Below, in pieces: positions 1-64,000 of a DNA stretch of 64,000 nucleotides (position 1 is the stretch's first letter; every line of letters begins with the position of its first letter). The notes below the pieces were generated by a model, which did not search any database, was not told the origin of the DNA, and saw only the letters and a list, made by a program, of their open reading frames with translations. The stretch is from NCBI RefSeq assembly GCF_016918015.1, contig NZ_JAERMK010000005.1:1-64000 (forward strand). The letters are read 5' to 3'. The translations under genes were made by a program, and so were the position numbers. The stretch comes from Glycomyces sp. YM15 (lineage in GTDB: Bacteria > Actinomycetota > Actinomycetes > Mycobacteriales > Micromonosporaceae).

Positions 1-1
1 C

Positions 2-94
2 GTCGCCGCCGAACTCAACGGACGCCCACGCAAAACGCTCGCCTGGGAAACCCCAGCCGAGCGCCTCGCTAAACTCATCCACACCAGCGAATAA
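2..94 (+). CDS. IS30-family transposase, C-terminal end (partial)
   Basis: Only the last 30 codons lie in the window, ending with TAA at 92-94. The tail has the pattern N-G-R-P-R-K-T-L-x-W-x-T-P-A-E-R, which is the usual C-terminus of IS30-family DDE transposases, the enzymes that cut and join IS ends. The catalytic domain must lie to the left. The sequence just downstream looks like the element's terminal repeat, so this is probably the right end of a full or degraded IS copy. Whether the copy is intact cannot be seen here. Confidence 0.75.
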   Translation, partial: VAAELNGRPRKTLAWETPAERLAKLIHTSE

Positions 95-100
95 CCAGCA

Positions 101-127
101 GTGTTGCAACCACCCCTAGAATCCGCC
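101..127. mobile_element. Probable right terminal inverted repeat of an IS30-type element
   Basis: Seven bases after the transposase stop, the sequence GTGTTGCAACCACCCC and the following A/G-rich bases resemble the ends of actinobacterial IS30-like elements, which often carry a GTTGCAA core. The left end is outside the window, so neither the exact boundary nor a target duplication can be set. The gatB stop lies only about 30 bases further on. Confidence 0.5.
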
Positions 128-156
128 CAGACGCCGCCCGGCCCCGAGTGCGCTCA

Positions 157-1677
157 TCAGCTCAGTTTGTCCAGGATGATCTTGCGGACCGTGCCGGCGT
201 CGGCCTGGCCCTTGGTGGCCTTCATCACCGCTCCGATGAGGACGCCGGCGGCGGCGTGGGTGCCGCCGCGGATCTTGTCGGCGACGGCCGGGTTGGCGGC
301 GATGGCCTCCTCGACGGCCACTTCGAGCGCGCCCGTGTCGGAGACGACCTCGAGACCGCGCTTGGCGGCGACGTCGGCCGGGTCGCCTTCACCGGCGAGC
401 ACGCCGTCGATGACCTGGCGGGCCAGCTTGTCGTTCAGGCGGCCGTCGTCGACCATGCCCTGCAGCTCGGCGACCTGCTTCGGCGTGATGGCCAGCGCGG
501 CGAGTTCCTCGCCGGACTCGTTGGCGCGGCGGGAGAGCTCGCCGAGCCACCATTTGACAGCGCCGGAGGGGGTGGTCCCGGCGTCGACGGTGGCCTGGAT
601 GAGGTCGACGGCGTCGGCGTTGACGACCGACTGCATCTCCTTGTCGCCCAGTGACCATTCGGCCTGGAGGCGTTCGCGGCGCTTGCGCGGGAGTTCGGGG
701 AGGGTCGCGCGGAGCTCCTCGACCCATTCGCGGGACGGTTCCATGACGGCGAGGTCGGGTTCGGGGAAGTACCGGTAGTCGGTGGCTTCCTCTTTGGAGC
801 GTCCGGCGCGGGTCTCGCCGGTGGTCTCCTGGAAGTGGCGGGTCTCCTGGAAGATCCGCTCGCCGGCGTCGAGGAGCGCGGACTGGCGGCGCACCTCGTA
901 GCGGACGGCGCGTTCGACCGAGCGCAGGGAGTTGACGTTCTTGGTCTCGGTGCGGGTGCCCCACTCCTCGCCGGGGAGGTTGAGCGAGAGGTTGACGTCG
1001 CAGCGCAGGGAGCCCTGCTCCATGCGGACGTCGGAGACGCCGAGGGAGCGGACGATGTCGCGCAGTTCGGCGGTGTAGGCCTTGGCGACCTCGGGTGCGA
1101 GAGCGCCCGTTCCCGGAACGGGTTTGGTGACGATCTCGACGAGGGGGATGCCGGCGCGGTTGTAGTCCACGAGGGATTCGGTGGCGCCGTGGATGCGGCC
1201 GGTGGCGCCACCGACGTGGAGGGTCTTGCCGGTGTCCTCTTCGAGGTGGACCCGCTCGATCTCGACGCGGTACTCCTTGCCGTCCACGACCACGTCGACG
1301 TAGCCGTTCTCGCAGAGCGGCTCCTCGTACTGGCTGGTCTGGAAGTTCTTCGGCATGTCCGGGTAGAAGTAGTTCTTCCGGGCGAAGCGCGTCCACTCGG
1401 CGATGTGGCAGTTGAGGGCCAGGCCGATCTTGATGGTCGCCTCGATGGCGGCCTTGTTGGCGACGGGGAGCGCGCCGGGCAGGGCCAGGCACACCGGGCA
1501 GGTCTGGGTGTTGGGCTCGGCGCCGAAGGTCGTCGAGCAGCCGCAGAACATCTTGGTGCGCGTGTCGAGTTCGATGTGGGTCTCGAGGCCGAGGACGGGC
1601 TCGTAGGTCTCGACGGCCTTGTCGTAGTCGTTCAACCCGCTTCGGCGAGCTTGCGAGCCGTCAATTTGTTGGGTCAT
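157..1677 (-). CDS. gatB: Asp-tRNA(Asn)/Glu-tRNA(Gln) amidotransferase subunit B
   Basis: GatB is the kinase and tRNA-binding subunit of GatCAB, which converts misacylated Glu-tRNA(Gln) or Asp-tRNA(Asn) to the amidated form. The 506-residue length is normal. Visible landmarks are the N-terminal GLETHIEL block (about 29-36), a zinc-type Cys set (C45, C47, C60, C63), and the family signature [14 protein letters not shown] near 171-184. A YqeY-like helical tail ends in a G-rich segment and KIILDKLS. The ATG lies 4 bases after the gatA stop, so the genes are translationally coupled. It is the last gene of gatC-gatA-gatB, and the IS30 end abuts its 3' side. Identification is secure. Confidence 0.97.
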
Positions 1678-1681
1678 CGGG

Positions 1682-3181
1682 CTACTTCCCTTCGATCTCG
1701 GGCGCGGTGTCGGCGAGCAGGGTCTCCTGGGTGGATTCCAGGGCGGCCGCGACGCGATAGGTGATGTCGTCGCCCATGACCGGGCCCATGACCTGGAGGC
1801 CGACGGGCATGCCCTCGGAGAGGCCCACGGGCACTGAGACGCCGGGGCCGCCGTAGAGGTTGGTCGGGATCGTGTAGAGGTCGGCGAGGTACATCTGGTA
1901 CGGGTCGCCGGTGCGCTCGCCGAACTTGAAGGCGATGAACGGCGTGGTCGGGCTGATGATGGCGTCGACCTGTTCGAAGGCCTTCTCGAAGTCCTGCTTG
2001 ATGAGGGTGCGCACGAGCTGGGCCTTGCCGTAGAACGCGTCCACGTACCCGGCGCTGAGCGCGTAGGTGCCGAGGATGATGCGGCGCTTGACCTCCGGGC
2101 CGAATCCGGCTTCGCGGGTGAGGCTCATGACCTCTTCGAGGCCGCGTTCGCCGTCGTCGCCGGAGCGCAGGCCGTAGCGGACGCCGTCGTAGCGGGCCAG
2201 GTTGGAGGAGGCCTCGGAGGGGGCGATGAGGTAGTACGTGGGCAGCGCGTAGGTGAAGGACGGGCAGGAGACCTCGACGATCTCGGCGCCGAGCTTCACG
2301 AGCTGCTCGACGCCGGCCTCGTAGGCGGCGATGACGCCGGGTTCGGCGGCGTCGGTGCCTTCGGCGAACTCCTTGACGATGCCGAGTTTGACGCCCGAGA
2401 GGTCGCCGGTGGCGCCGGCCTTGGCGGCGGCGACCACGGGCGGGACGGGCGCGTCGATCGCGGTGGAGTCGCGCGGATCGTAGCCGGAGATGACCTCGTG
2501 GAGCAGCGCGCCGTCGAGGGCGTTGCGGGACACGGGGCCCGGGGTGTCCAGAGAGGACGAGAAGGCGATGAGGCCGTAACGGGAGTTGGACCCGTACGTG
2601 GGCTTGGCGCCGAACGTGCCGGTCACGGCGCCGGGCTGGCGGATCGAGCCGCCGGTGTCGGTGCCGATGGCGAGCGGGGCCATCTTGGCGGCGACGGCCG
2701 AGGCGGAACCGCCGCCGGAGCCGCCGGGGATGCGCCCGTTGTCCCACGGGTTCAGGGTCTTCCCGAAGGCCGAGTACTCGGTGGAGGAGCCCATCGCGAA
2801 CTCGTCCATGTTCGTCTTGCCGAGGATCGGCATCTTCGCGGCCTTGAGGCGCTCGGTGATCGTCGCGTCGTAGGGCGGGATCCAGCCTTCGAGCATCTTC
2901 GAGGCGGCGGTGGTCGGGAGGCCCTTGGTGACCACGACGTCCTTGACGGCGATCGGGACGCCCGCGAGCGGGCCGAGTTCCTGACCGGCGGCGACGGCGG
3001 CGTCGACCTCGGCCGCGGTGGCGAGCGCGCCTTCGCGGTCGACGTGGAGGAAGGCGTTCAGGGTGCCGTCGACGGCGTCGATGCGGTCGAGGAACGCGGT
3101 GGTGACCTCGACGGAGGTGAGGCGGCCCTCGCGGATGTCCGCGGCGAGCTCGGCTGCGGTCTTGTCGATGATGCGACTCAT
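1682..3181 (-). CDS. gatA: Asp-tRNA(Asn)/Glu-tRNA(Gln) amidotransferase subunit A
   Basis: GatA is the amidase subunit that releases ammonia from glutamine and channels it to GatB. It has 499 residues, a normal length. The amidase-signature triad is visible: Lys80 (in IAVKDV), Ser155 in the G-G-S-G-G-G-S segment and nucleophile Ser179 in [11 protein letters not shown]. The gene starts 3 bases after the gatC stop and ends 4 bases before gatB, forming a tight three-gene operon on the minus strand. Function is well established for the family. Confidence 0.97.
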
Positions 3182-3184
3182 GGG

Positions 3185-3484
3185 CTAGGCCTCCTCGTCC
3201 AGGATGCGCGGGACGCGGAAGCGGTCCTCGGCGGTGTCGGGTGCGCCCGCGAGGACGGCGTCGCGGGGCAGGGACGGCTGGGGCTGGTCTTCCCGGAACA
3301 CGTTCACCAACGGCACCGCGTGCGAGGTCGGCTGGACGCCGTCCGTGTTCACTTCGGCAAGCGTCTTCATCGATTCGAGGATGACGTCGAGCTGGCCGGC
3401 GAAGGCGTCGAGCTCGTCATCGGTGACTTCGAGGCGGGCCAGTCGCGCCAGGTGCGCGACTTCCTCGCGTGAAATCGTACTCAC
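3185..3484 (-). CDS. gatC: Asp-tRNA(Asn)/Glu-tRNA(Gln) amidotransferase subunit C
   Basis: This 99-residue protein is the small GatC subunit that wraps around and stabilises GatA. The N-terminal block EEVAHLARLARLEVTDDEL is characteristic, as is a C-terminal LRxD-like stretch with PRDA and FRVPRILDEEA. The chosen start is a GTG at 3484, with a weak AGGAAA-type site upstream. It is the first gene of the gatCAB operon. In streptomycetes gatC is close to ligA and rmdB; here about 23 kb of other genes separate them. Confidence 0.95.
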   Translation of the reverse strand: MSTISREEVAHLARLARLEVTDDELDAFAGQLDVILESMKTLAEVNTDGVQPTSHAVPLVNVFREDQPQPSLPRDAVLAGAPDTAEDRFRVPRILDEEA

Positions 3485-3692
3485 GACAGGTGTTTCCTAA
3501 CGGTTACTAGCTGCGGGAAGACCAGTCGAGTCTAGGCCGTGCGCGGCCAGGGCCCGACGCGGGCACCGCCCGGTGTGGGCCGGTGGGGAAGCGGGTTCCC
3601 GGAGGTGTGACGGACGGATCGCTAAATTCGTTCGACACGGATCGAGTGACCTGGATATGACCCCCTAGCCAGTGGACATGTGACGTGATACT

Positions 3693-3832
3693 CTTTCGGC
3701 ACTGGTTCGGAACGGGTTTCCTGGTTTCCTTTCTGTTTCCTTGCTAAGAACGAGTCGGTGGGTGTTCCGACTTGTGGTGGTGTTCTCGAGCCAGTACAGG
3801 CCCCGGGCGAAAGCCCGGGGCCTGGTTCTTTG
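3693..3832 (+). ncRNA. Candidate small structured RNA ending in a tetraloop terminator
   Basis: The segment has a hairpin AGTCGG (3753-3758) / CCGACT (3767-3772) with an 8-base loop. It is extended by AGAAC (3747-3751) pairing with GTTCT (3782-3786). A perfect 12-bp hairpin with a GAAA loop (3797-3824) and a short U-rich tail, GTTCTTTGTT, follows. No ORF on this strand uses the terminator, which suggests a short plus-strand transcript starting somewhere after about 3690. The 5' end is a guess and no RNA family was recognised. It could instead be a 5' leader or only a terminator. Confidence 0.35.
3797..3824. terminator. Perfect 12-bp GC hairpin with GAAA loop
   Basis: The arms CAGGCCCCGGGC and its exact complement flank GAAA. 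On the plus strand it is followed by GTTCTTTGTT, the better U-tail. On the minus strand it sits 15 bases after the stop of the second ABC exporter gene, so it can also end that transcript. Confidence 0.75.
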
Positions 3833-3838
3833 TTGGGG

Positions 3839-5764
3839 CTACAAGGTATTCGACGTAGCCGCGAACTCGTCTTCCTGCGCCGGTTCGGCGCGCTCGGCCT
3901 CGCCGTGCTCCGCAAACTTACGGCTCGATCCCTCGCCGTGCTCTGCACATTTACGGCTCGATCCCTCGCCGTGCTCTGCACATTTACGGCTCGATCCCTC
4001 GCCGTGCCAGGCCCGCCAAAGCGCGGCGTAGTGGCCGTCGAGCGCGATCAACTCGTCGTGGTTCCCCAGTTCGGCGACCCGGCCGTCCTCCACCACCGCG
4101 ATGCGGTCGGCGTCGTGCGCGGTGTGGAGCCGGTGCGCGATCGCGATCACGGTGCGGCCCTCCAGGACCGCTCCGAGCGCGCGTTCGGTGTCGCGGGCCG
4201 CGCGAGGGTCGAGCATCGCCGTGGCCTCGTCGAGGATCACCACATCGGGGTCGGCCAGGATGATCCGCGCCAGCGCGATCTGCTGGGCGCTCGCCGCGTC
4301 GAGCTCCCGGTTCTTGCCGCCCAGCGGTGTACCGAGCCCCTCGGGCAGGTCGAAGGCCCAGTCCGCGCCGACCGCGGCGAGGGCGTCGCGCAGTTCATCG
4401 TCGGTCGCTTCGGCTTTGGCGAGGATCAGGTTGTCGCGCAGGGAGGCCGTGAAGACGTGGTGCTCCTGGGTGACCAGGGTGACGCGTCTGCGGCGCTCGT
4501 CGAGCGGCAGGGCTGCGACGTCGACGCCGCCGATCGCGACGCGGCCCTCGCGGGGCACGTCGGAGCCGGAGATGAGGCGCGCGAGCGTGGATTTGCCTGC
4601 GCCGGAAGGGCCGACGACGGCGAGGCGCTGCCCGGCGGGAACGCTGAGGGTGACGCCGTGGAGCACGTCACGGGGACTGGTCGGGTAGGCGTAGCGGACC
4701 TCGGTGAGCTCCACGGTGCCGTCCGTCGGGCGCTCGGTCGTGGCGTCCGCCTCGGCGTCTTCGGCTTCGGCCACGCCTTCGATGCGGGACATGGCAGCGA
4801 AGCCGCGCTGGACCTTCTCGACCCACATGAGGATGTGGTCGATCGGGAACATGATCTGGCGGGTCAGGACCGCGCAGGAGGCGACGGTGCCGAGGGTGAC
4901 CTCGCCGTTGAAGTAGAACGCGCCGCCGACGAGCAGCACGGTCGCGGTCGGCAGGGCGTACGCGCCGTCGAGGAACGGGAAGTAGACGCTGCGCAGGAAC
5001 AGCGTGTAGCGGGCGGCCTTCCAGTGCTTGGCGACCGTGGCGTCCCCGGCGGCGTCGCGCTGGGCGCGGAGCCGGTAGGCCTCGGTGGTGCGGGCGCCGT
5101 CGGCGGAGGCGCCGATGGTGTCGCCGATGTTCGATTCGGCCTCGCGTTCGGCGAGGTAGCCGTTGCGTCCGCGTTTGAGGTACCAGCGGGTGCCGACCCA
5201 CAGCGGTGGGACGACCACGAGCATGCACAGGCCGAGCAGGGGGCTGGCGATGAGCATGGCGCCGAAGAAGACCAGGACCTTCAGGATCGAGACGGTGACC
5301 TGCGGGAGGCCGTCTCGGAAGAGGACGCCCGCTTCGGGGACGTCGGCGGAGGAGCGGGTCATGAGGTCGCCGGAGCCGGCCTGTTCGACGACGGGCATCG
5401 GCAGGCGCAGGGCGCGCTCGACGAACTGGACGCGCATCCGCGCGGACAGCCGTTCGCCGAGGCGGTAGGACACGTACGTGCCCGCCCAGGTGAAGGCCAC
5501 GACCGCGACGATGGCGGCGACGATGCCGAGCGCGAGCTTGTCGATCTCGCCCGTCCCGGAGCCGGAGGACAGCGCGTCGAGCATGTCCCCCAGCAGGATA
5601 GGGGCGACCGCCGCGGCCACGGCGGCGACCAGGTGGAGGCCGACCGCGGTCACGGCTCGGCGCTTCTCGGAGCCGAGGAGCCGGAAGAACGCGCGGCGGA
5701 CCGTCCGGGTGTCGGCGATCGGCAGCTGGTTCGTCCTCTTGTCGGTCATGGTGGTCGTACTCAC
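3839..5764 (-). CDS. ABC exporter half-transporter, catalytically complete Walker site with degenerate signature
   Basis: This 641-residue protein has an N-terminal six-helix ABC exporter membrane domain (about 25-330) and a C-terminal ATPase domain. Seen: Walker A GPSGAGKST (385-393), a Q-loop (VTQEHH), Walker B VVILDEAT and an H-loop AIAHRL. The family signature LSGGQ is replaced by AASAQ near 490. The start GTG at 5764 overlaps the upstream gene's TGA (GTGA) and has AGAGG upstream. It forms a heterodimer with the 5761-7515 product. The C-terminal tail (about 590-620) is three copies of an 11-residue GEGSSRK(C/F)AEH unit. Substrate is unknown; such pairs export lipids, peptides or drugs. 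Confidence 0.92.
   Translation of the reverse strand: MSTTTMTDKRTNQLPIADTRTVRRAFFRLLGSEKRRAVTAVGLHLVAAVAAAVAPILLGDMLDALSSGSGTGEIDKLALGIVAAIVAVVAFTWAGTYVSYRLGERLSARMRVQFVERALRLPMPVVEQAGSGDLMTRSSADVPEAGVLFRDGLPQVTVSILKVLVFFGAMLIASPLLGLCMLVVVPPLWVGTRWYLKRGRNGYLAEREAESNIGDTIGASADGARTTEAYRLRAQRDAAGDATVAKHWKAARYTLFLRSVYFPFLDGAYALPTATVLLVGGAFYFNGEVTLGTVASCAVLTRQIMFPIDHILMWVEKVQRGFAAMSRIEGVAEAEDAEADATTERPTDGTVELTEVRYAYPTSPRDVLHGVTLSVPAGQRLAVVGPSGAGKSTLARLISGSDVPREGRVAIGGVDVAALPLDERRRRVTLVTQEHHVFTASLRDNLILAKAEATDDELRDALAAVGADWAFDLPEGLGTPLGGKNRELDAASAQQIALARIILADPDVVILDEATAMLDPRAARDTERALGAVLEGRTVIAIAHRLHTAHDADRIAVVEDGRVAELGNHDELIALDGHYAALWRAWHGEGSSRKCAEHGEGSSRKCAEHGEGSSRKFAEHGEAERAEPAQEDEFAATSNTL
3901..4008. 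repeat. 33-bp tandem repeat, about 3.3 copies
   Basis: Copies start at 3901, 3934 and 3967, with a partial copy at 4000. The second and third are identical and the first differs at a few bases. The 33-bp unit keeps frame and encodes an 11-residue charged repeat at the C-terminus of the ABC exporter, so copy number can change without a frameshift. Confidence 0.95.
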
Positions 5765-7515
5765 TCTGTTCCTCTGGTGACGAGGGCGCGGTAGTCGGCG
5801 TGTTCGGCGATCAGGTCGCGGTGGGTGCCGTGGGCGATGACCTTGCCGCCCTGGACGAACGCGACCTTGTCGGCGCGGCCGAGCCACAGCGGCGAAGTGG
5901 TGGCGACGGCGGTGGCGCGGCCGCCGCGGGTCTCGGCGAGGCGCTCGACGATGCGGGCCTCGGTGTGGGAGTCGACCGCTGAGGTCGGCTCGTGCAGGAG
6001 CAGGGCCTCGGGGTCGGCGGCGATGGCGCGGGCGAGTCGGAGCCGCTGGCGCTGGCCGCCGGAGAGGGTGCGGGCCTGGTTGTCGACCTCGGTGTCGAGG
6101 CCGTCGGGGAGCGCTTCGACGACGTCGTACGCGGAGGCCGCTTCGATGGCGGCGTCCACGCGGTCGTGGCCGGCGCGGGCGGCGACGGCAGCGGCGACGG
6201 TCCCGGCGAACAGGTACGCGTCGTGGTCGGCGACGAGCACGCGGCGGCGCAGCTCGTCCCGGTCCAACTGCGACACCGGCACGGCGCCGAAGCGGGCTTC
6301 GGACTCGGTGAACCCGCCGAGGCGGTCGAAGACGGCGGCGACCTGCTCGGAGTCGGCGGACGCGACGGCGAGGAGTTCGCCGCCCGCCACGGTCAGTCCG
6401 GACTCGGGGTCGTGGAGCTCGGCGCCGCCGCGCGGGCCGGGCAGGACCTCGGCCGAGGTCTCGCGTTCGGGCGTGCTGAGCAGCTCGCAGACCTTGCCCG
6501 CGGCGACGCGGCCCTCGATGATGCGGTAGGTGCAGCCGATGAGCCAGTGCACGGGCAGCAGCAGCGCCCCGGTGTACCCGAACGCGGCGACCATCTGGCC
6601 GGGCGTGAGGTCCCCGGCGGCCACTTGGCGCGCGGCGATCCAGATGACGACGCCGAGGAGGATCGCGGGCGTGCCTTCGCCGAGGGAGTTGAGCCAGGCG
6701 GTGGGCCCGGCGACCTTGTATCCGGCGGAGCGGAGGGCGTCCGAGTCGCGGCGGTAGGAGGCGTTGAACCGGTCCTCGCCGCCGATGCCGCGCAGCACGC
6801 GCAGGCCCGAGACGATGTCGGAGGCGCGCTCGGTGATGTCGCCGACCCGCTCGCGGTACTGCTCTTGGCGGGTCTGGAGGCGGGTGAGCAGCGGGCCGGT
6901 GACGAGGCCGACGGCGAACACGCCGACGAAGATGGTGAGGCCCAAGGCGACCGAGGTGTTGAACAGGAGCACGCCGACGGCGATGAGCCCGACGAGGCAG
7001 CCCGCGGTGGGGGCGAGCGAGTCGACGGCCCACGAGATCCGGTTGATGTCGGTGGCGCCGACGCTCACGACCTCGCCGGTGGTGAGCTTCCTGCGGAGGT
7101 CGTCGCCGAGGCGGTTGACCTTGCGGGTGGCGAGCTGCAGGACCCGGTAGGAGGCGTCCGCGCGCCAGAACACGGTGAGGCGGTGCGACCAGACGATCAT
7201 CCCGGCGGTGAAGAACCCGGCGAGGACCATGCCGAGGGACCAGAAGGTGAGCGCGCTCCAGTCCCGTTCGCGCAGACCGCTGTCGACGGCGCCGGTGAGG
7301 AAGAACGGGAGCACGGGCAAGGCGCCGAGCGCGATGCCGGAGGTGATGAGCGCCGCGGCGGTGAGGCCCTTGCGGCGCGTGGCCACCCACGCGAGGAGCA
7401 GCCACGGGGTGGTCGGCGGCTCCTTGGCCGATGCGGAGGACGACGGGTCGCCTCTGGTCCCTTCGGGGAGCAGCGGATCGTCGAGCGGCAGCACGGGGGC
7501 GCGGAGGAACCTCAC
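5761..7515 (-). CDS. ABC exporter half-transporter with degenerate nucleotide site
   Basis: This 584-residue exporter half has six membrane helices (about 45-330) and an ATPase domain. The signature LSGGQRQR (484-491) is canonical, but the other motifs are lost. The Walker A region reads LAVASADSEQ, with no P-loop Gly or Lys. The Q-loop is replaced by VADHD, the Walker B Asp is His (LLLHEPTS), and the H-loop His is absent (ATTSP). Paired with the downstream gene, one composite ATP site is canonical and the other fully degenerate. The GTG start at 7515 is preceded by a leaderless-type promoter. The overlap with the next gene is 4 bases. Substrate unknown. Confidence 0.92.
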   Translation of the reverse strand: MRFLRAPVLPLDDPLLPEGTRGDPSSSASAKEPPTTPWLLLAWVATRRKGLTAAALITSGIALGALPVLPFFLTGAVDSGLRERDWSALTFWSLGMVLAGFFTAGMIVWSHRLTVFWRADASYRVLQLATRKVNRLGDDLRRKLTTGEVVSVGATDINRISWAVDSLAPTAGCLVGLIAVGVLLFNTSVALGLTIFVGVFAVGLVTGPLLTRLQTRQEQYRERVGDITERASDIVSGLRVLRGIGGEDRFNASYRRDSDALRSAGYKVAGPTAWLNSLGEGTPAILLGVVIWIAARQVAAGDLTPGQMVAAFGYTGALLLPVHWLIGCTYRIIEGRVAAGKVCELLSTPERETSAEVLPGPRGGAELHDPESGLTVAGGELLAVASADSEQVAAVFDRLGGFTESEARFGAVPVSQLDRDELRRRVLVADHDAYLFAGTVAAAVAARAGHDRVDAAIEAASAYDVVEALPDGLDTEVDNQARTLSGGQRQRLRLARAIAADPEALLLHEPTSAVDSHTEARIVERLAETRGGRATAVATTSPLWLGRADKVAFVQGGKVIAHGTHRDLIAEHADYRALVTRGTE

Positions 7516-7521
7516 TAGCCG

Positions 7522-7551
7522 AGCGTAAAGGGCGGGTCCGACACCCGGCAA
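7522..7551 (-). promoter_or_regulatory. Leaderless-type promoter of the ABC exporter pair
   Basis: On the minus strand a -35 TTGCCG (7551-7546), an 18-base spacer and a -10 TACGCT (7527-7522) are followed after exactly 6 bases by the GTG start at 7515. No Shine-Dalgarno is visible. This matches leaderless transcription starts common in actinomycetes. Confidence 0.55.
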
Positions 7552-7782
7552 TCGATTAACCTCCCGAACGGGTGCCCACCAGGAACTTCGCTGAGCGTAG
7601 GGGATTCGTGAGAGATCAGGGTCGCACTGATCAGAAGGGATGAAACGGACCCTCGTAAAAATTACCTCACATCGCCTCGTAGACTCTGCGCGCCACCTCC
7701 GATACGGCGCCCCGCGATCCCCTGCCCGGCCGACGACAACGCCCACGACCCTTTCGCCGACCACTCGACAGGAGCCACCGCC

Positions 7783-8370
7783 ATGCCGGCGCTGCGTTTC
7801 GAAGACCTCCTCCAAGACCCCGACCGGCGGCACGGCGCCGACCGCTGGGGCACCGACGGCCGCCCCGTCCTGCTCCTCAACCCGGCCGGCGGCGACCGCT
7901 CGGCCTGGTGGCCGGTCGCCGCCCGGCTCGCCGACGAGCACACCGTCGCGGTCCTCGACCTTCCGGAAGGCCGCTCGATCGGTGACCAGGCCGAAGCACT
8001 GGGGGCGTACGTGGCCGCCATGGGCACCCGGGCGCCGGTCGTCGCGGGCCACGGGCACGCGGCACTGGTCGCCTCGCTCTTCGCGGCCCGCTACCTCGCC
8101 CACGCCGTGGTCAACATCGAACAGCGCCTTGACGAACCGCACCACGACCCCGACACCGAACGCGCCCTCCAGGAGATCACCGGCGGACCGCGCCGCATCC
8201 GCTGCCGCTATCTCGCGATCTTCGCCGGCGGTCCCGGACCGGGCTACGAGGCCTGGCTCCGCGAGCGCATCCCCGACGCCGCCTGCGCGACCTACGGGAC
8301 CGGCGGCGACTGCCCCCACCTGAGCGACCCGAAGCGCTTCACCGACGACCTCCGCGAACTCGCCGCTTGA
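7783..8370 (+). CDS. Alpha/beta-hydrolase-fold protein without a serine nucleophile
   Basis: The 195-residue protein has the alpha/beta-hydrolase plan. An early PVLLLNPAGGDRSAWWPVA strand and oxyanion region (about 28-45) is followed by VVAGHGHAALVAS where the nucleophile elbow should be. That elbow is G-H-G-H-A instead of G-x-S-x-G, so the usual Ser is missing. A late CPHLSDP could supply the His. AGGAG lies 8 bases before the ATG. It stands alone, convergent with the GNAT gene. It may be a binding or non-hydrolytic member, and I do not assign a reaction. Confidence 0.75.
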   Translation: MPALRFEDLLQDPDRRHGADRWGTDGRPVLLLNPAGGDRSAWWPVAARLADEHTVAVLDLPEGRSIGDQAEALGAYVAAMGTRAPVVAGHGHAALVASLFAARYLAHAVVNIEQRLDEPHHDPDTERALQEITGGPRRIRCRYLAIFAGGPGPGYEAWLRERIPDAACATYGTGGDCPHLSDPKRFTDDLRELAA

Positions 8371-8405
8371 GCGGACGGCTCCTCGTGGGCCTCGCCGATG
8401 CCGTC

Positions 8406-8963
8406 TCAAACGCTTGCGGCGTACTGGTCCGAGGACAACTCGAAGACCCGCACCGGCCGACCGGCGGCGGGGCTGACGGTCTCGCGGAACAGACGCATCC
8501 CCAGTTTCACCATGATCCGCTCGGAGGCGTCGTTCCCCACTTGAGCGACGCTGACGATCCGCTCCAGCCCCCGCTCCTCGAACGCGAACCGCACGGCGGC
8601 CGCAGCGGCTTCGGTGGCCAGACCCCGCCCCCAGTGGGCCCGTCCCAGGCGCCAGCCGACCTCGACCGCCGGCAGTATCTCCGGCAGGAAGTGGGGCACT
8701 GCGAGACCGGTGAACCCGGCCAGCTCGCCAGTGGACCGGAGCTCCACGGCGAACAGACCGAAGCCGTGGGACTCCCACTCGTCCTCCCACGCGCGGATAC
8801 CCTCGCGAGTCTGCCGCTCATCACGGACGCTGCCGTCACGGATCCACCGCATGACCTCCGGGTCGGCGTTGACGGCGGCCATGGGCGCGATGTCCCCCTC
8901 CCGCCAGCGGCGCAGGATCAGGCGAGGAGTCTCGAGCGTGACCATCCGACGATTCTGGATCAC
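8406..8963 (-). CDS. GNAT N-acetyltransferase, RimJ/RimL type
   Basis: A 185-residue single-domain acetyltransferase. The N-terminal TPRLILRRWREGD is the classic RimJ/RimL-like opening. The acetyl-CoA loop is seen as HWGRGLATEAAAA near 113-125, and GNDASERIMVKLGM is the usual C-terminal helix. Acetyl-CoA would be the donor; the acceptor (ribosomal protein N-terminus, small molecule or antibiotic) cannot be told. The start may be the ATG at 8963 or one 18 bases inside. It converges with the hydrolase gene. Confidence 0.85.
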   Translation of the reverse strand: MIQNRRMVTLETPRLILRRWREGDIAPMAAVNADPEVMRWIRDGSVRDERQTREGIRAWEDEWESHGFGLFAVELRSTGELAGFTGLAVPHFLPEILPAVEVGWRLGRAHWGRGLATEAAAAAVRFAFEERGLERIVSVAQVGNDASERIMVKLGMRLFRETVSPAAGRPVRVFELSSDQYAASV

Positions 8964-9020
8964 CGATCGGCAAGGGCCGACACGGGTGTCGCCTGCGGTA
9001 CCGCCCGGGATGGCCTCCGG

Positions 9021-9120
9021 CTACATCAGCCCGATCACCAGTGCCATGGCGAGGAACAGCACCAGCTGATAGGCGCTGTTGAGGATCGTCAGCTTCGCGG
9101 GTTTCAGCTCGAAGGAGCGG
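9021..9120 (-). pseudogene. Orphan C-terminal tail of a small membrane protein (DUF1761-like)
   Basis: Reading the minus strand from about 9120 to a TAG at 9023-9021 gives a sensible ending: an R-S-F-E-L-K-P-A-K-L motif followed by a hydrophobic helix ending ALVIGLM. This resembles the last helix of DUF1761-type membrane proteins (a strand rich in K/L, then an LINAGY-like segment). No start or upstream domain exists in frame, so it is a relic. Family assignment is tentative. Confidence 0.4.
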
Positions 9121-9186
9121 GAATTCGACGGCGAGATCGCGGACCGCAACGTGACCGTGGTCTACACGGCCCGAAGGTCGGCCTGA
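9121..9186 (+). pseudogene. Orphan C-terminal coding tail, family not recognised
   Basis: From 9121 to the TGA at 9184-9186 the plus strand reads E-F-D-G-E-I-A-D-R-N-V-T-V-V-Y-T-A-R-R-S-A with good third-position G/C. It abuts the minus-strand relic that ends at about 9120. It looks like the last 20 residues of a lost gene. Nothing supports a start. Confidence 0.3.
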
Positions 9187-9219
9187 ACCGAACGGCGCAC
9201 GCCGGCGGGGGCAGGTCGG

Positions 9220-9861
9220 CTAGCGGGCGAAGGTCACGTGGGTGATGCCGCTCGGGGCTACCTCGCTGGTGACCTTGTAGTCCCGCTCGAACTCACGCAA
9301 GTCCGCCCATAGGTTCTGGCCGCGGCCGAGCAGGATCGGCACGACCGCGACGTGGAGGCGGTCGACCAGGCCCGCGGCCAGGTAGGAGCGTACCGTCCGG
9401 ATCCCGCCTCCGATGCGCACATCGAGTTCGCCTGCGGCCTCCCTCGCGTCGGCGAGGGTCTCCTCGATCGAGGTCTGGACGAAGTGGAACGTGGTGCCGC
9501 CCTCCATCTCCAGCGTCGGCCGCTGCTCGTGGGTGAGCACGAAGACCGGGACGCCGAAGGGCGGGTTGGGTCCCCACCAGCCCTGCCAGTCGGGGTCGTC
9601 GGGGTGGAGGTGCAGTCCGAACATGCCCGCGCCCATGATCTCGGCGCCGATGTCCTCGAAGTACGCCGCCGCGTAGTCGTTGTCCAGACCGGTGGTGCCC
9701 TTGCCCGGCTGGCCGAGCACGCGCTCGCGGAAGGTCCGTGTCCCGACGTAGGCGGCGGTCAGGCGGTGCCAGTCCTGGCCGATCGGGTCTTCAGGAGTCT
9801 GGTCGGTGGTCGTCGCGTATCCGTCGAGGGAGATGTTGAGATCGACTCGTACCCGGCCCAT
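9220..9861 (-). CDS. Dihydrofolate-reductase-like protein (RibD C-terminal domain family)
   Basis: The 213-residue protein has the RibD_C/DHFR-like fold: an opening RVDLNISLDGYAT strand, a central VFVLTHEQRP and the NADPH-type block IGGGIRTVRSYLAAGLVDRLHVAVVPILLGRG. These are typically NAD(P)H reductases or reductase-like proteins of unknown substrate. The ATG at 9861 has GAGGAG upstream. It is divergent from an HxlR regulator 75 bases away, a common pairing in which the regulator controls the reductase gene. Confidence 0.88.
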   Translation of the reverse strand: MGRVRVDLNISLDGYATTTDQTPEDPIGQDWHRLTAAYVGTRTFRERVLGQPGKGTTGLDNDYAAAYFEDIGAEIMGAGMFGLHLHPDDPDWQGWWGPNPPFGVPVFVLTHEQRPTLEMEGGTTFHFVQTSIEETLADAREAAGELDVRIGGGIRTVRSYLAAGLVDRLHVAVVPILLGRGQNLWADLREFERDYKVTSEVAPSGITHVTFAR

Positions 9862-9894
9862 TGCGTGCTCCTCAAAGTGGTTGTAAAATGCAAT

Positions 9895-9902
9895 CACTAG
9901 TG
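9895..9902. promoter_or_regulatory. Palindrome in the RibD-like/HxlR divergent promoter
   Basis: CACTAGTG is a perfect 8-bp palindrome in the 75-bp spacer between the two divergent genes, inside an AT-rich stretch (TTGTAAAATGCAAT) that suits a -10 element. It is a candidate HxlR-binding site. Confidence 0.35.
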
Positions 9903-9936
9903 TAGTTCGGGCTGCCGACGGCGTCAAGGAGGGATC

Positions 9937-10431
9937 ATGGAACCGAGGTCCGGGTGCGCGATCAACGCGGCCGTGGAGGCGCTGGGCGACCACTGGTCGT
10001 TCCTGGTGCTGCGGGACATGGTCTTCGGCGATCGCCGGTACTTCCGCGAGCTGCTGAACGGTTCGATCGAGGGCATCGCGTCGAACATCCTCAGCGACCG
10101 GCTGAAGAAGCTCGTCGCCGCCGGCATCCTGACCAAAGAGGACGTTCTGCGCGGCCAGCGGGCCCGCTACAGCCTCACCGAGGCCGGCATCCAGACGGTG
10201 CCGATCCTGTTCGCGCTCGGCAACTGGGGCCTGGACTGGCGAACGGGCACACCGGAACTGCGCACAAGGCAGGAGCTCATGCGCGCCGAGGGAACGCCGT
10301 TCATCGAGGAGCTCATGGACGAACTGCGCGTACGCCACCTCGGGGCGGCACCGGTGGGACGCGAAGGACCCGGGCCCCTGGAACGGCTCGAAGCCGCGTA
10401 TCGGGCCGCGGTCGGCGGCGAAGCGGCATAA
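9937..10431 (+). CDS. HxlR-family winged-helix transcriptional regulator
   Basis: A 164-residue regulator with the HxlR core near residues 5-100. The opening CAINAAVEALGDHWSFLVLRDM, the recognition region ASNILSDRLKKLVAAGI and the wing R-Y-S-L-T-E-A-G are all present. The C-terminus is extended beyond the usual 110-120 residues by an acidic, Arg-rich tail. AAGGAGG lies just before the ATG. It is divergent from the RibD-like reductase gene, its likely target. Cys7 in the N-terminal region matches the redox-type Cys of some HxlR/HypR proteins. Confidence 0.9.
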   Translation: MEPRSGCAINAAVEALGDHWSFLVLRDMVFGDRRYFRELLNGSIEGIASNILSDRLKKLVAAGILTKEDVLRGQRARYSLTEAGIQTVPILFALGNWGLDWRTGTPELRTRQELMRAEGTPFIEELMDELRVRHLGAAPVGREGPGPLERLEAAYRAAVGGEAA

Positions 10432-10467
10432 CCGATCAGCCCGCGCTGCGGACGGTCTGCCGAGTGC

Positions 10468-11094
10468 TCAAGTGAGGTCGGCCGTCAGGCGGACGCGCAC
10501 CGTGTCCAGGTGACGGCGCTCGACCCCGGCTTCGACCAGATAGGCGGCCACTCCCCCGTGCGCTCGGTCGAAGTGGTCGAGCAGGTCCTGCATGGTCTTC
10601 GCTTCCGCGCCATCGGTGTCGGCGTAGTCGGCGACGATGTCCTCGCGGGCCGCCCCGGCGACGGCGAGGAGGATCGCCGTCAGGATCCCGGTGCGGTCGC
10701 GGCCCGCATGGCAATGCACGAGCACCGGTCCGGGCGGGGCTTCGGCGAACGCTGTGAACGCGGCCGCGACGCGGTCGGGTGCGTGGTCGACCTCGGGCCG
10801 GTAGTCGTCGGGCGCGGTCGGGTCGAAGCCGGGGTACACGCCCAGCAGCGGCAGGTTGCGGTAGATCTCGTCATCGCCGAAGGGGCTCGGGAACTCCCCG
10901 GCCTCCCAGCCGTGCCGCAGATCGAGGATCCGGACGACTCCGAGTTCGCGGACGGCGTCGATACCGGCTTCAGTGAGCAGGTCGTGGTTGTCCGACCGAA
11001 GCAGCGCTCGCATTCGGACGGTCGAGCCGCCGGGGAGCGGCGTGCCGCCGAGGTCGCGGGCGTTGACGCAGTCGGGGAGGTCGAGAAACGGCAT
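10468..11094 (-). CDS. Tyrosine/serine protein phosphatase (DSP-like, NARDLGG type)
   Basis: A 208-residue Cys-based phosphatase. The N-terminal NARDLGG motif (about 11-17) is typical of bacterial Tyr_phosphatase_3 proteins. The P-loop VHCHAGRDRTG carries nucleophile Cys128 and Arg134 with the CX5R spacing. ILDLRHGWE provides an upstream conserved patch. The substrate may be a phosphoprotein or a phosphoinositide-like molecule. TTGGAG precedes the ATG. It is on the same strand as the XRE regulator gene but 138 bases downstream of it. Confidence 0.88.
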   Translation of the reverse strand: MPFLDLPDCVNARDLGGTPLPGGSTVRMRALLRSDNHDLLTEAGIDAVRELGVVRILDLRHGWEAGEFPSPFGDDEIYRNLPLLGVYPGFDPTAPDDYRPEVDHAPDRVAAAFTAFAEAPPGPVLVHCHAGRDRTGILTAILLAVAGAAREDIVADYADTDGAEAKTMQDLLDHFDRAHGGVAAYLVEAGVERRHLDTVRVRLTADLT

Positions 11095-11232
11095 GGCGCT
11101 CCAAGAAGGTCGGGGCCACGTGGGCTCGCTGCGGCGACCGTCCTGGCTTCGGGGCGGTCGCGAGGGCGTCCTCCACTGCGAACGGACCTGCACTTCACCA
11201 CAGCGGTCGGTCGCTTCCTGCGTGGCTTCGGA

Positions 11233-12024
11233 CTAGTGGCTCCGGCCCAGTGCTGCAGCGGTTTCGGGGTCGGCGGGGAAGAACGATTCGATGGCGAGCT
11301 CGGCGACCGTGACGTCCATCGGGGTGCCGAACACGGTAGTGGTGCTGAAGAACGAGAGGACGCCGCCGCCGGTGTCGATGCGGAGCGGGACGACGAGGCT
11401 GTGCGGCGGAGCGGTGTCGATGCCGCCGGGGTACCCGCGCAGTTCTGCTCGCAGCCGCTCGAGTTCGGGGTCGCCGGTGGCCCGGATCTGGTGGTCGAGG
11501 CGGGAGAGGATATGGCCCCGCCACTGCGGGAGGTTGCGGATGCGGGGCGCGATGCCCTTGGGGTGCAAGCTGAGCCGCAGCACGTTGACCGGCGGCTCGA
11601 GGAGTTCGGGGGCCGCGCCTTCGAGGAGGCGGTCGATGGCGGGGTTCGCGTCGACCAGGTTCCACTGTCGATCGACCACGACCGCGGGATACGGCATGTG
11701 GCCGTCGAGGATCTGGATGAGGGCCTTCCCGATGATGCTCGTCGAGGGCTGGTCGAGTGAGGATTCACTGTAGGCGGGGGCGTGTCCGGCTGCCATGAGG
11801 ATGTCGTTGCGGTGGCGCAGCGGGACGTCGAGTTCCTCGCAGACCTTGACGACCATCGCGGCCGTCGGCCGGGAACGCCCGGTCTCGATGAAGCTCAAGT
11901 GCCGGGAGGAGATGCGGCACTGGAGGGCCAGCTGCTGCTGCGTCAGGTGCCGCTGCCTGCGCCAGTGCCGGATCAGGTCCCCCGGTGATCGTCGCGAGGC
12001 GGTCTCGGTGAGCGGTGCTGCCAT
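11233..12024 (-). CDS. XRE-family regulator with MmyB-like ligand-binding domain
   Basis: The 263-residue protein has an N-terminal helix-turn-helix (about 14-70, LTQQQLALQCRISSRHLSFI). A C-terminal MmyB-type PAS-like ligand domain (about 105-255) follows, with AVVVDRQWNLVDANPAI. Such regulators bind small hydrophobic or fatty ligands and usually control a divergent gene. Here the divergent neighbour is a SnoaL-like gene 127 bases away, and a clear inverted repeat lies between them. ATG at 12024. Confidence 0.9.
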   Translation of the reverse strand: MAAPLTETASRRSPGDLIRHWRRQRHLTQQQLALQCRISSRHLSFIETGRSRPTAAMVVKVCEELDVPLRHRNDILMAAGHAPAYSESSLDQPSTSIIGKALIQILDGHMPYPAVVVDRQWNLVDANPAIDRLLEGAAPELLEPPVNVLRLSLHPKGIAPRIRNLPQWRGHILSRLDHQIRATGDPELERLRAELRGYPGGIDTAPPHSLVVPLRIDTGGGVLSFFSTTTVFGTPMDVTVAELAIESFFPADPETAAALGRSH

Positions 12025-12058
12025 GGGGCCCAGCCTAAACCCACAGGTAGTGCAGCCC

Positions 12059-12075
12059 ATTACCGCTGAGGTAAT
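12059..12075. promoter_or_regulatory. Inverted repeat ATTACC-N5-GGTAAT, likely XRE operator
   Basis: A perfect 6-bp inverted repeat separated by 5 bases lies midway between the divergent XRE regulator and SnoaL genes. A further GGTAG half-site occurs at 12046-12050. The position fits autoregulation and control of the neighbour. Confidence 0.6.
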
Positions 12076-12151
12076 CGACGGACGCCGTGATCGCGGCGAA
12101 GCTGGTGTCGTTCCCGGACATCGCCGGGGCAGTGAGAGACAGGGAATCGAC

Positions 12152-12517
12152 ATGAACGACTTCAACGCCGTCGCCGCCGCCTACATCGACGCCTGCAACG
12201 CGAGCGGCGCGGTAGAGCGCAAGCGCCTCGTCGCCGACGTGTTCGCCGCCGATGTCAGCTACACCGACCCCATGGCCGCCGTGGAGGGCCACGACGGCAT
12301 CGAGGCCTTCATCGCCGGTGCGCACCGGCAGTTCCCCGGTTGGGTCTTCACGCTCGTCGGGCCGGCGGACGGCCACGGCCGGCAGGCCCGGTTCACGTGG
12401 AGCCTCGGGCCCGAGGGTGCCGAGCCGCCGGTCGTGGGCTTCGACGTGGTGGTGCTCGACGAGGACGGGCGGATCACCCAGGTGCTGGGCTTCCTCGACA
12501 AGGTCCCGAGCGCTTGA
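12152..12517 (+). CDS. SnoaL/NTF2-like small protein
   Basis: A 121-residue NTF2-fold protein. The pattern AAAYIDACNA, FAADVSYTDPMAAVEGHDGIEAFIAGAH and the closing ITQVLGFLD is the usual SnoaL-like layout. Members include polyketide cyclases, limonene-epoxide-hydrolase-like enzymes and ligand-binding proteins, so no reaction is assigned. Divergent from the XRE-MmyB regulator, which is a recurrent actinobacterial pairing. Confidence 0.85.
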   Translation: MNDFNAVAAAYIDACNASGAVERKRLVADVFAADVSYTDPMAAVEGHDGIEAFIAGAHRQFPGWVFTLVGPADGHGRQARFTWSLGPEGAEPPVVGFDVVVLDEDGRITQVLGFLDKVPSA

Positions 12518-12566
12518 GCGGCGCCGGGGACGGGCGCGGCGGCGTTCGACGACCGTAGGGCGGGGC

Positions 12567-13721
12567 TCAGCCGTTGCCGAAGAACAGGCCGCCCCGATTC
12601 GAGCGCTGCGGTTGGTTCATGGCGTTGCGGCGGTGGGCGACCAGGTCCACGACATGGTTCACCAGTTCCTCGGGGCTGTTGGTGGTCGCGGCGGCGCGCG
12701 GGTGGGACATCGTGCGGACCTGCGGGTTGTCGGAGAAGACGATGGCGGGCGTGGGGAAGCCGCGCGCGACCATGCGGTCGAGCAGCGCCATCCCGGCGAC
12801 CTGGTCCCCCGGGTCGCGTTCCCGGCGCAGGTCGGTGATGACCAGGTCGTAATCGTCGCGGTCGAGGTACCGGAGGGCCTCTTCCGTGGTGCCGACGGGG
12901 TCGACCCGCATTCCGGCCGTTCGGAAGAGGCGGATGAGCGGCTCGTTCCAGTGCGGGTGGTCGTCGACCCACAGGATCGCGCCGCCCTGGAGCAGGTCGG
13001 CCGCCCCGGCGAGCCGGGTGGCGGCGCGCAGTCCGCGCTGCGGGTCGGCCGTGGCCGCGAAGTACGACGGCGGCCGGTAGGCCGTGGTGCCGCCCGGCGG
13101 CGCGGCGGGAGGCGGGTACCTCGCCGGGAGTCCCTGCTGCGCGGGAATCGCGGGGTACACCGGGCCGCCGTTCGGCGGGGTCTCGGCCGGGCGCGGTTCG
13201 CGGGCCGCCGGAGCGGTCTGGACGCCCTCGCCGTCGTTCGCGCCGTCGACGGCCGCGATCTCGTCGAGCAGCGACTCGAGGTCGAGTTCGTCCTCATCGG
13301 AGTCGTCTGCGGGTCGCCTGGGCCGCAGCATATGCGTGGCATCGGAGTCGTCCGGCCGGGATCCGTTCCAGACTCCGGGCTCGGCGGAACCGCCGGGGGC
13401 GGGCGTCGCCCAGCCGCCCGGTTCGACCGGAACCTGCCGGCGCCATTGCGCCTCGTCGGCGCCTTCGGCCGGCAGGGGCGGCCCGGAGACCGGCGCCGCG
13501 CCCTCGGTTTCCGCGGCGGGCGTCTCGGGCCCGCGGTTGAAGGCCTGCTCGATCGCGTCCTGCGCGAAGTCGACGGACACGAACGGCGACTCCACGCGGG
13601 TCATTCGGTGCGCTTGCTGTGCGAGGAGCCGCTTGGCGACGAAGAGCGCCCCCAGGCCCAGCCCGAGCCAGACGAACGTGGGGATGATCTTGATCAGTTC
13701 GATCCAGATGGCTTCGCTCAT
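12567..13721 (-). CDS. Membrane-tethered receiver-domain protein with Pro-rich linker
   Basis: The 384-residue protein has one N-terminal membrane helix (about 8-30), a long acidic and Pro/Gly-rich linker (60-230) and a C-terminal receiver-like domain (about 247-365). The receiver keeps the acidic pair D253-D254 (ILWVDDHP) and the phosphoacceptor-like D297 (YDLVITDLRRE). The usual lysine near the end is not seen; that place reads AAATTNSPEEL. No output domain follows. It may be a membrane-anchored phosphate sink or partner-binding receiver. No kinase is adjacent. Family name not known to me. Confidence 0.75.
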   Translation of the reverse strand: MSEAIWIELIKIIPTFVWLGLGLGALFVAKRLLAQQAHRMTRVESPFVSVDFAQDAIEQAFNRGPETPAAETEGAAPVSGPPLPAEGADEAQWRRQVPVEPGGWATPAPGGSAEPGVWNGSRPDDSDATHMLRPRRPADDSDEDELDLESLLDEIAAVDGANDGEGVQTAPAAREPRPAETPPNGGPVYPAIPAQQGLPARYPPPAAPPGGTTAYRPPSYFAATADPQRGLRAATRLAGAADLLQGGAILWVDDHPHWNEPLIRLFRTAGMRVDPVGTTEEALRYLDRDDYDLVITDLRRERDPGDQVAGMALLDRMVARGFPTPAIVFSDNPQVRTMSHPRAAATTNSPEELVNHVVDLVAHRRNAMNQPQRSNRGGLFFGNG

Positions 13722-13797
13722 CGATGGCTCCAAAGAGGGGATACCGGGGCCGGGCCTCTCCACTGTAATCGGCCTTCGCCCCGGAACCTCCGGTGCC

Positions 13798-14601
13798 TCA
13801 ACGGGTGAGCGCGCGGTACAGGGCGATCCAGCGGTCCGGCGGGACGTGCCCCACGACCTGGCCGCGGGCGATCCCGGCCTCGGCGCAGGCGCTGAATGCG
13901 ATGCCGCGCGGGACGACCCGGCACAGGGACGCGGCGAGGGAGCCGCCGACCCCGGAGAATCCGAGGTCCACCAGGTCGCGGTAGTCGGCCATGGCTCCCT
14001 TGGGCAGCAAGGGCTTCGGGCGGCGGCGCAGATGGAACACGGCCGCGTCGACCTGCGGCACGGGCCGGAACTCGCGGCGGTCGATGCGCCTCCCGAGCGC
14101 GAAGTCGAACTCGGGCCAGTGCTCGACGGTGAGGCGGCTCCAGCGGCCGTAGTCACCGGTGTGCTTGCGGGCGAATTCGAGCTGCGTGACCAGGGCGGCC
14201 GAGTCGAGCGTGCGCGCGGCGAGGCACCAGCGGACGATGTCCGTGGTGATCCCGAAGGGCGCGTTGGACACCACGGTGAACGGCTCGCGAGGCGGCACCA
14301 CGTCGCGGAAATCGGCTTGGTGGCAGCGGAAGTGCTCGTGGTGGCCGAGCCGGGAGCGCAGGCGTTCGACGAAGTGCCGGTCCTTCTCGTAGGCGACCAC
14401 GCGGCGGGCGCGATGGAGCAGTTGCTTCGTGACCATGCCGTCGCCGGGTCCGGCCTCGATCACGAGGTCGTCGGGCCCGACGCCGGCGGCGTCGACGAAC
14501 GCGCGCGCCAGGTGCGGGTCGCGAAGGAAGTTCTGGGACAGGGCCTTGCGGGTCGAGACCTTTCGGTGCTCTCGGGCGCGCGGAAATTGGCTGCGGGACA
14601 T
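13798..14601 (-). CDS. erm: Erm-type 23S rRNA (adenine-N6) methyltransferase
   Basis: The 267-residue protein is an Erm/KsgA-fold rRNA adenine methyltransferase. Seen: LSQNFLRD (about 21-28), the SAM motif EAGPGDG and the catalytic SNAPFGITTDIVRW motif, of N-x-P-F type. The N-terminal extension rich in Arg and Gln and the C-terminal region resemble actinomycete Erm proteins, which dimethylate A2058 of 23S rRNA and confer macrolide-lincosamide-streptogramin resistance. That resistance role is inferred from the family. A 190-base leader with two copies of a CCTAGG palindrome precedes it. Confidence 0.88.
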   Translation of the reverse strand: MSRSQFPRAREHRKVSTRKALSQNFLRDPHLARAFVDAAGVGPDDLVIEAGPGDGMVTKQLLHRARRVVAYEKDRHFVERLRSRLGHHEHFRCHQADFRDVVPPREPFTVVSNAPFGITTDIVRWCLAARTLDSAALVTQLEFARKHTGDYGRWSRLTVEHWPEFDFALGRRIDRREFRPVPQVDAAVFHLRRRPKPLLPKGAMADYRDLVDLGFSGVGGSLAASLCRVVPRGIAFSACAEAGIARGQVVGHVPPDRWIALYRALTR

Positions 14602-14644
14602 GGGAAGGCTCCATGAGGACGAGTCGAATCAGGACGATCGAATC

Positions 14645-14714
14645 GCCTAGGCCCGAGCAGGGCGCTACGCCGTGAAGACGGCGGTCGAAGAGAAGCGCGT
14701 GCGGGGCCTAGGCC
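14645..14714 (-). promoter_or_regulatory. Candidate attenuator/leader of erm
   Basis: The upstream leader of erm contains two related palindromes, GCCTAGGC (14645-14652) and GGCCTAGGCC (14705-14714), about 60 bases apart. Each can fold on itself or pair with the other. Inducible erm genes are often controlled by leader-peptide or transcriptional attenuation, but I could not identify a convincing leader peptide. Confidence 0.35.
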
Positions 14715-14792
14715 GCCGCGCGCAGCCGAATGAAGCACGGGCCGAACGCGGCGCACGCGTTCAACCCCGGTGATCCTGCCATGCCCGCGAGA

Positions 14793-16322
14793 TTATCCGG
14801 TTTCATCCGGAGCGTCCACCCGGTTCTCGCGCCTCGCCCGCGGGATGGCCCCTGAGTCCCCGGACGAGTAGCGGCCCGGCACGTGGAGGCGCAGGACCGC
14901 CTCGTTCGCCCACTCGGGCACCGAGCCGGGCCTGGACGCCGCGATCATGACGAGGAACGCGAGTGGGACCGTCCACAATGCCGGTTGCGCGAGGAGCACC
15001 GAGAGGACGCCCGGTTCGAGGTCGAGGACCACCGAGGCGAGCGCCGCCCCGGTAGAAGTGCCCGCGCCCACGAGCAGGCCCGCCGTCGCGCCCGGCGCGG
15101 TGAGGCCGCGCCACCAGATGCCGAGGGTGAGCAGCGGGCAGAACGTGGAGGCGGCCACCGCGAAAGCCCAGCCGACGAGCACGTTGATGTCCACATCGGC
15201 CGCCGGGAGTGACAGCGCCACCGCGAGGGCCGTGCCGACCACGACGCCGAGGCGCAGCCGCGAGAGCGAACCGCCGAACAGGTCGTGCGAGAGGCCCCCG
15301 GCCAGCGCGAGCAGCAGACCCGAAGAGGTGGAGAGGAACGCGGCGAACGCGCCCGCCGCGACCAGCGCGGTCAGGATCGCGCCCACCGTGCCCGGGACGA
15401 TCGCGCCGGGCACGAGGAGCGGCACGACGTCGGTCTCCTCGGGTGTGGGGGTGGCGATGCGGCCGAGGAGGCCGTAGACGACCGGCCACAGGTAGAAGAG
15501 GCTGAGCAGGACGATCACCGAGACGGCGACGCGGCGGGCCGCGCGGGCGCCGGCGACGGTGTGGAAGCGCATCACGACGTGCGGGAGTCCCATGGCGCCC
15601 AACGTGGTCGCGACCAGGACCGAGACGGTGGCGAGGATCGGGTGGCCGGAGCCGTCGAGGTCGAGGAGGGGGCGCGACCAGTCGGGGTCGGCGCTCAGGT
15701 TGAGGGCCGCGTCGCGCGTCTCGGGTCCGGCGAGGGCGATGAGGAAGACCGCGGGCCCGGCGATGAACGCGAGTTTCACCAGGTAGTGGAAGGCCTGCAC
15801 GTAGGTGGCGGAGCGCATGCCGCCGACGGCGATGGTGGAGGAGACCACCAGTCCCGCGCCGACCACGCCGATCCAGTAGGGGATGCCGGAGACGAGTTCG
15901 AGGACGACTCCGGCCGCTTTGAACTGCGGCAGCAGGTAGAGCAGCATGATGACGAGCACGACGAGGCCGCACATGCGGCGGATGCGCGGCGAGCCGAGGC
16001 GGTACTCGGCGAAGTCGGGCACGGTGTACGCGCCGCTGCGGCGCATCGGCCCGGCCGCGAGCGCGGCGACGAGCACGTATCCGGCGGTGAAGCCCACGGC
16101 GTACCACATCGCGCCCACGCCGTTCTTGACGAGCAGCCCGGCGAGGCCGAGGACCGAAGCGGCCGAGACGTATTCGCCCGCGATGGCGAGGGCGTTCCAG
16201 CCGGGCACGATGCTGCGGGAGGCGACCAGGAAGTCCGGGGTGGAGCGTGCGGCGCGCACGCCCCAGACGCCGATGACGACGCTGGCGGCGAGGACCAGGC
16301 TGATCGCGGCGAGGCCGAGCAT
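14793..16322 (-). CDS. Sodium:solute symporter (SSS family), acetate-permease-like
   Basis: A 509-residue polytopic protein, about 13 helices, of the SSS family. The N-terminal SRSIVPGWNALAIAGEYVSAASVLGLAG and the later GMRSATYVQAFHYLVK and GLPHVVMRFHTV segments are the conserved landmarks of ActP/MctC-like carboxylate symporters. It is coupled (TGATG) to the upstream small membrane gene. The pair sits downstream of a LytTR/LytS two-component system and a second SSS transporter. Substrate probably a short monocarboxylate, by family only. Confidence 0.88.
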   Translation of the reverse strand: MLGLAAISLVLAASVVIGVWGVRAARSTPDFLVASRSIVPGWNALAIAGEYVSAASVLGLAGLLVKNGVGAMWYAVGFTAGYVLVAALAAGPMRRSGAYTVPDFAEYRLGSPRIRRMCGLVVLVIMLLYLLPQFKAAGVVLELVSGIPYWIGVVGAGLVVSSTIAVGGMRSATYVQAFHYLVKLAFIAGPAVFLIALAGPETRDAALNLSADPDWSRPLLDLDGSGHPILATVSVLVATTLGAMGLPHVVMRFHTVAGARAARRVAVSVIVLLSLFYLWPVVYGLLGRIATPTPEETDVVPLLVPGAIVPGTVGAILTALVAAGAFAAFLSTSSGLLLALAGGLSHDLFGGSLSRLRLGVVVGTALAVALSLPAADVDINVLVGWAFAVAASTFCPLLTLGIWWRGLTAPGATAGLLVGAGTSTGAALASVVLDLEPGVLSVLLAQPALWTVPLAFLVMIAASRPGSVPEWANEAVLRLHVPGRYSSGDSGAIPRARRENRVDAPDETG

Positions 16323-16672
16323 CAGTGGTCCTCGAGGTATTCGGCTTCGATGCGCTCGGCCCGGCGGACGTGGACCGCGGCGAGGGCCAGCAGGATCGGG
16401 TAGGGCGCGAAGAAGAGCACGGCCCAGCCGAGTCGTCCGGGGGTGACGAACGCGGCGGTGAGCAGGGCTGCGAGGGCGAACAGGAGCGCGGCGGCCGTGC
16501 GGACGGCGAGGCGGCGCTGGCGGCGGAGGGCGCGTTCGGCGTCGTCGAGGTCGATCGCGCTGCGGCCCACCGGGGGGCGGCCTGCGAGGCGGCTGAGGCG
16601 TCCGGTGGCGTCGGACCGGCGGCGCAGGGCGAGCCGGGTCTGGGGGCTGGTGACGCGTACCCGCTGGTTCAC
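16322..16672 (-). CDS. Small two-helix membrane protein, symporter partner
   Basis: A 116-residue protein with an Arg-rich N-terminal half and two predicted helices (about 58-102). It overlaps the downstream SSS gene by one base. By position it parallels the DUF485 subunit of the second symporter unit at 20432, though the sequence is not clearly DUF485. A role in symporter assembly or stability is inferred. Confidence 0.7.
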   Translation of the reverse strand: MNQRVRVTSPQTRLALRRRSDATGRLSRLAGRPPVGRSAIDLDDAERALRRQRRLAVRTAAALLFALAALLTAAFVTPGRLGWAVLFFAPYPILLALAAVHVRRAERIEAEYLEDH

Positions 16673-16742
16673 GGCCGCCTCCCCCCGGTCCGGGTCTTCG
16701 GGCGGCCGCCGTTCGCGACCGCCTCGCCTTGCGCGCCTTGGA

Positions 16743-17492
16743 TCACCGCTGCGCCCCGCCTTCCCTCGCCGCCTGGAGGAGTCGTTCGCGCAGGAGGCGG
16801 GAGTGGCGGCGGCTCACCGGGACCTCGCCGGGTTCGGTGACGGCGACGAGGCCGGCCGTGGAGGTCACGCGCAGTTCGGTGACGTGGGCGAGGTTGATGA
16901 GGAAGGAGCGGTGCGCGCGTACGAAACCGGCCGCGTCCCAGACCTGTTCGAGGTAGGTGAGGGATTGGCGGAGCAGGTGCGAGCCCTGGTTGGAGTGGAG
17001 GCGCACGTAGTCGCCGTGGGCTTCGGCGTAGGCGATGTCGTCGCGGCGCACGAACACGGTGCGTCCGGCGAGCTCGACCTGGACGACGGCGAGGTCGTCG
17101 GCCTTGTCCCCCACCACGGGCGCGGAGCGGCGGCCGCCGATGCGGGCCACCGCTTCGGCGAGGCGCTCGGGTCGGAAGGGTTTCAGCAGGTAGTCGGCCG
17201 CGCCGAGGCCGAAGGCCTCCACGGCGTGGTTGTCGTAGGCGGTGACGAACACGATCTCGGGCGGGTTCGAGAGCCGCCTGAGGATGCGGGCCACGTCCAT
17301 GCCGGTGAGGCCGGGCATCGCGATGTCGAGGAACGCGGCGTCGAACGAGCCGGAGCCGAGGAGGCGCACCGCCTCGTCGCCTCCGGCGGCGGCCACGACC
17401 TCGCCGACGGCGGGCAGTTCGGCGAGCTGGCCGGCGAGTTCGGTGCGGGTGGACGGCTCGTCTTCGACGACGAGCACGCGCAGGCTGCTCAT
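16743..17492 (-). CDS. LytTR-family response regulator
   Basis: A 249-residue response regulator: receiver domain (4-120) with VVEDE, phosphoacceptor D56 (FLDIAMPG) and K103 (YLLKPF), then a LytTR DNA-binding domain (about 145-245). The latter contains DDIAYAEAHGDYVRLH and WDAAGFVRAHRSFLINL. It pairs with the histidine kinase gene upstream at 17599. LytS/LytTR pairs next to carboxylate transporters (for example BtsSR-type systems) sense extracellular or intracellular metabolites; control of the flanking SSS genes is the likely job here. Confidence 0.92.
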   Translation of the reverse strand: MSSLRVLVVEDEPSTRTELAGQLAELPAVGEVVAAAGGDEAVRLLGSGSFDAAFLDIAMPGLTGMDVARILRRLSNPPEIVFVTAYDNHAVEAFGLGAADYLLKPFRPERLAEAVARIGGRRSAPVVGDKADDLAVVQVELAGRTVFVRRDDIAYAEAHGDYVRLHSNQGSHLLRQSLTYLEQVWDAAGFVRAHRSFLINLAHVTELRVTSTAGLVAVTEPGEVPVSRRHSRLLRERLLQAAREGGAQR

Positions 17493-17598
17493 CGGCGTTC
17501 ACTCCGGTTCGGGAAGTGGGCTCGGTGAGGCGGGCGCGCAGCGCCCTCGATGTCGGGTGGAGGCGGGCGACGGGTGGGCGTGTAGGGATGGGGGCCGG

Positions 17599-18684
17599 TC
17601 ATGCGTGCACTCCTCGGGCGTATCTGGGGATTCTCACGGTGGCCTTGGTTCCGGCTCCGGGGGCGGTGTCGAGCCACAGGCCGTATTCGGGGCCGTAGAC
17701 GGCGCGCAACCGTCGGTCGACATTGGCGAGTCCGATGCGTCCGGCGCCTTGGCGGCTGCCGGTGAGGATCGCCTTGGCGGTCTCGGGTTCCATGCCCGCG
17801 CCGTCGTCCTCGACCTCGATGACGCAGAGCGCGCCCTCGGAGAAGCCGCGCACGGCGATGTGGCCGGTGCCGGGCTTCGTCTCGAAGCCGTGGCGCACGG
17901 CGTTCTCGACGATCGGCTGTACGACCAGGAACGGGATGGGCACGGGCAGGACCTCCGGGGCGATGCGGACGGTGATGTCGAGGCGGTCGTCGAAGCGGGC
18001 CCGCTGCAGTTCGAGGTAGGTCTGCACCGCCTGCAGCTCGTCGGCGACCGTGGCGTAGTCGCCGGTGTTCGCGAACGAGTAGCGCAGGTAGTCCGAGAAG
18101 TCGGTGAGCAGTTCGCGGGCGCGTTCGGGGTCGGTGCGGGTGTGGGCGCTGATGGCGGCGAGGGCGTTGTGCATGAAGTGCGGCGAGATCTGGGCCCGGA
18201 GGGTGCGCAGGTCCGCCGCCGCGATGCGCTCGCGCGCCCGGTCCAGGTCGGCGTGGTCGAGCGCGGTCGCCACGAGGTGGGCGGCCTCGGCGAGCTCCCC
18301 GTCGCTCACGTCCCCCGCCACGATCAGGCATCCGGCGAGGTCGCCCGAGACGATGAGCGGCGAGGCCCGCAGCGGCGGGGCCGTGACCGGCTCGAGCACG
18401 TCCAGCGTCTCGACCAGCAGGTTCTGGGCCGCTGCCGGGTCGAGCTCCCCGGCGACGGCGATGACCCGGTCGCAGTCGGCCAGCGCCACGGCGTCGGCCG
18501 CGAGGAGTTTCGCGAGGCGGCGGGCCGCGACCGGCGCGCCCTTGCCGGTGAGGCCGTCGGCGAGGGACTCACCGACCTGGCGGGAGAGCCGGAGGGCGCC
18601 CAGCGTCCCGGTACCGAGCGCGCGTCGGCGCGTCGAGGCGAGCCTCGATGCTCGGAGCGAGGCGGAAAGGCGACCGGGGATCAC
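17599..18684 (-). CDS. LytS-type sensor histidine kinase (soluble)
   Basis: A 361-residue HisKA_7-type kinase. The conserved phosphoacceptor block ISPHFMHNALAAISAH has His169. The ATPase domain shows VVQPIVENAVRHGF (Asn261), DDGAGM and GAGRIGLANVDRRL. The N-terminal 150 residues contain no membrane helix and look GAF-like, so sensing is probably cytoplasmic or through a partner. The GTG start at 18684 is preceded after 6 bases by a -10-like TACAGT, suggesting a leaderless start. It shares a direction with the LytTR gene, 106 bases away. Confidence 0.9.
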   Translation of the reverse strand: MIPGRLSASLRASRLASTRRRALGTGTLGALRLSRQVGESLADGLTGKGAPVAARRLAKLLAADAVALADCDRVIAVAGELDPAAAQNLLVETLDVLEPVTAPPLRASPLIVSGDLAGCLIVAGDVSDGELAEAAHLVATALDHADLDRARERIAAADLRTLRAQISPHFMHNALAAISAHTRTDPERARELLTDFSDYLRYSFANTGDYATVADELQAVQTYLELQRARFDDRLDITVRIAPEVLPVPIPFLVVQPIVENAVRHGFETKPGTGHIAVRGFSEGALCVIEVEDDGAGMEPETAKAILTGSRQGAGRIGLANVDRRLRAVYGPEYGLWLDTAPGAGTKATVRIPRYARGVHA

Positions 18685-18690
18685 GTGTTT

Positions 18691-18696
18691 ACTGTA
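18691..18696 (-). promoter_or_regulatory. -10-like hexamer TACAGT 6 bases before the kinase GTG
   Basis: On the minus strand TACAGT is separated from the GTG start by AAACAC, with no Shine-Dalgarno. No good -35 was found; the terminator hairpin occupies that position. Confidence 0.4.
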
Positions 18697-18713
18697 ACCG
18701 GGCCCACAGCAAA

Positions 18714-18746
18714 GGGCGGGGAGGGCCGCCCCGGCCCTCCCCGCCC
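18714..18746 (-). terminator. 14-bp perfect hairpin after the second symporter gene
   Basis: The arms GGGCGGGGAGGGCC and its complement enclose a 5-base loop, followed on the minus strand by TTTGCT. It lies 10 bases after the stop of the SSS gene at 18756 and separates that operon from the kinase gene. Confidence 0.75.
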
Positions 18747-18755
18747 GCGGGGGGC

Positions 18756-20435
18756 TCAGTGACCCACGGCCCGCTCCGAGCCCGCGCCGGTCAGGGCCCT
18801 CACCTGGAGGGTCGCGAACCGGTCGGGACGGGACTCGGAGGACATCAGCGTGCCGACCACGGCGCAGATGAGTCCGAGCGGGATGGACACCAAGCCGGGG
18901 TTCGACATCGGGAACCATGCGATGTCGACCCCCTCGCCGAGCAGCGAGCGTTCGGTACTTGAGAAGACCGGCGAGAAGATCACCAGTCCGACGGCGGAGA
19001 TGAGGCCGCCGTAGATGCCCCAGACCGCTCCAGCGGTGTTGAACCGCTTCCAGAACAGGCTGAGCAGCAGCGTGGGCAGGTTCGCCGAGGCGGCGACCGC
19101 GAAGGCCAGCGCCACCAGGAACGCCACGTTGAGCGTCTGGGCGAAGATCGCCAGGACGATAGCGACGATCCCGACGCCGATCGCGGCGATCTTGGCGACC
19201 ACGACCTCCTCGCGGTCGGTGGCCGCACCGCGCCGGATGACGCTGTTGTACAGGTCGTGGGCGAGCGACGAGGACGAGGCGATCACCAGCCCGGCCACGG
19301 TCGAGAGGATCGCGGCGAACGCGGCGGAGGCGATGATCGCCAGCAGGACCGCGCCCACCGTCGAACCGCCGAACGCCTCGCCGGCCTCCTGCGCCAGTTG
19401 CGGCGCAGCGGTGTTGCCCGCCGGGTTCTGGGCCGTGATGGCCTCGGCGCCGACCATCGCGGCGGCACCGAACCCGAGCACCAGCGTCAGCAGGTAGAAG
19501 CTGCCGATGAGCCCGATGCCCCAGTTGACGGACTTGCGGGCCGACTTGGAGTCGGGGACGGTGTAGAAGCGGATGAGGATGTGCGGCAGTCCGGCCGTGC
19601 CCAGGACCAGGGCCAGGCCGAGGCTGATGAGGTCCAGCTTGTTCCACATCGTCTGGGTGGCGTCGCCGGCGACTTCGACGCCGTAGCGCTGGCCGGGTTC
19701 GAGGAACGACGCGCCGGCAGCCGACGAGCTGGCGGCGTCGCCGAGCAGGTCGGAGATGTTGAACCCGTACTGGGCCAGGACCAGCAGCGCCAGCAGCGCG
19801 GCCCCGCCGAGGAGCACGATCGCCTGGACGATCTGCACCCAGGTGGTGCCCTTCATGCCGCCGAGCGCGACGTACAGGATCATGAGCAGCCCGACGAAGA
19901 CGATGCCCACGTTCGAGGCCACGTCGGCGTCCATGCCGAGGAACGTCTCGCCTTCCTTGATGCCCAGGAGGAGTGCGATGAGGGCGCCCGCACCGACCAT
20001 CTGCGCGAGCAGGTAGAAGATCGAGACGCTCATGGTCGAGATGGCGGCGGCGGTGCGGACCGGGCGCTGGCGCATCCGGAACGACAGGACGTCGGCCATC
20101 GTGAACCGCCCGGAGTTGCGCAGCAGCTCTGCCACGAGCAGGAGGGCGACCAGCCAGGCGACGAGGAACCCGATCGAGTACAGGAACCCGTCGTAACCGG
20201 AGAGGGCGATGATGCCGGCGATGCCGAGGAAGGAGGCCGCCGACATGTAGTCGGAGGCGATGGCGAAGCCGTTCTGCCAGGGCTTGAATCCGCGGCCGCC
20301 GGAGTGGAAGTCCGTCGCGTCGCGGGTGTGTTTGCGGGCCCAGACCGTGATGACGAGGGTGGCGGCCACCATCAGCAGGAACAGCGCGAAGGTGAGGGTG
20401 CGGCCGGTCTCGGTCTGCTGTGCGAGGAGATTCAT
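18756..20435 (-). CDS. actP: Cation:monocarboxylate (acetate) symporter, SSS family
   Basis: A 559-residue symporter of the ActP/MctC subgroup. Seen: an N-terminal helix, FHSGGRGFKPWQNGFAIASDYMSAASFLGIAG, GYDGFLYSIGF, MKGTTWVQIVQAIVLL and GLPHILIRFYTVPDSK, all hallmark segments. The family takes up acetate, propionate or pyruvate with sodium or protons. The start overlaps the DUF485 gene by 4 bases (ATGA), the usual yjcH-actP-like arrangement. The adjacent LytS/LytTR pair is a candidate regulator. Confidence 0.93.
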   Translation of the reverse strand: MNLLAQQTETGRTLTFALFLLMVAATLVITVWARKHTRDATDFHSGGRGFKPWQNGFAIASDYMSAASFLGIAGIIALSGYDGFLYSIGFLVAWLVALLLVAELLRNSGRFTMADVLSFRMRQRPVRTAAAISTMSVSIFYLLAQMVGAGALIALLLGIKEGETFLGMDADVASNVGIVFVGLLMILYVALGGMKGTTWVQIVQAIVLLGGAALLALLVLAQYGFNISDLLGDAASSSAAGASFLEPGQRYGVEVAGDATQTMWNKLDLISLGLALVLGTAGLPHILIRFYTVPDSKSARKSVNWGIGLIGSFYLLTLVLGFGAAAMVGAEAITAQNPAGNTAAPQLAQEAGEAFGGSTVGAVLLAIIASAAFAAILSTVAGLVIASSSSLAHDLYNSVIRRGAATDREEVVVAKIAAIGVGIVAIVLAIFAQTLNVAFLVALAFAVAASANLPTLLLSLFWKRFNTAGAVWGIYGGLISAVGLVIFSPVFSSTERSLLGEGVDIAWFPMSNPGLVSIPLGLICAVVGTLMSSESRPDRFATLQVRALTGAGSERAVGH

Positions 20436-20791
20436 CGGGCGTCCTCCCCGTAGTGGACCGCGTCGTGGAGTTCAGTGGCCTGCGGGTCGTAATTCCGGGA
20501 CGTGTAGCGGGAGTAGGCCCAGGCGATGCCGAACGTGGAGACGAACTGGCCGAGGCCGAGGAGCAGGGCCACGTTGATGTTGCCGAAGACCACGGTGCCC
20601 ATGAAGTCGCGGGCGTAGGCCGAGAGGAGCACGTAGAGCAGGTACCAGGCGAGGAATCCGATCGTGGCGGGCACGATGAAGCGGAACAGGCGGCGTTTGA
20701 GGTCCACGAAGCGGGGGTCGTCGTGCATCGCCGCGAGTTGATCGTCCGTGACGACGGGAGGGGGTCCGTCGCGGGTGGGGGTCGTAGCCAT
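20432..20791 (-). CDS. DUF485 membrane protein (YjcH-like)
   Basis: A 119-residue protein with two membrane helices and the DUF485 pattern (FVDLKRRLFRFIVPATIGFLAWYLLYV, then GTVVFGNINVALLLGLGQFVSTFGIAWAYS in pieces). DUF485 genes almost always precede actP-type symporters, as here with a 4-base overlap. AAGGAGG lies 8 bases before the ATG. Its exact role is unknown. Confidence 0.92.
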   Translation of the reverse strand: MATTPTRDGPPPVVTDDQLAAMHDDPRFVDLKRRLFRFIVPATIGFLAWYLLYVLLSAYARDFMGTVVFGNINVALLLGLGQFVSTFGIAWAYSRYTSRNYDPQATELHDAVHYGEDAR

Positions 20792-21095
20792 CGGGCCATT
20801 CCTCCTTGAAGGGCTTTATTACTGGGCCTACCCGGGCTGTTCCGCGTCGACGTTTCTGGCGCATGTCGGCGCGGTGACGGGTTTACAAGCAACTTAAGAG
20901 ACCCGAGTGATCTTGAGAAGCATCGATGTGACGCGTGTCGCTAGGGGGCCCGCTTCCTGCGTTGAGGGTGTCGACGAACGGTCGGCGAACGGTCGGCGAG
21001 CGGTCGCATCGGGTTGCGTTCACGCGAACGATGAATCCCGCGCGGCGATCTCGTCTGTACTGGTGAAGGCACCGGAACACCGAAAGGACGGCACG
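20792..21095. other. 304-bp divergent intergenic region
   Basis: It holds the promoters of the DUF485-actP operon (minus) and of the VOC gene (plus). A short direct repeat, GAACGGTCGGC twice with a degenerate third copy, lies at about 20978-21005. I see no coding frame and no clear operator. Confidence 0.5.
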
Positions 21096-21515
21096 ATGGC
21101 CGACAAGATGATCTTCCTGAACCTGCCCGTGAACGACCTGGACGCGGCGAAGGCGTTCTACCAGGAGCTGGGCTGGAGCATCAATCCCGACTTCACCGAC
21201 GAGAACGCCGCCTGCGTCGTCGTGGACGACAACATCTGCCTGATGCTGCTGACCAAGGAGTTCTACTCGACGTTCGCCGAGCGCCCGATCGCCGACACCG
21301 CGGCGTTCTCGGCCGCCGCGTACGCGCTGGCCCTCCCGAACCGCGAGGCCGTCGACGAGCTCACCGACGCCGCGATCAAGGCCGGCGGCACCGAGGAGAC
21401 CTCCAGGCAGGACCGCCGCGCCCAGGAGGCCGAGATCGGCATGTACGGCCGCACGTTCCTCGACCTGGACGGCCACCAGTGGGAGCCGTTCTACATGCCC
21501 TATCCCCAGCAGTGA
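21096..21515 (+). CDS. VOC-family protein (glyoxalase/bleomycin-resistance fold)
   Basis: A 139-residue vicinal-oxygen-chelate protein. IFLNLPVNDLDAAKAFYQELG opens the fold and FLDLDGHQWEPFYM closes it, with a C-terminal Glu as metal-ligand-like residue. This subgroup (PhnB-like, K-M-I-F-L-N) is widespread with unknown substrate. AAAGGAC precedes the ATG. The low-complexity G/C tract begins just after its stop. Confidence 0.85.
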   Translation: MADKMIFLNLPVNDLDAAKAFYQELGWSINPDFTDENAACVVVDDNICLMLLTKEFYSTFAERPIADTAAFSAAAYALALPNREAVDELTDAAIKAGGTEETSRQDRRAQEAEIGMYGRTFLDLDGHQWEPFYMPYPQQ

Positions 21516-21536
21516 GTCCGATAGGAGATCAGGAGG

Positions 21537-21653
<117 letters not shown>

Positions 21654-21684
21654 CCGGCCGCGTCATGGCCTGCGGGCTCGCGCG

Positions 21685-22185
21685 TCAGCCGCAGTGCACT
21701 CGCCGCTTGTCGCTCACGGCCCCTTGACCGTTGCGCCGCTCGATGAGGCCGTAGACGTCGATGCACTTGCCGGACATGTCGAAGCCGGCCTTCGTCCTCG
21801 CGGGCCCGGCGTAGTAGAGGAAGTCCCCGCTGTCGTCGCCGCACAGGCTCCCGTCGGCGTAGCCCGACGGGCAGATCGAGATCGCCTTGAGCCCTTTCCA
21901 GCCGTAGGTCGATCCGGTCCCGATCGCGAGGGCGCAGTTGCGCTTCTCCGTGGAGGACCAGTACAGCTCCACGTAGCCGGCCGGGTCCGACGCCGATCCG
22001 ATCACGTAGGTGTCGATGCGGGTGTACGAGGCGCCGCACAGGTTCGCCTGAGCCCCGGCCTCGGCGGCGGTCGCCGTTCCGGACAGGGTGGCGATCATGA
22101 CGAGGGCGGCGGCGACGCCCAGGAGTCGCGCGGTCCGGCCGTTCGCACGGCGGCGGACGGGTGGGGGCGGATCGGTTCTGGACAT
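21685..22185 (-). CDS. Secreted SapA-like (spore-associated) protein, copy 1
   Basis: A 166-residue secreted protein: Arg-rich N-terminus, hydrophobic signal segment (about 20-41, cleavage near ATAAEA), then a small Cys-containing domain. The pattern is L-C-G-x-S-Y-x-x-I-D, VELYWSSTEKRNCAL, LYYAGPAR, KCIDVYGLIE and a terminal VHCG. This matches actinomycete spore-associated protein A, a small protein found on spores. It shares the same Cys and motif layout with the gene at 24363. GGGAG precedes the ATG. It is divergent from the M23 gene. Confidence 0.8.
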   Translation of the reverse strand: MSRTDPPPPVRRRANGRTARLLGVAAALVMIATLSGTATAAEAGAQANLCGASYTRIDTYVIGSASDPAGYVELYWSSTEKRNCALAIGTGSTYGWKGLKAISICPSGYADGSLCGDDSGDFLYYAGPARTKAGFDMSGKCIDVYGLIERRNGQGAVSDKRRVHCG

Positions 22186-22268
22186 GGCTGCTCCCTTGAG
22201 GTGGTCTGCGATGAGCTGGGAATCTCGTCCAGCTGGGGGGGGAATCCTCCGGACACAGCGAGCGTATC

Positions 22269-22284
22269 GAAGAAATGTTTCTTC
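22269..22284. promoter_or_regulatory. Inverted repeat GAAGAAA-TG-TTTCTTC
   Basis: A perfect 7-bp inverted repeat in the AT-richer divergent promoter region between SapA-like copy 1 and the M23 gene. It is a candidate operator shared by both directions. Confidence 0.45.
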
Positions 22285-22310
22285 AAAGATGCGGTTTCTG
22301 GTGAAGATTT

Positions 22311-22328
22311 CTGTCAGATCCGTGACAG
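22311..22328. promoter_or_regulatory. Inverted repeat CTGTCA-N6-TGACAG
   Basis: A second perfect inverted repeat, 27 bases after the first, in the same divergent promoter region. It is symmetrical enough for a dimeric regulator; no regulator gene is adjacent. Confidence 0.45.
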
Positions 22329-22459
22329 CAACCGGTCGACCTGCGCTCGGAGTTCGGAGCGCCGCAGGAAATTACGAAGCCGGTCGTTCCTATTGGAACC
22401 CGCTCTGGGCCATCATGAGAGAGGTCCCCAAATGCCACATCATCCCACAAGGAGCGGTC

Positions 22460-23374
22460 ATGAGATGGATCCTTTCGAAGCGGCGAGGCCTCCTCGCACT
22501 AGTCGCGGCGGCCCTGATGGGCGCCATGACGGGCCTCACCGCGATGGCTCCGGCGCAAGCCGCGACGGCGCGCAACGGCATCTGCGAGTCCGGTGAGTTC
22601 TGCCTCTACTACAACAGCGACAACCAGGGGTCGGTGAGCGACTTCTCGGGGTCGATCAGCAACTACGGCACCGGCTCGAGCTGCTACGAGTACAAGGGTC
22701 CGGGCGCCGGGCAAGGGCAGTGCGTCAAGAACAACGCGGCCTCCGCCTGGAACCGGACCGGCAAATACGTCACGGTCTTCTACAACAGCGGCTACTCCGG
22801 ACCGATCGACAACTTCAGCCCGGGTGCGCAGGCGAACCTCCGCGCCTACCTGAAGAACGACAACGCCGGGCACCTCGTCAACGCGACGGGCAACGCCGCC
22901 GACAACCTCGAGTACGCGCTGTACCACTCGTCCTCGGCCCACGTCACCGCCTACTTCGACGGATACACCACCACCTCGGGCCGCCACGAAGGCATCGACA
23001 TCGCCCGCGGCGTCGGCTATTCCGTGTACGCACTCGTCTCCGGTACCGTGACCCGCGTGACCGAGGGCTCGCGAGGCTCCGGGGGCCTGTCCACCCTGGC
23101 GGTCTACAACTCGAGTCTCAACAAGACCATCGTCTACCTGCACTTGAATCCGAATGGCTTCAGTGTGGGCAGCTCCATCTCCAAGGGACAGGTCATCGGC
23201 GTCGAGGACTGGCGGGGCATCAGCTCCTCCGGTGGAGCGCACACCCACTTCGAAATGCGGAACGGCAGGGTGACCGCCGCGGCCACCAGCGTCGGCGACC
23301 CCGACCTGACCAACCCGAACCCGACCGGGTTCTGGAAGGCCAGGGGCTACAACATCTGCTGCCAGTTCAGCTGA
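22460..23374 (+). CDS. Secreted M23 metallopeptidase with N-terminal I36 (inhibitor-like) domain
   Basis: A 304-residue exported protein. Signal peptide 1-35 (cleavage near AQA-AT). Residues about 38-150 form a Cys-rich peptidase-inhibitor I36/crystallin-like domain (CESGEFCLYYNSDNQG, VTVFYNSGYSG). Residues 155-300 form an M23 LytM-type domain with zinc ligands H176 and D180 (RHEGID), H228 (YLHL) and H261/H263 (GAHTHFEM). M23 enzymes cut peptidoglycan cross-bridges. AAGGAG precedes the ATG at 22460. The I36-M23 fusion may bind or self-inhibit at the wall. It leads the secreted cassette. Confidence 0.87.
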   Translation: MRWILSKRRGLLALVAAALMGAMTGLTAMAPAQAATARNGICESGEFCLYYNSDNQGSVSDFSGSISNYGTGSSCYEYKGPGAGQGQCVKNNAASAWNRTGKYVTVFYNSGYSGPIDNFSPGAQANLRAYLKNDNAGHLVNATGNAADNLEYALYHSSSAHVTAYFDGYTTTSGRHEGIDIARGVGYSVYALVSGTVTRVTEGSRGSGGLSTLAVYNSSLNKTIVYLHLNPNGFSVGSSISKGQVIGVEDWRGISSSGGAHTHFEMRNGRVTAAATSVGDPDLTNPNPTGFWKARGYNICCQFS

Positions 23375-23395
23375 CCCTCCGCATCCGCACACAGC

Positions 23396-23437
23396 AGGCA
23401 GTCCGCACGGCCTCACCGCGAGCGGTGCGGACTGCCT
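23396..23437 (+). terminator. 13-bp hairpin after the M23 gene
   Basis: AGGCAGTCCGCAC pairs perfectly with GTGCGGACTGCCT around a 16-base loop, 22 bases after the M23 stop. It lies before the TTG start of the next gene, so it may reduce rather than stop read-through. Confidence 0.6.
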
Positions 23438-23486
23438 TCGCCGCGGGTCGCACCGCGTCTTCCGAAACCGCCAGAGGAGACACCTC

Positions 23487-24347
23487 TTGAACGAACATCG
23501 CACACCGACGCGCCGCCGGCTCATCACGGCAGGCCTGGCCGCCGCGGGCGCGGCGGCCCTGCCCCAGCTCTTCGCCGATCCGGCCACCGCCCAGACCTCC
23601 GTCGACATGGAGCTGGTCCTCGTGGCCGCCACCGTCGACCCTCCCAAGTCCGGCCAAGGGACCACCCTGAACGCCGGGCCGCACGTCCAGGCGGTGGAAG
23701 CCGCGCTGGCCGCCAAGGGCCACCTCAACAGCGCCCTCGTGGACGGTCACTACGGAAGCTCGACCGTCACCGCCTACGCCGCTTGGCAGCGGGCACTCGG
23801 GTACAGCGGCATCGACGCCAACGGACTGCCCGGCCCGACCTCGCTGACCACGCTCGGCCGGGACGAGGGCTTCACCGTCAGCCGCGTCGTCAGCATCGGC
23901 TCCAGGAACGACGCGTACAGGGGCGTGCGGGTCAACACCCGGACCAGGAACATGCTCGCCGCCGCCGACGCGAAGGTGAGTTGGAACCTCACGCTGTCGC
24001 AAGGCTCCTACAACCCGGGAGGGGACCCCACCTCGGCCGGCACGCACGACGGCGGCGGCGTGGTCGACGTCGCCGTCGACGGATGGACGAGCACGCGGCG
24101 CTGGAGGACGGTACGAGCGCTGCGCGAGGTCGGCTTCGCGGCCTGGCTGCGCACGCCCTCGCAAGGGAACTGGCCCTACCACATCCACGCGGTCGCGGTC
24201 GCCGACACCGACCTGTCGGGCCCGGCCCAGCCGCAGGTGCACGACTACTTCTTCGGCAAGAACGGCCTGGCGAACCACGCCGCCGACAACACGCCGCCCG
24301 AATACCAGGTGGGCTTCACCTGGTGGGAGCAGTACAACCGACTCTGA
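23487..24347 (+). CDS. Tat-exported peptidoglycan-binding/M15-like peptidase
   Basis: A 286-residue protein with a twin-arginine signal (TRRRLITAG, 8-16; hydrophobic to about 36). A peptidoglycan-binding-1 domain (about 60-125) follows. The C-terminal domain resembles M15 D-Ala-D-Ala peptidases: GTHDGGGVVDV places H187 and D194 seven residues apart, and YHIHAV gives H232/H234. The usual catalytic Glu before the last His is not evident, so activity is uncertain. The start is TTG with AGAGGAGA upstream. SapA-like copy 2 follows after 15 bases. Confidence 0.78.
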   Translation: MNEHRTPTRRRLITAGLAAAGAAALPQLFADPATAQTSVDMELVLVAATVDPPKSGQGTTLNAGPHVQAVEAALAAKGHLNSALVDGHYGSSTVTAYAAWQRALGYSGIDANGLPGPTSLTTLGRDEGFTVSRVVSIGSRNDAYRGVRVNTRTRNMLAAADAKVSWNLTLSQGSYNPGGDPTSAGTHDGGGVVDVAVDGWTSTRRWRTVRALREVGFAAWLRTPSQGNWPYHIHAVAVADTDLSGPAQPQVHDYFFGKNGLANHAADNTPPEYQVGFTWWEQYNRL

Positions 24348-24362
24348 CAAGGGAGCAACACC

Positions 24363-24842
24363 ATGTCCGAAACAGCACGACTCGACCGACCGCGGTCCAT
24401 CGGCAGGCGGATCACTGGGACGCTCGCCGCCCTGTGCCTGGCCGTGACGGCCCTGCTCGCCACCGGCAGCGCGGCGACGGCCGACGTCACCGCCCAGGCG
24501 AACGTCTGCGGATCGTCATTCGCGCTCATCGACTCCTACTACGGCAGCGGCAACGGCCACACCGCGGTGCTGCGGCTGTACTACTCGTCGACGTACAAGC
24601 AGAACTGCGCCGTGATGGTGAAGACCAACCAGACCGACCACAAGGACCAGGTCGGCGTCCAGATCAGGCCGAGCGGCGGCACCGTCGACAGTGAGAACGA
24701 CTGGTTCTACTCGTACGCCGGGCCCGTCTACACCCCCAGCAGCGTCAACATGTCCGGCAAATGCGTGGACGTCCACGGGTTCGTAGGCGGCGCCTTCGAA
24801 ATCTTCTTCCAGATCGAGGAGCGCGGCGTGCACTGCGGCTGA
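24363..24842 (+). CDS. Secreted SapA-like (spore-associated) protein, copy 2
   Basis: A 159-residue secreted protein with a signal segment ending near residue 41 (ATADV). The mature domain shares the layout of the 21685 gene: QANVCGSSFALID, LRLYYSSTYKQNCAV, FYSYAGPVY, MSGKCVDVHGF and terminal GVHCG. It follows the M15-like gene by 15 bases, with AAGGGAG before the ATG, so the two are probably co-transcribed. Function in streptomycetes is only loosely known (spore surface); a cell-wall or surface role is inferred. Confidence 0.8.
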   Translation: MSETARLDRPRSIGRRITGTLAALCLAVTALLATGSAATADVTAQANVCGSSFALIDSYYGSGNGHTAVLRLYYSSTYKQNCAVMVKTNQTDHKDQVGVQIRPSGGTVDSENDWFYSYAGPVYTPSSVNMSGKCVDVHGFVGGAFEIFFQIEERGVHCG

Positions 24843-24873
24843 GCAACGGTCAGCAGTAGACGCACGCGGTAAC

Positions 24874-24911
24874 CCGTAGGGCCGCACCGCGTTCGCGGTG
24901 CGGCCCTACGG
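24874..24911. terminator. 17-bp perfect bidirectional hairpin
   Basis: CCGTAGGGCCGCACCGC and its exact complement enclose the loop GTTC between two convergent genes (stops at 24842 and 24920). It can end transcription from both sides. Confidence 0.85.
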
Positions 24912-24919
24912 CACTTCGG

Positions 24920-25303
24920 TCAGCTCGGCTGCTGCGGATCTGTCGGAGGCGGAGGATTCCCGGGTGCCTGCGGTGGTGTTCCGGGCGGGTACGGAGGCTG
25001 CTGCGGACCGCCCTGCGGCGGCGGGTACCCCTGCCACGGCTGCGGACCGCCAGGAGGCGGGTACCTCGGCGGGAAGGACTGCTGCTGCAACTTCTTCTTG
25101 GAGGAGTTCGTGACGAGCACGACCGTCAAGACGATCGCACCGATCACCACCACCAGGCAGAACAACAGGATCAGCACGTACCTGGGCAGCAGGGCGCCCA
25201 AGTCGAAACCGTCGTTCGTGGGTTCGGGCAGTCGTGAGCTCTCATCGGGCAACTCGTCCACATTGGGGCCTCCGTTCGGGCGAGCGGCGTGGTCCCCCAT
25301 CAT
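24920..25303 (-). CDS. Small single-pass membrane protein with Pro/Gln-rich tail
   Basis: A 127-residue protein: acidic N-terminus, one membrane helix (about 40-64, LLPRYVLILLFCLVVVIGAI), a basic stop-transfer SSKKK, and a C-terminal tail of PP-G/Q-rich repeats. The topology would put the low-complexity tail on the basic, probably cytoplasmic side. No family recognised. Two adjacent ATG codons at 25303 and 25300 could start it. Confidence 0.65.
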   Translation of the reverse strand: MMGDHAARPNGGPNVDELPDESSRLPEPTNDGFDLGALLPRYVLILLFCLVVVIGAIVLTVVLVTNSSKKKLQQQSFPPRYPPPGGPQPWQGYPPPQGGPQQPPYPPGTPPQAPGNPPPPTDPQQPS

Positions 25304-25333
25304 CCCAGGCCCGGAGGCTCCTGTGAAGGACCC

Positions 25334-25789
25334 TCAGGAGTGGACGCAGAATTCGTTGCCTTCGGGGTCCCGCATGACGATCCACTCGGCGGGGCCTTCG
25401 CGGAGGCGGTCGCCGGCGCGGGTGGCGCCGAGGGCCTCGAGGCGTTCGGTCTCGGCGTCGATGTTGTCGCGGCCGACATGGAGGTCGAGGTGGAGGCGGT
25501 TCTTCACGGTCTTGGGCTCGGGCACCTGCTGGAAGAGGATCCGCATGCCCTGGCCCGCGTCGGAGGCCGGGTCGAAGGGGTCGTCGGGGTTGCGGATCGC
25601 GGCGAGGGTCTTCCAGGCGCGGCGTCCGTCGACCTCGGTGAGGAGGTCTTCGGTGATGATGCCCTGGGAGAGGAGCCCGGCGATGAACGACGAGTGGTCT
25701 TCGAGCTTGTAACCCATGGCCTCGGACCAGAACGCCGCGAGGCGGTGGGGGTCGGCGCAGTCGATGACGATCTTGAAATGGACAGGCAT
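25334..25789 (-). CDS. VOC-family protein
   Basis: A 151-residue glyoxalase-fold protein (FKIVIDCADPHRLAAFWSEAMGY, LHLDLHVG, MRDPEGNEFCV). This subgroup, with a C-terminal DPEGNEFC, is frequent in actinomycetes and of unknown substrate. It lies between the Pro-rich membrane gene and the sigma factor, all on the minus strand, but a hairpin separates it from the sigma gene. Confidence 0.87.
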   Translation of the reverse strand: MPVHFKIVIDCADPHRLAAFWSEAMGYKLEDHSSFIAGLLSQGIITEDLLTEVDGRRAWKTLAAIRNPDDPFDPASDAGQGMRILFQQVPEPKTVKNRLHLDLHVGRDNIDAETERLEALGATRAGDRLREGPAEWIVMRDPEGNEFCVHS

Positions 25790-25833
25790 GCCGCGAGCGT
25801 AAGCCCGGGGTACGACAGTGTCCTCGAAACGAG

Positions 25834-25861
25834 GACCGCCCCGCCGTGATGCGGGGCGGTC
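25834..25861 (-). terminator. 11-bp hairpin after the ECF sigma gene
   Basis: GACCGCCCCGC pairs with GCGGGGCGGTC around CGTGAT, 6 bases after the sigma-factor stop. A GTTTC stretch follows on the minus strand. Confidence 0.6.
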
Positions 25862-25867
25862 TCCGGG

Positions 25868-26839
25868 CTATTCGCGGTATTCCAGGGGGAGACCGAAGAG
25901 CGGGAAGAGCTTCGGAGTGTCCAGGAAGTAGTTGAGGCCCGAGATCTTGTCGCCCTCGAGTTCGAGGACGGTGATCGACCAGGGCTCCCAGAGGCCGGGC
26001 GTGCCGCTCGGCTTGTAGTGGCCGAAGGCCGGGAGGCCGTTGGCGCTGACCGGGACGAGCTTGGAGTTCTCGCAGCCCTTGCCGGTGGTGAGCATGAACT
26101 CGGCGACGCTCGCGTGGCCCTGGACCCACAGCGGGATCGGCGGCATGGAGAGGGCCACGTCCTGCGTGCACAGGGCGGTGAGCGCTTCCATGTCATAGGC
26201 CTCGAAGGCGCTCACGTAGCCGTCGACGAGCTTGCGGAGATCGGCGTCGTCGATCGTGTAGGACTCGTCCGGTTTCGCGTGGACCTGCTCCATGGTGGCC
26301 TTGGCCCGCTGCAGCGCGGAGTTGACGCTCGCGGGGCTGAGCTGGAGCGCCTCGGCGGTCTCGGCGGCCGAGAAGCGCAGCACCTCGCGCATGAGCATCA
26401 CGGCCCGCTGCTTGGCGGGCAGGTGCTGGACGGCGGCGACGAACGCGAGCCGGAGGGTGGCCTTCGCTTCGACGGCCGCGGCCGGGTCGGCCCCGAACGC
26501 CATCGAGTCGGGGATCGGCTCGACCCACAGGTAGTCGGGCTCGGGAGCCGGCAGGGGCGTGCCCGCGTCGGAGGCGGGGGCGAGGTCCATCGGGCGGGCC
26601 CGCCGCTGCGGGCCCTTGAGCATGTCGAGGCACACGTTCGTGGTGATCTTGTAGAGCCACGAGCGCAGCGAGGAGCGGCCCTCGAATGACCCGTGGGACT
26701 TCCACGCGCGGGTGAAGGCCTCCTGCACGGCGTCCTCGGCCTCGAAGGAGGAGCCGAGCATGCGGTAGGCGTACGCGCAGAGTTCACGCCGGTGGGGTTC
26801 GAACTCGGCGAGTACGTCGTCTCCGATCGCAACGTTCAT
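25868..26839 (-). CDS. ECF sigma factor with C-terminal SnoaL-like domain (SigG/SigX5 type)
   Basis: A 323-residue sigma-70-like factor. Region 2 (about 10-80) shows LCAYAYRMLGSSFEAEDAVQEAFTRAW and SWLYKITTNVCLD. Region 4 (about 140-195) has LPAKQRAVMLMREVLRFSAAETAEALQLSPASVNSALQRA in pieces. The last 125 residues are a SnoaL/NTF2-like domain. In these extended ECF factors the extra domain replaces an anti-sigma partner, and none is adjacent here. Its regulon is unknown. ATG at 26839. Confidence 0.9.
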   Translation of the reverse strand: MNVAIGDDVLAEFEPHRRELCAYAYRMLGSSFEAEDAVQEAFTRAWKSHGSFEGRSSLRSWLYKITTNVCLDMLKGPQRRARPMDLAPASDAGTPLPAPEPDYLWVEPIPDSMAFGADPAAAVEAKATLRLAFVAAVQHLPAKQRAVMLMREVLRFSAAETAEALQLSPASVNSALQRAKATMEQVHAKPDESYTIDDADLRKLVDGYVSAFEAYDMEALTALCTQDVALSMPPIPLWVQGHASVAEFMLTTGKGCENSKLVPVSANGLPAFGHYKPSGTPGLWEPWSITVLELEGDKISGLNYFLDTPKLFPLFGLPLEYRE

Positions 26840-26946
26840 GAGCACAGCCTCGCACAGGCCCCCGACATTCGCGGCGACGGTTTCGGAAATCTGATCCGCC
26901 GGGCCGCAAGGTGTCCCGAATACGCCCTTGCAGCGCAGGGAAAATC

Positions 26947-28974
26947 CTATTTGTTCCGCTGGTGGTCGCTCATCCAGCGCTCGAACGCGTCCGCGTCCAT
27001 CGGGCGGGCGAAATGCCAGCCCTGCCCGGCGTGGCAGCCCCAGCCTTCGAGCTGCTTGCGGACCTTCTCGTCCTCCACGCCCTCGGCGACGACCTCGACG
27101 TCGAGGGCCCGGCCCAGGTCGATCGTGGTCGAGACGATCGCGGCGTTGTCCGGGTCGTCGATCAACGTGGTCACGAAGGACTTGTCGATCTTGATCTCGG
27201 TGACGGGCAGGCGGCGCAGGTGCTGCATCGAGGAGAAGCCGGTGCCGAAGTCGTCGAGGCTGATGCCCACGCCGAGGTCGGAGAGTCGCTGCACGTTGAC
27301 GACCACGCGGCGGGGGTCGGCCATGAGCGCGGACTCGGTGATCTCCAGCTGCAGCTTCCGGGCGTTCACCCCGTAGGCGTCGATCCGCTCGGTCAGGAAG
27401 TCCGTGAACTCGGGCGACTGCAGGTCGCGCACCGAGACGTTCACGGCCATGCGCAGGTCGTAGCCCGATTCGTTCCAGGACCGGAGCTGGCGCAGGGCGA
27501 TGTCGACGACCCGCTCGGTGAGCATCCGCATCACCGAGGAGTGCTCGGCGGTCTCGATGATCTCGGCCGGGTTGACGATCCCGCGCTCGGGGTGGTGGTA
27601 GCGCAGCAGGGCCTCGGCGCCGATGACCTCGCCGTCGACCAGGCGCACCTGAGGCTGGTAGTAGAGGTTGACGCCGGGGGTGTCCGGGTGGTCGAGAGTG
27701 CGGCGCACGTCGCCGAGGAGGAGGAGCCGCTCGGGCGAGTTGTGGTCGAACTCGGGCGCGTAGCGGGCGAAGGAGGAGGCGCGCTGCTTCGACTCGTACA
27801 TCGCGATGTCCGCGTGGCGGAACAGGGTCTGGAAATCGGAGCCGTCGTCGGGATAGACCGCGACGCCGACCGAGCCGTCCACCTCGACGCTGGCGTCGCC
27901 GAGGACGATCGGGGCGTCCAGCCGGGCGCGGATCTCGCGTGCGCACTCCATCGGGTCGGTCATGCCGTCCAGTTCGGACCACATGAACGCGAACTCGTCG
28001 CCGCCGAGGCGCGCGATCGCCTTGCCCTTCGGCTTGTCCGACTCGAAGCGGTGCGCGAGCTCGGCCAGCAGCTGGTCGCCGACCGCGTGGCCGAGCGCGG
28101 AGTTGACGTCGGCGAAGCGGTCGAGGTCGAGGATGAGGACCGCGACGGCGGTGCCGGTCTCGGCCGCGTCCGTGAGCTTGCCGTCGACGGCCTGCTGGAA
28201 GCCCTTGCGGTTGAGCAGACCCGTGAGCGGGTCGTGGTCGGCCTCGCGCTCGCGGTCGGCGGCGGTCTGGAGGATGCGGTACACGGCGAAGATGGGGATC
28301 GCCGAGGCCGCGACCAGCCACCAGGAGGCGGTCGCGGCGGTCGCGACGATGGGCGCGATCGCGATCTGCGTGGCGCGCAGCGCCCATTCGCTCTTGAACC
28401 ACTGCCAGAACAGCGGAAGCCATCCCTCCCCGGTGCGGAGGCTCTGCCGGCCGGCGACGAGCGCGAAACTCGTCAGCGTCCAGACCGAACCGGCGGCGAA
28501 GATGGCGAGCAGCTGCGTGGCCTCGCCGCTCCAGGCCGCGCCCTCGACGACCGCATCCCACACGTACCAGGCGAGGACGAGCGCGGCCGCCTGCTGGGAG
28601 ATGTTGAAGACCGCCCGCCACGTGGAGGCCTTGAGCTGGATCATCAGCATCCCGATGGCCGCCGACTGGACGATCAGCGCGGGCAGGAAACCCCAGGTGA
28701 TCATGGTGGCGAGGACGTACACGAGGTAGATCGACGCCATTGGCGACATCCACAGCCCGCCCCAGCGGGTCGGGCGGAGCTCGGCGACCATGGCGAGACC
28801 GGCGGTGAGCCAGAAGGCGAAGGGCACGCCGAACCAGCCGCCCTCGGGCACGCTGCTCGTAACGGTCACGGCGGCACTGCCGGCGATCGCGAATATCGCG
28901 ACCACCGCCATGAAGCCGAAGTACCGGCCCGGATGCTCTTTCGGCGCAGTGTTGCGCATGAGCGTCGTGGCCAT
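26947..28974 (-). CDS. Membrane GGDEF-EAL c-di-GMP protein, RmdB-like
   Basis: A 675-residue protein: about 6-8 membrane helices (1-235), a GGDEF domain (about 245-400, intact GGDEF in RLGGDEFAF) and an EAL domain (about 420-665, intact EALLR, NVSVRDLQ, DDFGTGFSS). Both synthesis and hydrolysis of c-di-GMP are possible from the motifs. Its position beside ligA matches streptomycete rmdB, whose product is a c-di-GMP phosphodiesterase affecting development; orthology is inferred from synteny and domain order. The ATG at 28974 has a GGGAGGAG site. Confidence 0.92.
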   Translation of the reverse strand: MATTLMRNTAPKEHPGRYFGFMAVVAIFAIAGSAAVTVTSSVPEGGWFGVPFAFWLTAGLAMVAELRPTRWGGLWMSPMASIYLVYVLATMITWGFLPALIVQSAAIGMLMIQLKASTWRAVFNISQQAAALVLAWYVWDAVVEGAAWSGEATQLLAIFAAGSVWTLTSFALVAGRQSLRTGEGWLPLFWQWFKSEWALRATQIAIAPIVATAATASWWLVAASAIPIFAVYRILQTAADREREADHDPLTGLLNRKGFQQAVDGKLTDAAETGTAVAVLILDLDRFADVNSALGHAVGDQLLAELAHRFESDKPKGKAIARLGGDEFAFMWSELDGMTDPMECAREIRARLDAPIVLGDASVEVDGSVGVAVYPDDGSDFQTLFRHADIAMYESKQRASSFARYAPEFDHNSPERLLLLGDVRRTLDHPDTPGVNLYYQPQVRLVDGEVIGAEALLRYHHPERGIVNPAEIIETAEHSSVMRMLTERVVDIALRQLRSWNESGYDLRMAVNVSVRDLQSPEFTDFLTERIDAYGVNARKLQLEITESALMADPRRVVVNVQRLSDLGVGISLDDFGTGFSSMQHLRRLPVTEIKIDKSFVTTLIDDPDNAAIVSTTIDLGRALDVEVVAEGVEDEKVRKQLEGWGCHAGQGWHFARPMDADAFERWMSDHQRNK

Positions 28975-29310
28975 TTCGCTCCTCCCACTGCCGCGCCGGC
29001 TCCGGGTGACGCGCCAGAATCACCCGGGGTCGGTCGCGGCCGACTCCTCTGTCATATCGCGAATTCCGCTCCCACACAACGCCGGGAGCACATGCGGCAC
29101 ACTTGTGACCAGGCGCGACATGCCAATTACAGAAACCGTTATCCGGTGTTCACCGCAGCGACTCCCGTGGCCGGTTCCGGGCTCGGCGGCCCTTTCGGGC
29201 GATGGGAACCGAGCCGTTGGTACGACGGGGGCAAGCATCCACGAGATGACTCTGCCCTGAACTAACGAGTCTCCCCCCGTAAAGGAATACGGATCGTTAC
29301 CGAGTTGTGA
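28975..29310. other. 336-bp intergenic region upstream of the GGDEF-EAL gene
   Basis: It carries the promoter of the GGDEF-EAL gene and the 3' side of ligA. A small hairpin CGGGTG/CACCCG lies near the GGDEF start. An AT-richer stretch at about 29125-29145 (CCAATTACAGAAACCGTTATCC) could hold the promoter. No c-di-GMP riboswitch core was recognised and no coding frame is convincing. Confidence 0.5.
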
Positions 29311-31584
<2,274 letters not shown>

Positions 31585-31740
31585 TCAGCTGGGTCCGACG
31601 TTTCGGGGAGGCCGAAGCCTTATGCAACCGGTCACCCCCCGTTCACGTCGTGATTGCCTGACTCACCCCGAAGGCCGGAAGGATCAGCCGCGTACGGCCC
31701 GTACAGCCCCCTTTACGCCCCCGTCTCAAAGGAGTCAGGC

Positions 31741-33177
31741 ATGGCGATCCTCTCGACCGGCGGTTCGAACCGCCGCAGTTTCCTGCGCCGCGGCGCCACC
31801 GCCGCCGGCGCGAGCCTCTTCGCGGTCGCCGCGATGGAGGGCCTCTCGATCCGCGCGGCCCACGCGAAGGACGGTGCGAAGGAACGCGACTGCCCTGACA
31901 ACGGCGGCTACGGCGAGCTGCGGGAGCTCACGCGCACCGACCCCGAGACCGGGTTCGAGCAGACGCTGTGGCTCCCCGAAGGCTTCGACTTCAAGGTGTT
32001 CGCGCTGGCCGCGTCCCCGATGCGGGACGGCTACCGGACTCCGCTCGCGCACGACGGCATGGCCTGCTTCCCGACCGGGCGCCGCGGCGAATGGCGGCTC
32101 GTGCGCAACCACGAGGAGCGCAACGAGCCCGGTGTCGGTGTCCCGGCCGGGAGCCCCGAGCACCGCTATGACGCGCTCGGGGGCGGCGGGACCACCACGA
32201 TGAGCGTCCGCTGGGAGGACGGCGAGCCGCACTTCGCGGAGGCCTGGCAGTCGCTGTCGGGCACGATCGTCAACTGCGCGGGCGGGCCCACCCCGTGGGG
32301 TTCGTGGCTGTCGTGCGAGGAGACGACGGCCGGTGCCGGCGCGGGCTGGGCGGCCGAGCACGGGTACGTGTTCGAGGTCCCGTCCGCCGAGAACGGCGAG
32401 ACGGTACCGGTGCCGCTCAAGGAGATGGGCCGGTTCGTGCACGAGGCGGTGGCCGTGGATCCGCGCTCGGGCGTGGTCTACGAGACCGAGGACCAGAACA
32501 CCTCCGGGTTCTACCGCTTCCTGCCGAACGTGCCCGGCGACCTCGCCGAGGGCGGGCGGCTGCAGATGCTCAAGATCGTCGACGAATGGAACTACGACAC
32601 CCGCACCGGCCAGCGCGCCGGGAGGGGCCTGTACGTGGAGTGGGTGGACATCGACGACCCGGATCCGGCCGATGCCGAGGAGGACCCGCTCGCGGTGTTC
32701 AACCAGGGCTGGGCGCGGGGTGCGGCGGTGTTCGGCCGGCTCGAAGGCTGCTTCTACGGTGACGGCGCGGTCTATATCGCGTCCACTTCGGGCGGTGATG
32801 AGGGCGAGGGCCAGCTGTGGGAGTACCGGCCGCGCGGCCACAAGGGCGGCACGATCAAGCTGGTGTTCGAATCGCCGGACGCGGAGCTCTTGTCGTATCC
32901 GGACAACATCACGGTCTCACCGGGCGGGAACCTGATCCTGTGCGAGGACACCGGCCGCGACCTGCCCGCGATGCGGGGCCTGACGCGGGACGGCGAGATC
33001 TTCCCGCTGGTCTACCACGAGGGCAGGACCGAGTGGTGCGGCGCGACGTTCTCGCCTGACGGCAAGGTGCTGTTCGCGAACATGCAGGGCGCGACGCGGG
33101 GCCTGCTGGGCGATCCGGCGCTGGAGCCGGGCCGCACCATCGCGATCTGGGGGCCCTGGAGCAAGGGCGTCCTCTAG
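31741..33177 (+). CDS. Tat-exported PhoX-like (DUF839) protein
   Basis: A 478-residue protein with a twin-arginine signal (NRRSFLRRGATA, hydrophobic to about 40) and a DUF839/PhoX-like beta-propeller. Seen: LAHDGMACFP, LVRNHEE, GGTTTMSV, NCAGGPTPWGSWLSCEET, GRFVHEAVAVDP, YETED and LYSPDNITVSPGGNLILCEDT-type blocks. PhoX enzymes are Ca/Fe alkaline phosphatases; many actinomycete DUF839 proteins are only related, so phosphatase activity is likely but unproven. The start at 31741 is favoured by AAGGAG at 31729-31734 and by the position of the Tat motif. Confidence 0.88.
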   Translation: MAILSTGGSNRRSFLRRGATAAGASLFAVAAMEGLSIRAAHAKDGAKERDCPDNGGYGELRELTRTDPETGFEQTLWLPEGFDFKVFALAASPMRDGYRTPLAHDGMACFPTGRRGEWRLVRNHEERNEPGVGVPAGSPEHRYDALGGGGTTTMSVRWEDGEPHFAEAWQSLSGTIVNCAGGPTPWGSWLSCEETTAGAGAGWAAEHGYVFEVPSAENGETVPVPLKEMGRFVHEAVAVDPRSGVVYETEDQNTSGFYRFLPNVPGDLAEGGRLQMLKIVDEWNYDTRTGQRAGRGLYVEWVDIDDPDPADAEEDPLAVFNQGWARGAAVFGRLEGCFYGDGAVYIASTSGGDEGEGQLWEYRPRGHKGGTIKLVFESPDAELLSYPDNITVSPGGNLILCEDTGRDLPAMRGLTRDGEIFPLVYHEGRTEWCGATFSPDGKVLFANMQGATRGLLGDPALEPGRTIAIWGPWSKGVL

Positions 33178-33197
33178 GACTCGACCTCCCGAGAAGC

Positions 33198-33235
33198 AAC
33201 CGGCCGCGCACATTCGTCCCCGTGCGCGGCCGGTT
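33198..33235 (+). terminator. 14-bp hairpin after the PhoX-like gene
   Basis: AACCGGCCGCGCAC pairs perfectly with GTGCGCGGCCGGTT around a 10-base loop, then TTTCGCC. It lies 20 bases after the stop and before a converging gene relic. Confidence 0.8.
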
Positions 33236-33256
33236 TCGCCCTGAGCCCCTTGTGGA

Positions 33257-33580
33257 TCAGGTACCTGGGGCTTCCACCTTCAGACCCTGTTCCTCTGCGG
33301 CGGCGCCGAGTTCCTTGTCGTACGTGACGAATGAGCCCAATTCGGAGCGGAAGAGCTCGGCCGTCGCCAGGTGGATCGAGTCCAGGCTCCCCAGCCGTTG
33401 GATCCGATAGTTGACGGCTGCCTGGAACGTGACTCTCGAGATGTACGCGACGTCGACGTTGTCCGGGATCTCGCCGACCCGCTCCGCGACCACCTTCGTA
33501 GAGAAACCGAGCCGGACCAGCGTGCGAGTGAGCTCGAGCTGCGCCAGTTCCGAGGTCACCAGGGTGTCGTCGGCACGCAA
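33257..33580 (-). pseudogene. PIN-domain (VapC-like) toxin, N-terminally truncated
   Basis: The readable frame gives 107 residues matching the middle and end of a VapC-like PIN ribonuclease: LVTSELAQLELTRTL, SLDSIHLATAELF and FVTYDKELGAAAEEQGL, carrying the later acidic residues. The usual first 35-40 residues with the first catalytic Asp (Y-x-D-x-S-A-L) are missing. Upstream in frame there is no matching segment, only a TTG at 33580, and no VapB antitoxin gene is present. It is probably a dead remnant. Confidence 0.7.
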
Positions 33581-33620
33581 ACCGTGAGAGCCGCCACTCC
33601 AGGTGTGATTTCATCGAGTA

Positions 33621-33661
33621 ATGAATTCTCGTGGTACGGTGAATTCATCAACCGTTGAATT
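33621..33661. promoter_or_regulatory. TGAATT repeat array upstream of the ABC-2 exporter operon
   Basis: ATGAATTC (33621-33628) and GAATTCAT (33641-33648) form a perfect 8-bp inverted repeat with a 12-base spacer. A third TGAATT (33656-33661) and a palindrome TCAAC-C-GTTGA (33648-33658) follow. The array ends 15 bases before the ATG at 33676 and overlaps the expected promoter. The TetR gene at the operon end is the likely binder. Confidence 0.6.
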
Positions 33662-33675
33662 ACTGGAGGCTTCCC

Positions 33676-34422
33676 ATGCCACCCAACGCGACCGCCAACA
33701 CCCCTGCGACCGCCATCGCGGTCGACGACCTCGTCGTCCACCGCGGTGGCCGGCCCGTCCTCAAGAGCGTCTCCACCCGCATCGCCGCCGGGACCGTCAC
33801 CGGCCTGCTCGGCCCCTCGGGCTCGGGCAAGACCACGTTCATCCGCGCGATCGTCGGCACGCAGCAGGTCAAGTCCGGCACCGTCGAAGTACTCGGCCGC
33901 CCGGCCGGGACGAAGCCGCTGCGCCGCCGCGTCGCCTACGTCACGCAGGACGCCTCGATCTACCCCGACCTGTCCGTGAAGGCCAACGTCGCCTACTTCG
34001 CGGCCCTCTACGGCAAGGGCCGCGCCGAGGCCATGGCCGCCATCGAACGGGTCGGCATGGGCGACCACGCGCACAGGCTCGCCGCGAAGCTCTCAGGCGG
34101 CCAGAAGACCCGCACCTCGCTCGCGTGCGCGCTCGTCATCGACCCCGAGGTGCTCGTGCTCGACGAGCCCACCGTCGGACTCGACCCCGTGATCCGCGAG
34201 GAGCTGTGGGACCGGTTCCACGCACTCGCGAATCAGGGCACGACCCTGCTCGTCTCCAGCCACGTGATGGACGAGGCCGACCGCTGCGACCGGCTCCTGC
34301 TGCTGCGCGAGGGCCGCTTCATCGCCGACGACACCCCGGCCGACCTGCGCGCCTCCACCGGCACCGCGAACCTCGAAGCGGCGTTCCTCCACCTCATCCG
34401 CGAACTCGAGAAGGCGAACTGA
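33676..34422 (+). CDS. ABC-2 exporter ATPase (drug-resistance type)
   Basis: A 248-residue ATPase with Walker A GPSGSGKTT (about 47-55), signature LSGGQKTRTSL, Walker B VLVLDEPTVGLDP and H-loop SSHVMDEADRCD. This belongs to the CcmA/DrrA-like group that drives ABC-2 permeases. The start at 33676 is set by TGGAGG, 6 bases upstream. The permease gene follows after one base and a TetR gene after that, so it is a three-gene operon under TetR autoregulation. Substrate unknown, probably a hydrophobic compound. Confidence 0.92.
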   Translation: MPPNATANTPATAIAVDDLVVHRGGRPVLKSVSTRIAAGTVTGLLGPSGSGKTTFIRAIVGTQQVKSGTVEVLGRPAGTKPLRRRVAYVTQDASIYPDLSVKANVAYFAALYGKGRAEAMAAIERVGMGDHAHRLAAKLSGGQKTRTSLACALVIDPEVLVLDEPTVGLDPVIREELWDRFHALANQGTTLLVSSHVMDEADRCDRLLLLREGRFIADDTPADLRASTGTANLEAAFLHLIRELEKAN

Positions 34423-34423
34423 C

Positions 34424-35161
34424 ATGTCGCTGCGCATCACCTTCATCACCGCCGGTCGCATCCTCCGGCAGTTGCTGGGCGACCGCCGCACCGTCGTGCT
34501 CATCCTGGCCGTGCCGAGCCTGATGATCGCGCTCATCAGCGCCATCATGGACGCCGCGCCGGAGGCCTTCAACTCGGTCGGGCTGATCCTGCTGGCGTTC
34601 TTCCCGTTCATGATGATGTTCATGATCACCTCGATCACGCTCCTGCGCGAGCGCACCGGCGGGACCCTGGAGCGGCTCATGACGACGCCGACCGGGAAGC
34701 TCGACCTGGTGGGCGGCTATGCGATCGCATTCGGTGTGGCGGCCGCGAGCCAGACCGTCATCGCCGCCGCCATCGCGTACCTCTTCCTCGGGCTGGAGAC
34801 GGCCGGTCCGGCGTGGGCGGTGTTCCTCATCGCGATCATCGCCTCGCTGTTCGGAATGGCGCTGGGGCTCTTCGTGTCCGCGTTCGCCACCACCGAGTTC
34901 CAGGCGATTCAGTTCATGCCCGTGTTCGTCGTCCCGCAGCTGCTGCTGTGCGGACTCATCTGGCCGCGCGACCAGATGGCCGGCTGGCTGCAAGGGGTCT
35001 CGGACGCGCTGCCGGTCACCTACGCGGTCAAGGCGCTCAATGAAGTGCAGTTCAACACCGAGATCACGTCGGAGATGTGGGTCGACGTCGCGATAGTGGC
35101 CGCTGCGGCGCTCGTCGCAACGGCCCTCGGAGCCGCGACGCTGCGGCGGCGCACGGACTAG
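34424..35161 (+). CDS. ABC-2 type transporter permease
   Basis: A 245-residue membrane protein with six helices and the ABC-2 landmarks FFPFMMMFMITSITLLRERTGGTLERLMTTP (in pieces) and MPVFVVPQLLLCGLIWPRDQMAGWLQ, then VTYAVKALNEV. It starts 1 base after the ATPase stop. Together they form a DrrAB-like exporter. Confidence 0.92.
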   Translation: MSLRITFITAGRILRQLLGDRRTVVLILAVPSLMIALISAIMDAAPEAFNSVGLILLAFFPFMMMFMITSITLLRERTGGTLERLMTTPTGKLDLVGGYAIAFGVAAASQTVIAAAIAYLFLGLETAGPAWAVFLIAIIASLFGMALGLFVSAFATTEFQAIQFMPVFVVPQLLLCGLIWPRDQMAGWLQGVSDALPVTYAVKALNEVQFNTEITSEMWVDVAIVAAAALVATALGAATLRRRTD

Positions 35162-35170
35162 GGTGCACCC

Positions 35171-35785
35171 GTGGCCAGAACGAAGCGCGCCGGACGGCGG
35201 TCAGGCAATCCCGACACGAAGGCCGAGATCCTGGCTGCCGCCCGGCGGCTGTTCGCCGAGGAGGGGTTCGAATCGATCTCCATGCGGCGCATCGCTTCCG
35301 AGGCCGGCGTGGATCCTTCGCTGATCCACCACTACTTCGGGTCGAAGGACGACCTGTTCCTCGCCGCGATCGAACTGCCGCTGGACCCGGCTCCGGAGGT
35401 CGCGACCGTCCTGAAGGCGGGCGGCGTCGAAGGCGCGGGCGGGCGGCTCATGCACGCGTTCGTGAGCATCTGGGACGGCCCGCACCAGGACAAGCTCCTC
35501 GCGGTGGTGCGCACGAGCCTGTCGAAACCCGCGATGTCGTTCGTGCTGCGGCAGCTGTTCGAGCATCGGATCGTCAAGACGGTGCAAGACGTCCTGGGCG
35601 AGGAGGTCGACCGTGTTCCCGTGCGCGCCAGCTTCATCGCCAGCCAGGTGTTCGGCCTGGTGGTGGCCCGGTACATCCTCAAGCTCGAGCCGCTCGCGTC
35701 GCTGAGCGCCGACCAGCTCGCCGAGACGATCGGTCCGACCATCGACCGGTATCTCACGATGCCGGTCGACCAGTTCGAACGATGA
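35171..35785 (+). CDS. TetR-family transcriptional regulator
   Basis: A 204-residue TetR protein. The N-terminal HTH (about 15-62) reads AARRLFAEEGFESISMRRIASEAGVDPSLIHHYFGSKDDLF in pieces, a standard TetR pattern. The C-terminal part resembles the TetR_C group with PVRASFIASQVFGL. A GTG start lies 9 bases after the permease stop. It probably represses its own operon through the TGAATT array at 33621 and is released by the exported compound. Confidence 0.92.
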   Translation: MARTKRAGRRSGNPDTKAEILAAARRLFAEEGFESISMRRIASEAGVDPSLIHHYFGSKDDLFLAAIELPLDPAPEVATVLKAGGVEGAGGRLMHAFVSIWDGPHQDKLLAVVRTSLSKPAMSFVLRQLFEHRIVKTVQDVLGEEVDRVPVRASFIASQVFGLVVARYILKLEPLASLSADQLAETIGPTIDRYLTMPVDQFER

Positions 35786-35822
35786 GGGGTCGGAGCGGTT
35801 CGCCGCTGAAGCGGCAGCCGTG

Positions 35823-36563
35823 TCACGCCGTCACGACGCCGAACGCGGAGCCGATCACGTAGGTCGCGGCCATCGTCGCCGCGCCGACCGCCATGACCCG
35901 CACCATCGCCCTGCCGCGCGGCGCGCCGCCCAGCAAGGCCGCGGTGAAGCCGGTGAGCGCCAGCGCCGCGATCACCGCTATCGCGCAGCCGATCACGCGG
36001 ATGCCCGCGGGCAGCAGGGTGATCGCCAGCAGCGGGAGCAGCGCGCCGCAGGTGAACGCGAGGAACGAGGAGAGCGCGGCCTGCCACGGGTTGGTGAGCT
36101 CGTCGGGGTCGAGTCCGTATTCGACCACGGCGTGGGCGCGCAGCGGGTTGCGCCTGGACAGCTCGCGGGCCGCGTTCTGGGCGGTCTCCTCGGAGAGCCC
36201 GCGGTCGCGCAGGCTGGTCGCGAGTTCGGCCTCGGCGTCCTCGGGACGCTCGTCGAGTTCGCGCTGCTCGGCCTCGACGAGGCTCGCCTCGGTGTCGCGT
36301 TGGGTCGACACGGAGGTGTACTCGCCGCCGGCCATCGAGAACGCGCCCGCGACCAGCCCGGCGACGCCGGAGATGAGGATCGTGGGCCGGTCGGAGGTGG
36401 CACCGGCGACGCCGATGACGATTCCCGCGACCGAGACGATGCCGTCGTTCGCGCCGAGCACGCCCGCCCGGAGCCAGTTGAGCCGGTTGCCGATCGAGCC
36501 GGGTCCACCGCCGTCGTGCGCCCCGCGTTCGTGCTCGTGGTCGTCGTGTCCGCTCTGCCCCAT
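35823..36563 (-). CDS. VIT1/CCC1-family iron/manganese transporter-like membrane protein
   Basis: A 246-residue protein of the VIT family: LRAGVLGANDGIVSVAGIVIGVAGA (first helix), GLVAGAFSMAGGEYTSVSTQRDTE (second helix with Met and acidic residues), an acidic cytoplasmic helix (about 85-140) and three C-terminal helices. VIT/CCC1 proteins export Fe(II) or Mn(II) from the cytosol in exchange for protons. The His/Asp-rich N-terminus (GHDDHEHERGAHDGG) may bind metal. ATG chosen at 36563. No partner gene. Confidence 0.9.
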   Translation of the reverse strand: MGQSGHDDHEHERGAHDGGGPGSIGNRLNWLRAGVLGANDGIVSVAGIVIGVAGATSDRPTILISGVAGLVAGAFSMAGGEYTSVSTQRDTEASLVEAEQRELDERPEDAEAELATSLRDRGLSEETAQNAARELSRRNPLRAHAVVEYGLDPDELTNPWQAALSSFLAFTCGALLPLLAITLLPAGIRVIGCAIAVIAALALTGFTAALLGGAPRGRAMVRVMAVGAATMAATYVIGSAFGVVTA

Positions 36564-36741
36564 CACAAATCCAGTGAACCACAAGGTTGCATGCGGTGGG
36601 AGTTCTCACAGGAGACCGGAGAATGCGGTGACATGGGGGGAATTGTCCGGCACACCACGGCGACACTCTGTAATGGACACTTTCCCGGCTTGACGGCTGC
36701 CGCTATTGTCGGCACTCCCTCCGAATAGAAGGGGCTCTTCC

Positions 36742-39153
36742 ATGAGCGAACCCGCTGACTCCCCAGATCCGCGGCCCGAGAACGCCGATGCGGCTCGAGG
36801 CGAGACGCCGAGCGAACCGCCCCAGAACCCAGCACCGGACGAACCGAACGGGCCCGAGACGCCGATGGGCGACTCCCGGCCCGAAGCCGAGCCCGAAGTG
36901 GCACCGCATTCCTCCGCCGGGTCCGAACCGGATCCCGCACCAGCGCCGGAACCCGTTCCCGCCCAAGCCGTGCCGGAGACCGAAACCCGAACGCCCGCAG
37001 CGGCCCCGGCACAGGCCCTACCGGCGGCGCAGCCGTCGCCCGTCCAGCGGCAGGGCCCGCCGCAGCCCCCCGCCAGGCCCCTGACCGCCGCCGAATACCA
37101 CCAGCAGGCCGCCTACTACCAGCAGCTGAACCGGCAGCGGTACACGCCGCCGCCGAACCCGCGCTGGCATCGGCCCGGGGAGGTCCCCAAACCGGCCATC
37201 GTGGTCCTGGTCATCGCCATCGCCCTCTTCGGCGGGTGGGCCGCGTTCCACTCCACCGGCGTCGGCATCGGCCTGTCGCTCACCGGCATCGCCCTGCTCG
37301 CGGTCCCCCTGGCCGCCGGCGACACCCGGGACCTCGTGCCGCGGCTGCCGGGCGCGATCCTGGTCGCCGCCCTGTGGTCAGTCGCGGCGATCCGCGACGC
37401 CGGATGGGTCGTGTTCCTGTGCACCGCGGTCGCGTTCCTCCTGACACCGCTGGTGCTCACGCCGCAACGCCGCTTCAGCGGCACCACCGTCATGCTGTTC
37501 CAGGGCTGGCTCGAAGGGCTCGCCGAATCGTTCCGCTGGGCCAAGCGCGGCCGCCGCAAGGGCAACGACGGCCAAGGCGAGGGCAACGCCACCAGCATGC
37601 GGAACCTGTGGGTCGTGCTCATCACCGCCGCGCTGCTGCTCGTCTTCGGCGGGCTCTTCGCCGCCGCCGACAGCACGTTCGCCGACCTCGTCGTGGGGCT
37701 CATGCCCGAGGTGAGCGCGGGCGAGGTCATCCTGCGGATCCTCCTCGCCGGGATCCTGTTCCCCATGGCGCTCGCCTGGACCTACACCGCGGTCGCGAAG
37801 CCGAACTTCGACTCCCTGCAGCCCGAGGGCGAACACCGCACGGTCTCGCGATTCGAGCTCTCGATCCCGCTGGGGGCGTTGAACCTCCTGTTCGTCGCGT
37901 TCATCGCGGTGCAGCTGCGGGTGTTCATCGGCGGCGAAGAGTACGTCATGGAGACCGCCGGGCTCACCTTCGCCGAGTACGCGCGCAAGGGCTTCTGGCA
38001 GCTGAGCTTCGTCGCGGCGCTGTCACTCGGGGTCATCGCCGTCGCGGCCTGGCTCGCACCCAAACGCGCCAAGGCCGACCGCATGGCGGCCCGGATCCTG
38101 CTGGGCACCCTCTGCGTTCTGTCCATGGTGGTCATCGCCTCGGCGCTGTACCGCATGTACACGTACGCCGACACCTACGGGCTCACCCGGATGCGGGTGT
38201 GGATCTTCACCGTCGAGATCTGGCTCGCGGTGCTGTTCGCGCTGGTCGTCATCTGCTGCTGGAAGCTGCGGGCCACGTGGCTGCCGCGCGCCGTGCTCGC
38301 CTCGGGCGCGCTGGCGCTGCTCGGCCTCGCCGCCGCGAACCCCGACGCGCTCATCGCCCGCTACAACCTCGAGCACCACCACAAGCTCGACCTCGCCTAC
38401 CTGGGGGACCTCTCCGACGACGCGGTGCCCGAGTTCGCCTCGCTGCCCGATGAAGACCTCGACTGCGTGCTCAGCGACCCGGTCGAGCGCGACCTCATGG
38501 CCTGGAACCTCGGCCACCAGCGCGCGGCCGAACTCCTGAAGGAGCACGAAAAGCGCTCGGCGTTCTGCGACTGGGGCGATGACCGGTACATGGGCGTGGA
38601 GGAGCACGGCGGCTCGCCGCCCGAAGATCTCCAGGAGACGCAGGACGCCCAGGAGACGGTCGGGACGGACGACGAACCCGAACCGCCCGCCGAAGCGTTC
38701 TTCCAGGTCGAGACCTGTGCATCGCTCGACGCGGGCCAGACCGGCCAATGGTTCGGCGACGATGTGGACGGGTTCGGCCTCGAGGCCGGGGCCTCGGACG
38801 CGTTCCTCTCCCTGGAGCCGCCGGTGACGGCGTGGCTCACCTGCGGGTACTTCGACAGCGACGTCACGATCGAAGCGCAGCTCGAATACGCGGAGTCCTC
38901 ACTGGTCGCGGGCGACCGCGTGGGGAACGCCGTCAACGCCTACTCCGAAGGCGACTGGCTCGTCCAGGAGCGCTCGGACGGCTACGTGCTCTCGTACGGC
39001 GACGGCGCCCAGCGCCAGTTCCAATATTACCGCATCAGTGGGAACCTGATCTTCTACGCGCTGGTCACGGGCGTCCCTCGGGACGTGGTGTCCGAGGCCG
39101 CCGCCGACGATCTCACGGGGCAGATGGAAGGCCTGTACGGAACGTTTGCCTGA
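36742..39153 (+). CDS. Large DUF4173/DUF4153-like membrane protein
   Basis: An 803-residue protein. Residues 1-150 are disordered, Pro/Glu/Ala-rich with Q/Y repeats. About 12-13 helices follow (160-550), carrying the DUF4173 pattern (ITAALLLVFGGLFAAADSTFADLV, ERYVMETAGLTFAEYARKGFWQL-type, WLAPKRAKADR, YRMYTYADTYGLTRMRVW in pieces). A soluble extracytoplasmic region with ERDLMAWNLGHQRA and a C-terminal acidic domain follow. Function unknown. The start at 36742 follows AAGGGG. It stands alone, with a terminator after it. Confidence 0.85.
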   Translation: MSEPADSPDPRPENADAARGETPSEPPQNPAPDEPNGPETPMGDSRPEAEPEVAPHSSAGSEPDPAPAPEPVPAQAVPETETRTPAAAPAQALPAAQPSPVQRQGPPQPPARPLTAAEYHQQAAYYQQLNRQRYTPPPNPRWHRPGEVPKPAIVVLVIAIALFGGWAAFHSTGVGIGLSLTGIALLAVPLAAGDTRDLVPRLPGAILVAALWSVAAIRDAGWVVFLCTAVAFLLTPLVLTPQRRFSGTTVMLFQGWLEGLAESFRWAKRGRRKGNDGQGEGNATSMRNLWVVLITAALLLVFGGLFAAADSTFADLVVGLMPEVSAGEVILRILLAGILFPMALAWTYTAVAKPNFDSLQPEGEHRTVSRFELSIPLGALNLLFVAFIAVQLRVFIGGEEYVMETAGLTFAEYARKGFWQLSFVAALSLGVIAVAAWLAPKRAKADRMAARILLGTLCVLSMVVIASALYRMYTYADTYGLTRMRVWIFTVEIWLAVLFALVVICCWKLRATWLPRAVLASGALALLGLAAANPDALIARYNLEHHHKLDLAYLGDLSDDAVPEFASLPDEDLDCVLSDPVERDLMAWNLGHQRAAELLKEHEKRSAFCDWGDDRYMGVEEHGGSPPEDLQETQDAQETVGTDDEPEPPAEAFFQVETCASLDAGQTGQWFGDDVDGFGLEAGASDAFLSLEPPVTAWLTCGYFDSDVTIEAQLEYAESSLVAGDRVGNAVNAYSEGDWLVQERSDGYVLSYGDGAQRQFQYYRISGNLIFYALVTGVPRDVVSEAAADDLTGQMEGLYGTFA

Positions 39154-39174
39154 CGGAATGTCCAAAGTCACCAC

Positions 39175-39210
39175 GGGCGGCGCGGCGGCCACTGAGCTGC
39201 CGCGCCGCCC
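39175..39210 (+). terminator. 12-bp GC hairpin after the DUF4173-like gene
   Basis: GGGCGGCGCGGC pairs with GCCGCGCCGCCC around a 12-base loop, 21 bases after the stop. No U-tail, as is common in actinomycetes. Confidence 0.6.
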
Positions 39211-39250
39211 GCGCGTCCCCGGGGCGGCTACGCGCCAGCGCACTCCGCTA

Positions 39251-39279
39251 TTGCCTGTTCCGTTGCGGCCGAATAGCTT
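39251..39279 (+). promoter_or_regulatory. Leaderless-type promoter of the sulfotransferase-like gene
   Basis: TTGCCT (39251-39256), a 17-base spacer and TAGCTT (39274-39279) are followed after 6 bases by the ATG at 39286. The GGAGG just before the ATG is too close to act as a normal Shine-Dalgarno. Confidence 0.45.
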
Positions 39280-39285
39280 CGGAGG

Positions 39286-39939
39286 ATGCTTCGAGTTATC
39301 GGCGCGGGACTCCCGCGTACAGGAACCATGACCCTCAAGAACGCCCTCGAAACCCTCCTCGGGGCGCCCTGCCACCACATGGCCGAGGTCTTCGGCCGGG
39401 TCGACATCGACGCACCCGCGTTCAGCGCCGCCGCCAAGGGCGAATTCTCGGACTGGGACGGGCTCTTCGAGGGCTACGCCGCCGCCGTGGACTGGCCGGC
39501 CTCGGCCTTCTACGCCGAACTGGCCGAGCAGTACCCGGACGCGATCGTCGTCCTCTCCAAGCGCGAGAGCTTCGAGTCGTGGTGGACCAGCGCCACGAAC
39601 ACCGTCTTCCGGCGGTTCAACGAGATCGACGACCCCAGCGGCGGGCCGTGGCTGGCGATGGTCGAGGACGTGTGGGACTACACGTTCGACGGCGCCGCCC
39701 GCGAGGACGTCGCCGCCGTGGAGGCGGCCTACCATCGCTACCACGAAAAGGTCCGGGACACGATCCCCGCGTCGCGGCTCATCGAGTTCGAGACCGGTGC
39801 GGGATGGAAGCCGCTGTGCGAGGCGCTGGATCTGCCGGTCCCCGACGCGCCCTTCCCGCACCTGAACAGCACCGCCGACTTCAACGCGCGGATCGCCGCG
39901 ACGATGCAGGGCGACGAGGCCGCGGCACCGGCCGAGTAG
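39286..39939 (+). CDS. Sulfotransferase-family protein
   Basis: A 217-residue protein of the single-domain Sulfotransfer_4 group. The N-terminal loop GAGLPRTGTMTLKNALE (about 6-22) is the PAPS 5'-phosphosulfate binding site, and IVVLSKRESFESWW (about 86-99) fits the 3'-phosphate region. WEPLC-like GWKPLCEALDLPVPDAPFPHLNS closes the fold. PAPS would be the donor; the acceptor is unknown. It converges with the core metE-like gene, 5 bases between stops. Confidence 0.87.
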   Translation: MLRVIGAGLPRTGTMTLKNALETLLGAPCHHMAEVFGRVDIDAPAFSAAAKGEFSDWDGLFEGYAAAVDWPASAFYAELAEQYPDAIVVLSKRESFESWWTSATNTVFRRFNEIDDPSGGPWLAMVEDVWDYTFDGAAREDVAAVEAAYHRYHEKVRDTIPASRLIEFETGAGWKPLCEALDLPVPDAPFPHLNSTADFNARIAATMQGDEAAAPAE

Positions 39940-39944
39940 CGATG

Positions 39945-40958
39945 TCAGCCGCGGAGCCGCTCGGCGGCTTCGCGGCTGGCCTCCATCGCGAACCGCGCGT
40001 AGTCGGGGCCGGCCCCGGCCATGCCGCACGTGGTCGCGACGCTCACCTGCCGCGGCAGCTGCTCCGCGTTGAAGCCGAGGCGGTTCCACAGGGCCTGAAC
40101 GCGTTCGGCCGCTTCCTTGCCGACGCCGGGCCGGGGCTGGCCGAGCGGGGGCACCACTCCGGCGATGAGGCGACCGCCGCCGTCGAGGTACTCCCCCAGG
40201 GCGTCGACCTTCGGCACGTCGTCGAGGTCGAGCAGGGTCAGGTCGACCGAAAGCGCCTGCGCCCCCGCCTCTTCCAGCAAACGCACCGGCACGTCCGGGG
40301 CGCAGCAGTGCACGACGACCGGAACGCCGACCCGCTCGACGAGCTCCCGCAGCCGCTCGCGCGCGACCTCGACGGGCACGCGCCGATAGAAGTCGAGCCC
40401 CGATTCGGTGTTCACACGGCCCGCCAGCGCCGCCGGGAGACTCGGTTCGTCGATCTGGATCGACAAGGCGGCCTTCGGCATCCGCGCCCGGGCGGCCGCG
40501 ATGTATCCGCGCAGGCCCTCGGTGAGGGAGGCGGTGAGGTCGGCGACCGCGCCGGGGTCGGCGAGCATCGCGCCGCCGGTGCGCCGCCAGAGGTTGGCGG
40601 CGAGGGTGAACGGGCCGACCGCGGTCAGGCGGACCGGTCCGGCGGTGTCCACTTCGTGGAGCGCGTCGAGGTCGCGTTCGAGCAATTCGCGGGCGCGGCG
40701 GGCGTCGCGGCCGGGCAGATCGGCGATCTCCCAGCGGAAGGCCCACCACTGGACGGGCAGGCCTTCGAGGAGGGCCGCGCCGCGGCCGATCATGTCGGTG
40801 CCGAGCCCGCGGTCGGGCAGCTCGGGCAGGTAGGGCCATTCGGGGAGTTCGCCGAAGACGATGTTGACGGCCTCTTGGACGTCGGTCCCGGGCAGGGAGC
40901 CGACGCCGGTGGCGACGCCCATCGGCAAAGCGTCGATGTCGTCCATGGGTTCAGGCAC
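39945..40958 (-). CDS. Core MetE-like cobalamin-independent methionine synthase
   Basis: A 337-residue protein equivalent to the C-terminal catalytic domain of MetE. It keeps the zinc-type ligands in VVHCCAP (His, Cys) and a second Cys in VATTCGMAG, plus GVGSLPG at the N-terminus and [10 protein letters not shown]. Core MetE proteins transfer a methyl group to homocysteine, in some cases from methylcobalamin-type donors. The GTG start at 40958 (GAGGCG upstream) overlaps mnmA by 8 bases. The nifS-mnmA-metE-like order is common in actinomycetes. The natural methyl donor here is unknown. Confidence 0.85.
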
Positions 40959-42087
40959 CGGTCGCCTCGGCGGGTGCGCCGTCGCCGACGCCCGCGGAGG
41001 CGTAGGCCTGCGTCGAGTCGATGGTGCCGGAGGCGAGGACCGCGTCGCCTTCGGGCGAGGGCTCGTAGACCACGAGGGCCTGGCCGGCGGCGACGCCGAA
41101 CGCGGGCTTGTGGAGCTTCGCGGTGAGGCCGCCGTCGTCGGGGGTGACGGTGGCCGGGTAGACCTCGCCGTGGGCGCGGAGCTGGATCTCGGCTTCGAAC
41201 GGTGCGGTGCGCTCGGCGGCGAGCCAGACCGGCTTGCCGGTGCGGATGCGGTCGACGCGCAGGGCCTCGCGGGGTCCGACCTCGACGCGGTTGTCGACGG
41301 GCGTGATCGAGAGGACGTAGCGGGGCTTGCCGTCGGCGGCGGGGCGCTTGAGGCCGAGGCCGTGGCGCTGGCCGATGGTGAACTGGTGGGAGCCGTCGTG
41401 GCTGCCGAGGACTTCCCCGGAGGCGGCGTCGACGATCTCGCCTTCCTTCGTGCCGAGCTTGTTCTTGAGGAAGCCGGAGGTGTCGCCGTCGGCGATGAAG
41501 CAGATGTCGTGGCTGTCGGGCTTCTTGGCGACGGCGAGGCCGCGGGTCTCGGCCTCGACGCGGACCTGGTCCTTGGGGGTGTCGCCGAGCGGGAACAGGG
41601 ATCCGGTGAGCTGGGCGGGGGTGAGCACGGCGAGGACGTACGACTGGTCCTTGCCGGGGTCGACGGCGCGGCGCAGGAGGCCGTCCTCGCCCTTGCGGGC
41701 GTAGTGGCCGGTGACGACGGCGTCGAAGCCGAGGGCCAGCGCGCGGTCGAGGACGGCGGCGAACTTGATCTTCTCGTTGCAGCGCAGGCACGGGTTCGGG
41801 GTGCGCCCGGCCGCGTACTCGGCGTAGAAGTCCTCGACGACGTCCTCGTGGAAGCGTTCGGCCATGTCCCAGACGTAGAACGGGATGCCGATGACGTCGG
41901 CGGCGCGGCGGGCGTCGCGGGAGTCCTCGATGGTGCAGCAGCCGCGGGCCCCGGTCCGGTAGGTCTGGGGGTTCTTGGACAGCGCCAGGTGGACGCCGGT
42001 GACGTCGTGCCCGGCCTCGACGGCGCGGGCGGCGGCGACGGCCGAGTCGACTCCGCCGCTCATGGCGGCCAGTACTCGCAGTTTCAC
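40951..42087 (-). CDS. mnmA: tRNA 2-thiouridylase
   Basis: MnmA adds sulfur to U34 of tRNA-Lys, -Glu and -Gln. The 378-residue protein has the PP-loop MSGGVDSA (9-16), [12 protein letters not shown] with C100/C103, the second catalytic Cys in [10 protein letters not shown] and the [11 protein letters not shown] block. The GTG at 42087 is chosen because the PP-loop starts at residue 9 and no ATG fits. It lies 32 bases after nifS, which supplies its persulfide sulfur. Confidence 0.96.
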
Positions 42088-42119
42088 GTCTTCAACCTTA
42101 GGCCCGTCTTCTGCAGAAG

Positions 42120-43277
42120 CTAGGAGAGCCCGGCGGTCTTGGCGCGCTTCACGGCCTCGGGCAGGGCCGCGACGAGCGCGTCGATCTCGGCCCTGGTGGT
42201 GGGCCAGCCGAGCGTGAAGCGCAGGGAGGAGCGGGCGTCGTCGGCTTCGGCGCCCATGGCGAGGAGGACGTGCGAGGGCTGGGCGATCCCGGCCGAGCAG
42301 GCGGAGCCTGTGGCGCATTCGACACCGGCGGCGTCGAGGAGCATGAGGAGGGCGTCGCCTTCGCAGCCGGGGAACGAGAAGTGGGCGTTGCCGGGCAGGC
42401 GCGATTCGGGGTCGCCGTTGTAGATCGCCTCGGGGATGGTCTCGCGGATGCGGTCGACGAGGTCGTCGCGCAGCAGCGCGAGCCGCTGCGATTCGGTCTG
42501 CTGGGTGCGCACGGCGTGCGTGACCGCTTCGGCGAGCGCGGCGATGCCGGGCACGTCCAGGGTGCCGGAGCGGATCTCGCGTTCCTGGCCGCCGCCGTGG
42601 AGGAGCGGGACGGCTTTCACGTCGCGGCGCAGGAGGAGCGCTCCGGTGCCGGTGGGGCCGCCGAGTTTGTGGCCGGAGAGGGCGAGGGCGGCGGCGCCGG
42701 AGGCGGCGAAGTCGACGGGGACGTGGCCGACGGCCTGGATGGCGTCGGTGTGCACGGGGATGCCGTGGGCGGCGGCGAGTTCGGCGATCTCGGCGATGGG
42801 CTGCAGGGTGCCGACCTCGTTGTTCGCCCACATGCAGGTGAGGACGGTGATCTCGGCGCCGCGCTCGTCGAGGAGTTCGGCGAGGACACCCGTGTCGACG
42901 CGGCCGAGCTTGTCGACGGGCAGTTCGGTGACGTCGGCCCGCTCGTGGTCCCCGAGCCAGGCGACGGCGTCGGCGACGGCGTGGTGCTCGATCGCGGTGG
43001 TGATCACGCGGCCCCGGCCCTCGGAGCGGCGGTGCCAGTGGATGCCTTTGACGGCGAGGTTGTCGGCCTCGGTCCCGGAGCCGGTGAAGATGACCTCCCC
43101 GGGTTTGGCGCCCAGGGCTTCGGCGATGCGCTCGCGGGCCTCCTCGACCGTGCGGCGGGCGGCGCGCCCGGAACCGTGGAGGGAGGAGGCGTTGCCGAGA
43201 GCACGGGCGGTGCGCACGTAGGCGTCGAGCGCCTGGGGGAGCATCGGCGTGGTCGCGGCGTGATCGAGATAGGCCAT
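42120..43277 (-). CDS. iscS: Cysteine desulfurase (NifS/IscS type)
   Basis: A 385-residue PLP enzyme that takes sulfur from cysteine. Seen: YLDHAATTP opening, [30 protein letters not shown] with the PLP lysine (about 203) and the persulfide loop ATGSACSAG. Co-location with mnmA suggests a main role in tRNA thiolation, and possibly Fe-S assembly. ATG at 43277. The upstream region is divergent from the 43590 gene. Confidence 0.95.
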
Positions 43278-43589
43278 GGCCCGTCCATTCTACGTTTGAT
43301 TCACGTCTCGCAAGCTTCGCCGTGGCCGGCGCGTCCCGGCTCACTCAGGCGGGCCGCGGCGGGGGTGTCGAGGCGGGGTCCGCGCCGTTCCGAGGGGTGG
43401 GATTTCGGTGCCGGGATCTTCCGCATTAGTCGGCGTAATGCGTCGTGGTGCGCGCGAGATAGAATCTGACGAATCCTCCTACCTTTCCGATCGTGAGGGG
43501 TCACCGCCCCGAGACCGGGTGCCGCGGAAACTGGTGTCCTAGGAAGCCGGAGCCTTCGCCGCCCGTGTCGAGAGAAAGTGTGAGTGCCG

Positions 43590-44501
43590 ATGACGCCTGA
43601 GCTCGCCGAAGCGCTTCGCGCCGGGCCGTTCCACACCGCCCTGCGCGTGGCCATCCAGACCAGCGGGCTCGGTCTCGACCGTATCCGCCACCGCCTCGCC
43701 ATGCGCGGCATCACCGTGTCGACCACGAGCCTGAGCTACTGGCAGTCGGGCCGGTCCCGGCCCGAGCGCGCCGAGTCCCTCGCCGCCGTGACCGCCCTCG
43801 AAGACCTCCTCGAGCTGCCCGCGGGGTCCCTGCGGGTGCTCTTGGGCCCCAAGCGGGCCCGCGGGCCGCGCTCGATCCGGGGGCAGCTCCCCCGGCCCGA
43901 CGCGGTGCTGGGCGGCGACGCGGTGCGCGAACTGTGCGACCAGGTGCCCGCCTCGCGCGAGCACACCCTGGACATCCTCAGCCAGCAGGTGATCGTGCAC
44001 GTCGACTCCGAATGGCAGGAGTCGGTGTTCGAACTGTCGATGCTGGTGCGCGCCAGGCGCGACGACGTGGACCGCTACATCTTGCTGTACCGCGGGGACG
44101 AGGGCTGCGACATCGACGACATCGAGTTCAAGCCGGTGCGCGACTGCACGGTGCCGAACATCCTGCGCCACAAGGAGGCGCCGGTCGCTCTGGCGGAGAT
44201 CGTGTTCGACACGCCGCTGCCGCGCGGCGCGACCCACCTGTTCGAGATCGTCGTGCAGGGCAACGGGGGCACCTCCAGCGGGCACGGGAACGCGTTCCGG
44301 TACCCGGTGGACCAGTACTCGCTGCAGGTGCGCTTCGCGCCTGACGCGATCCCGAAGCGCGTGTACCGCTTCGCCCAGTCGAGCCTGCAGCGCGAGAAGC
44401 GCGAGACCGGGGACCTGCAGCTGGGCCCGAACCGGACCGTGGCGCTGGCGGAGCCGGTGCCGAGGCCGGGCGCGCTGGGCATCGGCTGGGAGATCGAGTA
44501 G
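43590..44501 (+). CDS. Conserved protein with N-terminal HTH-like domain, function unknown
   Basis: A 303-residue protein. Residues about 12-75 look like an XRE-type helix-turn-helix (LDRIRHRLAMRGITVSTTSLSYWQSGRSRPER). The rest is rich in beta strands (QQVIVHVDSEWQESVFELSMLVRAR, THLFEIVVQGNG, YSLQVRFAPDAIPKRVYRF) with no enzyme motif seen. It could be a DNA-binding sensor or a developmental regulator. The ATG at 43590 is favoured over an in-frame GTG 6 bases earlier; GAGAGAAAG lies upstream. It stands alone, with a perfect 22-bp terminator. Confidence 0.7.
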   Translation: MTPELAEALRAGPFHTALRVAIQTSGLGLDRIRHRLAMRGITVSTTSLSYWQSGRSRPERAESLAAVTALEDLLELPAGSLRVLLGPKRARGPRSIRGQLPRPDAVLGGDAVRELCDQVPASREHTLDILSQQVIVHVDSEWQESVFELSMLVRARRDDVDRYILLYRGDEGCDIDDIEFKPVRDCTVPNILRHKEAPVALAEIVFDTPLPRGATHLFEIVVQGNGGTSSGHGNAFRYPVDQYSLQVRFAPDAIPKRVYRFAQSSLQREKRETGDLQLGPNRTVALAEPVPRPGALGIGWEIE

Positions 44502-44502
44502 G

Positions 44503-44550
44503 ACCGAAGCGAAGGGCCCCACCGGAAACGGTGGGGCCCTTCGCTTCGGT
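44503..44550. terminator. Perfect 22-bp hairpin with GAAA loop, bidirectional
   Basis: The arms run 44503-44524 and 44529-44550 and are exact complements around GAAA. It starts 2 bases after the stop of the plus-strand gene and ends 10 bases before the stop of bioY on the other strand. Confidence 0.92.
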
Positions 44551-44559
44551 CGCTGTGGC

Positions 44560-45192
44560 CTACTCGGCGTTGCGGAAGGTGTTGACGGCCGCCCAGGCTC
44601 CGGGCAGGAGCAGCGCCGCGATGACGAGCTTCAGCGCGTCGCCCGCGAGGAACGGGGTCATGCCCGAGGCAATCGCGTCGGAGGCGCTCATGTCGAGGGC
44701 GAAGGCCAGGTAGGGGACCCCGAAGGCGTACATGAGCACGTTGCCGACGACCATGAGCCCCACGGTCTTCAGGATCGTGCGGTCCCCGCCGCGCTTGGCG
44801 AGGAAGCCGACCGCGACGGAGGCGGCCAGGAAGCCGATGATGTAGCCGAAGGTCGGCATCGCGTAGCCGGAGGTGCCGTCGGTGAACCACGGGACGCCCG
44901 CGGCGCCGGCGGCGAGGTAGAGCGCCAGGGTCAGGCCCGCGCGCAGCGGCCCGTAGGCGGCGCCGAGGAGCAGCACGGTGAACGTGGTGAGCACGAACGG
45001 GACCGGGCTGATCTGCGGGATGGTGAACGCGATCTGCGCGGAAGCGCCGACGGCGGCGGCACCGCCGAGCACGAGCACGGCGTCGCGCGCGTAGGCGGCG
45101 GCCTTCGTGCGGGCGGGCAGGAGATCAGCGAGAACGCTTGGCGCGGCAATCGCGGCAGCTGGGGCGGCCATGGCGGATTCCTCCAACATCAT
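44560..45192 (-). CDS. bioY: Biotin transporter substrate-binding membrane protein BioY
   Basis: BioY is the S-component of the ECF biotin transporter. The 210-residue protein has six helices and the typical motifs SAQIAFTIPQISPVPFVLTTFTVLLLGA, GAAGVPWF and FTDGTSGYAMPTFGYIIGF (in pieces). BioM and BioN are not adjacent, so it may work with a shared ECF module or alone. Two ATGs at 45192/45189 are possible. A good -35/-10 and an inverted repeat lie just upstream. Confidence 0.93.
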   Translation of the reverse strand: MMLEESAMAAPAAAIAAPSVLADLLPARTKAAAYARDAVLVLGGAAAVGASAQIAFTIPQISPVPFVLTTFTVLLLGAAYGPLRAGLTLALYLAAGAAGVPWFTDGTSGYAMPTFGYIIGFLAASVAVGFLAKRGGDRTILKTVGLMVVGNVLMYAFGVPYLAFALDMSASDAIASGMTPFLAGDALKLVIAALLLPGAWAAVNTFRNAE

Positions 45193-45202
45193 CTGTAGGT
45201 TC

Positions 45203-45246
45203 TATATAACGAGAGGCTCCGGGAAGCGTAACTCACGCTTGTTACG
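45203..45246 (-). promoter_or_regulatory. bioY promoter with overlapping inverted repeat
   Basis: On the minus strand -35 TTACGC (45231-45226), a 17-base spacer and -10 TATATA (45208-45203) lie 10 bases before the first ATG. CGTAAC (45227-45232) and GTTACG (45241-45246) form a perfect inverted repeat over the -35, and AAGCGT/ACGCTT (45224-45229, 45235-45240) a second. A biotin-responsive repressor site is likely; the regulator is not in the window. Confidence 0.55.
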
Positions 45247-45376
45247 ACAACGTGACACCCCCGCAGGAGCACCCCGGAGCCGGGCCCGAAGGTTCCCCCG
45301 GCTGCGCGGCGCCGAAGGCGCTGGGCCCGCGTCCGGACCTGAGCGGTGTCGTGCCGCCCGGACCTGAGCAGTGCCG

Positions 45377-45408
45377 TACGGCCCGGGCCCCGAAGGGCCC
45401 GGGCCGTA
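45377..45408 (-). terminator. 13-bp GC hairpin downstream of etfA
   Basis: TACGGCCCGGGCC pairs with GGCCCGGGCCGTA around a 6-base loop. It is 88 bases after the etfA stop with no other gene between, so it probably ends the etfBA transcript. Confidence 0.6.
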
Positions 45409-45495
45409 ATGGTCGGTGCAGGCGGGCGGGCGCCGCTCGACCCCGTTTCGCGGACCTGGCGCCTTCGGCGCCGTCGCGCGGCCTGGGGACCTCGC

Positions 45496-46428
45496 CTACT
45501 TCCGCTTCTCGATCTCCTCGAGCGCCTGCGGGAGCACCTGGAACAGGTCGCCCACCACGCCGAAGTCGGCCATGCCGAAGATCGGCGCGTCCGCGTCCTT
45601 GTTGACCGCCACGATGACCCGCGAGGTCTGCATCCCCGCGCGGTGCTGGATCGCGCCCGAGATGCCGGCCGCTACGTACAGCTGCGGCGACACGGTCGTA
45701 CCGGTCTGGCCGACCTGGAACTTGTGCGGGTAGAACCCGGAGTCGGTCGCCGCGCGCGAGGCGCCGACCGCACCGCCCAGGGCGTCGGCCATGCGCTCGA
45801 TGAGCGCGAAGTCCTCCGCCGAACCCACGCCGCGTCCGCCGGAGACCACCACGCCGGCCTCGGCCAGGCCCGGACGGTCGCCTGCGGGCTCGTCGACCCG
45901 CTCGGTGATGCGCACGCGCTGGTCGGCTTCGGCGACGCTCGCCGCCACCGCTTCCACGGTCGGCGAGCCCGGAGCCGGAGCGGGCTCGGTCGAGCCGGCC
46001 TTCACCGTCGCGAGCGTGAACCCCTTGGTGGCCTTCGACTTCACGATCGTGCCGCCCGCGAACGCGTCCTGCGTCGCGGTCCCGTCGGCCTCGAGGCCGG
46101 ACACGTCGGTCAGCAGGCCGTTCTCCAGCGCCACCGCCACGCGGGCGGCCAAAGCCTTGCCCTCGTCGGTGCTCGGCAGCAGGAAGAAGCCCGGAGCGGC
46201 CGAGCGCGCCAGGTCGATCAGGACGGTCGCTTTCGGATCCACGAAATAGTCGTCAGCGCCCGGGGCGTCGACCCGGTAGACCTTCACCGCACCGTATTCG
46301 CCCGCGAGAGCGGCCGAGGCGTCGTCGAAGGCGATGGCCGAGACGTCGCCGAGCGAGCGTCCGAGAGTGAGGACCTCAGCGGCGTGCTTGCCCGAGTTCG
46401 GTACGTACACAAGGATGTCAGTCATCAT
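45496..46428 (-). CDS. etfA: Electron transfer flavoprotein alpha subunit
   Basis: A 310-residue EtfA. The C-terminal FAD-binding domain shows [37 protein letters not shown] and [13 protein letters not shown], the canonical motifs. With EtfB it carries electrons from acyl-CoA and other dehydrogenases to the respiratory chain. It begins 6 bases after the etfB stop, so the two are co-transcribed. Confidence 0.96.
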
Positions 46429-46434
46429 CGGCTC

Positions 46435-47211
46435 CTAGATGAACTTCTCGACGGCGAGGAACTCGGCGAGCGCGACGCCGCCCTGGCCTTCGTCGGTGAC
46501 GATCTGCCCTGCGGTGCGGGCGGGGCGCTCGGCGGCGCTCAGCACCTCGTTGCCCGCGGCGGCGGGCCCGGCCTCGGTCACGCCGAGGTCGGCGAGGGTG
46601 AGGGTCTCGACGGGCTTGCGCTTGGCGGCCATGATGCCCTTGAGCGAGGGGTAGCGCGGCGTGTTGATGGTGTCCCAGACGGACACGATCGCCGGAAGGC
46701 TCGCGCTGAGCACGTCGTATCCGTTGGTCCGCTGGTGCTCGACGGTGACGGTGGTGCCGTCGGTGTCGATCTTGCGGGCGCCGGTGAGCGCGGGAACGCC
46801 GGTGCGGGCGGCGAGCAGGTGGGGCATGACGCCCATGCCGGAGTCGGTGGACTCGGCGCCGGCGATCACGAGGTCCCATTCGAGGCGGCCGAGGGCCGCG
46901 GCGAGGATCTGGGAGGTGGTGAGCGCGTCGGAGCCGCCGACGGCCTCGTCCTCGATGTGCACGGCCTTGTCGGCGCCCATCGCGAGGACCTTGCGCACGG
47001 TCTCCGTGGCCTGGCCGGGGCCGAGGGTGAGGACGGTGACCTCGCCGCCGTGGGCCTCCTTGAGCTGGAGGGCGGCTTCGACGGCGTATTCGTCGAGCTC
47101 CCCCATGACGTTGTTGGCGCCGTTGCGGTCGACCCGCAACCGGGCGTCCAGCTGTCTCGCCAGCCCCGAGTCCGGGACCTGCTTGACCAGAACCACGATG
47201 TTCATCGACAA
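46435..47211 (-). CDS. etfB: Electron transfer flavoprotein beta subunit
   Basis: A 258-residue EtfB binding AMP and closing over the FAD of EtfA. Seen: MNIVVLVKQVPDS, GELDEYAVEAALQLKE, TLGPGQATETVRKVLAMGADKAVHI (in pieces), ESTDSGMGVMPHLLA and PRYPSLKGIMAAKRKP. All are typical. It is the first gene of etfBA. Confidence 0.96.
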   Translation of the reverse strand: MSMNIVVLVKQVPDSGLARQLDARLRVDRNGANNVMGELDEYAVEAALQLKEAHGGEVTVLTLGPGQATETVRKVLAMGADKAVHIEDEAVGGSDALTTSQILAAALGRLEWDLVIAGAESTDSGMGVMPHLLAARTGVPALTGARKIDTDGTTVTVEHQRTNGYDVLSASLPAIVSVWDTINTPRYPSLKGIMAAKRKPVETLTLADLGVTEAGPAAAGNEVLSAAERPARTAGQIVTDEGQGGVALAEFLAVEKFI

Positions 47212-47354
47212 CCTCCGAGGTCGTACTAGAGGACGCTTGTTGGCCTTAGTTTTCGTTCAGGCGTCTCGGCCTGAACTATATCCTACGAAGTTACTTACGA
47301 GTAACCACCCGAGGCGTTGTTGTCCCCGGCGCGGCGGACAGGCATGATTGGATC

Positions 47355-47672
47355 ATGATCCGCGCGTTCGTCTTCCTGTTCCTGGCGCATCTGGCGCTGG
47401 TCATCGCAGCGGTCGCTGACTGCCTCGGCGGTGAACACGCCCCCAGGAAGCTCACGCGCGCCTGGTGGGTGCTCATCATCGTGCTCGCGCCCGTCGTCGG
47501 CGGCATCCTCTGGTTCACCGTCGGCCGGGCGAAGCCCCCGCGGCCGCAGCCGGGGCCGCGCCACGGCAGCGCCGGCCCGCGGAACCCGAAGGGCCCGGTC
47601 GCACCCGACGACGACCCGGACTTCCTGCGGGACATCGACCGCCGTCTGCGCGACGAGAACAAGGACGACTGA
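47355..47672 (+). CDS. PLDc_N-type small membrane protein
   Basis: A 105-residue protein with two helices (about 5-22 and 38-57) in the phospholipase D-nuclease N-terminal arrangement (LTRAWWVLIIVLAPVVGGILWFTVGR in pieces), then a Pro-rich and acidic tail. PLDc_N proteins are membrane anchors of unknown role; no catalytic PLD domain is present. It is convergent with clpX, 3 bases between stops. Confidence 0.85.
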   Translation: MIRAFVFLFLAHLALVIAAVADCLGGEHAPRKLTRAWWVLIIVLAPVVGGILWFTVGRAKPPRPQPGPRHGSAGPRNPKGPVAPDDDPDFLRDIDRRLRDENKDD

Positions 47673-47675
47673 ACC

Positions 47676-48977
<1,302 letters not shown>

Positions 48978-49280
48978 CGCGGTAACTCCCTTCCTCGGCT
49001 CGCCCTGTGGGCCCTGCCGAGCGTGCTTTCGTGCTCCGTTGCTGAAAGGTCAACCCGTGCCACCGATCCGGCTCCGTTGATTCAGGACGAACCGGTGTCT
49101 CGATCCAGTATTTCGCATTTGCCGCCACCGCGCCACCCTTGCGGGGTTCAGGGCCGGCCTGGGCCACGGTATCGCGGCCGGGCGACATCGGGGGCGGATC
49201 GATCGGAGGTGAGGTTCCGTCGGATGGCGGTGCGGAGGCGGCGGGCCGGGCGTCCGGCCCGCCGCTCCTGGGGCTTGCGG
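48978..49280. other. 303-bp region between clpP2 and clpX
   Basis: It contains the terminator of the clpP1P2 transcript (49238-49265) and, nearer clpX, an AT-richer patch around 49080-49120 that could carry the clpX promoter. No coding frame or clear operator seen. Confidence 0.5.
49238..49265 (-). terminator. 12-bp GC hairpin after clpP2
   Basis: GCGGCGGGCCGG pairs with CCGGCCCGCCGC around GCGT, 15 bases after the clpP2 stop. It lacks a U-tail. Confidence 0.6.
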
Positions 49281-49943
49281 TTACGCCGCGGCCTCGGCGG
49301 GCAGGGCGTTCTTCTTGCGGTAGGTCAGCACGTTGTCGACGATGCCGTACGCGACGGCCTCCTCGGCGGTGAAGATCTTGTCGCGCTCGATGTCGCGGCG
49401 GATCTTCTCGATCGGCTGACCGGTGTGGCGGGCGAGGATCTTCTCCAGCTGGTCGCGCATGCGCATGATCTCGCGGGCCTGGATCTCCATGTCGGAGGCC
49501 TGGCCGAAGGTGCCCTCGGTGGCCGGCTGGTGGACGATCACGCGGGAGTTCGGCAGCGCGGTGCGCTTGCCGGGGGTCCCGGCCGCGAGCAGCACGGCGG
49601 CGGCCGAGGCGGCCTGGCCCATGCACACGGTCTGGATGTCCGGGCGCACGTACTGCATCGTGTCGTAGATGGCCATGAGCGCGGTGAGCGAGCCGCCCGG
49701 CGAGTTGATGTACATGATGATGTCCCGGTCGGGGTCGTTGCCCTCGAGGACGATCAGCTGGCTCATGATGTCGTTCGCGGAGGTGTCGTCCACCGGGGAC
49801 CCGAGGAAGATGATCCGGTCCTCGAACATCTTGTTGTACGGGTTCATCTCCTTGACCCCGTACGAGGTCTTCTCCGTGAACGACGGGACGATGTAGCGGG
49901 CGCGCGGGTCGTAACCGCCGGCCTGGGCGTGGATGTCCATCAT
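49281..49943 (-). CDS. clpP2: ATP-dependent Clp protease proteolytic subunit ClpP2
   Basis: A 220-residue serine peptidase. Catalytic Ser in VCMGQAASAAAVL, His in VIVHQP and a later Asp near ERDKIFTAEEA. Actinomycetes need a mixed ClpP1P2 tetradecamer for activity. It starts 19 bases after clpP1 with AGGGGAA upstream, so both are made from one transcript. Two adjacent ATGs are possible at 49943 and 49940. Confidence 0.96.
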   Translation of the reverse strand: MMDIHAQAGGYDPRARYIVPSFTEKTSYGVKEMNPYNKMFEDRIIFLGSPVDDTSANDIMSQLIVLEGNDPDRDIIMYINSPGGSLTALMAIYDTMQYVRPDIQTVCMGQAASAAAVLLAAGTPGKRTALPNSRVIVHQPATEGTFGQASDMEIQAREIMRMRDQLEKILARHTGQPIEKIRRDIERDKIFTAEEAVAYGIVDNVLTYRKKNALPAEAAA

Positions 49944-49962
49944 CTGGTTCCCCTATTCCTTA

Positions 49963-50616
49963 CTAGTTGGCCTCGGCGGGGACGTCGGCCACCCGCTTGA
50001 CGACGTGGTCGATGAAGCCGTAGTCCTTCGCCTCGGCGGCGGTGAACCAGCGGTCGCGGTCGGAGTCGCGCTCGATCTCCTCGATCGTGCGGCCGGTGTG
50101 CGCGGCGACGCGCTCCTGGAACATCTGCTTGGTGTAGAGCATCTGCTCGGCGAGGATCGCGACGTCGGAGGCGGTGCCGCCGATGCCGCCGGAGGGCTGG
50201 TGCATCATGATGCGCGCGTGCGGGAGCGCGTAGCGCTTGCCCGGGGCGCCGGCGCAGAGCAGCAGCTGGCCCATGGAGGCGGCCATGCCCATGCCGACGG
50301 TGGCGACGTCGTTCTTGATGTACTGCATGGTGTCGTAGATGGCCATGCCGTCGTAGACCGAGCCGCCGGGCGAGTTGATGTAGAGCTTGATGTCGCGCTG
50401 GTCGTCCTCGGCCTCGAGCAGGAGCAGCTGGGCGCACAGGCGGTTGGCGATCTCGGAGTTGACGTCCGAGCCCAGGAACAGGATGTGCTCCTTGAGCAGA
50501 CGATCGAAGACCATGCTGTCCAGGCCGACCGAGGAGGCGTCGCCGCCACCGCGCCGGGCCACCGCGCTGACGACGTCCTTCTCCAGCTGCGAGGAGAATG
50601 GAATCGAACGGTCCAT
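49963..50616 (-). CDS. clpP1: ATP-dependent Clp protease proteolytic subunit ClpP1
   Basis: A 217-residue partner of ClpP2. Catalytic Ser in GMGMAASMGQLLL, His in IMMHQP, with INSPGGSVYDGMAIYD and DRDRWFTAAEAKDYGFID. The start at 50616 follows AAGGTG; an ATG 15 bases further upstream (50631) would add five residues. In many actinomycetes tig lies just upstream; here a subtilisin gene occupies that place. Confidence 0.95.
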   Translation of the reverse strand: MDRSIPFSSQLEKDVVSAVARRGGGDASSVGLDSMVFDRLLKEHILFLGSDVNSEIANRLCAQLLLLEAEDDQRDIKLYINSPGGSVYDGMAIYDTMQYIKNDVATVGMGMAASMGQLLLCAGAPGKRYALPHARIMMHQPSGGIGGTASDVAILAEQMLYTKQMFQERVAAHTGRTIEEIERDSDRDRWFTAAEAKDYGFIDHVVKRVADVPAEAN

Positions 50617-50886
50617 GTCTTGCACCTTCATTCTGTCTCGGCGATATGCACTCGGCCTTGCGGTTACCAACCCAGACCTTAGCCCGTCGGGGCGACGATC
50701 GGACGCGCCTGGGCTCCGTGTTCGCTGCGAGCGGAGCGCCACTCGTCGCCCCGCCCCTCCTCGGCCACGGGCCGCCGCGGCGCCCGCACAGGAGGTCCGC
50801 CCTCCGGAGGAGCGGAGGCGCAGCCGGGGCCCGGAAACGCGATCGGGGCCCGGCCGCGATGGCCGGGCCCCTCACTCATGGGACGG

Positions 50887-52050
<1,164 letters not shown>

Positions 52051-52170
52051 GCACCCTTCGGGAGGAAACGGGCTATGGCATCTGTCACAAGGTACCAAGA
52101 AATTGATAGATTTGGTTACCTCGCGGTAGCGAAAACCGAAAATCCCTCTTTAACCCACAATGGAGTGACT

Positions 52171-52503
52171 GTGTCCGGTTCCCCCACAACCCGTCTCCGC
52201 TTCCTCGGCCTGCTCTTCTGGATGGGCGGCGGCGTCGTCCTCACCCTCGCGTGGATGGGCATGGCCGAACTCGCCTACGTCGACGGGCAGATGCCGTTCC
52301 TCGTCTCCGGCGGCGCGGCCGGCCTCGCGCTCGTCGTCGTCGGCTCGACCCTCGTCCTCTCCGCGGCGATGTTCGATGCGGCCGAGCGCGGCGCCCAGCG
52401 CACCGCCGAACTCCTCAAGCAGGCCGCCGACGAGGCCGCCGACGCCCGGGCGCTCGCAGAACCGGCCGAAGACGATGTGAAGAGCGGGGCCGCGGCCGCC
52501 TAG
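52171..52503 (+). CDS. Small two-helix membrane protein, unknown function
   Basis: A 110-residue protein with two helices (about 10-32 and 42-65) and an acidic, Ala-rich C-terminal tail (EAADARALAEPAEDD). The GTG start at 52171 has ATGGAG upstream. It is divergent from the subtilisin gene. No family recognised. Confidence 0.7.
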   Translation: MSGSPTTRLRFLGLLFWMGGGVVLTLAWMGMAELAYVDGQMPFLVSGGAAGLALVVVGSTLVLSAAMFDAAERGAQRTAELLKQAADEAADARALAEPAEDDVKSGAAAA

Positions 52504-52543
52504 GCGGGACTAGGCTCAAAGAAAAGTTGCAGTTCAATACCAC

Positions 52544-52570
52544 CTAACGCGCGCTACTGTCGCGCGTTAG
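52544..52570. promoter_or_regulatory. Inverted repeat CTAACGCGCG-N7-CGCGCGTTAG
   Basis: A perfect 10-bp inverted repeat, 41 bases after the stop of the small membrane gene and 146 bases before the sugar-binding-protein gene. It may be a terminator for the former or an operator for the importer operon. Confidence 0.55.
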
Positions 52571-52715
52571 GAAACATCTGCTATGGTCGGGCAAGCGCAT
52601 ACCCGGGTGACTTTGCACACGTGGTCGCGCACCTGCGAACGCCCGGCCTGGGGTCGGCATTCGCTCCGAACCCCGACGGGTCCAACACCGGCCCGCATCC
52701 TGAAGAGAGAGCTCA

Positions 52716-53984
52716 ATGAAGAGAAGACTCATCCTCACCGCCGGCACCGCCGGTGCGGCGGCCCTGCCCCTCAGCGCCTGCGGCTTCATCGGCGGCGGCG
52801 ACGACGAGGGCGACGCGAAGACCGTCAAGTTCTGGCTCTCGGGCGACGCCAACCAAGGCGGCGGCTTCCAGAAGATGGCCGACAAGTACTTCGAGGAGAC
52901 CGGGGTCACCGTCGACATCGACGACATCCCCTACGACGACTTCAACACCCGCCTGCGCAACGCCGCCCAGGCCGACGCCCTGCCCGACCTCGCCCGCGTC
53001 CAGTCCATCGACCCGATCTGGATGAACCAGCTCGAGGACCTCAGCGACGTCGCGAGCAAGGCCGGGGTCATGGACAACCTCGTCACCGAGAACGAGGAGG
53101 GCGCCGTCCCGACCTTCCTCACCGACCTCACCGCCGTCGGGCTGTACGTCAACAAGTCTCTGTTCGACCAGGCCGGGGTCGCCTACCCGACCACCGCCGA
53201 CCAGATCTGGACCTGGGACGAGTTCATCGCCGCCGTCAAGGAGGTCAAGGCCGCGACCGGAACGCGCTACGGGCTCGTGATGGACCCGTCCTCGCACCGC
53301 CTGCGCTCGATGATGTACCAGTTCGGCAGCAACGGCTTCGAGCTCGGCGACGACTGCACGTACTCGACCGACGAGGCGACCACCGCCGCCGCGCTCGAGT
53401 TCTTCGCGAACATCAACGACGACGACGTGATGCCCCGCTCCGTGTGGGTCTCCGGCGACGACCCGAACGCGCTCTTCAAGAGCGGCCAGGTCGCGGCCTA
53501 CTACTCCGGTTCGTGGCAGGTGGCCGACTTCCAGGCCAACATCACCGACTTCGAATGGGCCTCGGCCCTCATGCCCGCCCAGACGCGCCGCGCGACCAAC
53601 CTCGGCGGCGGCTACGTGGTCGTCTACAAGGGCGACAAGTCCCAGACCGCGCTCGACTTCGTCAACTGGCTCTTCACGGCCGAGAACTACACCGAGATCT
53701 GCGAGATCTCCGGGTTCCTGCCGGTCATCCAGGGCCTCGACATCGACTACGGCGCCTCGCAGGTCAACTTCGACATGTACAACGAGGAGATCGCCGCGTC
53801 CGACCCGATCTCCAGCGCGCAGAGCAACGATCAACTCGAGATGGCGTACGCCGGCCAGAGCGCCGGCGGCGACGCCGACCCGCTCAAGGAAGAGGCCGTC
53901 AAGCTGGCCAACGGCGAGCAGGACGTGCCCACGACCATCGCCAACATCATTGCCGGACTCAACGAGAACATCGTCTGCGAGTAA
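52716..53984 (+). CDS. ABC sugar-importer substrate-binding lipoprotein
   Basis: A 422-residue extracellular solute-binding protein family 1. The lipobox LSAC (about 20-23) makes it a lipoprotein. FWLSGDANQGGGFQKMADKYFEETGV opens the binding domain, with NKSLFDQAGV, TWDEFIAAVKEV and SGQVAAYYSGSWQVADF as typical later landmarks. It binds a sugar or oligosaccharide for the two permeases downstream. GAGAGA precedes the ATG. The ATPase gene is not adjacent, as in MsiK-type systems. Confidence 0.93.
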   Translation: MKRRLILTAGTAGAAALPLSACGFIGGGDDEGDAKTVKFWLSGDANQGGGFQKMADKYFEETGVTVDIDDIPYDDFNTRLRNAAQADALPDLARVQSIDPIWMNQLEDLSDVASKAGVMDNLVTENEEGAVPTFLTDLTAVGLYVNKSLFDQAGVAYPTTADQIWTWDEFIAAVKEVKAATGTRYGLVMDPSSHRLRSMMYQFGSNGFELGDDCTYSTDEATTAAALEFFANINDDDVMPRSVWVSGDDPNALFKSGQVAAYYSGSWQVADFQANITDFEWASALMPAQTRRATNLGGGYVVVYKGDKSQTALDFVNWLFTAENYTEICEISGFLPVIQGLDIDYGASQVNFDMYNEEIAASDPISSAQSNDQLEMAYAGQSAGGDADPLKEEAVKLANGEQDVPTTIANIIAGLNENIVCE

Positions 53985-53987
53985 CCC

Positions 53988-55006
53988 TTGACGGCCACCG
54001 CCACCACCTCCCAGACCCCCGCCGGGCCGCGCGCGCGGCCCGGCCGGGGGCCCCCCGCCCCCCAACCGGGCCCCCCGCCCGCCCCCCCCCCCCCCCCCCC
54101 CCCCCCCCCCGCGGCCGGCGGGGGCGCCCGGGCGGGGGCCGCCGAGCCCAGTACCGGCTCGCGCCGCTCGCCCTCGCCGGCGCCAGCATCGTCCTGTTCC
54201 TCGTGTTCTTCGTCTGGCCCGGCGGCCTCGGCCTGATCTACTCGTTCACCGACTACTCCGGACTCGGGACGCCCGAGTTCGTCGGCACCGACAACTACGA
54301 GAAGCTCTTCGCCGACCCGACCTTCTACCAGTCGCTCACGCGGACCCTGCTGTTCGCGGTCCTCAGCGTGCCGCTGATGTACGTCATGTCGCTGGCGGTC
54401 GCCGCGCTCCTGGTCTCGAACCACACCAGGGGCAAGACCGCGGCGAAGCTCGTGTTCTTCTTCCCGTGGCTCATCTCCCCCATCGTCGCCGGCGTCATCT
54501 GGCGCTGGATGTTCGGCGAGAGCTTCGGCTTCGTCAACTACGTCATCGACCGGCTCGGCGGGAACCCCCTCGCCTGGCAGACCGACCCCGACCTCGCGCT
54601 CATGGTCGTCGTCATCGCCGCGACCTGGGGCGGCACGGCCTTCAACATGCTGATCTTCATCGCCGCGCTCAAGAACGTGCCGCGCGCCTACTACGAGGCC
54701 GCCGAGATCGACGGTGCGAACGCCTGGCAGCGGTTCCGCAGCATCACGCTGCCGTCGATCGCGCCCACCTCGTTCCTGGTGATCCTCCTGTCCTCGCTCG
54801 GCGCCATGAAGGAGTTCGCGATGATCCAGGCGCTCAACGAAGGCGGTCCGGGCACCTCGAACGTGCTCCTGATCCAGTACATCTACGAGACCGGCTTCCA
54901 GCGGGCCGACATCGGCTACGCCAGCGCCGTCTCGATGATCCTCCTGCTCATCCTGCTGACCATCGCCCTCGTGCAGATGGCCGTCAACCGGAGGAGCGCC
55001 GCATGA
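53988..55006 (+). CDS. ABC sugar-importer permease (MalF type), frame broken in a C tract
   Basis: The body (from about 54149) is a clear MalF/UgpA-type permease of six helices. It ends with the EAA loop YYEAAEIDGANAWQRFRSITLP and the helix ALVQMAVNRRSAA. The natural N-terminus appears to start at a TTG at 53988 (T-A-T-A-T-T-S-Q-T-P), but that reading frame differs from the body frame. Between them lies a C-rich low-complexity tract with 29 C in a row (54082-54110). The likely cause is an assembly error, not a biological frameshift. ATGA overlap with the next permease. Confidence 0.85.
54055..54125. repeat. Low-complexity C-rich tract within the permease 5' end
   Basis: The tract contains 29 consecutive C (54082-54110) flanked by G/C-only blocks. 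It joins two different reading frames of one gene. It resembles the G/C tract at 21538-21652 and is probably an artefact. Confidence 0.8.
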
Positions 55007-55881
55007 GCACCTCGACCATCGCTTCGAAGCAGACTGTGCAGCCGAAGGCGCGCAAGGCGAAAGAGCTCGGCAGCGTCGTCCCGATGACCACGTTCATGTG
55101 GCTGCTGGCGGTGCTGTACGCCTTCCCGCTCGTCTGGTTCCTCCTGAGCGCCTTCAAACCCGGCTCGGAGCTGTTCCAGTACCCGCTCACGATCCTGCCG
55201 GAGAACCCCACGATCGGCGGCTTCGAGAAGGCGTGGGACCGGTTCGACTTCATGCTGTACTTCTCGAACACGCTCGCCGTGGCGCTCACGACCACCGTGC
55301 TGACGGTGTTCGCCAGCGCGATGACCGGGTACGCGCTCGCGAAGTACCAGGACAAGGCGTGGATCCGGATCTTCTTCGTGTGCCTCCTGGCCACGACGAT
55401 GCTGCCGACCGAGGTCATCCTCTCGCCCACGTTCCTGGTCATCCGCGACCTCGGCATGTACGACTCGATGGCGGGCCTGGTGGTCCCGTCGATCCTCACG
55501 GCCACCGGCGTGTTCATGTTCCGGCAGTACTTCGTGTCCATTCCCGACGACATCATCGAGGCGGCCCGGATCGACGGGGCGCGCGAGACGGGGATCTTCT
55601 TCCGGATCATGCTGCCGATGTCGCGGCCGATCATCATGACGCTGGCGATCTTCTCATTCCAGTGGCGTTGGAACGACTACATCTGGCCGCTGATCGTGGT
55701 GGGCGACGAGCGGAAGTTCACGCTCCAGATCGCGCTGCGGTCCATTGTGGGGGCCGAGAACATCGACTGGCCGCTGCTGCTGGCGGCCTCGGTCATGTCG
55801 ATCCTGCCGCTGGTGCTCATCTTCATCGTGTTCCAGAAGTACGTCATGAACGAGGACATCAATGCGGGACTCAAGGACTGA
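55003..55881 (+). CDS. ABC sugar-importer permease (MalG type)
   Basis: A 292-residue permease with six helices. EAA loop DIIEAARIDGARETGIFFRIMLPMSRP lies at about 182-208. YPLTILPENPTIGGFEKAW is the usual periplasmic segment after helix 1, and WRWNDYIWPLIV is typical. ATGA overlap with the preceding permease, and a 20-base overlap with the heparinase-like gene. It completes the membrane pore of the importer. Confidence 0.94.
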   Translation: MSTSTIASKQTVQPKARKAKELGSVVPMTTFMWLLAVLYAFPLVWFLLSAFKPGSELFQYPLTILPENPTIGGFEKAWDRFDFMLYFSNTLAVALTTTVLTVFASAMTGYALAKYQDKAWIRIFFVCLLATTMLPTEVILSPTFLVIRDLGMYDSMAGLVVPSILTATGVFMFRQYFVSIPDDIIEAARIDGARETGIFFRIMLPMSRPIIMTLAIFSFQWRWNDYIWPLIVVGDERKFTLQIALRSIVGAENIDWPLLLAASVMSILPLVLIFIVFQKYVMNEDINAGLKD

Positions 55882-57553
55882 CCGGGACTTCGTGGACGCG
55901 GTCACCGCGGCGGCCGACGAGCGGGCGCGGGAGGTGCTCGCGGGGTTCGACGACCTGCTCGCGGGCGCGCCGCACCACCGGGCGGTCATGTCCGCCGTGA
56001 AGGCGCTCGTCGCCTGCGGGGTACATCGGTCTTCGGCGTACTTCGGCTCGGCGGAGGCGGCTCGCACGGCCGAGCGGCTGGTGGCGTTCCTGGCCGGGAT
56101 GCAGGGCGAGAACGGCCTGTTCGACGCCGAGAACCTCGCCTCGCCGCCGGACACGGCGTTCACGATCAACGACCTGTGCGACACGTACGCGCTGCTGCGG
56201 GACGCACCGGCGCCGTTGCGGCCCTTGGCCGGAGCGCTGGAGACGATCGCGCTGAAGGCGGCCGCGCCGCTGCGGCTCGGCGGCGTCCACACGCCGAACC
56301 ACCGGTGGGAGCTGAGCGCGGCCCTGGCGCGGCTCAACGCGCACTGGCCCGACGAGCGCCTGGTGGCGCGGGTCGACGAGTGGCTGGCCGAGGGCATCGA
56401 CATCGCGCCGGACGGCATGTACTCGGAGCGGAGCGCGAACTACTCGCTGCACGTCTCGAATCCGTCGTTGACGGCGATCGCGAGGTTGCTCGACCGGCCG
56501 GCCCTGCTCGACGCGGTGTGCCGGAACCTCGAGGCGATCGCGGCCACCGCGCTGCCCGACGGCACCGTGGAGACCGTGCATTCGCGGCGGCAGGACCAGC
56601 GCGGCTCGATGCCCTTGGCGCCGTTCATGATGCAGTTCCGGCGGTTCGCGATCGAGCGGGGGCGCGGGGACTTCGCGGCGATCGTGCGGGAGATCCTCAC
56701 CGCGCCGGCGGGGGTGCCGATCGCGTATCCGAGCGATGCGCTGGCCGAGATGCTGCTGGAGCCGGCGCTGGCCGGGCCGCTGCCCGAGCCCGAGGCGGCG
56801 AAGCCGGTGAACGCGGTGTTCGATTCGGCCGGCTTGGCGGTGGTGCGGGACGGCGGTTTCGCGGTCACGGTGTTCGGCGGCACGGATTACGCCGAGCACG
56901 GCTGGATCCGTTCGGGGCTGTCGAGCAATCCGACGTTCCTGCGGGTGTTCGCGGGCGGGGCCGTGCTGGATTCGGTGCGGCTCTCGCGGGACTTCTTCGG
57001 CATGGGGCCCTTCAGGGCCGATGATTTCGAATCGGAGGGCGGCGCGTTCGTCCTGACCGAGCGGGTCGCGGCGGCCTACTACCAGCCGCTGCCGGCCGGG
57101 TTCCGACGCGCCGACGGCGAATACGACCTCGGCGACGACGGCCGCTTCTCGGCCTCGATGGACTTCGCGAACCGGCCCAGGGACGTGGTCGCGCTCGAGA
57201 CGGAGGTCCGGGTTCGGATCGGCGAAGGCGAAGTGCGGCTAGAGGTCGCGGCGGATCCGGGCCGGGTGCGGCAGGTCTTGGAGCTGGCGTTCCGCGAGGG
57301 CGGTGAGCTGGTGGGCGTGCGGCCCTCGGCATCCGCCGGGTTCGAGCCGGTCGGCGGCGAGTTCGCCTACCGGGTGGGCGGGGACCGGATCTCGATCAGT
57401 GTGGACGGTTCGCGGCCGATGCCCGCCGGGCCGGGATACCACCCCGGGGAGGACTACACGCATCTGTCGGGTACCGATGCGGCCCAAGGCCTCCGGGTGT
57501 ACGTGCCGCTCCCCGTGAGCGGCCGGGCCGAGGTGGCTTTCAGGGTATCCTGA
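55862..57553 (+). CDS. Heparinase-like putative polysaccharide lyase/hydrolase (cytoplasmic)
   Basis: A 563-residue protein with no signal peptide. Residues 1-270 look like an alpha/alpha-barrel (CDTYALLRDAPAPL, NHRWELSAALARL, GMYSERSANYSLHVSNPSLTAIARLL). The C-terminal half is beta-rich (VFDSAGLAVVRDGGFAVTVFGGTDYAEHGWIRSG). This layout fits heparinase II/III-like or glycoside families that act on imported oligosaccharides. Overlap with the permease gene by 20 bases indicates co-expression, so the substrate is probably the imported sugar. The specific activity is not assigned. Confidence 0.7.
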   Translation: MRDSRTDRDFVDAVTAAADERAREVLAGFDDLLAGAPHHRAVMSAVKALVACGVHRSSAYFGSAEAARTAERLVAFLAGMQGENGLFDAENLASPPDTAFTINDLCDTYALLRDAPAPLRPLAGALETIALKAAAPLRLGGVHTPNHRWELSAALARLNAHWPDERLVARVDEWLAEGIDIAPDGMYSERSANYSLHVSNPSLTAIARLLDRPALLDAVCRNLEAIAATALPDGTVETVHSRRQDQRGSMPLAPFMMQFRRFAIERGRGDFAAIVREILTAPAGVPIAYPSDALAEMLLEPALAGPLPEPEAAKPVNAVFDSAGLAVVRDGGFAVTVFGGTDYAEHGWIRSGLSSNPTFLRVFAGGAVLDSVRLSRDFFGMGPFRADDFESEGGAFVLTERVAAAYYQPLPAGFRRADGEYDLGDDGRFSASMDFANRPRDVVALETEVRVRIGEGEVRLEVAADPGRVRQVLELAFREGGELVGVRPSASAGFEPVGGEFAYRVGGDRISISVDGSRPMPAGPGYHPGEDYTHLSGTDAAQGLRVYVPLPVSGRAEVAFRVS

Positions 57554-57873
57554 TGTTGGCGCTTGGCGACCGAGCTTTGAGACCAGAAGTATTACTGCAC
57601 ACCTCCGAGCATCAGCCCCGCGGGGATCACCCGTTCGGGTCAGGAACGGGCATTCTTGTCGCACACGTGACAGTTGTCGTGGGCAAGCAGGTCGTGCGGG
57701 TGAAGTTGCTGCCGACGCTCACCGCGACCACGCACGAGGTCACGGGGCCGTTGGACAAGATCACCGCGGTGGTCCAGGAGGTCCCGCAGGCGCGAGGCCC
57801 GGATCATGGCCGCGAATCCGGACTTTCCCGAGCTCGGTCGCCGTCGCCGACCAATCTGAAGGGACTGTACCTA
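57554..57873. other. 320-bp region with a possible coding relic
   Basis: Between about 57660 and 57800 the plus strand reads with strong third-position G/C bias (V-T-V-V-V-G-K-Q-V-V-R-V-K-L-L and G-P-L-D-K-I-T-A-V-V). It has no own stop before the next gene and no clear start, so it may be a relic or a chance frame. A hairpin-type terminator for the sugar operon was not found. Confidence 0.3.
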
Positions 57874-58668
57874 ATGGACAATCAAGCTGAAGTCGGTCGC
57901 TACGACCGGGGCCTGGAGATCCTGCGGCGCCTGGCGGGTGAGGACGAGCCCGCCGTGACGCGGGACTTCAACGACGTCGCGCCCGATTTGGGCCGCCTCA
58001 CCGTGGAGTTCCCGTACGGGGACGTGTACCACCGCTCCGAGCTGGACCTGCGCGAGCGCCAGCTGGCGACGATCGGCGGCCTGACTGCACTCGGGTACGC
58101 GTTGCCGCAGTTGCGGTTCCACATCGCCGGGGCGCTCAACATCGGCTGCAGCAGGCGCGAGATCGTGGAGGCGATCATGCACCTGGCGTCCTACACGGGG
58201 TTCCCGGCGGTGCTCAACGCGATCACCGTCGCGAAGGAGGTCTTCGCGGCGCGGGACGACGACGAGCCGGGCTACGCCGACGCGGAGCCCGAGCCGGAGG
58301 GTTCGCGCTACGAGCGCGGATGGAAGGCCCTCTCGGAGATCGACGGGCACGCGGGCGAGGCGGTGATCGAGAACCTGAAGTCGATCGCGCCGGACCTGGG
58401 GCGGTACATCATCGAGTTCGCGTTCGGCGATCTCTACGTGCGCGGCGGCCTGGATCTGCGTTCGCGCGAGATCGTGACGATCGCCGCGTGCACGGCGCTC
58501 GGCAGTGCCCTGCCGCAGTTGAAGGTGCACATCCACGGTCTGCTCAATGTGGGCGGCAGTCGGGAGGAGGTCGTGGAGACGATCCTCCAGATGGCGGTGT
58601 ACGCGGGGTTCCCGGCGGCGCTGAACGCCATGAACGCCGCGAAGGAGGTCTTCGCCGACCGCGACTGA
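57874..58668 (+). CDS. Carboxymuconolactone decarboxylase-family protein, duplicated domain
   Basis: A 264-residue protein made of two CMD domains (about 25-125 and 150-262). Each has an RE-(L/I)-x-T-I-(G/A) motif (RERQLATIGGLTALGYALPQL; SREIVTIAACTALGSALPQL), an H-I-(A/H)-G-(A/L)-L-N-(I/V)-G segment and (R/E)-E-(I/V)-(V)-E-(A/T)-I. The CxxC of AhpD-type peroxidase partners is absent, so decarboxylase or isomerase-like function is more likely. GAAGGGA precedes the ATG. Single gene, with a strong terminator after it. Confidence 0.88.
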   Translation: MDNQAEVGRYDRGLEILRRLAGEDEPAVTRDFNDVAPDLGRLTVEFPYGDVYHRSELDLRERQLATIGGLTALGYALPQLRFHIAGALNIGCSRREIVEAIMHLASYTGFPAVLNAITVAKEVFAARDDDEPGYADAEPEPEGSRYERGWKALSEIDGHAGEAVIENLKSIAPDLGRYIIEFAFGDLYVRGGLDLRSREIVTIAACTALGSALPQLKVHIHGLLNVGGSREEVVETILQMAVYAGFPAALNAMNAAKEVFADRD

Positions 58669-58674
58669 CCGCAT

Positions 58675-58710
58675 GGCGAAGGCCGGTCCGCACGGGGACC
58701 GGCCTTCGCC
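58675..58710. terminator. 15-bp bidirectional hairpin
   Basis: GGCGAAGGCCGGTCC pairs perfectly with its complement around a 6-base loop, between the converging stops at 58668 and 58715. Confidence 0.88.
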
Positions 58711-58714
58711 GTGC

Positions 58715-59092
58715 TCAGGCCAGGAGCAGGAGCACGGCGATGACGGCCATGGTCGCGGCGGTGGCGAAGTGCACGCCGAAGGCCGTTGCGCGGGGTCCTT
58801 TGGCGCGCAGGACGATCAGGCCGTCGAAGAGTGGCATGACGGCGGCGGCGAGCATGGCCCAGCCGGCGAGCGAGGCGGTGCCGAGCAGGGTCACGACCAG
58901 GATCATGAGGCCGGTGCCGACGTCGCGTCCGCCTTTCACCGTGAGCCAGTGGTTGAGGACGGGGTCGTCGGCCGGGGTGCCGGGGATGCCGAAGGTGATG
59001 AAGAACTGGGGCTTGAGCATGCCGGTGGCGCCCATGGCGACGACGGCGAGGCCGATGAGTCCTGCGAGGGCGGTGGCGATGAGGTCGAGCAT
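58715..59092 (-). CDS. DUF4267-like small membrane protein
   Basis: A 125-residue protein with four helices (LIATALAGLIGLAVVAMGA, GRDVGTGLMILVVTLLG, AGWAMLAAAVMPLFDGLIVL, GVHFATAATMAVIAVLL). The IPGTPADDPVLNHWLTVKGGRD segment is the DUF4267 signature. Function unknown. The ATG at 59092 has AAGGGAA upstream. Divergent from a TetR gene, with a TetR-type operator at its promoter. Confidence 0.85.
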   Translation of the reverse strand: MLDLIATALAGLIGLAVVAMGATGMLKPQFFITFGIPGTPADDPVLNHWLTVKGGRDVGTGLMILVVTLLGTASLAGWAMLAAAVMPLFDGLIVLRAKGPRATAFGVHFATAATMAVIAVLLLLA

Positions 59093-59126
59093 GGGGGTGG
59101 TTCCCTTCGGAAGTCGTGCCAAGAAC

Positions 59127-59141
59127 TCTAGCAGTGCTAGA
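59127..59141. promoter_or_regulatory. TetR operator 1: TCTAGCA-G-TGCTAGA
   Basis: A perfect 7-1-7 palindrome 34 bases before the DUF4267 start, near its promoter. The same half-site recurs at 59178. Confidence 0.8.
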
Positions 59142-59177
59142 TTCATGTTCAAGGATAGACTGATCCTCGACCGGAAA

Positions 59178-59192
59178 TCTAGCAATGCTATA
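59178..59192. promoter_or_regulatory. TetR operator 2: TCTAGCA-A-TGCTATA, over the tetR -10
   Basis: Nearly identical to operator 1, overlapping the -10 TATACT (59189-59194) of the TetR gene. The spacing between the operator centres is 51 bases. Such pairs let one regulator control both divergent genes. Confidence 0.8.
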
Positions 59193-59200
59193 CTTTTGTG

Positions 59201-59773
59201 GTGACTGCCACTGAACGCCGTGAACGGCAACGCGCCGAACGACACCAGCTGATCATCACCGCCGCGCGCGAACTCGCCGAGGCCGAAGGCTGGGAGGCCG
59301 TGACCACCCGCAAGCTCGCCGACAGAGTCGAGTACAGCCAACCGGTCCTCTACGGCCACTTCGCGAACATGGAGGCCATCCGCGACGCCGTCGCGATCGA
59401 GGGCATCGGCGAGATGGCCGCGCGCATGCGCGACGCCCGACTCGCCGCCCCCGAGGCGGAGGCCATCCGTTCGATCTGCACTTCGTACCTGGAGTTCGCG
59501 GCCGCGCATCCGGCCGCGTATCAGGCGATGTTCTCGCTTCCGACGCAAGTGAAGTGGGCCAGCGACGAGACCCCGGCTCCGCTGCGGGCCGCGTTCAACG
59601 AGATCGTGAGCGCTTTCGGGCCGTTCAACGACCGGAACGCGGCCCTCGCCGAACTCATCTGGGGCTCACTGCACGGCATGGCGGTCCTGCTGCGCAGCGG
59701 GCGGATTCCGCAGGAGGCGCAGGGACAGCGGCTCGACCTGCTGGTCGCGCTGTTCGCGAACGCCCCCGCGTAG
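59201..59773 (+). CDS. TetR-family transcriptional regulator
   Basis: A 190-residue TetR protein. HTH (about 15-60): TAARELAEAEGWEAVTTRKLADRVEYSQPVLYGHFANMEAIRDAVA in pieces. The C-terminal domain has a TetR_C_33-like ITSYLEFAAAHPAAYQAMF segment. The start is taken as the GTG at 59201, exactly 6 bases after the -10 TATACT, so translation is probably leaderless; an in-frame GTG lies one codon earlier. It likely represses itself and the DUF4267 gene. Confidence 0.9.
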   Translation: MTATERRERQRAERHQLIITAARELAEAEGWEAVTTRKLADRVEYSQPVLYGHFANMEAIRDAVAIEGIGEMAARMRDARLAAPEAEAIRSICTSYLEFAAAHPAAYQAMFSLPTQVKWASDETPAPLRAAFNEIVSAFGPFNDRNAALAELIWGSLHGMAVLLRSGRIPQEAQGQRLDLLVALFANAPA

Positions 59774-59816
59774 CGATCGTCCCGCCGAGTGCCGTGCCGT
59801 TCGTATACTCGCGGGC

Positions 59817-60200
59817 ATGGCATCCCGCATCAGCGAACTCGTCCTCAATTGCGAGGATCCCGAGCGTCTGGCCGCGTTCTGGAACGCGGTCCTCGATTAC
59901 GTCGTACTCGACCGCGAGGACGACGGCAGCATCGAGATCGGCCCGGCCGACGTCGGCTTCGGCGGCCTCCAGCCGACGCTGATCCTCAGCCCCAGCACCG
60001 ATCCGAAGCCCTCGAAGGTCCCGCTCCACATCGACGTCAACGCCGTCGACCGCGACCAGGACGCCGAGCTGGAGCGCCTGCTCGCCTTGGGCGCCAGACC
60101 CGCCGACGTCGGCCAGACCGGCGACGAGGACTGGCACGTGCTGCAGGACCCCGAAGGCAACGTGTTCTGCCTCCTCCACCGGAGGCTGGGGCCCGTCTAG
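59817..60200 (+). CDS. VOC-family protein
   Basis: A 127-residue glyoxalase-fold protein: ISELVLNCEDPERLAAFWNAVLDY, LHIDVNAVDRDQDAELERLLALGA and LQDPEGNVFCLL. This is the same VOC subgroup as the 25334 gene. Substrate unknown. It follows the TetR gene by 43 bases on the same strand. Confidence 0.87.
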   Translation: MASRISELVLNCEDPERLAAFWNAVLDYVVLDREDDGSIEIGPADVGFGGLQPTLILSPSTDPKPSKVPLHIDVNAVDRDQDAELERLLALGARPADVGQTGDEDWHVLQDPEGNVFCLLHRRLGPV

Positions 60201-62156
60201 GAGGTTCCGGCGCTGGTGGTCCAGAGTAGAACAACGTGGGCGGCTCGTACGCGATGGCGGCGCCCGCTCCCTGCCGGGCACCGCAGGACCTGCTACCTCG
60301 GCAACGAGGTCGGTCGTTCCACTTCGGATGAACGAATCGGGGACTTCCGCCGTGCTTCGACGACCACGGCGTGACACCCACATTGCCATCCGCGACTCGG
60401 TCGCTCCCCCGCGCCGCGCCTTACAGGTTGCCGGTGCTCCAGGTCAAACCGGGCAGCGACGGAGGAGTGGGTGGCGGGGCCGGCGGGGTGGCGCGCCTCG
60501 GGTCGGATTCGGTTGGGACGCAGTCGATCAGGCCGGGTGTGGCGTGTAGGAACGTGAATGGTTTCGCATCGTGTGGGTGATGACAGTCGGGGGCTGTATG
60601 GGGGACAATTGAGGTACGTACAGGGACAGGAAACTTGTACAGGTGTCGGGGTAGGTGTAAGCAGACTACGACAAGCCTCTGGCCGATCCGACAAACCGAC
60701 TTGTTTCGAGGCGACGACCCCGCAAGCTGGGGTGCTCCTCCTCCGCTGGAGGCGTCCGATCTCACCCCCGTGCCATCGCCCGCAGCTGTCCGCGCCCCCG
60801 ACGGGCCGTGACTGGGTGGACGATCCTAGTTGGGATCACCCCAACCAGAAGGCAGTGCCCCACACGGGGGCACCTGCGACACCAGCACGACCCGCCAGCG
60901 TCAGCGGTGAGGCCACACCGAGCGAATAGAGGACTCGGTACGGCGACACCGCAAGCACGTCCATGGCGAGCACCACCTCCGCCCCGGCAGCGCCGCGCCC
61001 GCAAGCCCACGCGCCTGCAGGACGGATCCCAGGAACGGCAAGCGATCCTCGGGAGGCGAACCCGCCACCGGCATCCACCGGGAGGCCGCACCACTGCCTC
61101 AGGGACGGTAGGCACCAGGACGCGTCCCCGGCAGGAACGGCGCGCGGCCAGGTGAAAGCTGAAGGGCCGGAACCGGAAGCCGAAGCAAGGTCAGCAGGGC
61201 CAGCAGGGCCAGCGAGGGAAGCAAGTAGAGCAGCGGGAAGGAGGCGACACAGGCGCATGAGGACCACGACCATGCACATGAACACGAGCACGAGCACGAC
61301 CATGCTCACGAGCACGATCATGTCCGGGCCGATCCCGTCGACTGCCGGCTCCCGCGTCGCCGACCACCCGGTCACAGCGGCATCGGGCCGGATCCACCCG
61401 GCACGGCCAGCAGCGACCACCGGCCCCGCTTCGGCGACACACCGCCGGAGCCTCGCCCACCCTTCCCTCGCTGCCGGTTTGCGCCTCGCTCCAAAGACGA
61501 CCCCGGCCCCGGAGACGGAGCCTTAGGTGCTACCCCGCGTTTCCGTCGCTGCCAGTTCGAACCCCGACCGAACCTCCGCCCGACCCCGAACACGGGGCCT
61601 CAAGTGATACCCCGCGTTCCTTTTGTCGCTGGATTGAACCCGGGCCGAATCTCCGCCAGGCCCCGGACACGCAGCCCGGCCCCAACCCCACCCAGCCCGA
61701 CCGGAACCGACCACCGGCCCCACCCCGGCGGCACACCGCCGGAGCCTCGCCCGCCCTTTCCTCGCTGCCGGTTTGAGGCAGGGCCGAATCGCCGCCCGAC
61801 CCCGGACACCGAGCGTCCGGCGCCACCCCGCACTCCCGTCGCCGCCAGCTGACCGCTCCCGGATCGCCGCCCCCGCTGTCCCGCCATCCAGATCGCGGCA
61901 CCAACCGAGGCGCGCTGTACTCGACGATCCGCACGCGCGTGCCCCCGAATTCGCGGGTTCGCCGGGTCGCGACCCCTGCCTCGCCGGAGTGCTCGGTAGG
62001 GGCGAGCAGTTCCAGTCGGTGGTCCCTAAAGGCAGGTCGACCGGGTTCATCGCCTGAACGTAAGCGCTAAGGCTGGGAGCGGCATGCGTTTCCCACTGGT
62101 TGAATCCGTCTCGGCCCGCCGCCGTCTGCTGACGGCCGCACGGGAGCATGGGTGGC
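60201..62156. other. 1.96-kb gene-poor region with degenerate repeats
   Basis: No frame here has convincing coding bias on either strand. Features seen: an AT-richer patch with two GTACAGG motifs (60618 and 60637); a His/Glu/Asp-rich stretch on the plus strand at about 61256-61325, whose complement reads as a hydrophobic helix; and degenerate repeats from about 61440 to 61830. A block around CTCGCTGCCGGTTTG recurs about 293 bases apart (near 61470 and 61760), and a 75-base unit is doubled near 61543 and 61619. It may be a decayed repeat-protein gene or a non-coding element. Confidence 0.5.
61440..61830. repeat. Degenerate composite repeats
   Basis: Related blocks recur: GGAGCCTCGCCC(A/G)CCC..CCTCGCTGCCGGTTTG at about 61447 and 61740, and a roughly 75-base unit containing CGAACCTCCGCC / CGAATCTCCGCC followed by CCCCG-ACACG at about 61575 and 61650. 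The last copy continues into a related unit at 61785. Copies differ at many bases, so they are old. Confidence 0.6.
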
Positions 62157-62645
62157 ATGGAGACTGGTCAAGACGGCACGGTTACGGACGGCGAGGTCGA
62201 GATCCGCATCGCCCGGTCCGAGGAGTTCACCGCCGTCGCCGGTTTGCGGTGGCAGTGGGAGCTGGAAGTCGGCGTGACCCCGACCGTGGCGCGCGAGACC
62301 TTCGAGAAGGGCTTTGCCGAATGGGCGCGGCGGCATACCGATTCGCACCGCTGCATCGTGGCGTGCCGCAACGGGATCGTCATCGGCATGGCCTGGCTGG
62401 CGGTCATCGAGCGGGTGCCGACTCCTGACAGCATGGCGCGCGCGACCGGCGACCTGCAGTCCGTCTACCTGGTCCCCGAGGCACGCAACGGCGGTCTCGG
62501 CGGTCGGCTCATCGCCGCGGCGCTCGATGAGGCGCGGGCACTGGGGCTGCCGAAGGTCACCGTGCAGTCGACCACCCGGGCCGTGCCCGTCTACTCCCGC
62601 AACGGCTTCGCCGCCACGCCGAAAGTGCTGCAGGCCGAGCTCTAG
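62157..62645 (+). CDS. GNAT N-acetyltransferase
   Basis: A 162-residue acetyltransferase: EIRIARSEEFTAVAGLRWQWELE opening, DLQSVYLVPEARNGGLGGRLIAAALDEARALG (acetyl-CoA loop) and TVQSTTRAVPVYSRNGFA closing. The loop reads RNGGLGGRL, a variant of R/Q-x-x-G-x-G/A. Acceptor unknown. An in-frame ATG 9 bases earlier (62148) is an alternative start. Confidence 0.87.
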   Translation: METGQDGTVTDGEVEIRIARSEEFTAVAGLRWQWELEVGVTPTVARETFEKGFAEWARRHTDSHRCIVACRNGIVIGMAWLAVIERVPTPDSMARATGDLQSVYLVPEARNGGLGGRLIAAALDEARALGLPKVTVQSTTRAVPVYSRNGFAATPKVLQAEL

Positions 62646-62649
62646 GAGC

Positions 62650-63480
62650 TCAGCGGAAGTCGTCGGCGTGGGCTTCGGCCCACTGCTCGAACGTGCGCGC
62701 CGGGCGGCCGAGGACCTCCTCGACCGTGTGGAGCACCAGGGACTCGTCGAGCGAGCCGTCCACGTAGAAGTCCCAGAAGGCGTGCACGTACTTCTCGGGC
62801 ATGGTCGCTTCGAGTTGCGCCCGGGTCTCCTCCAATGTCAGGCCTTCGAAGCGGAGCGGGCGGTCGAGGACGCGGCCGATGATGTCGAGCTGCTCGGCGG
62901 GGAGCATCGCGCGGGGGCCGGTGAGCCGGTGGACGGCTCCGTCGTGGGCGTCGTCGGTCATCGCGGCGACCGCCACCGCGGCGATGTCGGCCGCGTCGAT
63001 GCAGGCGACCGGGAGGTCGCCCCAAGGCGCGCGGACCAGGTCGCCGGTTCGGAGTTCGGGCAGCCAGCGGAGGGTGTTCGACATGAACGCACTGGGGCGC
63101 AGGACGGTCCACGCGATGCCCGATTCGCGTGCGGCGGCCTCGGAGCCCTCCATCATCGCCGTGACCGCGTTCGACGTGTCGCCGGTCCCGGCCGAGCCGC
63201 CCGAGAGCTGGACGGCGCGCTTCACGCCCGCATCCCGGAGCCGCTCGTAGAGCGCGGGCATGTCGGGGTAGCCGGGCAGCATGAATGCCGCTTCGACCCC
63301 ATCGAGCCAGGGCCCAAGGGAATCCGGGTCGTCGAGGTCGGCCACGGCGGCCGTGGCGCCGTCGGGCAGCTGCGCGCGGCTAGCGTCGCGGACCAGTGCC
63401 CGCACGGGCAGGCCCTGTTCCGTCAAGGCCTCGACGACTGCTCCACCGACGTTTCCGGTCGCTCCCGCAACGAAGTACAT
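62650..63480 (-). CDS. NmrA-like NAD(P)H-binding protein
   Basis: A 276-residue atypical short-chain dehydrogenase with the Rossmann loop VAGATGNVGGAVV (4-16). LVRD, LRPSAFMSNTL and CIDAADIAAVAVAAM are NmrA-family landmarks. The Tyr-x3-Lys catalytic pair is not evident. Members are redox sensors or quinone/azo reductase-like enzymes. It stands alone between the GNAT and livF genes. Confidence 0.9.
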   Translation of the reverse strand: MYFVAGATGNVGGAVVEALTEQGLPVRALVRDASRAQLPDGATAAVADLDDPDSLGPWLDGVEAAFMLPGYPDMPALYERLRDAGVKRAVQLSGGSAGTGDTSNAVTAMMEGSEAAARESGIAWTVLRPSAFMSNTLRWLPELRTGDLVRAPWGDLPVACIDAADIAAVAVAAMTDDAHDGAVHRLTGPRAMLPAEQLDIIGRVLDRPLRFEGLTLEETRAQLEATMPEKYVHAFWDFYVDGSLDESLVLHTVEEVLGRPARTFEQWAEAHADDFR

Positions 63481-63516
63481 GGCGCGATCCTAGCGCGGGA
63501 GCCGTTGCGGCCCAAC

Positions 63517-64000
63517 TCAAACGCCGAGGTAGGCGGCGCGGACCACGTCGTCCGCGAGGGTCTCGCTGCCCGAACCGGTGATGGTGACGCGGCCCTGCTG
63601 CATCACGAAGGCGGTGTCGGCCTGGGCGAGGACGCCCGCGTTCTGCTCGACCATGAGGACGGTGACGCCGCGCTCGTTGATGAGCTGCACCGCCGCGAAG
63701 ACCTGCTCGGTGAGCTTGGGCGACAGGCCGAGTGAGGCCTCATCGATGAGGAGCAGCCGCGGGGAGCTCATCATGCCGCGGCCGATGGCGAGCATCTGCT
63801 GCTCGCCGCCCGAGAGGGTGCCAGCCGTCTGGTCGGCGCGCTCCTGGAGGCGCGGGAAGATCTGGTAGACCTCCAGCAGGTTGCGGTGCGCCCGGCGGGC
63901 GTCGCGGCGGATCGTCCACGCGCCCAGGCGCAGGTTCTGCTTCACGGTGAGGGCCGGGAACACATGGCGCCCTTCGGGAACCAGGACGATGCCGGCCCGG
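63517..64000 (-). CDS. livF: Branched-chain amino-acid ABC transporter ATPase LivF (partial)
   Basis: The last 160 or so codons of a LivF-type ATPase. The frame continues past the window edge. Seen: LVPEGRHVFPALTVKQNLRLGA, signature LSGGEQQMLAIGRGMM, Walker B LLLIDEASLGLSP and the H-loop region LMVEQNAGVLAQ (Q in place of H is usual for LivF). The N-terminal Walker A is outside. An in-frame GTG at 63963 is not the true start. Other liv genes are expected to the right. Confidence 0.93.
   Translation of the reverse strand, partial: RAGIVLVPEGRHVFPALTVKQNLRLGAWTIRRDARRAHRNLLEVYQIFPRLQERADQTAGTLSGGEQQMLAIGRGMMSSPRLLLIDEASLGLSPKLTEQVFAAVQLINERGVTVLMVEQNAGVLAQADTAFVMQQGRVTITGSGSETLADDVVRAAYLGV

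Follow-up and report, generated by a model that had tools for sequence, protein, structure and literature searches.

The window, a stretch of 64,000 nucleotides from the soil actinobacterium Glycomyces sp. YM15, contains four neighbouring genes for a protein with an I36 and an M23 domain (I36-M23), a putative zinc peptidase (M15-like), and two small SapA-like proteins (SapA-A and SapA-B). An open reading frame (ORF) check confirmed all four as intact at the positions in Table 1. A simple gene caller recovered them too, with later starts for three; it relies on positional GC and missed a known I36-M23 gene in another locus (L141). The M15-like gene starts with TTG, preceded by AGGAGA, and SapA-B starts 15 nt past its end. 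The four genes had been described as exported neighbours. The ORFs are real, but export was judged by eye only, the leaders being hydrophobic and M15-like having an RRR motif, and the proteins are best regarded as probably exported. The Pfam TAT_signal model scored 13.6 bits on M15-like vs a cut-off of 22.7.

Table 1 Genes and features of the locus, with positions in the window.
Feature	Position	Strand	Description
SapA-like A	21685..22185	-	ORF, SapA-family protein with predicted leader, 166 aa, divergent from the other three
Divergent intergenic region	22186..22459	.	Between SapA-like A and I36-M23, presumed promoters
I36-M23	22460..23374	+	Predicted leader, N-terminal I36, C-terminal M23 metallopeptidase, 304 aa
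Hairpin	23396..23437	+	10-nt loop between 16-nt arms that have one mismatch, immediately 3' of I36-M23 stop
M15-like	23487..24347	+	Putative Tat-type leader, peptidoglycan-binding domain, predicted C-terminal Hedgehog/DD-peptidase-type zinc domain, 286 aa
SapA-like B	24363..24842	+	ORF, SapA-family protein with predicted leader, 159 aa
Hairpin	24874..24911	.	Perfect, 18-nt, 3' of SapA-like B

Two inverted repeats proposed for the shared divergent promoter were not above chance. The best repeat in this region (GAAGAAA-TG-TTTCTTC) was equalled by 85 of 200 dinucleotide shuffles, and we rejected the repeats as operators. The palindrome GAAGAAATGTTTCTTC had no second copy genome-wide at ≤2 mismatches, and DNA similarity to L164, the closest relative locus, was absent upstream of window position 22449, leaving the promoter region unconserved there. 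Both hairpins were above chance, with 0/200 shuffles as good in either case. The hairpin behind I36-M23 may be an attenuator or terminator and would lower expression of the downstream genes, and the one behind SapA-B is presumably the terminator of a three-gene unit. I36-M23, M15-like, and SapA-B would then form a single transcription unit ending at this terminator, with SapA-A transcribed divergently from it.

I36-M23 matched Inhibitor_I36 (PF03995; E 1.5e-14, 54.1 bits vs cut-off 21.1) and Peptidase M23 (PF01551; E 9.8e-12, 45.4 bits vs cut-off 28.7) in Pfam. The zinc motifs of the M23 part are complete, HEGID (H176-x3-D180) and HTH (H261-x-H263), and its identity as an M23 peptidase holds. 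Lysostaphin was among the PDB relatives of this part, which also weakly resembled SpoIIQ (NCBIfam 4e-6, 26.6 bits vs cut-off 250). We Pfam-scanned 53 I36 proteins of M15-like loci, including those of L124–L133 and leaving out four I36 ORFs <170 aa, and found CHAP in 18, SpoIID in 15, M23 in 13, and NlpC/P60 in 2. The joining of I36 to CHAP and SpoIID argues against peptidase inhibition as its general role, and the "inhibitor" label of bacterial I36 domains may mislead in these loci.

The description of M15-like as an M15-type peptidase was borne out in part. The protein has no Pfam M15 domain (no M15 model matched at E ≤ 1), but a Hedgehog (Hh)/DD-peptidase motif is present and conserved, and the predicted fold of the C-terminal part is weakly Hedgehog-like. 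Matches to PG_binding_1 (E 2.1e-4, slightly under the Pfam cut-off) and NCBIfam PG_bind_siph (E 4.7e-9, under cut-off) point to a peptidoglycan-binding domain, and the C-terminal domain was without a Pfam match. The zinc motif reads H187-x6-D194...H232-x-H234; a passage of PMC6027127 gives HX6D...HXH as the zinc motif of Hh/DD-peptidases (LAS). Across 87 aligned rows, which include loci L124–L133 picked for co-location, D194, H232, and H234 were present in 87/87 and H187 in 86/87 (one gap). The AF2 model (pLDDT 89.8) matched Hedgehog N domains in Foldseek with a probability of up to 0.85 at E 0.38 or worse, and the M15-type endolysin LysECD7 at E 6.0 (probability 0.09); no Foldseek match had E < 0.09. 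A conserved catalytic acid (E177 equivalent) was absent from the 87 rows at −3 and −6 from H234. Position −6 held D in 38/87, N in 21, S in 4, and a gap in 24, and position −3, presumably the catalytic-acid site of M15 enzymes, held D in 1/87. Since neither position has a conserved acid, M15-like may not be a peptidase, and both its zinc binding and its activity are putative. D240, D242, and E281 are invariant in M15-like and could be structural equivalents of the catalytic acid. A plasmid search with M15-like returned 9 records, one spanning 80% of the query.

SapA-A and SapA-B are paralogous, as originally predicted (38% identity, E 2e-29). The family cysteines are C50, C84, C141, and C165 in SapA-A, which also has a YAGP motif, and C49, C82, C134, and C158 in SapA-B. 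No Pfam or NCBIfam model reached its cut-off for these proteins. The family name was reached via an intermediate homologue from G111, which SapA-B matched at E 1.6e-6 (33% identity) and which itself matches 16 plasmid records, 5/16 annotated as "spore-associated protein (A)"; on this link through one intermediate, both proteins are probable members of the SapA family. A plasmid search with SapA-A gave 5 records, none SapA-annotated, and a single-sequence SapA-A scan of genome contigs gave 146 stretches and no relative. The AF2 model of mature SapA-B (pLDDT 90.0) has eight strands. The top PDB match of the SapA model in Foldseek was a weak one to a CBM56 carbohydrate-binding module (E 0.027, TM 0.42/0.50), and beta-glucuronidases, fibronectin domains, and nanobodies came next among the best 50 of 765 matches. 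A PDB profile search with SapA found nothing at E < 0.3, and Foldseek against viral models nothing at E < 0.01.

SapA also occurs as a C-terminal domain of larger proteins. Among 30 multidomain SapA proteins, drawn from the best loci of the search, Pfam identified M23 in 19, protein kinase in 7, GH71 in 1, and M28 in 1. A hydrophobic stretch separates kinase from SapA in 7/7 of the kinases, and M23-SapA fusions lie immediately beside M15-like in L194, L214, and L225. Stand-alone proteins by the operons of G088, G052, and G110 (L130–L132) were candidates for SapA that matched via an iterated profile only. Against a SapA profile built from 29 clean rows, E was 0.012 for the L130 protein and 1.2 for that of L131, the L132 protein was unlisted, and all were left uncounted. 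The same applied to the second L128 protein (8149–8592), unlisted with the clean profile; the other L128 protein (7586–8047; E 1.8e-6) was counted as a distant SapA, as was a related protein in L226 (5e-8), a locus that belongs to the nine with SapA in the named genomes below.

SapA-like and peptidase genes were neighbours in other genomes, and SapA and M23 even fused, in the survey that the original prediction had set as its refuting test; the co-location and fusions support its idea of a functional module. We examined 75 M15-like anchors in named genomes, taken from the best 80 of 330 relatives by M15-like profile after excluding 5 in which no M15-like protein was called. The profile used to fetch these loci (A3) draws 10/16 rows from L124–L133, which were chosen for co-location and are outside the 75-locus count and inside the tree. 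I36 was found within 3 kb of 22/75 anchors and SapA within 3 kb of 9/75, so that 66/75 had no SapA and 48/75 neither partner at this distance. At 3–8 kb, I36 occurred in 1 and SapA in 0 of the 75, despite more flank (697 vs 445 kb). A class sample of 246 genomes yielded 6 full-length M15-like loci beyond the window's genome, three of them (G165, G236, and G289) from one genus; 5/6 adjoin an I36 protein and 1/6 has SapA (L252, where SapA lies divergently next to M15-like and I36-M23). Class-sample locus L251 is almost certainly the same record as the named locus L230, the two contigs being equally long and the I36 domains 100% identical.

Winogradskya (L220) contained M15-like, I36-M23, SapA, and SapA, all in one direction. 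Three Glycomyces loci (L138, L139, and L140) had I36-M23 without an M15-like neighbour, and G. xiaoerkulensis had the enzyme pair without SapA. SapA was missing at the closest relative locus (L164), which indicates that it is optional. A quickly built tree, with SH-aLRT support only, joined the window's M15-like gene with G. xiaoerkulensis (SH-aLRT 99), nested in a starred set of 17 Glycomyces rows; the other 15/17 have neither an I36 nor a SapA partner. The tree required 4 changes (gains or losses) in I36 adjacency and 10 in SapA adjacency; an ancestral pairing that was later lost may explain them.

Each component resembles a known system in part. SapA-A and SapA-B share with SapA (SCO0409) of Streptomyces coelicolor the character of a small leader protein, and homologues of the family carry the spore-associated annotation in plasmid records; here, however, the genes adjoin wall peptidases, and the family also occurs C-terminally on M23 proteins and kinases. 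Like lysostaphin/LytM-type enzymes, I36-M23 combines a complete-motif M23 domain with a separate accessory domain, but the accessory domain is an N-terminal I36 (C-terminal SapA in relatives) and no SH3 was among the Pfam matches. Like the Streptomyces albus G Zn DD-peptidase and the Hedgehog/DD-peptidases, M15-like combines a peptidoglycan-binding domain with a putative zinc domain and has the HX6D...HXH motif; its predicted C-terminal fold is weakly similar to Hedgehog N domains. It differs in lacking a Pfam M15 match and, at −3 and −6 from H234, a conserved acid, and its sequence match to 1lbu, the entry for this M15A enzyme, was in the peptidoglycan-binding part only (E 0.06). The same M15-like family is adjacent to I36-CHAP, I36-SpoIID, and I36-M23 proteins in Kitasatospora, Actinomadura, Janibacter, and others, whereas the window has the M23 type only, 5' of M15-like, with the pair flanked by two SapA genes. 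The enzymes are of known kinds; the recurrent combination of M15-like, itself unclassified, with I36-tagged hydrolases and SapA was undescribed, by title or abstract, in the open-licence papers searched.

On balance, the gene content, domains, co-location, fusions, and fold predictions probably reflect a modular actinobacterial toolkit of secreted proteins for peptidoglycan remodelling, of which this locus would be one assembly. In such a toolkit I36-M23 would cleave peptide cross-links via its zinc M23 domain, and M15-like would anchor to the wall by its peptidoglycan-binding domain and trim or cut stem peptides with its Hedgehog/DD-peptidase-type zinc domain. I36 and SapA would be non-catalytic, cysteine-containing, interchangeable tags for the wall or another extracellular glycan, working in cis in I36-M23, I36-SpoIID, I36-CHAP, and M23-SapA, and in trans as stand-alone SapA. 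By attaching to the same sites in the wall, SapA-A and SapA-B could localise, shield, or modulate both enzymes. The parts recur together and are sometimes fused, which speaks for small proteins that bind the wall rather than for simple spore-coat proteins. The original prediction had cast the SapA-like proteins as partners, inhibitors, or coat components of the hydrolases; its inhibitor and coat parts are weakened, because a ligand- or wall-binding module fits the occurrence of SapA on kinases, GH71, and M28 better than a protease inhibitor.

An inhibitor role can be drawn more broadly, with I36 as a pro-domain keeping M23 latent in cis and SapA-A and SapA-B as wall-located inhibitors that check the hydrolases until the right stage. 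PF03995 takes its name from peptidase inhibitors, and small cysteine-containing leader proteins beside hydrolases would suit such a layout. We consider it unlikely, since I36 is found on CHAP (18/53) and SpoIID (15/53) proteins, which a metallopeptidase inhibitor would hardly be expected to block, as well as on M23 (13/53), SapA is fused not just to M23 but to kinases, GH71, and M28 too, and the closest locus has no SapA. Still less likely is a lysostaphin-like weapon or scavenging kit directed outward to lyse competitor walls, in which SapA or I36 would do the targeting. Lysostaphin has a catalytic M23 followed by a C-terminal domain, a layout shared by the M23-SapA fusions, it came up as a PDB relative of the M23 part, and the patchy distribution would also agree with a weapon. 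The immunity genes of lysostaphin-type systems are of FemABX type, however, and none was among the 13 flanking proteins Pfam-scanned (window 13801–33174), and the kinase-borne SapA domains point to the cell's own wall.

A module specific to the sporulation or hyphal wall, as originally proposed, would be compatible with the toolkit and is possible, if somewhat unlikely. SpoIID domains occur in related operons, the M23 part is weakly SpoIIQ-like, and a passage of PMC7042404 reports S. coelicolor SapA from aerial hyphae and from spores; a passage of PMC8752130, however, has SapA also secreted in liquid cultures and describes its function there as unknown, and the promoter region is unconserved in L164. 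Chance proximity of the genes is very improbable. It would account for the 15/17 Glycomyces M15-like rows and 48/75 named loci (from the best 80 of 330 relatives) without such neighbours, but not for the distance profile, the repeated association, or the fusions of SapA.

Within the toolkit explanation we tentatively suggest, as a proposal that may well prove wrong, that SapA is a wall-glycan-binding family that acts as a peptidoglycan address tag or sensor, in cis when carried by M23, GH71, and M28 proteins or by the outer end of kinases, and in trans as stand-alone proteins recruiting or masking neighbouring M15-like and I36 hydrolases. SapA and bacterial I36 domains would thereby gain a candidate role in wall binding. 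The SapA domains on kinases suggest a wall-material sensor that would be an alternative to PASTA domains. I36 would be another such tag, and in some strains gene conversion would keep it identical across all hydrolases of an operon. Pairs of different enzymes in L230, L242, L249, and L250, their types assigned from crude motifs, had I36 domains that were 96–100% identical in DNA and catalytic parts with 14–35% protein identity.

On balance, we lean towards reading the four-gene locus (SapA-like A, I36-M23, M15-like and SapA-like B) as a modular toolkit for remodelling the wall, with tags that would bind it; in this reading we infer the bond cut, the binding, the transcription unit and the timing in development. 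The gene layout in the original prediction was right in substance, with all four ORFs confirmed, and the two inverted repeats it had placed in the divergent promoter were not above chance, 85 of 200 shuffles equalling the best one. The I36-M23 protein has complete M23 motifs. Around the locus (window G000:C45:1-64000; genome 5.67 Mb), the 13 flanking proteins scanned with Pfam are of housekeeping or regulatory types: glyoxalases, DNA ligase, PhoX, a GGDEF-EAL protein, a sigma factor of the ECF type, and symporters accompanied by a two-component pair of the LytTR type. The G-then-C tract next to SapA-A has similar counterparts elsewhere in the genome, where overlapping 20-mers of G number at least 277 forward and 126 reverse. 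Such tracts may have arisen as assembly artefacts where hairpins are strong, or else be unusual elements resembling terminators.

Features of the window and of related loci (L, fetched locus; G, genome; C, contig)
Feature	Place	Coordinates	Strand	Remarks
SapA-like A (SapA-A)	window	21685-22185	-	ORF
I36-M23	window	22460-23374	+	ORF; divergent from SapA-A; both Pfam cut-offs passed
M15-like	window	23487-24347	+	ORF
SapA-like B (SapA-B)	window	24363-24842	+	ORF
Hairpin 3' of I36-M23	window	23396-23437		better than all 200 shuffles
Hairpin 3' of SapA-B	window	24874-24911		better than all 200 shuffles
G-then-C tract	window	21538-21652		35 G and 44 C with mixed G in the middle; between ends of convergent glyoxalase gene and SapA-A
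G-then-C tract (example)	C9	31673-31750
C run	window	54082-54110		29 C; sole further G or C run of at least 10 in window
Second M15-like gene	L163 (G000:C12)	6840-7721
M23-SapA fusion	L244	3899-4813		window's genome, other contig
Four tandem I36 matches	L247 (G069:C13)	1845-3755		636 aa; another Glycomyces genome
PF16158 protein	L127	4646-5515
PF16158 protein	L129	4790-5830
PF16158 protein	L131	7972-8760
PF16158 protein	L155	5063-5857
PF16158 protein	L130	4959-5474

The M15-like protein had no M15 match in Pfam, and its PG-binding domain fell slightly under the cut-off. H187, D194, H232 and H234 were kept in 86-87 of 87 aligned relatives and form the H-X6-D and H-X-H motif that an excerpt of PMC6027127 gives for Hedgehog/DD-peptidases. 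The AF2 model was confident (pLDDT 89.8). In Foldseek, one part (presumably the PG-binding domain) aligned to two lytic transglycosylases, SltB3 and SltB2, with E no lower than 0.097; matches to Hedgehog N domains were weak (E 0.38, probability 0.85), an L,D-transpeptidase had probability 0.82, and the endolysin LysECD7 stood at the bottom of the list (E 6.0, probability 0.09). The best PDB sequence match, confined to the PG-binding part, was 1lbu (E 0.06), the DD-peptidase of S. albus G, whose domains come in the same order. Since no conserved acid was found at the two positions checked for a catalytic base, we treat the protein as a candidate peptidase only. The second M15-like gene of the genome groups with other Glycomyces copies and has neither an I36 nor a SapA neighbour.

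In a family survey of 150 genomes, M15-like matches occurred in 61 (E<=1e-10) and I36-M23 matches in 30 (E<=1e-15; 12 full-length, the rest via the I36 part). Because PF03995 by itself was in 97/150, adjacency rather than presence is informative. By coordinates, M15-like pairs were present in ten genomes other than that of the window, and one more genome had an I36-SapA pair. Gene orders at these loci included SapA-M15 (L124), M15-SapA (L125), M15-I36M23 (L126), M15-I36M23-I36 (L127) and SapA-M15-I36 (L128); in L134, I36 and SapA are divergent. Since the neighbourhoods had been picked, 80 named loci were then fetched with the M15-like profile, and 75 were scored (the M15-like protein was not called in L183, L190, L208, L209 and L210). 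Within 3 kb of M15-like, I36 was found in 22, SapA in 9, either in 27 and neither in 48; at 3-8 kb, I36 was found in one and SapA in none. SapA lies ~2.5 kb away in two of the nine (L205, L215), with intervening genes in L205. L220 (Winogradskya) has the window's four-part content, all in one direction, and an M23-SapA fusion adjoins M15-like in L194, L214 and L225.

A class sample of 246 genomes gave 21 with any M15-like match at 1e-20, own genome included, and six full-length loci besides the window's, three of them from one genus and one (L251) seemingly a record of named locus L230. Five of the six adjoin I36 proteins; in L252, a divergent SapA gene is present next to M15-like and I36-M23 as well. 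On this one point checked, the module idea survives: SapA-like and peptidase genes do neighbour each other in other genomes. The parts are known; their recurrent combination (M15-like, I36-hydrolase and SapA) is one that we did not find described in the open-licence papers searched.

Several M15-I36 operons, and two SapA genes in tandem, are adjoined by proteins that contain an Ig domain of the NBR1 type (PF16158); three of five have an HTH_31 match, and these proteins are possible membrane-bound wall-sensing regulators. L183 (record name Microbulbifer rhizosphaerae), which also has a GH71-SapA protein, and L235 (Lysobacterales MAG) carry M15-like genes resembling actinobacterial ones in proteobacteria-named records, probably through contamination or misnaming, or else transfer.

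Among the best 80 of 330 relatives, the named relatives of the window's M15-like gene were Glycomyces, G. xiaoerkulensis being closest (82% identity). On a quick-method tree of 86 M15-like proteins with SH-aLRT support only, these two pair (SH-aLRT 99) inside 17 Glycomyces rows, 15 of which, L163 included, lack both partners; the clade rich in I36 is found in another part of the tree. I36 adjacency requires four changes and SapA adjacency ten, counting gains or losses. The G. xiaoerkulensis locus is 80% identical in DNA to window 22449-24340 and yielded no SapA (best tblastn E 0.05). Three other Glycomyces (L138-L140) have the I36-M23 gene without an M15-like neighbour. Most simply, this lineage newly joined I36-M23 to an M15-like paralogue, and SapA was later added, or lost in G. 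xiaoerkulensis; partner loss in other lineages is a conceivable alternative to the joining.

Neither SapA-like protein reached a curated Pfam or NCBIfam cut-off. They are 38% identical, and the family's four cysteines and YAGP motif are present in both. The family label follows from a chain in which SapA-B matches a homologue in genome G111 (E 1.6e-6), which matches 16 plasmid records, five annotated as spore-associated protein (A). The SapA-B model (pLDDT 90.0) has eight strands and is all-beta save three N-terminal residues; its top PDB structure match, a weak one, was the carbohydrate-binding module CBM56 (E 0.027, TM 0.42/0.50), followed among the matches listed by beta-glucuronidases, fibronectin type III domains and nanobodies. 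At E<=1e-3, SapA-A matched 54/150 genomes and SapA-B 76/150, many matches lying within long ORFs. Among thirty multidomain SapA proteins, drawn from the best loci listed (26 survey, 4 named), the partner domains found by Pfam were M23 (19), protein kinase (7), GH71 (1) and M28 (1). From these and the fusion in the window's genome, SapA exists not only as a stand-alone protein but also as a portable domain, in most cases C-terminal. In the seven proteins taken for kinases, four confirmed on re-scan, a hydrophobic stretch (mean hydropathy 2.5-3.1) separates kinase from SapA, as would be expected of an outward-facing domain. These kinases with C-terminal, apparently extracellular SapA (L020, L032, L041, L050, L053, L057, L062) may be an alternative to PASTA-type wall sensors.

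The original prediction had also allowed SapA to be an inhibitor or coat component, roles we consider less likely than a binding module; the spore role that it proposed is kept as a candidate. Excerpts of two papers report SapA as present on spores as well as in aerial hyphae (PMC7042404) and as secreted in liquid culture, with its function there described as unknown (PMC8752130), which is compatible with a wall-binding toolkit without proving it. For I36, the partner domains found by Pfam in 53 proteins (52 of M15-like loci plus the window's) were CHAP (18), SpoIID (15), M23 (13) and NlpC/P60 (2). These partners include cysteine hydrolases and lytic transglycosylases, to which one metallopeptidase inhibitor domain would be ill-suited, and we therefore prefer a binding or targeting role. 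Among 19 within-locus I36 pairs, DNA identity of the I36 domains reaches 96-100% in L230 (and its apparent duplicate L251), L242, L249 and L250, where the catalytic parts are 14-35% identical in protein. I36 was nearer its operon partner than the same enzyme type elsewhere in L237, L239, L242, L249 and L250; in the remaining pairs at least one member had an equally close or closer counterpart on the same enzyme type elsewhere. This looks like gene conversion occasionally keeping one I36 tag per operon, with no general rule. I36 also occurs as a tandem array in another Glycomyces genome (L247).
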